Below, piece after piece: positions 1-39,417 of a stretch of DNA of 39,417 bases. Location of the stretch: assembly GCA_902776945.1 (NCBI GenBank), contig CACYSH010000007.1, forward strand, positions 1 through 39,417, written 5' to 3'. Numbering within the stretch: position 1 is the stretch's first letter; every line of letters begins with the position of its first letter. The notes under the pieces are model-generated. The model saw only the letters and a list, made by a program, of their open reading frames with translations. It was not told the origin of the DNA and did no database searches. The position numbers and the translations under genes were made by a program. Source of the DNA: an uncultured Ruminococcus sp. GTDB taxonomy: Bacteria; Bacillota; Clostridia; Oscillospirales; Ruminococcaceae.

Positions 1-261
1 ATAGCCCGCCGTTACAATGAAATACGGCTTTTTCCCCGAACCCGCCTTAACGCGCTTGATAAGCCCTATCGCGTCAAGCTGCGGCATCACCGCGTCAACG
101 ATCACCACGTCGGGCGATTCGGCAATGACCGCCTCGTATACTGTCATTCCGTTTTTTGGACGGGTGATAACATAAAAGCCGTTCGTTCTGAGCTGCGAGG
201 CGCACCCCACGCCAAAAGCCGCCGTGTCGTCGCCGATAAGTACCTTGATCTTCTCATTCAT
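1..261 (-). CDS. spo0A: Stage 0 sporulation protein A, receiver domain (partial, 3' end outside window)
   Basis: Reading the minus strand from the ATG at 261-259 gives 87 codons open to the window edge. The start MNEKIKVLIGDDTAAFG has the acidic pair of a response-regulator receiver domain, and the phospho-acceptor aspartate follows in VVIVDAVMPQLD. The last visible residues (YFIVTAGY) are the beta-4 strand with the conserved T. A good ribosome site (GGAGGA, 271-276) lies nine bases upstream. Spo0A is the master regulator of sporulation entry, and spoIVB-spo0A is its classic neighbourhood, also seen here. The C-terminal DNA-binding domain is not in the window, so the identity rests on the receiver sequence and the spoIVB neighbour. 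Confidence 0.85.
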   Translation of the reverse strand, partial: MNEKIKVLIGDDTAAFGVGCASQLRTNGFYVITRPKNGMTVYEAVIAESPDVVIVDAVMPQLDAIGLIKRVKAGSGKKPYFIVTAGY

Positions 262-284
262 ATTGAATCTTCCTCCGATGTCTG

Positions 285-305
285 TAAGCGGTTAGCCGCC
301 GCTTA
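285..305 (-). promoter_or_regulatory. Hairpin in the spo0A leader
   Basis: A 7-bp perfect stem (TAAGCGG / CCGCTTA) with a 7-nt loop sits just upstream of the spo0A ribosome site, inside the predicted ~112-nt leader. It could modulate translation; no known element is recognised. Confidence 0.35.
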
Positions 306-379
306 TATAAATATTTTATCCTTAATAGCTCATCAGTGATCTTAAGCGCTTGATCTGTCTGTTGGTCTTCTGTATTCTG

Positions 380-408
380 ATTATAGCACATAAAAACAAT
401 AAAAGCAA
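380..408 (-). promoter_or_regulatory. Predicted sigma-A promoter for spo0A
   Basis: On the minus strand TTGCTT (408-403), a 17-bp spacer and TATAAT (385-380) preceded by TGC (extended -10) fit a vegetative promoter. The transcript would start near 373 and have a leader of about 112 nt. The rest of the 262-662 gap is AT-rich and shows no gene. Confidence 0.6.
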
Positions 409-621
409 TACTTTTTCGGAAAAAACACTAATTTCTTATCGACCGCGTTGTGCAATATTTCCCGCGAATTTTCATAGATTTTCATATTGCGGTATATTAA
501 GCGGATTTCTGACAAAAATCTTCTGCTTTTTCGATCCCAAAATATTTGCCCGTTCGACAAGAAATATAAAAATATTACACACGATTGCTCGCGCCGAAAA
601 TTCCCCCGCGCCGATCGCCGC

Positions 622-653
622 GTGCGTTCCCGCCTTTTGCGGAAGGAACGCAC
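622..653 (-). terminator. Possible hairpin terminator after spoIVB
   Basis: GTGCGTTCC (622-630) and GGAACGCAC (645-653) form a 9-bp stem nine bases beyond the spoIVB stop. There is no proper U-tract after it, so termination is uncertain. Confidence 0.35.
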
Positions 654-662
654 ACGGGGCAG

Positions 663-1814
663 TCAGTCGGCGGCTGCCCCGACGGCGTATTTGTACATAC
701 GTTCGGCGTAAATGCCGTAGCCGCCGCAGGGGTCGTCAATAAAAACGTGCGTTACCGCTCCGATTAGCCTGCCGTCCTGAATTATCGGCGAACCGCTCAT
801 ACCCTGCACGATGCCGCCCGCCTGTTCGATAAGCCTGCTGTCGTCGGTGCGGATAATAAGATCGTGACCGCCGCTGTCCACGCTTTCGATAGTAATATTG
901 AACCGCTGCGGAGAGCCGCCGTCAAGCTGGGCTATCATATAAGCGTCACCCTTTCTGACCTCGTGCGCGAACCCGAGCGGATAGATCTGCGCGTTTTCGG
1001 GCAGACTGTCAATAACGCCATAAACGCCGCCTTCGCAGTTGAGGGTAAGTTTGCCGATGTCGCCGCCGTCAAATTCTCCGAGCAGCTGACCGGGAATGCC
1101 GCGTGCGCTTTTGGTCACGCCGTCTATGCGCACCTCTGCGGCGGTGCCTTGCGAAAGCGGGAGCGGTTCGCGGGTGTCGGGGTCGCAGATAGAATGTCCC
1201 AGTCCCGCGAAAGCGCCTGAATCGGGGTCGATGAAAGTCATTGTGCCGATGCCTGCCGAGCTGTCGCGCACCCACATTCCTGCGCGGTAGCTTCCCGCGC
1301 TGAAAACGGGCGTAAGGGTACATTCAAGGCTCTCGCCGCCGCGGCGGAACCCTATTGTGCAGTCATCGCCGCCCGAAGCGCGGATAAGCTCGGAAATGCG
1401 CATATTCGAATACACCGCCTCGCCGTTGACTGTTTCGATAACATCGCCGACCTGCAAGCCCGCATCAATGGCGGGGCATACGCCTGACATTTTCTTCATA
1501 TCGACGACCATAACTCCGTCGGTGACGAGCTTTATCCCGAAAGCCTGACCTCCTGCGATAAGTCGGGGGCGTACCATTGTATTTTTTGTGACCTCTTTAA
1601 CCGGAACGCTGCCAAAAAGATTGAGGGTCACGGTGCCGTTTGTTGTTGGCTTTTCGCTGACGGGCAGCGGGGAATCAATTGTGATAGCGGTGCCTTGTTC
1701 GGCGGTGAAAGCATCGGGCAGGGTGAGTGAAAAGCCGCAAACGGCTGTCATGAGTGCCGCGCAGATAGCCGCCGTAGTTCCTGCCGCGAGACGAATTTTT
1801 TTAAGTCCTTTCAT
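663..1814 (-). CDS. spoIVB: SpoIVB serine peptidase (sigma-K checkpoint signalling)
   Basis: A 383-residue protein with an N-terminal membrane/signal segment (about residues 8-32), a PDZ domain (about 105-165, with LQVGDVIETVNGEAVY) and a C-terminal S55 peptidase domain. The domain shows WVRDSSAGIGTMTF, the catalytic-His region FAGLGHSICD and the nucleophile motif IVQGMSGSPIIQDGRLIGA. In the family this forespore-secreted protease cleaves SpoIVFA, which releases SpoIVFB to process pro-sigma-K. The ribosome site AAAGGAGAGG precedes the ATG at 1814. The length and order of parts are typical. It is normally forespore (sigma-G) expressed; I could not identify a convincing sigma-G promoter by eye. 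Its neighbour spo0A has its own predicted promoter. Confidence 0.95.
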   Translation of the reverse strand: MKGLKKIRLAAGTTAAICAALMTAVCGFSLTLPDAFTAEQGTAITIDSPLPVSEKPTTNGTVTLNLFGSVPVKEVTKNTMVRPRLIAGGQAFGIKLVTDGVMVVDMKKMSGVCPAIDAGLQVGDVIETVNGEAVYSNMRISELIRASGGDDCTIGFRRGGESLECTLTPVFSAGSYRAGMWVRDSSAGIGTMTFIDPDSGAFAGLGHSICDPDTREPLPLSQGTAAEVRIDGVTKSARGIPGQLLGEFDGGDIGKLTLNCEGGVYGVIDSLPENAQIYPLGFAHEVRKGDAYMIAQLDGGSPQRFNITIESVDSGGHDLIIRTDDSRLIEQAGGIVQGMSGSPIIQDGRLIGAVTHVFIDDPCGGYGIYAERMYKYAVGAAAD

Positions 1815-1994
1815 AATGACCTCTCCTTTGGAATAGATATGTAAATATGCAAAAAGATAAGCAAGACCGCTCGGTCATCGGCTTTCTTTTATCATTATTG
1901 CCTTTTCGGCAGGTGCAAATTCACCCCTTGCAAAAGTATTATTTTCATTGGCTCCGTTCCCACATTTTTCACACGCTTTTTGACAAAATGTGCA

Positions 1995-2023
1995 TTGATT
2001 TCATCGTCTGAACGTGGTATAAT
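1995..2023 (+). promoter_or_regulatory. Predicted sigma-A promoter for the 2056 gene
   Basis: TTGATT (1995-2000), a 17-bp spacer and TATAAT (2018-2023) with an upstream TGG (extended -10) stand 33 bases before the start codon. It probably drives the three plus-strand genes up to hemW. Nothing else is seen in 1815-1994. Confidence 0.65.
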
Positions 2024-2055
2024 AATATCATTATAATACGTCTGTGAGGTAGATC

Positions 2056-2685
2056 ATGTCAAAAAAGGATAAGCTCAAAAAACAAGCCGCCGAACAGCTC
2101 GCCCAAAAACGTCTCGACCAAGAGGAAGAATCCCTCGAAAAGGAACGCGCAAAGGGCAGGCAGAGTATGGCGGCAAAAAAAATGCGCCGCGCAGCCCGCA
2201 GGGGCTACATCGGCGGCTTGGTAATATTTATGACGGTGCTGATGCTCCTTAGCTTCATTTATTCGGGACTGATCTGCGGAGGTCTTACTATCTACGGCTC
2301 GCTGACAGGTGCCGCCGAACTGATACCCCATGCCGTCGCCTACGCCATGCTCATCGGCGACGTTCTTATGCTCGCGGGTATCGTCGCGGGCTTTCGCGGC
2401 AAAAAAATATTGCAGGGTCTGTTGGCGCTGCCAGGCTCCGCTTCGTACCTGTGGGGCGCGTTGGCGGTCATAAACGACCTTAAAGTGCGCCTTGCGCAGC
2501 CCGGAACCGCTCCCGAAGCCTACGGCATGGACGTTCGCTATATGCGCTTTTACCTGCCGATCCTCGTGCTGACGTTTTTCTCGCTGATAATATTTATTAT
2601 GGGAATTATAGAATACGTCGGCAGAAAGCGCCGCGAAAAGACCGCCCGCGAAAACGCCCCCGTCAAGAGCATTGTTGACGGCTGA
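2056..2685 (+). CDS. Membrane protein with charged N-terminal coiled region, unknown function
   Basis: 209 residues. Residues 1-50 are strongly charged and rich in Lys, Glu and Gln (predicted coiled coil, cytoplasmic). Hydrophobic segments follow at about 52-76, 91-113 and 168-190, with a weaker one near 120-140. The C-terminus is short and basic. GTGAGGTAGATC before the ATG supplies a modest ribosome site. No enzyme motif is visible and I do not recognise the family. It is first in a plus-strand group with another small membrane protein and hemW, but this does not reveal its role. Confidence 0.75.
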   Translation: MSKKDKLKKQAAEQLAQKRLDQEEESLEKERAKGRQSMAAKKMRRAARRGYIGGLVIFMTVLMLLSFIYSGLICGGLTIYGSLTGAAELIPHAVAYAMLIGDVLMLAGIVAGFRGKKILQGLLALPGSASYLWGALAVINDLKVRLAQPGTAPEAYGMDVRYMRFYLPILVLTFFSLIIFIMGIIEYVGRKRREKTARENAPVKSIVDG

Positions 2686-2726
2686 CATTTGATTATTGAT
2701 AAGTATACAGAAAGGCATTACATAAA

Positions 2727-3239
2727 ATGGAAATAGAAGAAAATGAACGATCAATGAAATATTTCATGATCTTCGCCCTTATCTCGGCGGCGCTGCTGCC
2801 GCTGCTGGGCGAGTTGTACGTTGTCGGCGGATTTTACTGCGGTGTCTCACAGGCGCTCGTGACGGTGCTGCTGTTTATATGGACGGCGGGCGCGGGCGGT
2901 GTTTTCGGACGGCTCGCCGCGAAAAAGGCGATGCTCGGCTGTGCGGCGTTTGCGCTTTCGTCGCTGGTGCTTTCAATGGTCGGCTTCGCTGTTATACATC
3001 CTGTTATCAAACGCCAGACCAACGATTTTTCGGAGTATTTTGACAAAGTGTACACCGCAAACACTGATTATTATATCGACTGGATATTTTACTGGGTGAA
3101 AGCGGTCGCGGGGCTGGGGCTTTCGTTCCTTGCGGCGTTCGTTGTTATCGGTATAAGAAAATTAACCGGGAAAATTGCTGAGAATGACGCAAAAACCTCG
3201 TCGGCTATCGACAACGCTTTTTCGGAGAACGACGAATGA
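2727..3239 (+). CDS. Small four-helix membrane protein, unknown function
   Basis: 170 residues with four predicted membrane spans (about 10-30, 36-60, 68-92 and 118-145) and a polar, acidic C-terminus. The ATG at 2727 has GAAAGG eleven bases upstream; the next in-frame ATG (2754) is possible but has no better site. Its stop overlaps the hemW start by four bases (ATGA, 3236-3239), which indicates translational coupling. No family is recognised. Confidence 0.75.
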   Translation: MEIEENERSMKYFMIFALISAALLPLLGELYVVGGFYCGVSQALVTVLLFIWTAGAGGVFGRLAAKKAMLGCAAFALSSLVLSMVGFAVIHPVIKRQTNDFSEYFDKVYTANTDYYIDWIFYWVKAVAGLGLSFLAAFVVIGIRKLTGKIAENDAKTSSAIDNAFSENDE

Positions 3240-4339
3240 CCGCCGCTGGGATATACATACACGTTCCGTTCTGCCTGCGGAAATGTCCCTATTGCGATTT
3301 CTATTCGGTGAAATACGACGCAGACACGGCAGAAAAATACGTCGGCGCGGTCTGCCGGAATATCGCGGCATTCGGCGGCAGGAACGTCACGGCGGATACC
3401 GTTTACTTCGGCGGGGGAACGCCCTCGCTGCTTACCCCCGCGCAGATAAGCCGCATACTCGATACCGTATATAAAAATATTAACCTGATCTCGCCCGAGA
3501 TAACGCTTGAAGCAAACCCGTCGAGCCTTACCGCCGAAAAGCTGCGCGGCTATCGTTCGGCGGGGGTCAACCGGCTTTCGGTGGGCTTTCAGTCGGCAGA
3601 TGACAGTCAGCTGCGATTTCTCGGACGGCTGCATGACACCGCCCGCGCCGAAAACGCTGTTCTTGAAGCTCACGCGGCGGGCTTTGACAACATATCGTGC
3701 GACCTTATACTCGGTTCGGAGGGTCAGAATGTCGGTTCGCTCGACCGTACTATTGACAGACTTCTTGGGCTGCCGATCTCGCATATTTCGGCGTATATGC
3801 TGAAAATAGAGCAGGGAACTCCGTTTGACTGCGACGACATACGCCGCCGCGCCGCCGACGAGGAAACGCTTTGTCAGCTGTACGAATATATGTGCGGGCG
3901 GCTTTCGGCGGCGGGCTTCGAGCATTACGAAATATCGAATTTCGCGCTGGCGGACAGGCGGTCGCGGCACAATATGAAGTATTGGCAGGTCGAGCCATAT
4001 ATTGGTATTGGCGCGGCGGCGCACTCGGATTTCGGCGGGGTGCGTTATTTTTGCCCGCCTGATGTGAGCGCCTTTGTCGCGGCGGAGACCCAGCCGGTCG
4101 AGATCGAGGACGCTGCTCCCGACCGATTCGAGGAGTGCGTTATGCTTGGCGCACGCATTTCCGACGGATTTGAGCTGTCACGGCTGACAGCTTTGGGCGG
4201 CGAACAGCGCACGAGAGACCTTCTGAAACGAGCCGCGCCGCTTGCTGCGGCGGGTTTTCTTGCCGTCACGTCCGAGCGGATAGCGCTCACAGAACGCGCC
4301 TTTCTGCTCTCAAACGAGATAATCAGCCGCCTGTTATAA
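3236..4339 (+). CDS. hemW: HemW-like radical SAM protein (heme chaperone family)
   Basis: 367 residues, normal for the family. The radical-SAM cluster motif is C13-L-R-K-C17-P-Y-C20, inside IYIHVPFCLRKCPYCDF, followed by the SAM-binding YFGGGTPSLL and the family hallmarks SVGFQS and GIGAAAHS. Proteins of this type were long annotated as oxygen-independent coproporphyrinogen III oxidase. Most with CxxxCxxC, like this one, are HemW heme-trafficking proteins rather than HemN. It is coupled to the upstream membrane protein and ends two bases before the terminator end of the convergent small RNA. Confidence 0.9.
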   Translation: MTAAGIYIHVPFCLRKCPYCDFYSVKYDADTAEKYVGAVCRNIAAFGGRNVTADTVYFGGGTPSLLTPAQISRILDTVYKNINLISPEITLEANPSSLTAEKLRGYRSAGVNRLSVGFQSADDSQLRFLGRLHDTARAENAVLEAHAAGFDNISCDLILGSEGQNVGSLDRTIDRLLGLPISHISAYMLKIEQGTPFDCDDIRRRAADEETLCQLYEYMCGRLSAAGFEHYEISNFALADRRSRHNMKYWQVEPYIGIGAAAHSDFGGVRYFCPPDVSAFVAAETQPVEIEDAAPDRFEECVMLGARISDGFELSRLTALGGEQRTRDLLKRAAPLAAAGFLAVTSERIALTERAFLLSNEIISRLL

Positions 4340-4340
4340 C

Positions 4341-4490
4341 AAAAACAAATGCGCCCGTGCAACAGATCTGCACGGGCGCTTCCCCTAAATTCTATAGATG
4401 ATGGCTGCGAAGTAACGCGGTTCGCCTTCCGCCTTCGCCTCTGTCAGCAGTGTGCCGCCACCGCTTAACCATTCGGCTTTCCCTGCCGTT
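4341..4490 (-). ncRNA. Unassigned small RNA gene, about 150 nt
   Basis: This stretch has its own consensus promoter (4497-4525) and ends in a strong intrinsic terminator, with no open reading frame. The predicted RNA starts near 4490 with CGGC-AGGGAAA-GCCG, a small 5' hairpin. It then has a bipartite hairpin in which GCGAAG pairs with CTTCGC and, inside that, GCGG pairs with CCGC around AAGGCGAA. The terminator stem has 11 bp. I could not match it to SRP RNA, 6S RNA, tmRNA, RNase P RNA or a riboswitch consensus I know. It is convergent with hemW and lies ~130 bp downstream of the rex fusion gene, so rex read-through is an alternative source of RNA. Confidence 0.65.
4351..4379 (-). terminator. 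Intrinsic terminator of the small RNA (possibly also serving hemW)
   Basis: GCGCCCGTGCA and TGCACGGGCGC form a perfect 11-bp stem with a 7-nt loop. On the minus strand it is followed by ATTTGTTTTTG, a good U-tract. On the plus strand the tail is only TCCCC, so it fits the minus-strand RNA better. Confidence 0.85.
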
Positions 4491-4496
4491 GATATA

Positions 4497-4525
4497 ATTA
4501 TATACTAATTTCGGCGGTTTGTCAA
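4497..4525 (-). promoter_or_regulatory. Consensus sigma-A promoter of the small RNA
   Basis: TTGACA (4525-4520), exactly 17 bp, TATAAT (4502-4497). Both boxes match consensus perfectly and start transcription at about 4490, with no start codon downstream. Confidence 0.8.
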
Positions 4526-4618
4526 GCGTTTTTAAGTAAAAAAATTAAACTTAGACAAATGAAATTTTGATGTATTCCGCGAAACCTACGAAAATATTCA
4601 CGAAAACGTCACGAGGAT

Positions 4619-5761
4619 TTACGGAATCAACGATCTTGTCCGCGCAAGCTCGGAATTATTATATCTTTTGTCACCCGTGACATCGCGCACAACATTTATA
4701 TACGGCGGCAGAAAAACCTCGTCGCCGATGCTTTCAAGCTCTATCTCCAAAGTGGCATACTCGTCGGAAAAATCGTATATGTCAAGCTCGAAAAACTGCC
4801 CCCTGTAATCGAAAACATACCGCGATTTGACGATAGGCGGTCGGTCGGGCGAGCTTTCTTTAATAAGGCTCTCGTACTCGCTCCTGCTGATCTCGCGCTC
4901 GTTCTCGATGCGGTCGCCGAAGGAAACATCTGTTTTCTCCGTGTAGGTATACGTCCAGCCTGCCGAATCCGTGCCGCGCTTTCTCACCCGCCTGCGTGCG
5001 CCGTTTTCAGGCACCGAAAGATACGTCTGCACGATGTCGGTGCGTTTTATCCCGTTGACGGCGGAAAGCTCGTCGTCGGTCGGGCGGCGGATAAGGTACT
5101 TGCGTTCGATCTCGTGATGCTCCGAGCGCGGGATCAGCGAATTAAGCCCGTAGGTCAGTGTAAGCAAACTGTCGCCCAAGTGGACGTTTTCGACTATCAT
5201 GCCCTCGTAGCCCGAAAGGTCGTAGTGCGAGAAGTTCCAGATCGCCCTTATCCCAAGGCGCGTAAGCTGATCGGCGACCTGCTGGGTCTCCGATTTCGGT
5301 ATGCAAAGCACGGCGGCGAGCGGACGTTCCTCGCGGCAGAAGTCCTCCAGCGCGGTCATGGGGCGCACGGTCAGTTCGCCGACCTGCCTGCCGTTCAGCG
5401 CGGGGTCTATGTCGAAAATAGCGGTCAGACGGCAGCCGCGGGTGGAGAAATTGATATGCGCCGCGATCGCCCTGCCCAAATTGCCCGCGCCGATGATTAT
5501 AGTCCCGAACTGCCTGTCCACGCCGAGGATCCTGCCGATCTCGCCGCGCAGCTCCGCGACGTTGTAGCCGTATCCCTGCTGTCCGAAGCCGCCGAAGCAG
5601 TTCAGATCCTGCCTTATCTGCGAAGCGGTCAGCTTCATTCTGTCGGAAAGCTCACGCGAGGAGATCCTTTCGATGCCCTGCTGCGAAAGCTCACCCAAAA
5701 ACCGGTAATAGCGCGGCAGCCTTTTTATGACAGACACGGAAATACGGTCGTTTTTCGGCAC
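4619..5761 (-). CDS. rex: Redox-sensing repressor Rex fused to a C-terminal CYTH (triphosphate tunnel) domain
   Basis: Residues 1-211 are a full Rex protein. The winged helix begins ISVSVIKRLPRYYRF and contains LTASQIRQDLNCFGGFGQQG; the NAD(H)-binding Rossmann segment is IIIGAGNLGRAIA. Rex binds operators when NADH/NAD+ is low and releases them when NADH rises. From residue 217 a CYTH domain follows with no real linker. It has EIERK (217-221), the basic RRRVRKR strand, YTEK, ENEREI, KSRYVFDY, FELDIYD and EIELE, which are the acidic and basic tunnel residues that bind triphosphate and metal. The start is the GTG at 5761-5759, which has AAGGAGGGATC at the right distance; an upstream in-frame ATG at 5824 adds 21 non-Rex residues and has no such site. 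Ordinary Rex ends near residue 210. Confidence 0.92.
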   Translation of the reverse strand: MPKNDRISVSVIKRLPRYYRFLGELSQQGIERISSRELSDRMKLTASQIRQDLNCFGGFGQQGYGYNVAELRGEIGRILGVDRQFGTIIIGAGNLGRAIAAHINFSTRGCRLTAIFDIDPALNGRQVGELTVRPMTALEDFCREERPLAAVLCIPKSETQQVADQLTRLGIRAIWNFSHYDLSGYEGMIVENVHLGDSLLTLTYGLNSLIPRSEHHEIERKYLIRRPTDDELSAVNGIKRTDIVQTYLSVPENGARRRVRKRGTDSAGWTYTYTEKTDVSFGDRIENEREISRSEYESLIKESSPDRPPIVKSRYVFDYRGQFFELDIYDFSDEYATLEIELESIGDEVFLPPYINVVRDVTGDKRYNNSELARTRSLIP

Positions 5762-5848
5762 AATTGATCCCTCCTTGATCTTCCCGGGTTGCTTGTAAAG
5801 GAAAGAGACCTCCGCCGTGAACATCGGGCGAAGGTGCTTTCACAATTA

Positions 5849-6661
5849 TCAATTATTGGTTTTCTGCTGAACGAAATAGTCGTAAGCAGAGGGCTGTTTG
5901 CCCCCGACCTTTAGCCAGTTGCTGCTGTAAGGCTCAACGACAAGCGGCCCGCAAAATTCTAATATCTCGCCCAGCTTTGCCGCAGAAACGAACTCCTCAC
6001 CCGCGTGGCGCTTTGCCTCGTCCTTTGTGAAATAGCACTCCACAAGCTCCTCGTCGCCGAAATTGGTGGTCGTCTTGACCCAGTATTCCTCGCTGGAGTT
6101 TCTCACACCGTCCTCGTTGGGGCGCGGCAGCTCGCCGATGATATATACCCAGCTCTTTTTCAGCTCGGCGATACCCGGGCGAATATCAAGCGTACCGCTG
6201 TTGATGCCGTAAACTCTCGAATAGCAGTCAAGCGAATCGCGCATCTGACCGAGATCTTTTCTGGAAAGAACCATTTTCTGTTCTTTAAGCCCGAAAATAA
6301 AGACTGCCTTGCAGTCGCCGTTCCAGACGGCGCGGTCAAGAACATCGCCGAGACGCATGGGAATAACGCCCAGCTCCACACCTTTTCTTGTTTGCAGCTT
6401 TTTCAGCTGTGCCATAAGCGTTTCGTGGTTAAAGAAAATATTCACCGCATAATCAATAAAAGGTTCCCAGTTTTCAGGTCCGCGGACGATAACGGAAACA
6501 TTTTTATCAAGATAGTCGCAGAAAAATTTTTCATCCAAGGCAGCGTTTGATTCATATTCCTTAGCGGACAACTCCATATCCTCGAAATCCACGGTGGCAG
6601 CCGAACGATTAGCATCCGCATCCATGTCCGCATCCTTGCCGAACAAGCCAAAAAACGCCAT
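5849..6661 (-). CDS. Conserved-looking soluble protein of unknown function
   Basis: 270 residues from the ATG at 6661 (start MAFFGLFGKDAD), which follows GGGGTGA. An upstream in-frame ATG at 6736 would fall inside the leader hairpin and is not favoured. There is no signal peptide or membrane span. The sequence has an acidic N-terminal 40 residues and two alpha/beta-looking halves (motifs VSVIVRGPENWEPFIDYA and GVIPMRLGDVLDRAVW), but no catalytic signature I recognise. It is transcribed from its own strong promoter and lies 87 bp upstream of the rex fusion gene, so co-transcription is possible. Confidence 0.75.
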   Translation of the reverse strand: MAFFGLFGKDADMDADANRSAATVDFEDMELSAKEYESNAALDEKFFCDYLDKNVSVIVRGPENWEPFIDYAVNIFFNHETLMAQLKKLQTRKGVELGVIPMRLGDVLDRAVWNGDCKAVFIFGLKEQKMVLSRKDLGQMRDSLDCYSRVYGINSGTLDIRPGIAELKKSWVYIIGELPRPNEDGVRNSSEEYWVKTTTNFGDEELVECYFTKDEAKRHAGEEFVSAAKLGEILEFCGPLVVEPYSSNWLKVGGKQPSAYDYFVQQKTNN

Positions 6662-6695
6662 TTGAGAATCACCCCGATCCAAAGATTTATTAAAA

Positions 6696-6734
6696 GCGCG
6701 GAAACTGCTGCCAGCAGCAGCCGAAATGCCGCGC
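6696..6734 (-). promoter_or_regulatory. Terminator-like hairpin in the leader of the 5849-6661 gene
   Basis: On the minus strand GCGCGG pairs with CCGCGC and, inside, CTGCTG pairs with CAGCAG around CTGG. The outer stem is followed at once by TTTTAATAA. It lies between the promoter and the start codon, a position expected of an attenuator. No riboswitch aptamer or leader peptide is recognised in the short (~86 nt) leader. Confidence 0.5.
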
Positions 6735-6753
6735 AAGTAAAGTCACTACTCTT

Positions 6754-6782
6754 ATTATATAGTATTTTTGCCCGATTGTCAA
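6754..6782 (-). promoter_or_regulatory. Consensus sigma-A promoter for the 5849-6661 gene
   Basis: TTGACA (6782-6777), 17-bp spacer, TATAAT (6759-6754), giving a start near 6747. The gap between here and the tRNA terminator (6783-6895) shows nothing else. Confidence 0.8.
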
Positions 6783-6895
6783 TAATAAATCACAAAAAAG
6801 TTTGTTAATGCTAAGTAAACAATATTCAAATGAGCGAAAAAGTATATATTACATACATGATTTTAGTGAACAGACGGCGCAGACGTGAAAAACAA

Positions 6896-6925
6896 AAGGG
6901 AACATCGGTTTCCCGACATTCCCTT
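6896..6925 (-). terminator. Intrinsic terminator of the tRNA operon
   Basis: A 13-bp stem with a GAAA tetraloop is followed by TTGTTTTTC on the minus strand. Two positions pair only as G-U wobbles in the minus-strand RNA, which shows that this strand is the transcribed one. Confidence 0.88.
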
Positions 6926-6928
6926 GCG

Positions 6929-6999
6929 AGGCGCCATCCAGATTTGAACTGGAGATCACGGAGTTGCAGTCCATTGCCTTACCACTTGGCTATAGCGCC
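6929..6999 (-). tRNA. tRNA-Cys (GCA)
   Basis: A 71-nt cloverleaf. The acceptor stem is GGCGCTA/TGGCGCC, the anticodon loop CTGCAAC and the T-arm GTTCAAATC. CCA is not encoded. It is the last gene of the six-tRNA transcript. Confidence 0.95.
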
Positions 7000-7013
7000 G
7001 TATCAAATAAAAA

Positions 7014-7086
7014 AGCGGATTACGAGGCTCGAACTCGCTACCTCCACCTTGGCAAGGTGGCGCTCTACCAGATGAGCTAAATCCGC
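7014..7086 (-). tRNA. tRNA-Gly (GCC)
   Basis: A 73-nt cloverleaf. The acceptor stem is GCGGATT/AATCCGC, the anticodon loop has GCC (CTTGCCAAG) and the T-arm is GTTCGAGCC. CCA is not encoded. Confidence 0.95.
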
Positions 7087-7093
7087 ATAAATA

Positions 7094-7207
7094 CTACATG
7101 GAGCAGGAATCGAACCTACGACCTCCGGCGTGACAGGCAAAACGTTGCGGTTAAGGTCTTTGTCAAGACCCGGTTTTACGGCGTTCTACCACTAAACTAT
7201 CCATGTA
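7094..7207 (-). tRNA. tRNA-Asp (GTC) interrupted by a 40-nt insertion in the anticodon stem
   Basis: The 5' part TACATGGATAGTTTAGTGG and the 3' part ending GGTTCGATTCCTGCTCCATGTA-G form a normal acceptor stem (7 bp, U1-A72), D-arm and T-arm, with discriminator G. Removing 7139-7178 restores a perfect anticodon arm, CCGGC-CTGTCAC-GCCGG, with anticodon GTC, and a 74-nt tRNA. As it stands the gene is 114 nt. An intact tRNA-Asp (GTC) lies two genes upstream in the same operon, so this copy may be dispensable. It could be a pseudogene, a tRNA with an extra helical arm, or a precursor that is spliced. Confidence 0.8.
7139..7178 (-). other. 40-nt insertion inside the tRNA-Asp gene
   Basis: On the minus strand the insert begins TAAAAC and ends GTTTT, so its ends can pair (5 bp). 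Inside is a hairpin, GGTCTT-GACA-AAGACC. It splits the 5' strand of the anticodon stem between CCG and GC. It is far shorter than a group I intron. No target-site duplication is evident. Confidence 0.75.
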
Positions 7208-7211
7208 CAAA

Positions 7212-7284
7212 TGCCTCCGGACGGAATCGAACCATCGACACGGGGATTTTCAGTCCCCTGCTCTACCTACTGAGCTACAGAGGC
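7212..7284 (-). tRNA. tRNA-Phe (GAA)
   Basis: A 73-nt cloverleaf. The acceptor stem is GCCTCTG/CGGAGGC, the anticodon loop CTGAAAA and the discriminator A. CCA is not encoded. Confidence 0.95.
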
Positions 7285-7310
7285 AAATATCTGTAAAACA
7301 GATATTAAAA

Positions 7311-7384
7311 CGACCGGAATGAGGCTCGAACTCACGACCTCCAGCGTGACAGGCTGGCGTTCTAACCAACTGAACTACCCGGCC
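7311..7384 (-). tRNA. tRNA-Asp (GTC), intact copy
   Basis: A 74-nt cloverleaf with acceptor stem GGCCGGG/TCCGGTC, anticodon loop CTGTCAC and discriminator G. Its acceptor stem differs from that of the interrupted Asp gene, so the two are not a recent identical duplication. The D-arm and anticodon arm are nearly the same. Confidence 0.95.
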
Positions 7385-7418
7385 ATGCAGTAACAGACTA
7401 TTGCCTGCTCCCGCCCAA

Positions 7419-7491
7419 TGGAAGTTATAGGGATCGAACCTATGACCCTCTGCTTGTAAGGCAGATGCTCTCCCAGCTGAGCTAAACTTCC
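7419..7491 (-). tRNA. tRNA-Val (TAC)
   Basis: A 73-nt cloverleaf. The acceptor stem is GGAAGTT/AACTTCC, the anticodon loop CTTACAA and the discriminator A. It is the first gene of the tRNA transcript. Confidence 0.95.
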
Positions 7492-7555
7492 ATCGTACAA
7501 ATGGCTTTGTACTTTGTTTTTCTTTCGCTTTACTATCTCTTCAAGCGACTATTAT

Positions 7556-7584
7556 ATTATACACTAAGATGTTGGGTTTGTCAA
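7556..7584 (-). promoter_or_regulatory. Consensus sigma-A promoter of the tRNA operon
   Basis: TTGACA (7584-7579), 17-bp spacer, TATAAT (7561-7556), about 65 bp upstream of tRNA-Val. Confidence 0.85.
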
Positions 7585-7649
7585 CACTTTTTTTGAAATT
7601 TCTTTGGGTTTGTATACTTGCACAAATCGCAGGCTTGAACAGCGCTTGA

Positions 7650-8387
7650 TTATGACGGATGCTTGCAAAAATCGTCAAAATTGCCCCTTGAACCGTTAAA
7701 AACATTGAGGTCAATGTATTTTTCCTCGCCTTTGTAGCCTTCAAGAAGCCCTTTGCCCGAGTATTGCCAGAAGTTCCACGATGTTTCGTCCGACGGCTGC
7801 TGATACACATTCCGTATCCAAAGCCCGCAGCCGGGGAAGCGCTCCTTTATATAGAGCCTGTAAGCGTTGCCCGTCGCGTAAAAGACAGGCTTGACCCCGT
7901 AATGCTCCTCGAACATGGCGACCATTTTTTCAAGCTCGGGGACTACCTGCTCCGCGGGCTTGGGCGAGTGGCGGTAATCGCCGTAAAGCTCCACGTCGAT
8001 GACGGGCGGCAGCATTCCTTCAAAGCCTTCCGCCTGCGAGATGAAATTCTCCGCCTGCGCCGCGCCCGCGCTGTCAAAGCTGAAAAAGTGATACGCCCCG
8101 ATCCGCAGACCTGTCTGCCGCGCCTGCTCCCAGTTGTAGGCAAAGCATTCGTCGGCGTACTTGCTGCCTTCGGTCGCCTTGATGTACGCAAAATCCAGCC
8201 CGTCGGAAAGCGTCGCCCAGTCTATTTCGCCCTGATACGAGGAAACGTCAACGCCCCGCACGGGATATTTCTCCCGCGAGGGCGTGTTCAGCTTTATGAC
8301 TTCCTTATATACAAGGAACAGCGCCGCCGCCGCGAGAACGCCCAGCGTCCCGCAGACGGCAAGCACCTTTATCAGCCTTTTCTTCAT
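7650..8387 (-). CDS. Membrane-anchored GH25 lysozyme (muramidase)
   Basis: 245 residues. An N-terminal uncleaved signal anchor (about 5-30) is followed by one GH25 catalytic domain, with RGVDVSSYQGEIDW (first catalytic Asp), FAYIKATEG, RIGAYHFFSF, PPVIDVELYG (catalytic Asp/Glu) and SWNFWQYSG. These enzymes cleave the N-acetylmuramic acid to GlcNAc bond of peptidoglycan. No cell-wall binding repeats are present, so it is probably a housekeeping wall-remodelling enzyme acting from the membrane. Its start overlaps the end of hslO by four bases, so the two are translated together. Confidence 0.9.
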   Translation of the reverse strand: MKKRLIKVLAVCGTLGVLAAAALFLVYKEVIKLNTPSREKYPVRGVDVSSYQGEIDWATLSDGLDFAYIKATEGSKYADECFAYNWEQARQTGLRIGAYHFFSFDSAGAAQAENFISQAEGFEGMLPPVIDVELYGDYRHSPKPAEQVVPELEKMVAMFEEHYGVKPVFYATGNAYRLYIKERFPGCGLWIRNVYQQPSDETSWNFWQYSGKGLLEGYKGEEKYIDLNVFNGSRGNFDDFCKHPS

Positions 8388-9280
8388 TCGTCACCTTCCC
8401 CGTTCGCCGCCGATTCCTTTATCAGCGCCTTTATCTCGTCCGATGTAAAGCGATAAACCTTGTCACAGAAATTGCACTTTACCTCCGTAACCTCGTCGCG
8501 GGCGAGGTCTTCAAGGTCGTCCCTGCCGAGTGAAATGAGCATACGCTCGGTGCGCTCGCGGGAGCAGTCGCAGACGTAGTTCACCTCGAAATCGTCAAGC
8601 ACATCGGGGTCAAGACCTGCGAGCGGCAGCTTTGCCAGCTCCTCCGCCGTCATGCCGTTTTCGAGCAAGTCCGTAACAGATGTAATGCCCTTCATGTTCT
8701 CCTCGATGCGGCTGATGACCTCTTCGGGCGCGAAGGGGAGTACCTGCAAGAGGAATCCGCCCGCGCATTTAACGGTGCGGTCGGGTCTCAGAAGCACCCC
8801 GAGAGCGCACGCGCCGGGGGTCTGTTCGCTTTCGGCGAGATACTGTGTGATGTCCTCGGCGATCTCGCCCGAAACGAGCGGTATCTGCCCCGAGTACGGC
8901 TCCTTCAAGCCCATGTCCTTGATAACGGTGATAGTGCCGTCCCTGCCGACCGCGCCGCCCACATCGAGCTTGCCGGGGTACTTCGGGGGGATCTCAACGT
9001 CCGTGTGCGACATATAAGCCTTTACGTTGCCGTAGCTGTCGGAAACGGCGATCATCGTGCCGATAGGCCCGCCGCCGTCGATGCGCACGGTAAGTGTGTC
9101 GTCACGGTTTTTCAGCCCGAAGCCCATAAGCGACGTGCCGAGCGCCAGCCGCCCCAGCGCCGCCGTGCAGACCTTTGAGGAATGGTTTATCTCCTCGATA
9201 CGCGCCGCGATGTCGGTGCCGTCAATGGCACTGCACACCACGGAAGCGTCCTTTGTGATAACTCTTACTATTCTGCCCAT
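8384..9280 (-). CDS. hslO: Redox-regulated chaperone Hsp33
   Basis: 298 residues from the ATG at 9280, which has GGAG eight bases upstream; ATGs 6 and 18 bases earlier are in frame but badly placed. The core shows ALGRLALGTSLMG and VGGAVGRDGTITVIKDMG. The C-terminal redox switch has the zinc cysteines CDC and CNFC about 30 residues apart. In Hsp33 these bind zinc in the reduced state; oxidation releases it and activates the holdase. It shares an overlap with the lysozyme gene. Confidence 0.94.
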   Translation of the reverse strand: MGRIVRVITKDASVVCSAIDGTDIAARIEEINHSSKVCTAALGRLALGTSLMGFGLKNRDDTLTVRIDGGGPIGTMIAVSDSYGNVKAYMSHTDVEIPPKYPGKLDVGGAVGRDGTITVIKDMGLKEPYSGQIPLVSGEIAEDITQYLAESEQTPGACALGVLLRPDRTVKCAGGFLLQVLPFAPEEVISRIEENMKGITSVTDLLENGMTAEELAKLPLAGLDPDVLDDFEVNYVCDCSRERTERMLISLGRDDLEDLARDEVTEVKCNFCDKVYRFTSDEIKALIKESAANGEGDE

Positions 9281-9314
9281 TTGCATTTCTCCAAACAATT
9301 ACATATACATATAA

Positions 9315-9462
9315 AGTGAATAGTGTATAGTGAATAGTGAATAGCTGCGGTGTCCGCTTCGCGGACGAATTTATATTAAAATATGCGCCGAAGGCGCTCC
9401 TTAACTATTCAATATTCACTATTAACTATTAACTTTTTTGCATTAACTATTAACTTTTTTGC
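9315..9462 (-). repeat. Palindromic repeat element and 21-bp tandem repeat
   Basis: Iterated GTGAATA-type motifs on the left (about 9315-9344) are mirrored by TATTCACTATTAACTATT-type motifs on the right (about 9400-9432). Between them are a perfect hairpin GTCCGC-TTC-GCGGAC (9352-9366) and a second one, GCGCC-GAA-GGCGC. A perfect 21-bp direct repeat follows (9421-9441 and 9442-9462). The last copy supplies the final codons of the methyltransferase gene. Confidence 0.7.
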
Positions 9463-10192
9463 AGACGTACACCGCCCGTTCGCTTGTTTCCGTTGTTGGT
9501 TCGTCGGTGTAGTTGTCGTAAACGGCAAGAAGTTTCAGACCCGCCTTTTCAAGCAGGTTCGCTATCTCGTCATGCGGAAGATATATCTCGCGGAAATCCT
9601 CCGAACAGCGCTCGTATGTGCCGCCGTTTTCCTCGAAAATATCAAGGAATATCCGCACCGAACTGTCGGCGGGGTCGTACTCGTTCTGCCAGCCGCAGTA
9701 AAGCCCGTCAAGGCTGTAAATGAAAGCATTGTCGGCGAGAACGTCGCGGTGCTTGTGGAGCGTGTTCACATCGAAGATGAAAAGCCCGTCGGGGTCGCAG
9801 AAAAGCGACACGCGCTCAAAAGCCCGCAGAACGTCCGCCGCGCTTTCAAGATGATTTATCCCGTCGAGCGTACACACGGTAACGTCTATCGTGCCGAACA
9901 TATCGAGCGAACGCATATCCTGCCGCAGATACTGTATCGGCAAGCCGCTGTCGAATTTCTTGTCAAGAGCGCAGTTGAGCATTTCCTCCGAGCTGTCAAC
10001 GCCGATAACGTCAAAGCCCAGCCGCGCCAGCTCCTCCGAGAGCGAACCCGTCCCGCAGGCGAGGTCGAGGAGTATGCCCCTTTTCCCGCCGAAACGCTCG
10101 GTGTATTTCGCGATCTGCCGCGCTATTTCCGCATACGGCACGTTTTCGGTAAGGCGGTCGTAGACCCGCGCAAATCCGCCGTAGCCGCCCAA
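9443..10192 (-). CDS. Class I SAM-dependent methyltransferase, YqeM-like
   Basis: 249 residues. The N-terminus GGFARVYDRLTENVPY and motif I LLDLACGTGSLSEEL, followed by VIGVDSSEEML and the motif IV region TVCTLDGINHL, fit small-molecule/RNA-type class I methyltransferases of the YqeM group; the substrate is unknown. It begins with TTG directly after the yerC stop, with GAAGGGCGG as ribosome site. The C-terminal KKVNS lies in a 21-bp tandem repeat, so the original 3' end may have been changed. Confidence 0.8.
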   Translation of the reverse strand: MGGYGGFARVYDRLTENVPYAEIARQIAKYTERFGGKRGILLDLACGTGSLSEELARLGFDVIGVDSSEEMLNCALDKKFDSGLPIQYLRQDMRSLDMFGTIDVTVCTLDGINHLESAADVLRAFERVSLFCDPDGLFIFDVNTLHKHRDVLADNAFIYSLDGLYCGWQNEYDPADSSVRIFLDIFEENGGTYERCSEDFREIYLPHDEIANLLEKAGLKLLAVYDNYTDEPTTETSERAVYVCKKVNS

Positions 10193-10498
10193 TTATTTGC
10201 CGCCCTTCTTTATTTTAAGGCGCTCGAAAACGATGCTGTACCCGCCCGCACCGTCGTAAGCGAGCGAACGGTTCACGCGGCTTATGGTCGCGGTCGAAGC
10301 GCCCGTTTCCTTGACAATATCGCTGTAAACGTGGTTTTCGGTCAGCAGCTTTGCGACCTGAAAACGCTGCGAGAGCGCTTTAAGCTCGGGCACGGTGCAG
10401 AGGTCTTTGAAAAACAAAGCGCATTCCTCGGGCGTTTCAAGGGTAAGGATAGCCTCGTAAAGCTGTTCGAGATTGGCGGTGTTTATCTTGTCATTCAT
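10193..10498 (-). CDS. yerC: YerC/YecD-type TrpR-like DNA-binding protein
   Basis: 101 residues from the ATG at 10498 (start MNDKINTANLEQLYEAI), which has AAGGA upstream. The helix-turn-helix region is LSQRFQVAKLLTENHVYSDI followed by TGASTATISRVNRSL, the signature of the TrpR-like YerC family, a small regulator with unsettled targets. It is in one operon with the methyltransferase (stop and start codons adjoin). A GCGGCA-GAAA-TGCCGC hairpin (10521-10536) sits just upstream. An 8-bp inverted repeat, GTGCTAAA-N12-TTTAGCAC (10555-10582), lies further upstream and could be an operator. Confidence 0.85.
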   Translation of the reverse strand: MNDKINTANLEQLYEAILTLETPEECALFFKDLCTVPELKALSQRFQVAKLLTENHVYSDIVKETGASTATISRVNRSLAYDGAGGYSIVFERLKIKKGGK

Positions 10499-10773
10499 AT
10501 TATATTCGTCCTTTCTTATGCGGCAGAAATGCCGCGTTTTTGTCAAGTGTTAAAGTGCTAAATCACAATGATATTTTAGCACATAAAAGGCGGAAAGTAA
10601 AGCATACGAAAGAAAAGTTCACTATTTATTAACAAAATATCGAACCGAGAAATATCGGTTATCATACGCTAATCTACAATATATTGTGGTTATCGGCTTT
10701 TATGCGCCGCAAGTTACACAAATTATACCGTGTTAGTTCAAAAAGAATTTACACGCAGTTGCGGGGTATACTA

Positions 10774-10802
10774 TTGACAATGAACGCCGATTGTGTTATC
10801 AT
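10774..10802 (+). promoter_or_regulatory. Predicted promoter of the pfl operon
   Basis: TTGACA (10774-10779), 17-bp spacer, TATCAT (10797-10802). The start near 10809 gives a leader of about 325 nt containing the dispersed repeat below. I looked for a Rex operator (TTGTTAA-N4-TTAACAA type) in 10560-10800 and found only a half-site at about 10628. Confidence 0.6.
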
Positions 10803-10885
10803 AATCATGTCAGTAGAAAGGATAAGATATATTATATTATAGTAAACGGCGGAATAAAAAAGCTAAAAAACCGCAAAGCAGGGGT

Positions 10886-11010
10886 AAACCAAAAGTCTTA
10901 CGAAGGGGTGGCACGAACAAGTTCGTGCAGCCGCCCTACATCGGGTTTTGTGCTGATACATATTGTAGGGGCGCATATTGCGCATCCGTGAACACCTGCA
11001 ATACCGCGAT
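10886..11010 (+). repeat. Dispersed repeat, modules B and A (copy 1)
   Basis: Module B (AACCAAAAGTCTTA, 10886-10911) is followed by a GCACGAA-CAAG-TTCGTGC hairpin and module A (10931-11010), recognisable by CATCGGGTTTTGTG, ACATATTGTAGGGGC and CCGTGAAC. Module A recurs at 18005-18085 (minus) and 20241-20320 (plus). Module B recurs at 13942, 14415 (minus) and 20032 (minus). This copy lies inside the predicted pfl leader; no gene is seen in 10803-11134. Confidence 0.8.
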
Positions 11011-11134
11011 CTTACAATGTTTTTTGAATAGTATTAGTGCGTATGCAGGCAAGCCCCCGCCCTGCAATAAATGTCGTTTTCTATAATTAATAGTGTTATA
11101 TAGTGTTTTGGCGATATGGAAAGGAATGATCGTT

Positions 11135-13285
11135 ATGTCAGACGTATTTTGCCCCGAATGGGAAGGCTTTACACCCGGCAGGTGGAGCGGCACATCGGTA
11201 AACGTCAGAGATTTCATCAAGAGGAATTACACCCCCTACGACGGCGATGAGAGCTTTCTTTCCCCGCCAAGCGAACGCACGAAAAAGCTGTGGGCGCAGG
11301 TGCTTGACCTTTTCGAGCAGGAACGCGCAAAGGGCGGCGTTCTCGATATGGACACGAAAATAATCTCTACCGTGACCTCGCACGGCGCGGGCTACATCGA
11401 CAAGGAGCTTGAACAGATAGTAGGCTTGCAGACCGACAAGCCGCTTAAAAGAGCGCTGATGCCCTTCGGCGGTATACGCATGGCGGTAGAAGCCTGCCGT
11501 CAGAACGGCTATGAGGTTGACCCCTCCGTTATCGAGATATTCACAAAATACAGAAAGACCCACAATCAGGGCGTTTTTGACGCATATACCCCCGAAATGA
11601 GAGCAGTGCGCCACGCGGGTATTATCACGGGTCTGCCCGACGCTTACGGCAGAGGGCGCATTATCGGCGACTACCGCCGCGTTGCGCTTTACGGCGTTGA
11701 CAGGCTTATTGCCGACAAGCAGGAGCAGATAGACACTTCGCTCGTGCGCATGACCTCGAAAAACATCAGGCTCCGCGAGGAGCTTGCCGAGCAGAAACGC
11801 GCTTTAGGCGAGCTTAAAGAGCTTGGCAAGATTTACGGCTTTGACATTTCCCGTCCCGCCGCCAACGCAAAAGAGGCTGTCCAGTGGCTGTATTTCGGCT
11901 ACCTTGCGGCGGTAAAGGAGCAGAACGGCGCGGCGATGTCGCTCGGGCGCACCTCGACTTTCCTTGATATATATATCCAGCGCGACCTCGCACGCGGTAT
12001 CCTCACCGAAGAGGGCGCACAGGAGCTTATCGACCACTTTATCATGAAGCTCCGCATGGTCAAGTTCGCCCGCACGCCCGAATACAATCAGCTTTTCTCG
12101 GGTGACCCCCAGTGGGTAACGGAGTCTATCGGCGGCGTTGCGATAGACGGCGAACACATGGTAACGAAAAACTCGTTCCGCTATCTGCACACGCTCGAAA
12201 ACCTGGGACCCGCCCCCGAGCCGAATCTTACCGTGCTCTGGTCGGTGAAGCTGCCGCAGGCTTTCAAGCGCTACTGTGCTAAAATATCCATACAGACATC
12301 TTCCGTTCAGTACGAGAACGACGACCTTATGCGGGCAGTCCACGGCGACGATTACGCCATTGCCTGCTGTGTTTCGTCAATGCGCGTCGGCAAGGAAATG
12401 CAGTTCTTCGGCGCGAGGGCGAACCTTGCAAAGTGCCTGCTTTATGCGATAAACGGCGGCGTTGATGAAAAGCTCGGCTTGCAGATAGGCCCCAAGTTCC
12501 GCCCGATAACCGACGAGGTGCTTGATTATGACACCGTAATGGAGCGCTACACCGATATGATGGAGTGGCTCGCGGGCATTTATGTCAACACGCTGAACGT
12601 TATCCATTATATGCACGATAAATATTGTTATGAGCGTGTACAGATGGCACTTCACGACAGGGACGTTAAGCGCTATTTCGCAACGGGTATCGCGGGGCTT
12701 TCGGTCGTTGCCGATTCGCTTTCGGCGATAAAGTACGCAAAAGTCCGTCCCGTGCGCCGTGACATCGAGATAAAGGACAAGTCGGGCAAGGTAGTTGACA
12801 TCGCCCGCGACGTTGTTACCGATTACGTTGTGGAGGGCGATTTCCCCAAGTACGGCAACAACGACGACCGCGTTGACCAGATCGCCGTTGATCTTGTGCG
12901 CACGTTCATGAACATGATACGCAAGCACCACACCTACCGCGACGGCGTACCCACCATGTCTATCCTGACGATAACCTCGAACGTCGTTTACGGCAAAAAG
13001 ACCGGCTCCACGCCCGACGGCAGAAAGATAGGCGTTCCGCTCGCACCGGGAGCCAACCCCATGCACGGCAGAGACAGCCACGGCGCGGCGGCTTCGCTGG
13101 CTTCGGTGGCAAAGCTGCCCTTCCGCCACGCGCAGGACGGCATTTCGAACACCTTCTCGATAATCCCCGACGCTTTAGGCAAGGACGACAGGATATTCAT
13201 GGGCGACCTTGACATAGCCTCTATCGCGCAGGCTATGCAGAACGGTGACGAAAGCGAAGGCATCAGCGAAGACAAAGGAGAATAA
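11135..13285 (+). CDS. pflB: Pyruvate formate-lyase, catalytic barrel only (lacks the glycyl-radical domain)
   Basis: 716 residues from the ATG at 11135 ([17 protein letters not shown]), with AAAGGA upstream; an earlier ATG at 11093 lacks a site. The whole alpha/beta barrel of pyruvate formate-lyase is present. The adjacent catalytic cysteines are C411-C412 in AIACCVSSM, and [10 protein letters not shown] and GANPMHGRD lie near the end. The enzyme converts pyruvate and CoA to acetyl-CoA and formate. The reading frame stops soon after [11 protein letters not shown], where standard PflB (about 740-760 residues) continues into the glycyl-radical domain. That domain is encoded two genes downstream. 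The split falls exactly at the domain border, and all three frames are clean, so it looks like a natural split rather than a frameshift. No activase gene is in the window. Confidence 0.92.
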
Positions 13286-13287
13286 TT

Positions 13288-13620
13288 ATGGGATTTATTC
13301 TTAAAGACGACAACTCGAACGGTGAGCCGGAAGACCTTGCCGCAATGATAGACAGGCTTTTCCAGCAGGGCGGCGGACATCTCGTCATCAACATGGACGA
13401 GCTTAACGAGAATGTGCGTTTTACTACGGCGCGGGGCGACTGCGCGGAGGTTGGCGCGTGCGCCCAGCCGACCGAGTTCATTAATGAGGACGACGAGAAC
13501 GATCTTCCGCTTGACGGCGATTTTTACGAGGACGACGAGTACGACCCCGCCGACGACGAGGACGGCTTTGACGGCGATTACGAGGACGATGAGTACAACG
13601 AGGACGAGGAAGACGATTAA
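13288..13620 (+). CDS. Acidic 110-residue protein with a partial glycyl-radical-domain-like N-terminus
   Basis: It starts two bases after the pflB stop with a ribosome site in AAAGGAGAATAATT. Residues 15-43 (EDLAAMIDRLFQQGGGHLVI...) align by eye with residues 9-37 of the downstream glycyl-radical protein ([20 protein letters not shown]...), sharing L, D, GG, HL and N. The part that would carry the radical glycine is missing. Instead there is a middle segment with two cysteines (C52, C58) and a tail (66-110) that is almost entirely Asp and Glu. Its position between the two halves of one enzyme suggests a role in assembly or inhibition, but that is inference. No known family is recognised. Confidence 0.8.
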   Translation: MGFILKDDNSNGEPEDLAAMIDRLFQQGGGHLVINMDELNENVRFTTARGDCAEVGACAQPTEFINEDDENDLPLDGDFYEDDEYDPADDEDGFDGDYEDDEYNEDEEDD

Positions 13621-13638
13621 CGAAAGGACTGGTGTTCA

Positions 13639-13881
13639 ATGAAAGCGGCAAACGATCAGATAGACAACCTTGTCAGCCTGCTTGACGGCTATGTTGAAAA
13701 AGGCGGGCATCATCTCAATGTGAACGTGTTTAACCGGGAAACGCTTCTTGACGCGCAGGCGCATCCGGAGAAATATCCGCAGCTGACGGTGCGTGTTTCG
13801 GGTTATGCGGTGAATTTCGTCAAGCTGACAAAAGAGCAGCAGGACGACGTTATCTCGCGTACATTCCACGAATCTATATAA
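13639..13881 (+). CDS. grcA: Stand-alone glycyl-radical domain of pyruvate formate-lyase (GrcA-like)
   Basis: 80 residues equal to the C-terminus of a normal Pfl[26 protein letters not shown], then RVSGYAVNF with radical-bearing Gly55, and [17 protein letters not shown]. In E. coli the related GrcA (YfiD) rescues oxygen-cleaved PflB. Here the main enzyme lacks this domain altogether, so this protein must supply it unless another full-length pfl exists elsewhere. The ribosome site AAAGGA precedes the ATG. It is the last gene of the operon, followed by a strong terminator. Confidence 0.92.
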
Positions 13882-13887
13882 AAACAG

Positions 13888-13923
13888 CCCCCGCAGGGTA
13901 AACGCCTTGCGGGGGATTTTGTT
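13888..13923 (+). terminator. Intrinsic terminator of the pfl operon
   Basis: CCCCCGCAGG and CCTTGCGGGGG form a strong stem (one bulged T) followed by ATTTTGTT, seven bases after the grcA-like stop. Confidence 0.88.
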
Positions 13924-13941
13924 GCAGAAACATCATAGTAA

Positions 13942-14415
13942 GCAAAACCAAAAGTCTTAGGAAAGGGGTGTGGGGGACAACCCTTCTTCAGAAGGGTTTC
14001 CCCCACAAAAGCCGACCGCATTCACAAACTAACGGTAAAGAGAAGCCATTAAGTCTAAAATTAAAATCGGCAATTTTAAGAAATACTAACAAAAATAAGC
14101 AATTTGATAAATCAGCAAAACGTGGCGGAAACTAACGAATTGCCGATTTTAATTTGCGAAAGAGCGCAGCGATTTTCGCAAATAGAATTTCCCCGCCGTC
14201 GGAAATATTCAGAGCCTTCGCGCAATCGTTGTGCAAAAATCGGCAATTTCCTTTTTTACGCTCACTTTTGCTGAATTTAATGATTCTGCTTTTTTGTGGG
14301 CTTTTTTAGAAATTGCCGATTTTATTTTGGTTGGAAATGCTTCTTGCTATTTCTTATGAGACTTGTGAGATACGGATTGTGGGGGAAGACCCTTCCTAAG
14401 ACTTTTGGTTTTTCT
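13942..14415 (+). repeat. 474-bp non-coding element with inverted ends and four alternating internal motifs
   Basis: The left end (13942-13976, AAAACCAAAAGTCTTAGGAA then GGGTGTGGGGG) and the right end (14380-14415, its reverse complement with changes) are inverted copies of module B. Next to the left end is a long hairpin, GTGGGGGA...ACCCTTCT-TC-AGAAGGGT...TCCCCCAC. Inside, the motif AAAATCGGCAATTT occurs four times in alternating orientation (14063+, 14137-, 14235+, 14309-). A TTTGCGAAA/TTTTCGCAAA hairpin lies at 14154-14182. No gene is seen; it resembles a non-autonomous mobile or regulatory-RNA element. Confidence 0.7.
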
Positions 14416-14458
14416 CTGACCCGCAGTTGCTTTTGGTTTTGCCCTCACTTGCGGCTAT

Positions 14459-15301
14459 TTACTGTTTTACCATTTTCATGCTTATATCAAACGCCTTAAC
14501 CGAATGCGTAAGCGCTCCGAGCGAAATAATATCCACGCCCGTCTTCGCAATATCCGCAATGGTCTCCTCCGTGACATTGCCCGACGCTTCGAGCTTCGCC
14601 CGCCCCGCCGTTATCTCAACAGCTTTCGCCATATCCTCGCAGGACATATTGTCAAGCATGATTATCTCGCACCCGACCTCAAGCGCCTCTTTAAGCTCCT
14701 CAAGCGTGCCGACCTCAACTTCTATCTTCACCGTATGCCCCATTTTTTCGCGCAGAGCGTTCACCGCGCCCGTAATAGAGCCGTAAGCGTCAAGGTGCGT
14801 GTCTTTCAGCATAGCGCAGTCCGAAAGATTGTAGCGGTGATTCTTCCCGCCGCCGACCGTCACCGCGTATTTCTGAAAAATGCGCAGTCCCGGCAGAGTT
14901 TTCCTTGTGTCGCAGACAGAAGCCTTCGTACCTTCAACGAGCTTTACGCACTTGTTCGTCGCGGTGGCAATGCCCGAAAGGTGCTGCAAGATGTTCAGCG
15001 CCGTGCGTTCGCCTTTCAGCAGCGCCCGCGTGTGGGCGGTCATTCTCGCGATTATGTCGCCCTTTCTGACCTTTTCGCCGTCCTGGATATACACGTCAAA
15101 TGTCGCGGCGGGGTCGAGCAGCGTGAACACCCTCAGCGCCATTTCAATGCCGCAGAGTATTCCGTCCGCCTTTGCCACATACTGGGCGGTGTCGATCTTG
15201 TCCTCGTCAACAAGGTAATCGGTGGTAACGTCGATGTAGTTGATGTCCTCCGCAAGTGCGGCTTTTATCATGTCGTCTATCTGGAATTGCATTAATCTCA
15301 T
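14459..15301 (-). CDS. nadC: Nicotinate-nucleotide pyrophosphorylase (carboxylating), quinolinate phosphoribosyltransferase
   Basis: 280 residues, normal length. It contains LKGERTALNILQHLSGIAT, the phosphoribosyl-binding VCDTRKTLPGLR, GGGKNHRYNLSD, KIEVEV, IIMLDN, LEASGNV and SLGALTHS, the full NadC signature. It converts quinolinate and PRPP to nicotinate mononucleotide in de novo NAD synthesis. The start ATG at 15301 has GGAG about nine bases upstream. The partner nadB is 2.9 kb away across four unrelated genes. NadA is not in the window. Confidence 0.96.
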   Translation of the reverse strand: MRLMQFQIDDMIKAALAEDINYIDVTTDYLVDEDKIDTAQYVAKADGILCGIEMALRVFTLLDPAATFDVYIQDGEKVRKGDIIARMTAHTRALLKGERTALNILQHLSGIATATNKCVKLVEGTKASVCDTRKTLPGLRIFQKYAVTVGGGKNHRYNLSDCAMLKDTHLDAYGSITGAVNALREKMGHTVKIEVEVGTLEELKEALEVGCEIIMLDNMSCEDMAKAVEITAGRAKLEASGNVTEETIADIAKTGVDIISLGALTHSVKAFDISMKMVKQ

Positions 15302-15325
15302 TTGTTCATTCTCCGTTCTGTTAAA

Positions 15326-15745
15326 TTATTCGTCCTCGTCGATGTTTTCTTCTATCCTCTCGAATATTCTGTCCCTAAGCCAATCGGCAAGCGAAAGGTC
15401 GCTTAAAAACGGCGGACATTCGGTGTCGCAGCGGATAAGCCTGCCGTTTTCGTCCGAGACCATGTAACAGCCGTCGCCGATAAGGTCTCCGAGATACAGC
15501 CAGCCCGCAGGGATATTCGTCCAATGGGTGATGACCTTTATATCCGCAAGCGGGAACACCCTGAAATTCACGTCAGGCTCGAAGCCGTCGGAAAATTGCA
15601 AAAACTCCTTTATCTCGTCGGGAATAATTGCGCCAAGCGAACGCTCCCGTTCGGCTATCTGCTCGGGTGTCGCGGGCGGGTTCAGTTTGTTTGTCATTTT
15701 GGCTTTTTCGAGAAGCTCTTTAAGCTCTTCAAGAACCTTCTGCAT
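15326..15745 (-). CDS. SMI1/KNR4 (SUKH) family protein
   Basis: 139 residues. The segment KLNPPATPEQIAERERSLG, then IPDEIKEFLQFSDGFE, is the standard SUKH N-terminal signature, and WLYLGDLIGDG fits the middle of the fold. In bacteria most SUKH proteins are immunity proteins against contact-dependent or polymorphic toxins; some have other roles. No toxin is beside it. It has 24 bp to nadC and 12 bp to a second SUKH protein upstream, so the three are one operon. Confidence 0.85.
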   Translation of the reverse strand: MQKVLEELKELLEKAKMTNKLNPPATPEQIAERERSLGAIIPDEIKEFLQFSDGFEPDVNFRVFPLADIKVITHWTNIPAGWLYLGDLIGDGCYMVSDENGRLIRCDTECPPFLSDLSLADWLRDRIFERIEENIDEDE

Positions 15746-15757
15746 ATTTTGCTCCTT

Positions 15758-16645
15758 CTACTCGGCGGCGCTTTCCGTGTAATTCGGATTTTTCTTGTTT
15801 ATTTGGGGGATAAGCTCGCGGCGGATATATTTAAAGAATCCCGCATCGTAGCTGCCTTTCAGGCTAAGATCGCCGTCTTTGTCTGATAAAAGCGTTCCGT
15901 TAGCCTTGCCCACGGTGAAATATTGCTCCTCGCAGTCCTTCGGTCTTACGTCGGGGGAAATTTTTTCAAGCGGCAGCACCTCGAACTTGCCGTATTTAAA
16001 GCCGTTCGAGAACATAAGAAAATCCTTGATGATCTGCGGCAGCTTGCAGCCGTTGTTATTCTCCCACGCGGCTATTTCCGCGCCTGTTGCGGGAGGATTC
16101 AGCTTGTCAAGCTCCCTGCTGTTTCTGAGCGCTTCGGTGAGATATTTCTCCGTCATGGAGCTGTCCCAGCCGCTCGCCTTTTCTCCGGTCAGCTCTTCCC
16201 ACTTGACGGCGGTTATCTTCTCCTCTTTCGCTAAGATGACCCGCCCGCCGTCTGTCATGATATGGTACAGGCGGTATTCGTCGGAGCCGTCTTCTTCTCT
16301 GGTCGAATAGCTTTCGTAGGCGTAATCGGCAACGCCGTCACTGACTGCTTTATAGTCCCACACATCATAATAGCCCTTGCGGTAGACGTTGCGGTTCCCT
16401 ATTATATCTTCGCCGCCCACAAGCATCAGTGAATTATTAAGGTAAGAGTGCGGGTCGGTCATCAGCCGGAACCAGCCCTCGTCGGTAACGCCTGTTTCAT
16501 AACCCTTGCTCTCGGCTTTCGTCTGCATACAGCTCACGCCTATCACCGCCGCTATGATGAACACAGGCGCAAGCGCACCTAATATCGTGTAGACTATCGC
16601 GGCGGGTATCGTCAGCGCGAGTATTTTCACCTTGTCTTTATTCAT
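15758..16645 (-). CDS. Membrane-anchored protein with C-terminal SUKH domain
   Basis: 295 residues. A hydrophobic N-terminal segment (about 8-37) anchors it. A middle region (about 50-180, with EEDGSDEYRLYHIMTDGG) is of unknown type. The last ~115 residues repeat the SUKH signature (KLNPPATGAEIAAWENNNG, IKDFLMFSNGF) and match the neighbour at 15326-15745 closely in that region, so the two SUKH domains are probably a duplication. Anchoring a SUKH domain by a membrane helix is not the usual immunity-protein layout. Confidence 0.8.
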   Translation of the reverse strand: MNKDKVKILALTIPAAIVYTILGALAPVFIIAAVIGVSCMQTKAESKGYETGVTDEGWFRLMTDPHSYLNNSLMLVGGEDIIGNRNVYRKGYYDVWDYKAVSDGVADYAYESYSTREEDGSDEYRLYHIMTDGGRVILAKEEKITAVKWEELTGEKASGWDSSMTEKYLTEALRNSRELDKLNPPATGAEIAAWENNNGCKLPQIIKDFLMFSNGFKYGKFEVLPLEKISPDVRPKDCEEQYFTVGKANGTLLSDKDGDLSLKGSYDAGFFKYIRRELIPQINKKNPNYTESAAE

Positions 16646-16664
16646 ATTTTCACCTTGTTTTTAT

Positions 16665-16822
16665 TAGACTTCCTCGGAAACTAACGTGTGCCGAATGTCG
16701 AAAGATTTTGTCATGATGCGAGGCGGACGACGAAAGCGTGCTGTCGCACGGTGAGGAGGACAACGAAGCAGCATGGCAAAAGATTTCGACAGGCGGTGCG
16801 CGTTAGTTTTCGAGGAAGTCTA
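16665..16822 (-). repeat. 158-bp palindromic MITE-like element
   Basis: A 22-bp terminal inverted repeat (TAGACTTCCTCG..AAACTAACG, one mismatch) bounds the element. A second inner inverted pair (TGTCGAAAGATTTTG and its complement) continues the palindrome. TA at both ends suggests the target duplication used by IS630/Tc1-type MITEs. The right end overlaps the stop codon of the 16820-17380 gene. Confidence 0.75.
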
Positions 16823-17380
16823 TTCATGCGATTCACCGTTTACGGCGGCTTCGTAGTCCACCTGCGAAATGCTCTCCTGCGTGAAGGTGATATTCAAGTC
16901 TGCGCCGACGGTCACGGTTATATGTTCGTAAAGCCGCTTACCCATGATGCTTTCCTCCGAGTGCGCGGTGTAAAGCTCCGCCTCGCCCTCCGCGACGGGC
17001 GTGTATATCCTGCCCGCCCGCGTGACGTTCCCCGAAAGCACGAATGCGAACCGCGTTGTTTCCGCCAAAGCGCTGCCTTTAAGCACAAATTCCTCTCTTT
17101 CGGAATTTGTCGCGCAAAGGTACGCTATGCAAAGCTCGCCGCTTTCCATAATGCCTGTCTTGTATTTTTCGGTGCGGTTCTTATACCATCTGTAAGCGAC
17201 AACAGCCCCGACCGCCATCAGCACGATAACTATCTGGAGTATCAGCGCCGCCGTGCGGTCTTTCGTCCAGGGGCGCTTTCTTATCTCAATATCGTCTTCC
17301 TCCTGCGCGGGGGCGGGAGCGGCTTCGGCGGGCTTTTCCTCGGTTTTTACCGTGCTGTTTTCAGTCTGTTCCGCTGCCAT
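16820..17380 (-). CDS. Single-span membrane protein, unknown function
   Basis: 186 residues. The Pro/Ala/Glu-rich cytoplasmic N-terminus (1-42) is followed by one membrane helix (about 44-64) and an extracytoplasmic domain of ~120 residues with an alternating beta-like pattern (LCIAYLCATNSEREEFVLKG). No family is recognised. Its first 20 bp overlap the upstream gene's end. The stop codon lies within the terminal repeat of the MITE, so the original C-terminus may have been altered by the insertion. Confidence 0.7.
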   Translation of the reverse strand: MAAEQTENSTVKTEEKPAEAAPAPAQEEDDIEIRKRPWTKDRTAALILQIVIVLMAVGAVVAYRWYKNRTEKYKTGIMESGELCIAYLCATNSEREEFVLKGSALAETTRFAFVLSGNVTRAGRIYTPVAEGEAELYTAHSEESIMGKRLYEHITVTVGADLNITFTQESISQVDYEAAVNGESHE

Positions 17381-17876
17381 CTTGCTTTGAGGACACCTCT
17401 CCCGTATTTATCATGCGAATGTCGTTGAAAGCGATATAACCGTCGTGGCTCCTCAGCTCGGCGTTGATGTTCATGTGCAGAACCGCAATGGCAAGATCGG
17501 CGGCAAGCAGGATAAAAAGCCGCAGATCGACCGCCAGCAGCACCGCCGCCGCCACGCTCACGACAAGGAAATTTTTCTTAAAAAATACAAATATCACATA
17601 TATTGCAAGGAACAGGACGATTATTATCGACGAGATAAGTATATTATGCGCTTCGATCAACGCCATAAGGTAGAAGATCAGCGACAGCACGGGGTTTATC
17701 AAAACGAACGCGCTTTCAAGGTTTTTCATCTTCTTGCGGTTCACGCGGCACACGCCCATTTCCTCGTTGTAGTCCTTGACCATGCCGACGACCTCCGCGG
17801 GGGTGTCGAGGTAGATGCTTATAAACCCGTCGCGCTTGCCTTTTTCAAATATTTCGTTGGCATCTAACATTTCCAT
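17361..17876 (-). CDS. Small multi-span membrane protein, unknown function
   Basis: 171 residues. A soluble N-terminus (1-55; FISIYLDTPAEVVGMVKDY) is followed by hydrophobic segments at about 57-75, 78-98 and 102-134, and a short polar C-terminus. AGGAATAGG precedes the ATG. Overlap with the next gene shows coupled translation. The pair may be a membrane complex; no function is recognised. Confidence 0.7.
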   Translation of the reverse strand: MEMLDANEIFEKGKRDGFISIYLDTPAEVVGMVKDYNEEMGVCRVNRKKMKNLESAFVLINPVLSLIFYLMALIEAHNILISSIIIVLFLAIYVIFVFFKKNFLVVSVAAAVLLAVDLRLFILLAADLAIAVLHMNINAELRSHDGYIAFNDIRMINTGEVSSKQDGSGTD

Positions 17877-18004
17877 ATTTATCGACCTATTCCTTTACTT
17901 GTCTGTGCTTGTTTGTGCTGACTTTTTTTCACGGCTGTTATTCTTTTGTTTCCGAATATATCGTATGGCGGGGGATTGCTTGGTATTCCCTGACCTGTTC
18001 GAAA

Positions 18005-18100
18005 ATGCGGTTTTGCGGGCGTTCACGGACGAGCAATGCTCGCCCCTACAATATGTAACCCGCACAGAACCTGATGTAAGGCGGGGGCTTGCTCCCGCCC
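18005..18100 (-). repeat. Dispersed repeat module A (copy 2, minus) with adjoining hairpin module C
   Basis: On the minus strand 18085-18005 matches module A (CATATTGTAGGGGCGAGC, then GCTCGTCCGTGAACG). A GGCGGG...CCCGCC hairpin (about 18080-18100) adjoins, and the same sequence recurs inverted at about 19987-20006. No gene is seen between 17877 and 18184. Confidence 0.8.
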
Positions 18101-18184
18101 GTGAATTGACTTTGACCGTGCAAAAATCCTCGCCCTTGCGGTAATTTTGTTCTTTTGGGAAGATTCTGCTGTGCGGTGTATCCT

Positions 18185-19690
18185 TTATTCCGGTTTCTCA
18201 AAAATCGGCATATTCGGGATCTTCTCGCTGCCCGCGCAAATATCCTGCGCCTCTTTCAGAATGATATACGCACAGGTCGCAAGGCTCCGCGCAACCACAT
18301 AATCGCTGTCTATCGCATACCGCGTATTATCAAGGTCGTCAACGATCTTCCTGACCTCTTCAAGCCCACTCTTCAAGCCCTTGACATTCGGAATGACAAA
18401 ATAATCCTCCTGCATGATACCGCGAATCTTGCGGCGGTTGCCCTCCGGCATCTTCGGAGCGCCCTCGTGCAGATCGAACGTATGCTCTTCAAAATCCTTC
18501 GGCGTGGTCTTTGCTTTTTCGGCAATATCGGCGGCGGCGCGGCGTGAGAAAACGTGCGCTTCAAGCAGCGAATTGCTCGCCAGTCTGTTGTTGCCGTGAA
18601 CGCCCGTGCAGCTGCATTCGCCGCAGGCATACAGACCGTCAATAGTCGTGCGCGAATAAGTATCGACCTTTATGCCGCCCATAAGATAGTGCTGACACGG
18701 GAATATCGGGATATAGTCCTTCGTCATGTCGATATTCTGCGTGAGCAGGTTCTTGTATATCATCGGGAAACGCTTCTTGATGAACTCGGGGTCTTTGTGC
18801 GTGATGTCGAGGAAAAATTCGTCGCTGCCCGTTCTCTGCGATTCAAATATTATCGAGTGCGAAACAACGTCACGCGGCGCAAGCTCAAGGCGCTTGTCAT
18901 AAAGGTGCATGAAACGCTCGCCCTTGCAGTTGCGCAGATAAGCGCCCTCGCCGCGCACCGCTTCGGAGATAAGGAAGCATTCGCGGGTGTGGCGGTTGTT
19001 GAAGGCGGTAGGGTGGAACTGAATGTAGCTCAGATGTTCGATAGTTGCGCCCATGCGGTAAGCCATAGCTATTCCGTCGCCCGTGGCGATCGCGGAGTTT
19101 GTCGTATACTTGTAAACGCGCCCGATACCGCCCGTTGCGAAGATCACGAAATGCGCGTTGATAGTCTCATAGCCGCCGTTTTTCAGCACGAGCAGCGAAA
19201 AGCCCGTCGAGGTCTTAGCCGTGTCGCAGACAAGCGAATTATCGCGCAGCTCGACATTAGGCAGCGCCTTGACCGTGCGGAGCAGGGTGTGTTCGATCTC
19301 CGCGCCCGTGCAGTCGGCGTGGTGGAAGATACGGTGCTTGCCGTGACCGCCTTCTAAGGTGCGGTGGTAGTCGCCGTCGGGGGTCTTGTCGAAATCCGCG
19401 CCCAGCTCGATCAGCTTGCCGATGTCCTTGCAGGCTTCGGTGACGAGGACCTCGGTGGAAACGGGGTCGTTTTCATAGCCGCCCGCTACGAAAGTATCGT
19501 GCTTGTGAAGTTCGGGGGAATCGTCGGGGGATTCGTACACGCCCGCGATACCGCCCTGAGCGAGCGAGGAATTGCAGAGGTCTTCTTCGCGCTTGGCAAG
19601 CACGAGGATATTAAGTTCGCGTGGGAGATTATAAGCGGCGTAAAGACCGGAAGCGCCCGCGCCTACGATAACAACGTCATAATTTTTCAT
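18185..19690 (-). CDS. nadB: L-aspartate oxidase
   Basis: 501 residues. The FAD-binding start is YDVVIVGAGASGLYAA, with SSLAQGGIAGV, HADCTGAEIEHTLLR, IQFHPTAFNN, EAVRGEGAYLRN and the FAD/substrate motif NRLASNSLLEAHVF. It oxidises aspartate to iminoaspartate; under anaerobic conditions family members can use fumarate. It supplies NadA, which is not in the window. Its own consensus promoter lies 53 bp upstream, and it is cut off from nadC by repeats and four other genes. Confidence 0.95.
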   Translation of the reverse strand: MKNYDVVIVGAGASGLYAAYNLPRELNILVLAKREEDLCNSSLAQGGIAGVYESPDDSPELHKHDTFVAGGYENDPVSTEVLVTEACKDIGKLIELGADFDKTPDGDYHRTLEGGHGKHRIFHHADCTGAEIEHTLLRTVKALPNVELRDNSLVCDTAKTSTGFSLLVLKNGGYETINAHFVIFATGGIGRVYKYTTNSAIATGDGIAMAYRMGATIEHLSYIQFHPTAFNNRHTRECFLISEAVRGEGAYLRNCKGERFMHLYDKRLELAPRDVVSHSIIFESQRTGSDEFFLDITHKDPEFIKKRFPMIYKNLLTQNIDMTKDYIPIFPCQHYLMGGIKVDTYSRTTIDGLYACGECSCTGVHGNNRLASNSLLEAHVFSRRAAADIAEKAKTTPKDFEEHTFDLHEGAPKMPEGNRRKIRGIMQEDYFVIPNVKGLKSGLEEVRKIVDDLDNTRYAIDSDYVVARSLATCAYIILKEAQDICAGSEKIPNMPIFEKPE

Positions 19691-19742
19691 ATTTATCAGT
19701 CCTTTTTCATCGGCGCAGCAGCGCGATGTTCTGTTAAGGATA

Positions 19743-19771
19743 ATTATATCATTTTATCGCCGAAATGTCAA
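19743..19771 (-). promoter_or_regulatory. Consensus sigma-A promoter of nadB
   Basis: TTGACA (19771-19766), 17-bp spacer, TATAAT (19748-19743). No NAD-responsive operator was recognised by eye. Confidence 0.82.
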
Positions 19772-19807
19772 GAAATTAAGCGAATAAGGCAAAAAAATAC
19801 GGTGGAA

Positions 19808-20032
19808 TATCAAAATAGCCGATTTTATTTTGCAAGAAGAGCCGTCTGAACAAAGTTCAGACCTGTGATTTTCGCGAAGGTGGGGAATATCACGGACACG
19901 CAAATCCTTCCGGGCGGCAGCCGGACGGGCGCACACACAGGTGTGCCCCTGCATCACGCCACAAGGCGATATTTCGGGGAAAACAGGCGGGAGCAAGCCC
20001 CCGCCCTTCCTGAGACTTTTGGTTTTGCCCCC
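19808..20032 (-). repeat. Repeat-rich intergenic stretch (modules C and B, hairpins)
   Basis: It includes AGCCGATTTTATTTTG at about 19818, like the internal motif of the 13942 element. A GTCTGAAC-AAA-GTTCAGAC hairpin lies at 19843-19861, module C (GGCGGGAGCAAGCCCCCGCC) at about 19987-20006, and module B inverted (CTGAGACTTTTGGTTTTGC) at 20004-20032. No gene is seen from 19772 to 20118. Confidence 0.65.
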
Positions 20033-20118
20033 GACTTTTGATATGCCTTTGTTTTGCGTGTTTGTGCATTTTAATGAAAACGCTCATTTATGTTTTATAG
20101 ATATATCCTCAGAAACCG

Positions 20119-20147
20119 TTGACAAAATTTATTTAAAATGATATAAT
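20119..20147 (+). promoter_or_regulatory. Consensus sigma-A promoter of the phosphatase-kinase operon
   Basis: TTGACA (20119-20124), 17-bp spacer, TATAAT (20142-20147). A perfect 12-bp direct repeat (ATAAAATTCGAA twice) begins just after the -10 box and covers the start site. The leader is about 260 nt. Confidence 0.82.
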
Positions 20148-20240
20148 AAAATTCGAAATAAAATTCGAAATGCCGCGTGGCGATCAAGGAGCATTTCCCG
20201 ACAGGTCAGGATTTGAGGGAAACGGGCGGGGCGAACCTGT

Positions 20241-20320
20241 CCCCGCTCTGCATCGGGTTTTGCGCGGGTACATATTGCAGGGACACGCATTGCGCGTCCG
20301 TGAACGACAAAAAACGCGAT
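20241..20320 (+). repeat. Dispersed repeat module A (copy 3) in the kinase-operon leader
   Basis: TGCATCGGGTTTTGCGCGGG, ACATATTGCAGGGACACGC and GCGTCCGTGAACG match copies 1 and 2. It is the most diverged copy. No gene is seen in the rest of the leader. Confidence 0.75.
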
Positions 20321-20414
20321 TTTTCAACATTTTTGAATGGATCTGTGCGTATGGGGCAATCCCCCCCCGCCGATCCGCTGACAACGATTACAGAAAACGT
20401 AAAGGAAAGATAAA

Positions 20415-21143
20415 ATGGTAATATACAGCAGTTTCTCCGATAAGGGAGAGAGAGAAGTAAACGAGGACAGCATTGCCGTTGCGGAAAAGGACGGCAGATA
20501 TTGCTTTGTACTTTGCGACGGTCTCGGCGGTCACGGCAAGGGCGACCTTGCCTCCGGCTCGGTGACGGACAGCATTATAAAATGCTTTGAAGAGAACGGT
20601 GCGGACGAGCAGTTTTTGGATACAGCCATGCTTAAAGCGCAGGAAGAGCTTCTCGCCGAGCAGAGCAGGATAGGCGCGGTAAGTCAGATGAAGACAACCG
20701 CAGTAGTGCTTCTGATACACGAGGATAAATTCCGCTACGCCTATATCGGCGATTCAAGGCTTTATCATTTCAGGAAAAACAAGGTGCTGTCAAGAACGCT
20801 CGATCACAGCGTTCCGCAGATGCTCGTGTACGCGGGCGATATTAAGGAAAAGCAGATACGCAGCCACCCCGACCGCAACAGACTTCTCAGGGTAATGGGG
20901 GTCGAGTGGGAGTCGCCGAGATACGTTGTTTCGGAGGTCGGCACGCTTCGCGGCGGGGACGCATTCCTGCTATGCTCCGACGGGTTCTGGGAGCCTATCG
21001 TTGAAAAGGAAATGTGCCGTCTGCTGAAAAAAAGCTCGGACGCTGAGGGCTGGCTTGCGGCGATGAGCAATACTGTCAAGGAAAACGGCAAAGGTACGAA
21101 TATGGATAATTACAGCGCGATAGCTGTAATGTACCGCGAATAG
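20415..21143 (+). CDS. PP2C-family Ser/Thr protein phosphatase (first of two)
   Basis: 242 residues, a minimal bacterial PP2C domain. It has the metal-binding and catalytic motifs REVNEDSI, FVLCDGLGGHGKGD, YIGDSRLYHF, FLLCSDGFWE and MDNYSAIAV, all intact. It would remove phosphate from Ser/Thr residues of targets such as the two kinases downstream or the FHA protein. The ATG follows AAAGGAAAG. It is first in a five-gene plus-strand operon with gaps or overlaps under 20 bp. Confidence 0.92.
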   Translation: MVIYSSFSDKGEREVNEDSIAVAEKDGRYCFVLCDGLGGHGKGDLASGSVTDSIIKCFEENGADEQFLDTAMLKAQEELLAEQSRIGAVSQMKTTAVVLLIHEDKFRYAYIGDSRLYHFRKNKVLSRTLDHSVPQMLVYAGDIKEKQIRSHPDRNRLLRVMGVEWESPRYVVSEVGTLRGGDAFLLCSDGFWEPIVEKEMCRLLKKSSDAEGWLAAMSNTVKENGKGTNMDNYSAIAVMYRE

Positions 21144-21159
21144 CAGAAGAGAAAAAAGC

Positions 21160-21900
21160 ATGATAGAATACGAATTGAGAACTGATATAGGCACAAGAGA
21201 AGATCAGCAGGACTGCGCCGGTACGCATCAGGCGGACGACTTGTTCCTGGCTGTCCTTTGCGACGGCATGGGCGGACATAAGGGCGGCGCGCTTGCTTCC
21301 TTCACGGTGGTCAAGGAGTTTTTGTCATCGGCGGAAGCGGGGAGCATCGACAAGCTCAACGTTCCCGAATCGCTGATAGCCTGTGCCGAAAGGGCAAACA
21401 GACTGGTGCGCGAGCTTCGCGACGAGCAGGGCGAAAGGCTCAACGCGGGAACTACGCTCGTTTCGGTCGTTATCGACGAAAACAAGCTGTACTGGCTCTC
21501 GGCGGGCGACAGCCGCCTGTACATAGTGCGCGGCGGAAAGATAACTCAGATAACTAAAGACCATAATTATTTTTACGTCCTTGACAGACTTTTGAGCGAA
21601 GGACGGATAAGCGCGGAGAAATACCGGCAAAAAAGCAGGGGCGGTCATGCGCTCATCAGCTTTATAGGCATTCCGAGACTTGATATAGTAGATATAAACT
21701 TAGAGCCGTTTATTCTGTATCCGGGCGATGTTTTATTGCTCGCGTCGGACGGGCTTTTCAAGATAATGGATAACGAGGATATTCTCCGCTGCATCGAAGC
21801 ACGCATGGATAAGTCGGCTGACGAGCTGATAGATTTTATAAGAAGAAGCGAAAATACAAGTAAAGATAATTCGACATTTATAATTGTCGGCATGAGGTGA
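21160..21900 (+). CDS. PP2C-family Ser/Thr protein phosphatase (second of two)
   Basis: 246 residues with intact PP2C motifs: TREDQQDCAG, AVLCDGMGGHKGGALA, LSAGDSRLYIVRGG, LLASDGLFKIM and KDNSTFIIVGM. Identity to the first phosphatase is low outside the motifs, so this is not a recent copy; the two may serve different kinases or states. The stop lies eight bases before the FHA gene's start. Confidence 0.92.
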   Translation: MIEYELRTDIGTREDQQDCAGTHQADDLFLAVLCDGMGGHKGGALASFTVVKEFLSSAEAGSIDKLNVPESLIACAERANRLVRELRDEQGERLNAGTTLVSVVIDENKLYWLSAGDSRLYIVRGGKITQITKDHNYFYVLDRLLSEGRISAEKYRQKSRGGHALISFIGIPRLDIVDINLEPFILYPGDVLLLASDGLFKIMDNEDILRCIEARMDKSADELIDFIRRSENTSKDNSTFIIVGMR

Positions 21901-21908
21901 TACCAGAT

Positions 21909-22916
21909 ATGAAAACTGTAAAATGCCCGAACGTTGTTGGTCATTATTATGACGCGGATAAATTTGATACCTGTCCGCACTGCATGAAAGCCGCGGGGAT
22001 AAGACCCGTGCCGAAGGTAAGCCCCGTATTTCCCTCGCCCACTGCCTCTACAAAGGCAGCAGGCGAGCCGGAAACAAACAAGACAGACGACGACAAGGAT
22101 AAAAAATCCGCCCGCGCACATTCGGCAGGATTGTTCTCGCGGTTCTTCGGCAGCCGCAAGGAGGATAACGACGACATTGCAGATCAGCCGCGTGCCGCAG
22201 AGCCTGCGGGGTCTCAGCAGGAGGACAACCCCACCCGCTATTCGGAAGCCGACCGCACGGACGAGTTCAAGACGGGCGCTGTATTCGATCTGCCTGAGGA
22301 CGAAGCAGCAGAGGAGAATGAAAGCTCATCGGACGACGAAAAGACTGAGATGCTTGCCCTGGCGGACGTTGACGAGCCGCTGCCCGTGCCGCCCGTTCAG
22401 CAGGCACAGCCTGTTCAGCCGGTTCAGCCTGTTCAGCCCGCGCCCGCCGCTCTTGTCCAGCCCGCTCCCATTTCGGTAAGTAAGCAGATAAACCGCGTGG
22501 CGATGTCGGGGAATATCGGCGACATAAAGACGATAGCCCACTTCGGCTTTGAGGAAGATATAGAACCTGTTGTCGGCTGGCTGGCGGTAGTCACGACGGC
22601 TGACAAGGGTACCTCGTTTGAGATAAAAAACGGGCGTACCACCATTGGGCGCAGCGGGAACGGTCAGATAGTTGACGTAAGCCTTGAAAGGGACGCTTCG
22701 GTATCGAGGGGCGCACAGGCTACGATAACCTACGACCCCAAAAAGGTAAGGTTCCTGATAAAGTCCAACGACGCAAACACGCTCGTTTATGTAAACGAGG
22801 AGCTGCTTATGGAATATACGGAGCTTAAAGCCTACGACAGGATACAGCTCGGAAGCTCCGAGCTTGTATTTATCCCGCTCTGCTCCGATAAATTTAGCTG
22901 GAACGAAGATGACTGA
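21909..22916 (+). CDS. Zinc-ribbon and FHA-domain phosphothreonine-binding adaptor
   Basis: 335 residues from the ATG at 21909, served by GAGGTGA; the GTG at 21897 has no site. The N-terminus KCPNVVGHYYDADKFDTCPHC is a small zinc-binding knuckle. Residues ~35-200 are acidic and disordered, with a Pro-Val-Gln repeat tract (QPVQPVQPVQPAP). The last ~115 residues are an FHA domain (TTIGRSGNGQIVDVSLERDA, SVSRGAQATI, TLVYVNEELL). The position normally held by His in SxxH is replaced, so phosphothreonine binding may be altered. FHA proteins bind autophosphorylated kinases of the type encoded next. Confidence 0.88.
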   Translation: MKTVKCPNVVGHYYDADKFDTCPHCMKAAGIRPVPKVSPVFPSPTASTKAAGEPETNKTDDDKDKKSARAHSAGLFSRFFGSRKEDNDDIADQPRAAEPAGSQQEDNPTRYSEADRTDEFKTGAVFDLPEDEAAEENESSSDDEKTEMLALADVDEPLPVPPVQQAQPVQPVQPVQPAPAALVQPAPISVSKQINRVAMSGNIGDIKTIAHFGFEEDIEPVVGWLAVVTTADKGTSFEIKNGRTTIGRSGNGQIVDVSLERDASVSRGAQATITYDPKKVRFLIKSNDANTLVYVNEELLMEYTELKAYDRIQLGSSELVFIPLCSDKFSWNEDD

Positions 22917-22927
22917 GGGTGCCTGAG

Positions 22928-24901
22928 ATGAAAAAATGCTGTAACTGCTTCGAGCAGTATGACGATGAGCTTACAAAATGCTCGCACTGCGGCTATACGC
23001 CGGGCGACCCACCAAAGGAGTTGTATCATCTTTTTCCGGGTTCGCTGTTGAAGGACAGGTATTCTATCGGAATGGTGCTGGGCTTCGGCGGATTCGGAAT
23101 AACTTACAAGGCATGGGATAACAAGCTCGATACCGTCGTGGCGATAAAGGAATACTATCCGAGCGGCATAGTAAGCAGATCGCCGGGCGAAATGGAGATC
23201 ATTCTGTATAACAAAAAAAGGCAGAAGGAATTTTATTACCTGAGAGACCGTTTTCTTGAAGAAGCCCGCAATATAGCGAAATTCAATTCCGAAAATAACA
23301 TAGTGAACGTATTCGAGTTTTTCGAGGATAACAATACCGCCTATATCGTCATGGAATTTCTTGACGGTATTTCCGTGAAAAGCTATATGACCGATTACGG
23401 CATCATGGGTATAGATTCGGGCATAGCGATAACCGAAGCGATAGCGGACGCTCTCGGCAAGATACACGCAAAGGGCATTATCCACCGCGACATCAGCCCC
23501 GATAATATATTTCTCTGCACGAACGGCGATACAAAGCTGATAGACTTCGGCGCGGCAAGGTTCTCGCTTGACGAAAACAAGCTGATGACGATAATCGTAA
23601 AGCCGGGTTTCGCGCCGCCCGAGCAGTATCAGAGCGTAAACGAGCAGGGTCCCTGGACGGACGTTTACGCGCTGGGAGCCACGCTTTATTACATGATAAC
23701 GGGCGTGAAGCCGGAGGAATCCACAAACAGAGTGGAACACGACACTCTGCGCTATCCTCACGAGCTTAACAACGAAATCCCGGAGTACATAAGCAATTCG
23801 ATAATGAAGGCTATGGCGGTCGAGACCCATATGCGTTTCCGCGATGTGAAGAGCTTTATCGACGGTCTGCATAAGGAGATAAAGGTATTAAGCCTTGAGA
23901 ATGAAAAAAAGAAGAGGCGCAAAAAGCGCTTCATCGGAATGGTGGCTACGGCGGTGGTGCTTGCGAGCGGCGCTTCGGCGGCGGCAATAAAATTGTACGA
24001 AGTGATAATAAATAAAATTCTTCCTGTTCCGTGTACCGTTTCGATGTGGTACTGCAAAAGCGGTGACATCGAGGCTGACGAAGCCGAAGAGAAGGCCTAT
24101 AACGACATAATCAAGGAGTTAAATGAAAGCTATCCCAAGGTGACTATCGAACTTAAAGGCTATGAAGAGGAAGAATATGTAAAACTGCTCTCGGATACGG
24201 AGAATCTGCCCGATATTTACGAATATGTCGGTACGTTCTCGGCGGGGGAAACGCCCTTTTCGTTTGAAGAAGTCTATCATTCGGAAAAAGCCAAGCATTG
24301 CAGCCTGCTTTCGCAGGCGCAAGGTCATTTCGGCGGATACGAGCTTCTGCCGCTGGGTTTCAGCGCTCCTGTGGTATTCTGCGACAAGGTACTTTGTCCC
24401 GACGCGGGCAATTCGGTATCAGACCCGGGCAGTCTGCCGCGTGGAACGGGCGGAGTAAAGAGCTTCGAGACCGATTACGAAGGCTTTGAGAAGATGTTCC
24501 CCGGCTCGCAGTCGGCGTTATCGGAAACGGCTTTCGATGATTTTGCCGCCGGTAACACGGCGTTCTACGGTTCGCTCACAAAGAATTACAGCCGCGTAAC
24601 GGACGAGCTTCCCGCGCAGTACAAGATCATGTATTGCGACGCGAATGAGATAAACTGCGTTTACGAAAACGTATGGGCGGCGAACTCCAAAGACGACTAT
24701 CATGACATGGTGTTGCAGCGCATAATGGAATTTATGCTGACCGATAACGCTCAGGACATTCTGCACGTAAGAAATAAAAGCGGAAGTCTGCCGCTGAACG
24801 ACAATGCGCTTGACGTATATGTGTCGGTATTCAGCGATTACGAGAAGATATTTGACAATAAAAATAAGTATGTATTTGAAAAAAGGCAGGTGGAAGAATG
24901 A
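22928..24901 (+). CDS. Transmembrane Ser/Thr kinase with a solute-binding-protein-like ectodomain
   Basis: 657 residues from the ATG at 22928 (site GAGGGTG). Residues 4-21 form a zinc knuckle (CxxC-x10-CxxC). The kinase domain runs from about 45 to 310, with GFGGFGITY, K74 in VAIKEYYP, HRDISPDN (D188) and DFGAAR (D206), all present. One membrane helix lies at about 334-357. The outside part (about 366-657) resembles ABC-transporter extracellular solute-binding proteins of the SBP_bac_1 type. It has TVSMWYCKSG, then AYNDIIKELNESYPKVTIEL, YVKLLSDTENLPDIYEY, the aromatic/pocket segment FAAGNTAFYGSL and near the end FMLTDNAQDILHVRNKSGSL, all in family order. The likely reading is a receptor kinase sensing a small solute, perhaps a sugar; the ligand is unknown. 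The stop overlaps the next kinase's start (ATGA). Confidence 0.88.
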   Translation: MKKCCNCFEQYDDELTKCSHCGYTPGDPPKELYHLFPGSLLKDRYSIGMVLGFGGFGITYKAWDNKLDTVVAIKEYYPSGIVSRSPGEMEIILYNKKRQKEFYYLRDRFLEEARNIAKFNSENNIVNVFEFFEDNNTAYIVMEFLDGISVKSYMTDYGIMGIDSGIAITEAIADALGKIHAKGIIHRDISPDNIFLCTNGDTKLIDFGAARFSLDENKLMTIIVKPGFAPPEQYQSVNEQGPWTDVYALGATLYYMITGVKPEESTNRVEHDTLRYPHELNNEIPEYISNSIMKAMAVETHMRFRDVKSFIDGLHKEIKVLSLENEKKKRRKKRFIGMVATAVVLASGASAAAIKLYEVIINKILPVPCTVSMWYCKSGDIEADEAEEKAYNDIIKELNESYPKVTIELKGYEEEEYVKLLSDTENLPDIYEYVGTFSAGETPFSFEEVYHSEKAKHCSLLSQAQGHFGGYELLPLGFSAPVVFCDKVLCPDAGNSVSDPGSLPRGTGGVKSFETDYEGFEKMFPGSQSALSETAFDDFAAGNTAFYGSLTKNYSRVTDELPAQYKIMYCDANEINCVYENVWAANSKDDYHDMVLQRIMEFMLTDNAQDILHVRNKSGSLPLNDNALDVYVSVFSDYEKIFDNKNKYVFEKRQVEE

Positions 24902-27900
24902 AACGCTGCATGGGGTGTATGAGGGAATACGGCGACGAGCATTCCGTATGTCCTCACTGCGGCTTCGCGGAAGGTACCCAACAGGAAAACGCCCTTCACA
25001 TGATACCCGGTTCGGTACTTGCGGACAGGTATGTAATCGGAAAGGTGATAGGCTACGGCGGATTCGGCGTAACGTACGTCGGCTGGGATTCTCTGCTTGA
25101 AACAAGGGTGGCTATAAAGGAATATCTTCCCAGTGAGTTTTCGACCCGCGTTATAGGGCAGACAGAGGTAACGGTTTTCAGCGGCGATAAGCAGCAGCAG
25201 TTCGCCGACGGTATGAAGAAGTTCATCGACGAAGCCAAAAAGCTCGCGAAATTCCATTCGACAAACGGCATAGTAAAGATATTCGACAGCATCGAGATAA
25301 ATAACACGGCGTATATCATCATGGAGCTGCTCGAAGGCGAAACGCTCGCCGAGCTTCTGAAGCGCGAGGGTCATCTTTCCGAGGACAAAACAATGGAAAT
25401 GATGATCCCGATAATAGAATCTCTCGATATGGTACACGAAGACGGTATAATCCACCGAGACATAGCACCCGACAATATTTTCGTGACGAACAGCGGCGAG
25501 GTAAAGCTCATCGACTTCGGTGCCGCCCGCTATGCGACGACCACGCACAGCCGTTCGCTGACGGTAATAATCAAGCCGGGCTATTCTCCCGAGGAGCAGT
25601 ACCGCAGCCGCGGAGACCAGGGACCGCATACCGACGTTTACGCGGTAGCCGCCACGATGTACAAAATGCTTACGGGGGTAACTCCTCCCGACGCGCTCGA
25701 ACGCAGAGCGCTTTTCGAGAATAAGAAAAAGGATATTCTCGACCCGATAAGAAAGCACTGCAAGGAGGTCAGCACGAGCCGCGAAAACGCGATACTGAAC
25801 GCCCTGAACGTGCGTATAGAGGACAGAACTCCCGATATGAAGGAGTTCATGGCGGAGCTTACGAGCGTTGAGCCGGTAAAGCGCCGCGCAGGAAACATAA
25901 AGAAGATCGACCTCTACAAATGGCCCATATGGGCAAAGATAACCTTTCCGGTCATTACGGCGGCACTTATAGTGTTCATTGTGCTGATTAATGGAAAAAT
26001 TAAAAACCTTGATGTCGATCCAAATTCGGATATAACTATCCCCGATGGACAGACGAGAGTGCCTTCAGTCGTGAACAAATCGTATTTCAAGGGACAGTAC
26101 GATCTGAAGGGGCAAAAGCTGGCATTCGAAATAAGCGACAGAGTGCCTTCGGAAAAGGTCGAAAAAGACCTGGTAATGTATCAGAGCATAAACGGCGGCG
26201 CGGTGGTGCAGCAAAACTCCCTTGTAAAACTGGTGGTGAGCGGCGGCGCACTGCTCCAGCCCGTACCCGATGTAAGGGGACTGAGCAGAGAAAAAGCAGA
26301 AGAACAGCTCGGCAACCTGAATTTCTCCGTTCTTGTTAAAGAAACCTACGACAACACCATTGCCGAAGGCTATGTGGTGGCGCAGAGCATAGCCCCCGAT
26401 GCGGAAGCGAAGGACGGCAGCGAGATAACGCTTACAGTCTCCAAGGGGCGCGACCCTGCGAGGACGTTCGAGGAAAAGGACGTTACTCTGACGAATTTTA
26501 TCGGCATGAAGTACGGGGACGCTCTGAAAGAGGCTCAGAGGCTGGGTGTTACGGTAAAGATAACCCAAAAGAAGTACAGCAGCAGCTTTGATAAGGATAC
26601 GGTAATGGATCAGCGCCCCGAACCGGATTCGACGGTGAAGAACACCGCTGCCGTCGAGCTTGTGATCTCGCTCGGGTATTCAAAGATCACCGTACCCGAT
26701 GTAAAGGCAATCGAAGAGGAAAAGGCGGTCGCCATGCTGGAGGGCAGGGGACTGCGCTGCAAGGTGACGTATGAGCAGAACAACAACATAGCGGCGGGTC
26801 ATGTCGCTTCGCAGGATCCCGTGAAGGATACGGAGGTCGATCCCGAAACGCTGATAAATTTGGTCGTAAGTACGGGAGCCGCCGAATTTGATATGCCCGA
26901 CGTGGTCGGCAAGGATGTTGAGGAAGCAAAGAAGCTGCTGGAAAGCAGGGGACTTGTGGTTCTGCTGAATTATGAGCAGAACAAAAATAAGCCTGAGGGT
27001 ACCGTGCTTATGCAGAGCGTAAAAAGCGGCTCGGGCGTTATACGCGGAGATAATATAATCCTGACGATATGCACGCACAGCGAGACGATAACCGTTCCGT
27101 ATCTTATCGGCAAAACGCAGAGCGAGGCGGAGAAGGAGCTTCGTGCAGCGGGCTTCAAGGTGAACGTGATAACGGTACAGGGTTCGGACGAAGACAGCGG
27201 CAAGGTAGTCGCGCAGTCTCCGACGGCGGGCAGCGGTCTGCGTAAGGGAGACACCGTGTCTGTCAGCGTATGCGAAGGCGGCGCGGACGATACCGTCAGC
27301 AGCAATATCGGCAGCAAGACCGGTTCCGCAGGCGACAAGTCCGAGGATCTCAGCTCGCTGACCGTGAAGCTCTCCGAAAGCTCGCTGACCCTTGAGATCG
27401 GCGAAACGCACGATCTGAGCTATAATACCGATACTTCGAAATGGACGATAACCTCCGAGGAATGGAGTACGGGCAACAGCTCGGTTGCAACGGTTGACGG
27501 CAGAGGAAAGGTAAGCGCAGCAGGCAGCGGAACGACCGAGATCAAGGTTACATTGACCGGCAAGAGCAGCAATGGTCAGAGCGTGACGAGAACTGCAAGC
27601 TGCAATGTAAAGGTAAACGAGCCTGTTCAGCCGGACAACATAAAGCTGTCAAGCACCACGCTTGAAATGAAGATAGGCGATACCGCCACGCTTGAAGCGA
27701 CCGTAACTCCCGAAAGCGCCAAGAACAAGACCGTGACATGGAGTACGAGCGACAGCGCCGTGGCGACCGTCGAGGGCGGCTATATCAAGGCTTTGAGCGA
27801 AGGCACCGCGACGATAACCGCCGAAACGGCAAACGGCAGGAAGGCAACCTGTACGGTAACTGTCAAGCCCGTGGTTCCGACGGCGATAACTCTCGACAGC

Positions 27901-29862
27901 AATTCGGTAACGCTCTTTGAGGGCGAGGAAAAGACGATAACCGCGACGGTGCTTCCTTCTGACGCTAAGGACAAGTCGGTAATATGGACAACGGGCGACA
28001 GCGCGGTTGCGACCGTGAACGGCGGAAAGATAACGGCAGTATCCAAAGGCACGACGACTATTACGGCAAAGACCTCGAACGGGCTGACGGCGGAATGCCA
28101 GGTGACTGTAAACGAGATAGTACCGACGAGCGTTACGCTTAACAGAACGGATTATATTGATCTTTTTGAAGGCGATACGGAATTGCTTATTGCGACAGTC
28201 AATCCCGAGAACGCCAAAGACAAGTCGCTGAAATGGGAAAGCAGCGATACAAATGTTGCGACGGTCGGCGACGGCAGGGTCACGGCGGTCAATGCGGGTA
28301 CGGCGTCAATAACCGTTACTACCTCAAACGGCTTGACGGCATCGTGCTGGGTAAGGGTCAATGAGGTATTGGCGGATTCGATAACGCTTGACAAGACCGA
28401 ATTAGAGATCTATACTGACGATACTGCCGAAACCGGCGACAGAGCGAAGAAAAAACTTACGGCGACTATTTTCCCCGAAAATACTAAGGATAAGTCGGTG
28501 AAATGGACAAGCAGCAATACCAGAGTCGTAACGGTAGAAGACGGTGTTGTAACGCCGGTGGGCGAGGGCAAAGCTACGATAACGGCGGAGACCAAAAACG
28601 GCAAGAAGGTCGAATGCAAAGTTCAGGTTGCTTCACCCTACCCGACGGAGATCCGGCTTGAAGAGTCCGAGATTGTCATGATCCGAATTGGCAGCGAGCA
28701 TCAGTTGGTTGCGAAAATTGCACCGGGCTACGCAAGAGAAAAAGAAATTACATGGACGAGCAGTGATAAAAATGTAGTGACCGTAGATTCAAATGGCTGG
28801 GTGAAAGCGGAAGGAGCCGGAACAGCCACGATAACGGCAACGACTATGAAAGATAAGGATAAGACACCACTGACGGCAACTTGCGTTGTTACAGTCAGCA
28901 ATGTAGTTGACTCTGGTAAGTGCGGCTCAAGAGCTACATGGGAACTGTCGGGAGAAGGAAAGCTGTCGATCGGGGGAATGGGAGATATGGAAGATTATCC
29001 TTATGGTTCTACAATTGCGAACTCCGCACCGTGGGCGAAATACGCCGAAAAAATCACCGAGGTTTATGTTGGCGGCGTTGAAAAAATTGGAAATAGCAGC
29101 TTTGCGAATTTAGGAAATTTGAAAAAAGTTCAAATTGAAAATTCAGTAAAACGCATAGGCGAGTATGCTTTTTCTAATTGTACTTCTTTAAACTCAGTCA
29201 GTCTTTCAAGTGGTCTGGAAGAGATTAGAGAGGGCGCGTTTAGTACTTGTGAATCACTGGTAAATGTGGCTTTGCCGTCAACAGTATATAAAATCGATGG
29301 TCATGCTTTTAATTCGTGCATAAAGCTGGAGAGCATAGTGATACCTGATCGTGTGACTGTAATAGAAGGCGGTACTTTCTTTGGATGCAGCAATCTAAGC
29401 AGCGTTACACTGCCAAACTACTTAAATGAAATCAAAGAGAATGCTTTTACAAGTACTGATGTGGATAACTTATCGATACCAAACAGTGTGACAAGAATAG
29501 GTAAGCAAGCGTTTGCCGGATGCAGCAGCCTAAGTAATGTTTCGCTCTCAGAGGACTCCAGCTACTTACAGGAAATAGGAGAAGGGGCTTTTGAAAGTAC
29601 TGGTTTTCAGAGCATAGTGATACCAAGAAAAGTGGGAAAAATAGGCAGACGAGCATTTTATAATTGCAAAAATTTGTCATCTGCAAAGATTCCTCCAAAT
29701 GTTTATGAGATCGGAGAACAGGCTTTTGGTTATTTAAACAATGATAATAATCCAAAGGTCAAGGGCTTCAAAATCAAAGGTTCAAAGTACAGCGCAGCTT
29801 ATTACTACTATGAAGCTGATAAGGATTATTTTAAATTCGAGGAGTATTATTTTGTCTGGTAA
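24898..29862 (+). CDS. Giant transmembrane Ser/Thr kinase with PASTA, Big_2 and LRR ectodomain
   Basis: 1654 residues. The zinc knuckle (C4, C7, C18, C21) and kinase residues K74, D188 and D206 are at exactly the same positions as in the preceding kinase, so the cytoplasmic halves are paralogous. A membrane helix lies at about 341-366. Six PASTA-like repeats span about 388-797 (e.g. VPDVRGLSREKAEEQL), six Big_2 immunoglobulin-like repeats about 820-1334 (e.g. NKTVTWSTSDSAVATVEGG), and a BspA-type leucine-rich region about 1335-1640 (e.g. VKRIGEYAFSNCTSLNSVSL). PASTA kinases (PrkC/Stk) bind muropeptides and regulate wall growth and germination. Big_2 and LRR modules are adhesion parts, not usual on a kinase. 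From about nucleotide 28,680 the coding sequence turns AT-rich, unlike the first 1260 codons. Confidence 0.9.
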   Translation: MKRCMGCMREYGDEHSVCPHCGFAEGTQQENALHMIPGSVLADRYVIGKVIGYGGFGVTYVGWDSLLETRVAIKEYLPSEFSTRVIGQTEVTVFSGDKQQQFADGMKKFIDEAKKLAKFHSTNGIVKIFDSIEINNTAYIIMELLEGETLAELLKREGHLSEDKTMEMMIPIIESLDMVHEDGIIHRDIAPDNIFVTNSGEVKLIDFGAARYATTTHSRSLTVIIKPGYSPEEQYRSRGDQGPHTDVYAVAATMYKMLTGVTPPDALERRALFENKKKDILDPIRKHCKEVSTSRENAILNALNVRIEDRTPDMKEFMAELTSVEPVKRRAGNIKKIDLYKWPIWAKITFPVITAALIVFIVLINGKIKNLDVDPNSDITIPDGQTRVPSVVNKSYFKGQYDLKGQKLAFEISDRVPSEKVEKDLVMYQSINGGAVVQQNSLVKLVVSGGALLQPVPDVRGLSREKAEEQLGNLNFSVLVKETYDNTIAEGYVVAQSIAPDAEAKDGSEITLTVSKGRDPARTFEEKDVTLTNFIGMKYGDALKEAQRLGVTVKITQKKYSSSFDKDTVMDQRPEPDSTVKNTAAVELVISLGYSKITVPDVKAIEEEKAVAMLEGRGLRCKVTYEQNNNIAAGHVASQDPVKDTEVDPETLINLVVSTGAAEFDMPDVVGKDVEEAKKLLESRGLVVLLNYEQNKNKPEGTVLMQSVKSGSGVIRGDNIILTICTHSETITVPYLIGKTQSEAEKELRAAGFKVNVITVQGSDEDSGKVVAQSPTAGSGLRKGDTVSVSVCEGGADDTVSSNIGSKTGSAGDKSEDLSSLTVKLSESSLTLEIGETHDLSYNTDTSKWTITSEEWSTGNSSVATVDGRGKVSAAGSGTTEIKVTLTGKSSNGQSVTRTASCNVKVNEPVQPDNIKLSSTTLEMKIGDTATLEATVTPESAKNKTVTWSTSDSAVATVEGGYIKALSEGTATITAETANGRKATCTVTVKPVVPTAITLDSNSVTLFEGEEKTITATVLPSDAKDKSVIWTTGDSAVATVNGGKITAVSKGTTTITAKTSNGLTAECQVTVNEIVPTSVTLNRTDYIDLFEGDTELLIATVNPENAKDKSLKWESSDTNVATVGDGRVTAVNAGTASITVTTSNGLTASCWVRVNEVLADSITLDKTELEIYTDDTAETGDRAKKKLTATIFPENTKDKSVKWTSSNTRVVTVEDGVVTPVGEGKATITAETKNGKKVECKVQVASPYPTEIRLEESEIVMIRIGSEHQLVAKIAPGYAREKEITWTSSDKNVVTVDSNGWVKAEGAGTATITATTMKDKDKTPLTATCVVTVSNVVDSGKCGSRATWELSGEGKLSIGGMGDMEDYPYGSTIANSAPWAKYAEKITEVYVGGVEKIGNSSFANLGNLKKVQIENSVKRIGEYAFSNCTSLNSVSLSSGLEEIREGAFSTCESLVNVALPSTVYKIDGHAFNSCIKLESIVIPDRVTVIEGGTFFGCSNLSSVTLPNYLNEIKENAFTSTDVDNLSIPNSVTRIGKQAFAGCSSLSNVSLSEDSSYLQEIGEGAFESTGFQSIVIPRKVGKIGRRAFYNCKNLSSAKIPPNVYEIGEQAFGYLNNDNNPKVKGFKIKGSKYSAAYYYYEADKDYFKFEEYYFVW

Positions 29863-29991
29863 ACCCTGAAACGCAGCTAAACAAATACGCTGACAACAAA
29901 AAGGCACGCTTGAAAGGACTGCGCTCATATAGAAGTTTTATTACAACAACCATACGCAAGACCTTTACAGCAAGCTATATGAAACAGAACA

Positions 29992-30028
29992 GGCAGATAC
30001 ATCAAGCGTTGTATCTGCCCGTTTTTTA
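29992..30028 (+). terminator. Intrinsic terminator after the kinase operon
   Basis: GGCAGATACA and TGTATCTGCC form a perfect 10-bp stem, followed by CGTTTTTT. It lies 130 bp after the giant kinase; the 29863-29991 stretch has no gene. It could also stop the convergent minus-strand operon. Confidence 0.88.
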
Positions 30029-30074
30029 TATATTGACCTATTAATAGCTAATTGTATTTTGGCGAAATATAGAG

Positions 30075-30779
30075 CTATTTCCATTCGATGCTATCAAGCA
30101 TAAGATCTCCCTCTGCGGTCATCCTTGCAATTTTACAAAGCAACTGATTGTCTGTGTTTTCCAAACACTTCTTATCCATATAATCATTTTTAATATCGCA
30201 TATAATACAGAAACGGCTGGAAATAACATAGATCAAATCGAAAGATGTTTTTATTTCTGAATGAATTTCTTTTATCCAATCAATGATATGATCCTCGGCG
30301 TAGCTTGTTGGGATTTCAGAAAGTAAAACAGCCAAACCGATTCTTGCATAATCCTTCTTATATTTGTCGGCTTTTTTGCACTTTTTTATTATTGCATTTT
30401 GTAAACACGTTTTTTCAGAATCTGCTGTCCCAGATCTACTAATGGACATTATTCCATTAGTATTGTTAATATCATAGCCACTTTCGGTAATCTTTTTTAC
30501 GGCGATTCTTTGACTATCACTCGAATACTTGTCAATTTCAGCAAATGCCCTGTTTGCTTTCATATCATTTCCTTGTACGGCAACTGTAACTTCTATTCCA
30601 GCGCTATTGACTTTATCCTGAAGATCCGGCTTGTCTCCATGTTCCATTTGTTCAAATTTGCCAGGAAAAAGATACCGTAAAACGGCAAGCACCCTATACT
30701 CTTGCGATGTTTTAACAAGGTCACTTGATATTGCACCTTTAAACACCTTGTTTTTTATCAATGCAGTATTGATATTCAT
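30075..30779 (-). CDS. Unknown soluble protein with a possible PD-(D/E)xK-like core
   Basis: 234 residues with an AAGGAGTATAAAAG ribosome site. Residues ~45-85 read HGDKPDLQDKVNSAGIEVTV, then AVQGNDMKANRAFAEIDKYS. The spaced Asp and Glu on two beta-like strands recall restriction-endonuclease-fold proteins, but the usual final Lys is replaced by Thr (E-V-T), so this is a suggestion only. No membrane span or signal. It is the last gene of the minus-strand accessory operon, 46 bp after the ABC ATPase. Confidence 0.7.
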   Translation of the reverse strand: MNINTALIKNKVFKGAISSDLVKTSQEYRVLAVLRYLFPGKFEQMEHGDKPDLQDKVNSAGIEVTVAVQGNDMKANRAFAEIDKYSSDSQRIAVKKITESGYDINNTNGIMSISRSGTADSEKTCLQNAIIKKCKKADKYKKDYARIGLAVLLSEIPTSYAEDHIIDWIKEIHSEIKTSFDLIYVISSRFCIICDIKNDYMDKKCLENTDNQLLCKIARMTAEGDLMLDSIEWK

Positions 30780-30825
30780 CTTTTATACTCCTTTTCAAAT
30801 CAACTTATCTGTTTAGCTTGACGAA

Positions 30826-31590
30826 TCATTTATAAAATCCGTTTTCATCAGGCTCGCCAAAACAACTATGACAAGTATAAGGCTCAGAAACCTCGCTTAT
30901 CCCGTTAGCGGTCAATTTCAGTTCCCTTGTGATAAACGGAAATATCCTGCAATGACTTATCATTAAAACACCCATATTGGGATTTTCTCGGATCACTTTA
31001 TTGATAAGATTGCTTATATGCCTTGCATTAACAAAATCAAGGTTGTTCAGCGGTTCGTCTATAATCAAAAAATCCGAATCTGACCGAGTAGCAATGACGG
31101 AGAATACTTGCAGAAGCCTTTGCTCGCCACCGCTGAATTTGCCAGGACGAGATTTAGCATCAAATATTCTGCTATTATCTCCTCGGCGTGGAAGCCACTC
31201 ATCAATAAGGTCATTGACCTCTGAATAGCTCATGTAGCTGTCAGAATGAGCTTCACCGCTGTTGCTGATAACATCTCTTACCTGTATGCGTCCCATTTCA
31301 GAGTATTCGTCCTTTTGAGGGATATAAGCAATGCTCGAACGATACCGCTGGAGTTCAGTATCATCTAAATCCATGATATTTCCGAAGTTATGGTGAATGA
31401 TCTCGCCGCTTATCTTCTTGCCATCTGTTTCCAAACGCATAATACTTTTCAAGATGGAGCTTTTGCCGATGCCATTTTCACCAGAGAGTAATACTACTTC
31501 ACCACTGCCGACATCAAAGGAAATATTCTGCATTAGTGTCCTTTGTTTAAGCTGTATTGATAGATTATTTATACTGATAATACTTTCCAT
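30826..31590 (-). CDS. ABC transporter ATP-binding protein
   Basis: 254 residues from the ATG at 31590, which has GGAGG eight bases upstream; an upstream in-frame ATG at 31668 overlaps the permease and has no site. Walker A is GENGIGKSS, the signature FSGGEQRLLQVF, Walker B FLIIDEPLNNLD and the switch histidine MISHCR. The C-terminus carries an extra CxxC (YTCHSC). It powers the two FtsX-like permeases encoded directly upstream, as in MacB/LolD-type systems. Confidence 0.9.
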   Translation of the reverse strand: MESIISINNLSIQLKQRTLMQNISFDVGSGEVVLLSGENGIGKSSILKSIMRLETDGKKISGEIIHHNFGNIMDLDDTELQRYRSSIAYIPQKDEYSEMGRIQVRDVISNSGEAHSDSYMSYSEVNDLIDEWLPRRGDNSRIFDAKSRPGKFSGGEQRLLQVFSVIATRSDSDFLIIDEPLNNLDFVNARHISNLINKVIRENPNMGVLMISHCRIFPFITRELKLTANGISEVSEPYTCHSCFGEPDENGFYK

Positions 31591-31592
31591 GA

Positions 31593-32585
31593 TTATTTCC
31601 TCCATAGCCGCCTGTTGGTTATTGTAGTCGCTGTAAATAGTGTTATCAGCTCGATCAGCGGTATCCATAGCACAAGCGTTACTCTGATAGCTGTAATATC
31701 AGCGAATAGGAATACTATGCTTGATAAGGCGAGAGTGATTATTATTGAAGTCGCTCCTGACTTGTATATGTATCCATAATATGCGTGGTTCAGACTTTTC
31801 TTATCAAATCCGAGCATTACAAGTCTGCGGAAATTACAAGCTATGCCTTTGTTTAGTACACATATGGAAATAACCGTAATAACTATAGAGATCAATGAGA
31901 AAACCACCAAATAAGGAACGATGCTCAAAACAGCAGAACGAATCTCGTCATCACGATAAATAATATCCTGTGGTGTTGAGGAACACTTTGCCGCAAAAGC
32001 GGTTATGTTTTCATCGGTGAAAGCAACACAGTTGTGTGTGATATGGTCAACATATTCTGCATCATAGCCCATAATAATGATACCGTTACTATGCTTATTG
32101 CCCGTATCTGCCCTTACGCATATCGTTTCGGGTATGATCTGCTCAATAGCATACTCGCAGACTTCGCCATTTACTATATGCTTTGAGTACAGCTTATCGC
32201 CTAAATGCAGATTATTTGATTTAGCTATATTCTTTGATACTGCAATACCATGTGTACCTAACTTATTTGCATTCCAAAATATGAGATCAGTATACACCGA
32301 GCTATCAGTCTGCATTATAATATCCGCATTAAGGCTTGATTGTGAATCGGCAGACAGGGCAAAGTCTATGCCTGCATTGAACTGATAGTAATCATTTTCA
32401 AGAACAGGCTCTTGCGTTGTCACTGAATAATCATAGCTTGACCGTATAAGCGAATGTAGCTGCATACAGTCCTTGTTTACTGAAAAAACAAGCACCAATA
32501 TAAGAAAAAGCGAGATCATGGTGAATATCGCTAATACAATCGCCGTTCTTCGTGGCTCTGCTTTAAGAGCTATACGATTCTTCAT
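31593..32585 (-). CDS. FtsX-like ABC permease (second of two)
   Basis: 330 residues. One N-terminal membrane helix (about 14-36), an extracytoplasmic domain of ~185 residues, then three C-terminal helices (about 225-248, 272-293, 297-320), which is the FtsX/MacB topology. Such permeases move or release extracytoplasmic substrates (lipoproteins, peptides) rather than carrying solutes across the membrane. The stop is two bases before the ATPase start. Confidence 0.8.
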   Translation of the reverse strand: MKNRIALKAEPRRTAIVLAIFTMISLFLILVLVFSVNKDCMQLHSLIRSSYDYSVTTQEPVLENDYYQFNAGIDFALSADSQSSLNADIIMQTDSSVYTDLIFWNANKLGTHGIAVSKNIAKSNNLHLGDKLYSKHIVNGEVCEYAIEQIIPETICVRADTGNKHSNGIIIMGYDAEYVDHITHNCVAFTDENITAFAAKCSSTPQDIIYRDDEIRSAVLSIVPYLVVFSLISIVITVISICVLNKGIACNFRRLVMLGFDKKSLNHAYYGYIYKSGATSIIITLALSSIVFLFADITAIRVTLVLWIPLIELITLFTATTITNRRLWRK

Positions 32586-32622
32586 TGTATTATCACCTAA
32601 CCTCGCTTATCTTATTGAGAAA

Positions 32623-33786
32623 TCAATTATCGTTTGATTTTCTGGCTTTTTCTTTTTTGATGATTCCCTTTATCATAGAACCGTTCATAATAAGGGCAAT
32701 CAATTCAGCGATTACCACTGCCGCCGGAATAATCGCAATTTCTACGCTGAGTGCTGATCTCGGAATGTAATCTGCCGAAGTCTTGAACTTATAGACCATT
32801 ATAGCCGAATAAGCTGCAATAAAGCAGAGAAGCTCACACAGGAGCGTCTTGCTGTAGTATGGCTTGACATTCTGCCCCTTGGGTATGCAATGCTTGGTAA
32901 AATAGCCTTTTTCGCAGCCACGCTTTGACATTACAGCATTGAAAATAATCATCAATACTGCCGACAAAGCTGCACCTATAAAGATCATAATGGGATTTGC
33001 CTTTTTGTCAAGGCTGTTCTCTCTAACACGGAAATCTGTGATCTCATTTGCATATCCCGATGACATGATTGCATCATAATGCACCTGATACTGCTCATCG
33101 CTGTCAAAACGGTCACGATCCTTTAATCTGCCCATTGGTCTGTAGTCCTTGGTCAGATAAGCCTGACAAGCGTTATAATCGCTTGCGGAAATATACATTC
33201 CCGAATAGCCGTTGTTCTGAGATTTCTGAACAATGGCTTCTTTTTGCTCGGTGCTTAGTTGTGCAAGGATAGCGCCATTCTCATAAATGCTGTTTGTTTC
33301 GTAGATAGCATATATCTTATATTCTGCGGTTGTGTCACCGATAGAGAAAGATACCGTATCGCCTATATCTGTCGAAGTATCCTTACAAAACTGCCAGTCC
33401 ACAAGAATCGGGTTGTCAAAGTCTGAATCCGACTTCTTGATAAGACGTTTGTCGTTATACATCGTAATATCGACATTCTCAAAGCTATCACTCAGCAGAA
33501 CAGTTGTTGTTCTCGACTTCCCGCCTGCATTTACAGAAGTCTTGGTAAGAAAAAATGGAAACACTTTATCTATTCCGTTGCTTCCAAGCAATTCGCCTAT
33601 CTGCTCAAAAGACGGCTCAGGAGCGATAAAGTCGATACTTGTGTTCTTATATACGCTCTGTGAATTGTAGTTATCAGCTATCTGAGAGATAAACGGGAAT
33701 ACGAACAACAGTCCGGCTACTACAGCAATGACAGCACTCAGGAAGATTGATAATAAGGCTCTGTGCCTGATCCAATAGCCTGTCAT
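32623..33786 (-). CDS. FtsX-like ABC permease (first of two)
   Basis: 387 residues: helix at about 10-34, a large outer domain (~235 residues), then helices at about 270-293, 322-342 and 355-378. It has the same topology as the second permease but little similarity in the outer domain. The start overlaps the lipoprotein gene's stop by four bases. Together with the ATPase and lipoprotein it makes a four-gene transporter set. Confidence 0.8.
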   Translation of the reverse strand: MTGYWIRHRALLSIFLSAVIAVVAGLLFVFPFISQIADNYNSQSVYKNTSIDFIAPEPSFEQIGELLGSNGIDKVFPFFLTKTSVNAGGKSRTTTVLLSDSFENVDITMYNDKRLIKKSDSDFDNPILVDWQFCKDTSTDIGDTVSFSIGDTTAEYKIYAIYETNSIYENGAILAQLSTEQKEAIVQKSQNNGYSGMYISASDYNACQAYLTKDYRPMGRLKDRDRFDSDEQYQVHYDAIMSSGYANEITDFRVRENSLDKKANPIMIFIGAALSAVLMIIFNAVMSKRGCEKGYFTKHCIPKGQNVKPYYSKTLLCELLCFIAAYSAIMVYKFKTSADYIPRSALSVEIAIIPAAVVIAELIALIMNGSMIKGIIKKEKARKSNDN

Positions 33787-34358
33787 TCTTCTTCCTCCGT
33801 CTTTTCGTCGGTCTTCTCCACAAAAGTAATCGTGTTCTGATTATCATAAGAAGGATCAACGTTGTCGTCAAATACAAGCGTCATTGGGACTTCACCAACT
33901 GCGTTTGGTACAAACTTAATAACACATTCCTGATCTACTGCTGTCTCAGATGCATTTGCAGTAAATTCGTATGTAGTAACATTATTGACCGCATCAAAGT
34001 TTGGCGTGATGATCTGACCGTCCATGTACTTTGCATCCACATTGTCAATGCTCGGAATAGTCAGCACCACCTTGACCTGAGAGGCCTTGCTCTTATTTGA
34101 TGTAACTTTAAACACTACTTTCATATAGACAGTATCTCCTATCTCATATTCCTTAGTGCCGTCACCGTAGCTATGTCCCTTATCAGAGCTATAGAAAAAA
34201 TCAGATGTAGCTGAATATGTGGTTTCACCAATGCCTAAAAAGCCCGATTTTCCTGTATTTGTACCACCATTATCATTGCTGTCCCCGCATCCGACAAAAG
34301 AGCAAAGGGCAAGGGAGAGAGCTAAAACTGTCACAAGAGTTCTTTTGATTCTTTTCAT
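33783..34358 (-). CDS. Lipoprotein of an ABC/FtsX-like system
   Basis: 191 residues. The lipoprotein signal peptide ends in SFVGC (Cys24), followed by an Asn/Gly-rich linker. The outer domain (about 60-180) has a beta-rich pattern like a cell-surface or CARDB-type immunoglobulin fold (YEIGDTVYMKVVFKVTSN). The tail is acidic (TDEKTEEEE). It is probably the outer subunit working with the two permeases. AAAGGAGTATATAAA precedes the ATG. Confidence 0.8.
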   Translation of the reverse strand: MKRIKRTLVTVLALSLALCSFVGCGDSNDNGGTNTGKSGFLGIGETTYSATSDFFYSSDKGHSYGDGTKEYEIGDTVYMKVVFKVTSNKSKASQVKVVLTIPSIDNVDAKYMDGQIITPNFDAVNNVTTYEFTANASETAVDQECVIKFVPNAVGEVPMTLVFDDNVDPSYDNQNTITFVEKTDEKTEEEE

Positions 34359-34406
34359 TTTATATACTCCTTTTCTCAGTAATGAATTGTCTGTAATTAC
34401 AAACGG

Positions 34407-34787
34407 TCAGAGAATTATATCCTGCATTCCAACTGTCACTTCTCCGTCCGAAGAAAAGACAACAGCTAAGCCATGCTCCAAATCATAGCGATATTTACAC
34501 ATCATAGCGATTCGTGGATTTTCCTTATCTCGCTTGACAAAAAGGCATTCAGGCTTGATATAGCTGAATATATTGTCTTTTTTAGCGTTTTCATCGTCGC
34601 TCATGACTTGTTCTCGGCAGTAATCCTCTACAATGGTCTTGCTGTGTTCGATCCATTCTGCGTGAGTTCTGAAATGCTTTAAGGCTTGAATTTGAGCTTT
34701 TGTTACTTCTTCGCCCTCGTAGCAATCATACTCAACAGGGAGGGTGAATGATCTTCCCCAAATGCTAACTTCTAATGATTCAATCAA
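34407..34787 (-). CDS. Candidate immunity protein for the toxin gene upstream
   Basis: 126 residues, soluble, with SFTLPVEYDCYEGEEVTKAQ near the start and a C-terminal beta-rich half (FSYIKPECLFVKRD, HGLAVVFSSDGEVTVGMQD). It resembles a widespread group of small proteins found beside polymorphic toxins, though I cannot name the family with certainty. Its first eight bases overlap the toxin gene's end, the normal arrangement for a cognate immunity gene. The immunity role is inferred from position. Confidence 0.7.
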   Translation of the reverse strand: MIESLEVSIWGRSFTLPVEYDCYEGEEVTKAQIQALKHFRTHAEWIEHSKTIVEDYCREQVMSDDENAKKDNIFSYIKPECLFVKRDKENPRIAMMCKYRYDLEHGLAVVFSSDGEVTVGMQDIIL

Positions 34788-36210
34788 AATCAGCCTCTCC
34801 TTCCTTACCTATCATAGCGTTATATTCGGCAACACCGCCGTAATGAGTAAATGTTGCATTAACATCATAAGGGACGAGCTGCATTGTATCCATATTACTC
34901 ATTTCATGCCATGTTAGCTTACATGGATAATTATCACGGAATTCCGCCACCTCTGTACTTGTCCATCTCTTTCCGTTATACTTAATCTTTGTCCAGTATT
35001 CAGCAAGAGCTTGGTCTGCTTGTTCATAGTTGCCGCCTGTTCCTAATCGTTTATCGGTCATTCTCGGTATTTTCACTTCTGCTTTAGCATAGGGAGAAAA
35101 ATCCGGTACTGCATTCTGATATGTAACCTTTGTAATCTTTGTACCGTCTGCGAGCTCTATTGGTTCGTTGAGTACAAAATCAGATTCGCCTCTTTCGCCT
35201 GTCCATTTTCCTTTTTTGCCATCTTTAGGAACTTGCTTCAAACGATCATTATATTTGGTGTATGGTGTGCTATACTTACGATAATATCCTTCTATTGTGC
35301 CGTCAATTGCTCCGTATATAGCTCCCCACATATAGCCGTCCGCACCATTTTCAACTGCTTTTTGAGCTGCTGAAACTCCTACTTTTTCCCAATCAATATT
35401 GTTCCAATCAATATCGGCAGCATCAGTAGATGTAAATGCTTTAATAGTATCTTTTGTGGTGTAGACCATTCCAGCCGTTGCGAGCAGAACTTTCACACCT
35501 GCCCAAGCCAAGTGTACTCCTTCTGCGACACCCACACTCGATGTTCCACCGGAAGGTATTGCTTCCACCAAAGAAACAATTGATACAATCATTCCAACAG
35601 TAGCCAATGCAAACCCAGTTACAGCAGCTATTCGCCCAGCTTCATCTATTTCATTGGCAGCACCAGTAAAAGCTCCAAACACCGTTCCGACCACAGCACC
35701 TGATTTTGCAAACTGAAGAGATTCATCGGCAGCGGCAACAACAAGACTGGCGATAGGCTTTGGAACACCTACTTTCTTTACAACCGCAATAGTAACGATT
35801 ACGCCTGTACCAATCGCAACTTTCGTTAGTACTGATTTAATATCAACTCCATCACCGAATATTTGAGCTGTTTGACTGTTCTCAGAAAAGTCTTCAAGAT
35901 GCTCTTGAGGCACATAGATAGTCTTACACATTGTTACTTCGTCGATCATATCTTCTTCCAGCAACAACTCTGTAATTTTATCTTCGGCTATGACAAATTC
36001 CTGCAAATAAACCTCAGTTGTGATAAACTCATGAAGTATATCTTCTGTAATAATGTTTTCAACCTTGATATTCTCCGTAACTGTCTGCGGATTTGCATCT
36101 GAAATAGTGGGCGTTGGCGGAGCATTAGAGCAACCGACAGTCATAAGCAAAATCGAAACAACTAACATCAATGATATTAGTCTGTTAAACAGATTACGTC
36201 TTATTAACAT
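34780..36210 (-). CDS. Predicted lipoprotein toxin with HNH/EndoVII-type nuclease domain
   Basis: 476 residues from the ATG at 36210 (the ATG three bases earlier is equally possible; AGGGG is upstream). A lipoprotein signal ends in MTVGC (Cys27). A Thr/Glu-rich stalk follows to about 105, then a hydrophobic Gly/Ala/Val-rich region (about 125-260) that may insert into membranes. The C-terminal ~150 residues carry GKWTGERGESDF, IPRMTDKRLGTGGNY and TWHE (about 433-436), then MQLVPYDVNATFTHYGGVAE. This matches the W-H-[HE]...LVP...H-x-GG pattern of HNH/EndoVII polymorphic toxins; the usual His after LVPxDV is Asn here. A lipid-anchored toxin of this class is unusual. Confidence 0.78.
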   Translation of the reverse strand: MLIRRNLFNRLISLMLVVSILLMTVGCSNAPPTPTISDANPQTVTENIKVENIITEDILHEFITTEVYLQEFVIAEDKITELLLEEDMIDEVTMCKTIYVPQEHLEDFSENSQTAQIFGDGVDIKSVLTKVAIGTGVIVTIAVVKKVGVPKPIASLVVAAADESLQFAKSGAVVGTVFGAFTGAANEIDEAGRIAAVTGFALATVGMIVSIVSLVEAIPSGGTSSVGVAEGVHLAWAGVKVLLATAGMVYTTKDTIKAFTSTDAADIDWNNIDWEKVGVSAAQKAVENGADGYMWGAIYGAIDGTIEGYYRKYSTPYTKYNDRLKQVPKDGKKGKWTGERGESDFVLNEPIELADGTKITKVTYQNAVPDFSPYAKAEVKIPRMTDKRLGTGGNYEQADQALAEYWTKIKYNGKRWTSTEVAEFRDNYPCKLTWHEMSNMDTMQLVPYDVNATFTHYGGVAEYNAMIGKEGEADFD

Positions 36211-36273
36211 CATATCACCCCTAAACAAATAATCAGAATTCGCAATGTGACAAATTACAATTATTCATACTAT

Positions 36274-36302
36274 ATTATACCATAATTTTAGTGAAAAAGC
36301 AA
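36274..36302 (-). promoter_or_regulatory. Predicted promoter of the toxin/ABC operon
   Basis: TTGCTT (36302-36297), 17-bp spacer, TATAAT (36279-36274). No other promoter is obvious before 30075, so the seven genes may be one transcript. Confidence 0.7.
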
Positions 36303-36377
36303 TCCGTTTCTCTATGTTTCTACAATATAAAAATGGATTCCGCTTCTCAACTATCCTCAACTTTGATTCCACCGGAA

Positions 36378-36851
36378 TCAAAGTTGGCAGTCAGCCAGAT
36401 TTCTGACTTGTTTTCCTTGCTTTTTAGCATACTGCATCGTCCTATATGCTCCGCCGCTTTTATGCTGAATACAGCACACGACCAGATTGGAACGGTCAAC
36501 CATACACCTGTTACGGACTTGTATTGCAGATTTATAGTGTGCTTCAGACGATTCCGAGCATATCTCCACCTCATCATAGTAGCTGAGATAGCTCTGCTCG
36601 TTGTCACGGTACTCGGCTTTCATATATGGCAGTACAAGGATAATTGATGTGTTACCGTAGCCGTATTGATTGACCGCTCGTCTTATAGCCGAAGCAGCCA
36701 ACAAGTCAAATTCTCCGTCCCGTCCTATGAGAAATTCGACATACTCCTTTTGCGTTATGAGATCATGCAAGAGTATTTCAAGCCTGACTTCTATCTCCGA
36801 TGCTCTCTCCACTAAACGATGCCCAAAGAAACTAACAGTGTATATCTCCAT
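36378..36851 (-). CDS. SLOG-superfamily protein (DUF1273/YpsA-like)
   Basis: 157 residues from the ATG at 36851, which has AGGTGA upstream. It begins YTVSFFGHRLVE and has FLIGRDGEFDLLAAS, SIILVLPYM, YYDEVEI, then RNRCMVDRSNLVVCC and SGGAYRTMQYAKKQGKQV. This is the nucleotide-binding Rossmann-like SLOG fold, related to DprA and LOG proteins. SLOG domains bind nucleotides or nucleotide-derived signals and often appear in defence or conflict systems. Its ligand is unknown. Confidence 0.85.
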   Translation of the reverse strand: MEIYTVSFFGHRLVERASEIEVRLEILLHDLITQKEYVEFLIGRDGEFDLLAASAIRRAVNQYGYGNTSIILVLPYMKAEYRDNEQSYLSYYDEVEICSESSEAHYKSAIQVRNRCMVDRSNLVVCCIQHKSGGAYRTMQYAKKQGKQVRNLADCQL

Positions 36852-36922
36852 AGCTATCACCTGAAAATGTCATTGCACATCTTTCTAATGATACTTCTAT
36901 GCTTACTATCTAATATATCTTG

Positions 36923-36951
36923 ATTATAACATATCTTGGAAGATTATTCAA
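36923..36951 (-). promoter_or_regulatory. Predicted promoter of the SLOG gene
   Basis: TTGAAT (36951-36946), 17-bp spacer, TATAAT (36928-36923). It is divergent from the XRE regulator gene, which could bind here. Confidence 0.7.
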
Positions 36952-37025
36952 GAGCAAACAACATATTTCCTTTGAGTATAGCTGATTTCTTTTGCTGTAT
37001 TATAGTAGTAAGAGGTGATTTAGCT

Positions 37026-37337
37026 ATGACAAACGATTTTGTAAGAAACAGGATAACTCAGCTCCGGCTGCAAAAGGGTGTATCAGAGTACCAGATGAGC
37101 TATGATCTCGGTCATAGCCGTGGATATATCTACAACATCTCATCGGGAAAGTCCCTGCCGCCGCTTTCGGAGCTGTTTGCGATATGCGACTACTTTGGCA
37201 TCACGCCTGCTGAGTTTTTCGATGACAGCGTTTCTAACCCTGAGCTGATACGGAAAGCGGTTGAGGGTATGAAGCAGCTTGATGACGGGGATCAGTTGAT
37301 GATACTGAACCATATCAATAGGCTGTTGAAGAAATAG
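37026..37337 (+). CDS. XRE-family helix-turn-helix regulator
   Basis: 103 residues from the ATG at 37026, with AGAGGTGAT upstream; the longer frame from 36936 lacks a site. The Cro/CI-type helix-turn-helix is RITQLRLQKGVSEYQMSYDL, then GHSRGYIYNISSGKSLPPL, with the usual LFAICDYFGITPAEFFD dimer region. It probably represses the divergent SLOG gene and/or itself. It is common at the edge of integrative elements. Confidence 0.9.
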   Translation: MTNDFVRNRITQLRLQKGVSEYQMSYDLGHSRGYIYNISSGKSLPPLSELFAICDYFGITPAEFFDDSVSNPELIRKAVEGMKQLDDGDQLMILNHINRLLKK

Positions 37338-37349
37338 GAGGACAATTAT

Positions 37350-37541
37350 ATGAACGGATATATAAAACCTGAGTTTGTACCCGAAGACAAATATCAAAAA
37401 GCTCGTAAAGACCTTATGCAGGCATTTGACTCATTTTCAAAGCTAAATCCTCAAGAAAAGCAAGCACTATTAAACGAAATGTTCCAGTATGCTGCTTTTC
37501 AAAGTTTTTTAGATCAGTATAACAATAACGGAATGAGATAA
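37350..37541 (+). CDS. Small 63-residue protein, unknown function
   Basis: It has a strong ribosome site (AGGAGGACAATTAT), lies 12 bp after the XRE gene and is followed by a terminator. It is helix-rich and charged (QKARKDLMQAFDSFSKLNPQ), with no motif recognised. Probably co-transcribed with the regulator. Confidence 0.75.
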   Translation: MNGYIKPEFVPEDKYQKARKDLMQAFDSFSKLNPQEKQALLNEMFQYAAFQSFLDQYNNNGMR

Positions 37542-37546
37542 AGTTT

Positions 37547-37577
37547 AAGGAGCGTTACCAGTGCGGTAACGCTCCTT
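37547..37577 (+). terminator. Intrinsic terminator after the XRE operon
   Basis: AAGGAGCGTTACC and GGTAACGCTCCTT form a perfect 13-bp stem with a 5-nt loop, then ATTTGT. The inverted sequence could also stop the convergent minus-strand gene at 37588. Confidence 0.85.
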
Positions 37578-37587
37578 ATTTGTCATA

Positions 37588-37797
37588 TTAGTCCTCGTCC
37601 GAACACTCCTCCAGCCCATGCAAGAGCTGAATATAAACGCACTCTGCTCTGTCATGCTCCTCGCCCTCGGCAGTCATCATGAGTTCAAGGAAATATGACT
37701 TTGCTTCTTCATAGTCATTCCAGACCTCACGCTTACCGTTGCAAATGGTCGTGACCTTTCGTGTTCTCGGCATTGCCAATTCAGGTGTTTTTAACAT
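37588..37797 (-). CDS. Small 69-residue protein, unknown function
   Basis: It starts at the ATG at 37797 with a perfect GGAGGTAACAGCT site; upstream ATG 37863 is in the promoter. It contains TRKVTTICNGKREVWNDYEEAKSYF and an acidic C-terminus (HGLEECSDED). Small proteins of this kind are frequent beside relaxase genes in Clostridia elements, but no function is recognised. Confidence 0.75.
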   Translation of the reverse strand: MLKTPELAMPRTRKVTTICNGKREVWNDYEEAKSYFLELMMTAEGEEHDRAECVYIQLLHGLEECSDED

Positions 37798-37830
37798 AGC
37801 TGTTACCTCCAAAAGTTTTATTGTGAATCC

Positions 37831-37859
37831 ATTATAGTGGATAATTATTTCAGAGTCCA
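37831..37859 (-). promoter_or_regulatory. Possible promoter of the 37588-37797 gene
   Basis: TGGACT (37859-37854), 17-bp spacer, TATAAT (37836-37831). The -35 match is only partial. Confidence 0.5.
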
Positions 37860-37935
37860 GCATATCGGGATAATTGTAATAATCTTTGTGCAGGGCGCAG
37901 CAATATCACAATTATCCCCGGTGCAATGCGCTGTA

Positions 37936-39399
37936 TTATTCAAGGATATTCCGATTGCGTTTTTTCTGATGTTCCCGTTTCTGCTCCTGACGGAGAAATT
38001 CTTCTATCTCCCTCATTGCTTCGGACAGCTCTCTCGACTTTTGATCCAATACGTCATACTTGGTGTTCATATTTTCCAGTTTTCCACGAAGTTTGGAAAT
38101 ATGCTTTTCCAACTGCTCGACTGTCGGGATTTTCTTCGGGAACGCTTTTTTGAGTTCACTCTCAGTCGCTGAATACCGATACAGCTCGGCATCAAACTGG
38201 TCGGCATATTTCTTTTGCTTGCGCCCTTTTAGCGACATATAATGGTCGTGAAACGGCTTAGCATTGTGGTAAGTCCTGAGCCATATCAACTGCTGTTCAC
38301 GCTCCTTGATCTCCTCGCTGATCTGATTCATCTTGCCGACAAGAGTTATCCTTTCACCGTAAGCATCAACGGCGGCAGCTTTCGCCTCCTCAGCAGTCAC
38401 ACCATACTTGGTGAGAATATTCATCGCCTTGCTTGTCAACTTCATGTTATTGCGGTCGATGCTGTCACGGATAAACTTGTTCTCCTCCGCCTGCACGGGC
38501 ATTCGGACGATCCTTGCTTTCGGCTTGTACTCCATAGCATTTTTGTAGTGGATAATACGGCTCTTGATCTGTTCCGTTTCGTAAAACCAACCCAGCGTTT
38601 TTGCCCTCGTCATTTTGGCTCTCGGATTACGTTCTTTCTGCTCCGCAAGCATAAATTTCAGGTCTATCGTATGCTCCGGATTGTAGTAAACAAGTATGCC
38701 GTTCTGAGCGCATTTCAGCAGGAAATCTGCAAAGTCATCGCTCTCCTTAACAACTTGGTCGATAGCATATTTCAGCTTTGCTTTCCATGACAGACCTTGC
38801 CTGTTCATGTCCCACTCCCAGTGTGACTTACCCTTGACTTCTTCGGGGTGTTCGATAACAGACAAATTATTCTCCTTACATAGCTCGTCCGAGATACGGC
38901 GCACTTCTGCCCACGCACGGTCTTTTTTCTTGCCCTGATTATGCTCGGTTTCAAAGGTTCTGCCCGTGATGAAATTTGTATTATTCACGATGATATGTGC
39001 GTGGGTATGGTCGTGGTCGGTATGTATCGCAATGACATATTGATACTGTTCTTTCAGCAGTCTGTGACATAATTCCTGCGCTATTTCCATAGCCTGTTCG
39101 GGGGTGACTTCGTTGGGGGCGAACGACTGAATTATGTGCTGGGCTTTGGTGGTGCTTCGACTACTTCCGAAACGCTGTCGGACAGCTCGGAACTGTTCGG
39201 CTGCTCGGACGGGTTCTGTCTCGCACATAAAAGACTCGACAAGCGAATGACCTCTGGTCTTATTCCCGTCCACGATGTATTCAAGTGATCCGCACACTGA
39301 GTCGCTGATCGAATGTAGCTTATAGCAATCCAACAAATTAGCAACACACGCCGCAAGATCTGAACCAGCCTTTACAATCCGAGATACGAACATATCCAA
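37936..39399 (-). CDS. MobP-type relaxase (mobilization nuclease)
   Basis: 487 residues as a maximal frame. The relaxase domain starts at about residue 25 with YKLHSISDSVCGSLEYIVDG, whose LEY holds the likely catalytic tyrosine. It is followed by AQHIIQSFAPNEVTPEQA and the metal-binding three-histidine motif HTDHDHTHAHIIVNN (about residue 120). A long charged coiled-coil C-terminus (about 330-487) follows. It would nick the element's transfer origin and pilot the strand. The first ~24 residues do not look like a relaxase start, and no good ribosome site is seen; the start codon (TTG 39399, ATG 39393 or a later TTG) is uncertain. Confidence 0.85.
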   Translation of the reverse strand: MDMFVSRIVKAGSDLAACVANLLDCYKLHSISDSVCGSLEYIVDGNKTRGHSLVESFMCETEPVRAAEQFRAVRQRFGSSRSTTKAQHIIQSFAPNEVTPEQAMEIAQELCHRLLKEQYQYVIAIHTDHDHTHAHIIVNNTNFITGRTFETEHNQGKKKDRAWAEVRRISDELCKENNLSVIEHPEEVKGKSHWEWDMNRQGLSWKAKLKYAIDQVVKESDDFADFLLKCAQNGILVYYNPEHTIDLKFMLAEQKERNPRAKMTRAKTLGWFYETEQIKSRIIHYKNAMEYKPKARIVRMPVQAEENKFIRDSIDRNNMKLTSKAMNILTKYGVTAEEAKAAAVDAYGERITLVGKMNQISEEIKEREQQLIWLRTYHNAKPFHDHYMSLKGRKQKKYADQFDAELYRYSATESELKKAFPKKIPTVEQLEKHISKLRGKLENMNTKYDVLDQKSRELSEAMREIEEFLRQEQKREHQKKRNRNILE

Positions 39400-39417
39400 T
39401 GGCTTTCTTTACTGCAT
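39380..39417 (-). pseudogene. Possible serine-recombinase N-terminal fragment at the window edge
   Basis: A second minus-strand frame starting at 39415 reads AVKKAIGYVRIS, the hallmark N-terminus of serine site-specific recombinases. It then loses similarity and stops 14 codons later. It overlaps the first codons of the relaxase frame. With only 12 residues visible, this could be chance. Confidence 0.35.

Follow-up and report, generated by a model that had tools for sequence, protein, structure and literature searches.

The K1 gene lies in the 39,417-nucleotide stretch of uncultured Ruminococcus sp. DNA analysed here (the window) and probably encodes a ligand-gated, single-pass receptor kinase, in which a tethered and reduced solute-binding protein (SBP) domain feeds a kinase/PP2C/FHA circuit. 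Direct support exists for the kinase, the membrane helix, the homology of the outer domain and the order of the surrounding genes (Table 1).

Layout of the K1 protein

The K1 frame (22919-24901, forward strand) gives 660 residues from a GTG at 22919 and 657 from an ATG at 22928, and the ATG is favoured as the start because the first Met of the relatives aligns there. An N-terminal zinc ribbon of the form CxxC...CxxC, conserved in 26/26 members of the K1 motif table, precedes a kinase domain that is matched in Pfam by PF00069 (E 1.4e-35, aa 48-277) and PF07714 (E 2.2e-18, aa 109-300) and that carries the motifs GFGGFG, VVAIKEY, HRDISPDN, DFG and PPE; judged by these intact motifs, K1 is a Hanks-type Ser/Thr kinase for which phosphotransfer is predicted. 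The best NCBIfam match of the protein is NF033483 (PknB_PASTA; E 3e-49, 168 bits), which lies under the cut-off of 450. A Kyte-Doolittle scan with windows of 19 residues places the start of each of its eight top-scoring windows within aa 337-346, directly after the stretch KKKRRKKR. By the positive-inside rule, such a basic stretch marks the cytosolic side of a membrane helix, and since KKKRRKKR sits on the kinase side, the kinase is predicted to lie inside the cell and the C-terminal part should face outside. The initial annotation had described an outer part joined by one helix to an intact Hanks-type kinase, and the hydrophobicity scan, PF00069 and the catalytic motifs agree on this arrangement. 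The outer motifs that it had quoted are likewise all found in K1, namely, numbered from the GTG, MWY (376-378), ELNESYPKVTIEL (400-412), LPDIYEY (430-436), FAAGNTAFY (542-550) and TDNAQDILHVRNKSGSLP (608-625). An antisense frame of 346 aa (22832-23872, reverse strand) lies opposite the kinase part and is probably a by-product of codon usage.

Table 1. Features of the K1 locus (window positions) and copies of the pseudokinase paralogue.
Feature	Position	Strand	Basis or remark
PP2C phosphatase a	20415..21143	+	Pfam PF13672, E 6.9e-14
PP2C phosphatase b	21160..21900	+	Pfam PF00481, E 3.1e-13; 4-nt overlap with FHA gene
FHA-domain protein	21897..22916	+	Pfam PF00498, E 6.3e-6, over cut-off
K1, SBP-kinase gene	22928..24901	+	657 aa from ATG; in-frame GTG upstream at 22919
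K1 N-terminal zinc ribbon, CxxC...CxxC	22937..22990	+	sequence
K1 Hanks-type Ser/Thr kinase domain, catalytic motifs intact	23060..23818	+	Pfam and motif table
K1 transmembrane helix (predicted), best window aa 339-357	23933..23989	+	Kyte-Doolittle scan; KKKRRKKR just before
K1 reduced SBP_bac_1/8-type ectodomain, aa 368-660	24020..24898	+	family profile; nothing from the single sequence
K1 ectodomain part matching SBP N-lobe	24017..24346	+	hhalign E 1.4e-12, this part alone
K1 crossover strand and shortened C-lobe	24347..24898	+	weaker match; hhalign E 6.8e-5, this part alone
K2, second kinase	24898..29862	+	kinase, 6 PASTA, 6 Big_2, LRR_5 (Pfam)
Pseudokinase paralogue copies	L002/L053/L054 (G000:C63), L004 (G004:C308)		PP2C and PASTA kinase beside

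Homology and reduction of the ectodomain

At the level of the family profile, the K1 ectodomain is homologous to SBPs of families 1 and 8. Searched by itself, the window ectodomain matched no Pfam family at E <=1, no NCBIfam family and, in the PDB, one unrelated chain (E 1.4). A 14-row ectodomain profile retrieved 17 PDB chains, comprising sugar-binding proteins (best E 7e-6) and a lowest-ranked chain that is unrelated (E 2), and a 23-member profile reached a best E of 6.3e-9 with 37 chains at E <=1. Binding-protein names are borne by 30 of these 37, the other seven being MalE1 (2), ABC transporter (2), XylA, Lmo0181 and a maltose transport permease homologue, and three of the five chains shown (7v09, 8vqk and 8ula) give collinear matches in two segments. 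Pfam at E <=0.01 detects SBP_bac_8 in 18/23 of the ectodomains and SBP_bac_1 in 9/23, with neither family matching the window copy at that threshold; the K1 of R. albus 8 exceeds the SBP_bac_8 cut-off (30.9 vs 27) through a match in its C part (profile 175-265 of 279).

Profile-profile comparison by hhalign of 24 K1 ectodomains with 16 plain SBPs gave a probability of 98.4 and E 4.9e-15 over 277 columns (score 114.9), a comparison that is not independent, since the SBP rows were themselves picked with the ectodomain profile; Pfam confirms 4/16 of those rows as SBPs. Five shuffles, one reversed profile and one kinase domain, used as controls, all gave E 0.2-0.9, and as 40 further column shuffles scored 19.8 at most, chance resemblance was rejected. 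For the nine Ruminococcus-like members the alignment spans 138 columns on the N-lobe side (E 8.6e-12), and for the 13 other members 254 columns (E 5.8e-12). The 24-member profile omits the contig-end fragments L011 and L016, and the 23-member set additionally L023; from the 16-row SBP alignment were omitted L037, L039 and, as apparent repeats of L024 and L028 by look, L026, L030 and L031. Profile matches at E 1e-3 to 1e-6 in the genomes of the family are frames of 420-791 aa, and all four of those scanned with Pfam are SBPs, with L025, L028 and L037 passing the cut-off and L039 falling under it. The SBP origin that the initial annotation had assigned to the outer part is thus borne out by the PDB search with the family profile, by SBP_bac_8 and by hhalign, and the profile search that it had proposed as a check came out negative for the single sequence and positive for the family. 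The two-lobed type II fold predicted for the domain rests on this homology.

The ectodomain is considerably shorter than its free relatives, at 284-308 aa in 24/24 complete members (taken from shortly before the start of the model up to the end of the frame) against 420-485 aa in plain SBP frames (n=16), the latter lengths including the signal sequence because frames were measured from stop to stop; K1 thus falls short of full SBP length. In the plain SBP L028, model positions 126 and 163 match residues 200 and 294, and by this correspondence some 57 residues are absent from the start of the K1 C-lobe. Eight positions (W377, Y420, P431, P478, P484, F542, Q612 and P625) are invariant in 24/24, and Cys580 (22/24) and Cys461 (18/24 complete ectodomains) may form a disulfide. 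No reduced domain of this type was seen outside kinase frames among the ectodomain-profile matches, in which kinase-less frames reached 49.5 bits at most (L050) and the weakest complete K1, L023, scored 145 bits. Between the window K1 and L005, dN/dS is 0.30 in the ectodomain, 0.10 in the kinase and 1.3 in 32 codons around the helix, the ectodomain value being raised by an unusually low dS there (0.31 vs 1.02 in the kinase). This fall in dS from about 1.0 to about 0.3 looks as if the ectodomain had been swapped in more recently, and third-position differences between the two genes (window 22919-24898) are fewest at aa 421-600.

The K1 family and its gene neighbourhood

Genome searches gathered 26 distinct K1-type kinases, a count that excludes L003, L018, L041, L043 and L049, which repeat other loci; the survey for kinases of the same architecture that the initial annotation had suggested has accordingly found a family, and with 26 members an assembly artefact was rejected as the source of the fusion. 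The catalytic Lys, the catalytic Asp and the Asp of D(F/L)G are all present in 24/26. The two exceptions represent one paralogue, found in the window's own genome (G000:C63) and in its sister genome G004, in which HGN replaces HRD, LGL replaces DFG and the VAIK Lys is lost; in the G000:C63 copy the TAA of the frame is its own stop codon, and an ectodomain 28% identical is retained. The frame of the R. albus 8 K1 (L008:5545-7959) is 805 aa long, with an N-terminal extension whose start resembles, by eye, the FHA protein of other clusters.

Within the genomes searched, K1 is rare and patchy, as the low counts per rank indicate. The search of the genus with the single ectodomain found 2/13 genomes, the window's own included. 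With the 14-row profile, a full kinase-SBP was found in 6/297 genomes of the family (G000, G074, G143, G163, G272 and G303; 17 further genomes gave weak SBP matches only), in 8/394 of the order at E <=1e-10, in 5/391 of the class (three other matches being plain SBPs) and in 2/398 of the phylum, these samples overlapping. The scan for close relatives covered the whole genome collection and gave 13 loci, the profile search being limited to family, order, class and phylum. The titles of the records that hold K1 read Ruminococcus, Ruminococcus albus, Lachnospiraceae, Gracilibacteraceae or Clostridia.

In the window, K1 stands in the gene order PP2C-a, PP2C-b, FHA, K1, K2, with the FHA gene and K1 nearly abutting and the ATG of K2 overlapping the K1 stop by four nucleotides (ATGA). 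This order, in which a PASTA kinase follows the SBP-kinase, is seen again in records of Ruminococcus, Lachnospiraceae and Gracilibacteraceae; the initial annotation was silent on the module. Gene order was examined in 10/13 loci (L006-L010, L012-L015 and L017; L005, L011 and L016 were left out). A K2-type kinase lies 3' of K1 in 9/10 (absent in L008; in L010 another PASTA protein lies between the two), PP2C-a lies upstream of K1 in 7/10 and downstream in L015, and the FHA gene is immediately upstream in 6/10. The binding-protein-dependent permease family PF00528 has no match among the 25 window proteins scanned of 77 frames listed, which fits a sensor and not an uptake protein, and a role of K1 as a transporter component was rejected on this ground.

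Other genes were observed around the module in related loci. A gene for a DUF6382 and FHA protein lies upstream of it in L063 (4537-5865), and Mbeg1-like or lipase-type proteins, which are possible secreted substrates, lie upstream at L013:679-2388, L015:1176-2708, L061:6462-8096 and L062:10829-12517, those of L013 and L062 being the same gene. Elsewhere in the window, an ORF with a Colicin-DNase/WHH nuclease domain and a MobA/VirD2 relaxase (34780-36228 and 37936-39399, reverse strand) lie in a region whose GC content is lower (about 0.40) and which is probably a mobile element.

Proposed mechanism, alternatives and significance

The model proposes that a small extracellular ligand most likely closes the two lobes of the K1 ectodomain, which would alter the packing of two K1 chains, or of K1 and K2, across the membrane. 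The repacked kinase domains may then phosphorylate each other as well as Thr residues of cytosolic partners, whereupon the FHA protein of the operon would read the resulting phospho-Thr, and the marks would be erased by the two PP2C phosphatases. In this scheme, lobe closure, the ligand, dimer switching, the partnership of K1 with K2 and the FHA read-out are steps that we infer. A sugar-like ligand is a first guess and a polyamine-like ligand a second. According to a 2022 survey (PMC9602780), SBP_bac_1 proteins are mostly predicted sugar binders and SBP_bac_8 is linked to polyamines, so the oligosaccharide entertained by the initial annotation is not singled out; SBP_bac_8 is the more frequent match among K1 ectodomains (18/23 vs 9/23).

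It is highly improbable that the resemblance to SBPs is accidental, or that it is limited to the N-terminal third. Such a reading could appeal to the single window ectodomain, with neither a Pfam, an NCBIfam nor a related PDB match, and to the concentration of signal in the N part (hhalign E 1.4e-12 vs 6.8e-5 for the C part). However, the C part reaches that E value by itself, the over-cut-off Pfam match of R. albus 8 is located in it, the matches to 7v09, 8vqk and 8ula are collinear in two segments, and shuffles (n=40) stay at or below 19.8 against 114.9. A different possibility, which we regard as unlikely, is that the SBP-derived ectodomain has lost the binding of small solutes and has become a docking or structural module for a protein or cell-wall polymer, with K2 (through its outer domains) or a secretion component as candidate partners and the kinase being switched by assembly. 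The uniform shortening of the domain in 24/24 members relative to 16 plain SBP frames and the weak match of its C part to SBPs would be in keeping with this, as would the presence of a K2-type kinase downstream in 9/10 flanked loci and the pseudokinase paralogue, whose retained ectodomain suggests that the domain can be useful without catalysis. Yet about 290 aa are still enough for a type II binding fold, and neither the N-lobe motifs nor the prolines close to the crossover vary in any of the 24 members.

A reading that is compatible with the receptor model, and that may be entertained tentatively, is that K1 is a dedicated regulator of type VII secretion (T7SS) in some lineages at least, its mini-SBP sensing a cue and its phosphorylation being read by FHA domains, in the separate protein and in EssC, to license secretion, on the model of threonine phosphorylation of the type VI system (T6SS). 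EssC, the T7SS ATPase (TIGR03928), is over the NCBIfam cut-off in 6/14 K1-bearing genomes, and in four of the 14 (G143, a single 2.7-Mb contig, G163, G516 and G609) K1 lies 8-13 kb downstream of it on the same contig and strand; in G303 and G403 the two are on different contigs. At E <=1e-100, EssC is matched in 8/14 K1 genomes of mixed rank vs 16/148 genomes of one family, a background that includes two K1 genomes. Matches at E 1e-20 also ring in 8/14 control genomes, and EssC was counted only at E <=1e-100 or over the cut-off, plus the named split genes. Between EssC and K1 lie WXG100 genes in L059, L061 and L062 (6/6 proteins tested over the Pfam cut-off) and YukD (over cut-off in L059, under it in L061), and the EssC of L059 carries an FHA domain. 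Split EssC-like genes, under cut-off, occur in G000 and G004 at a distance of about 3.4 kb from the pseudokinase paralogue, and in R. albus AR67 just upstream of the K1 module; a third copy of the module, L070 (G000:C36), combines split EssC-like genes with two PP2C genes, FHA and K2, and shows no K1 within the 19 kb examined. In the K1 tree, of which 10/24 inner forks are open, the T7-linked K1s occupy three places, namely the paralogue pair, L010 with L019, and 4/9 rows of the Lachnospiraceae-type group. However, the EssC search found no match on the window's contig, the matches of 6/14 K1 genomes are all weak and resemble those obtained in controls such as E. coli, and BLAST with split EssC placed it in 4/10 K1 stretches of 19-20 kb (overlapping frames hide K1 in the gene lists of L065 and L069; L068 is outside the BLASTed stretches). 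In L064, Tad-pilus-type genes (T2SSE ATPase and TadE, 11628-19499) instead run divergent to the K1-K2 pair. A broader and rather doubtful proposal is that one-chain nutrient-receptor kinases serve as the outside input of phospho-modules in Clostridia and, in some lineages, as an environmental switch of T7SS. The tethered mini-SBP would then act through kinase, FHA and PP2C to license secretion, as the Gram-positive equivalent of the threonine-phosphorylation pathway of the T6SS, and pseudokinase paralogues with an ectodomain would be decoys or scaffolds.

The receptor kinase proposed for K1 can be placed beside five known systems. The initial annotation had known of no established class of this kind, which does not hold, since fusions of a kinase to other classes of SBP were published in 2005; that source (PMC1262709) lists a kinase with an extracellular SBP of the Glu/Gln type in S. 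coelicolor (gi|21223285) and a kinase fused to an ANF receptor in Nostoc. K1 is therefore a variant of such fusions. Like them it joins a Hanks-type kinase and a solute-binding domain in one chain, and unlike them, by their description, it has a reduced SBP_bac_1/8 domain and adds a zinc ribbon and the Clostridial PP2C/FHA/PASTA-kinase module. A kinase with an SBP_bac_1/8 ectodomain was not found in the titles and abstract openings searched, most subscription journals being outside that scope. SBPs of families 1 and 8 are free secreted proteins or lipoproteins that work with an ABC permease. K1 is homologous to those of PF01547 and PF13416 (PDB 6rjy, 7v09 and 8vqk), with N-lobe, crossover and C-terminal motifs collinear, and differs from them in being tethered to a kinase via one helix, in having about 57 residues fewer (vs L028) and in the lack of any nearby permease family among the window proteins scanned. 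With the PASTA kinases (PknB/PrkC/Stk1), K1 shares its topology, and its partner K2 bears six PASTA repeats; K1, in which Pfam finds none, instead has the SBP-derived ectodomain and the extra zinc ribbon.

A comparable genomic setting is that of certain T7SS variants, in which, according to PMC11217815, the kinases TscD, TsdD, TseD and TsjD occur with PPM phosphatases and FHA proteins, and some T7SS are adjoined by Tad pilus genes. The C-terminal parts described there are largely helical in TscD and TsdD and TPR in TsjD, and Garrett, Higginson and Palmer suggest a T6SS-like phospho-control of T7SS (PMC11217815). The setting of K1 is alike in combining genes for a membrane kinase, a PP2C-type phosphatase and an FHA protein; as far as those descriptions go, K1 is set apart by its SBP ectodomain, and the window copy has no T7SS alongside. 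The main text of PMC11217815 uses neither the word solute nor the word PASTA, and its portions seen make no mention of an SBP ectodomain. In Corynebacterium, a Ser/Thr kinase likewise receives its input from a periplasmic binding protein, in the GlnH-GlnX-PknG system (PMC9769921), which is spread over three separate proteins where K1 would use one chain.

What stimulates bacterial Ser/Thr kinases is named an outstanding question in the abstract of PMC6069109. The tethered domain of K1 offers a purifiable ectodomain that can be screened directly, and Ruminococcus albus 8 owns one (L008). Recurring nearness to type VII secretion loci would link the input of K1 to a testable output, and if ligand binding has been lost, the ectodomain would represent a transport protein turned signalling scaffold.
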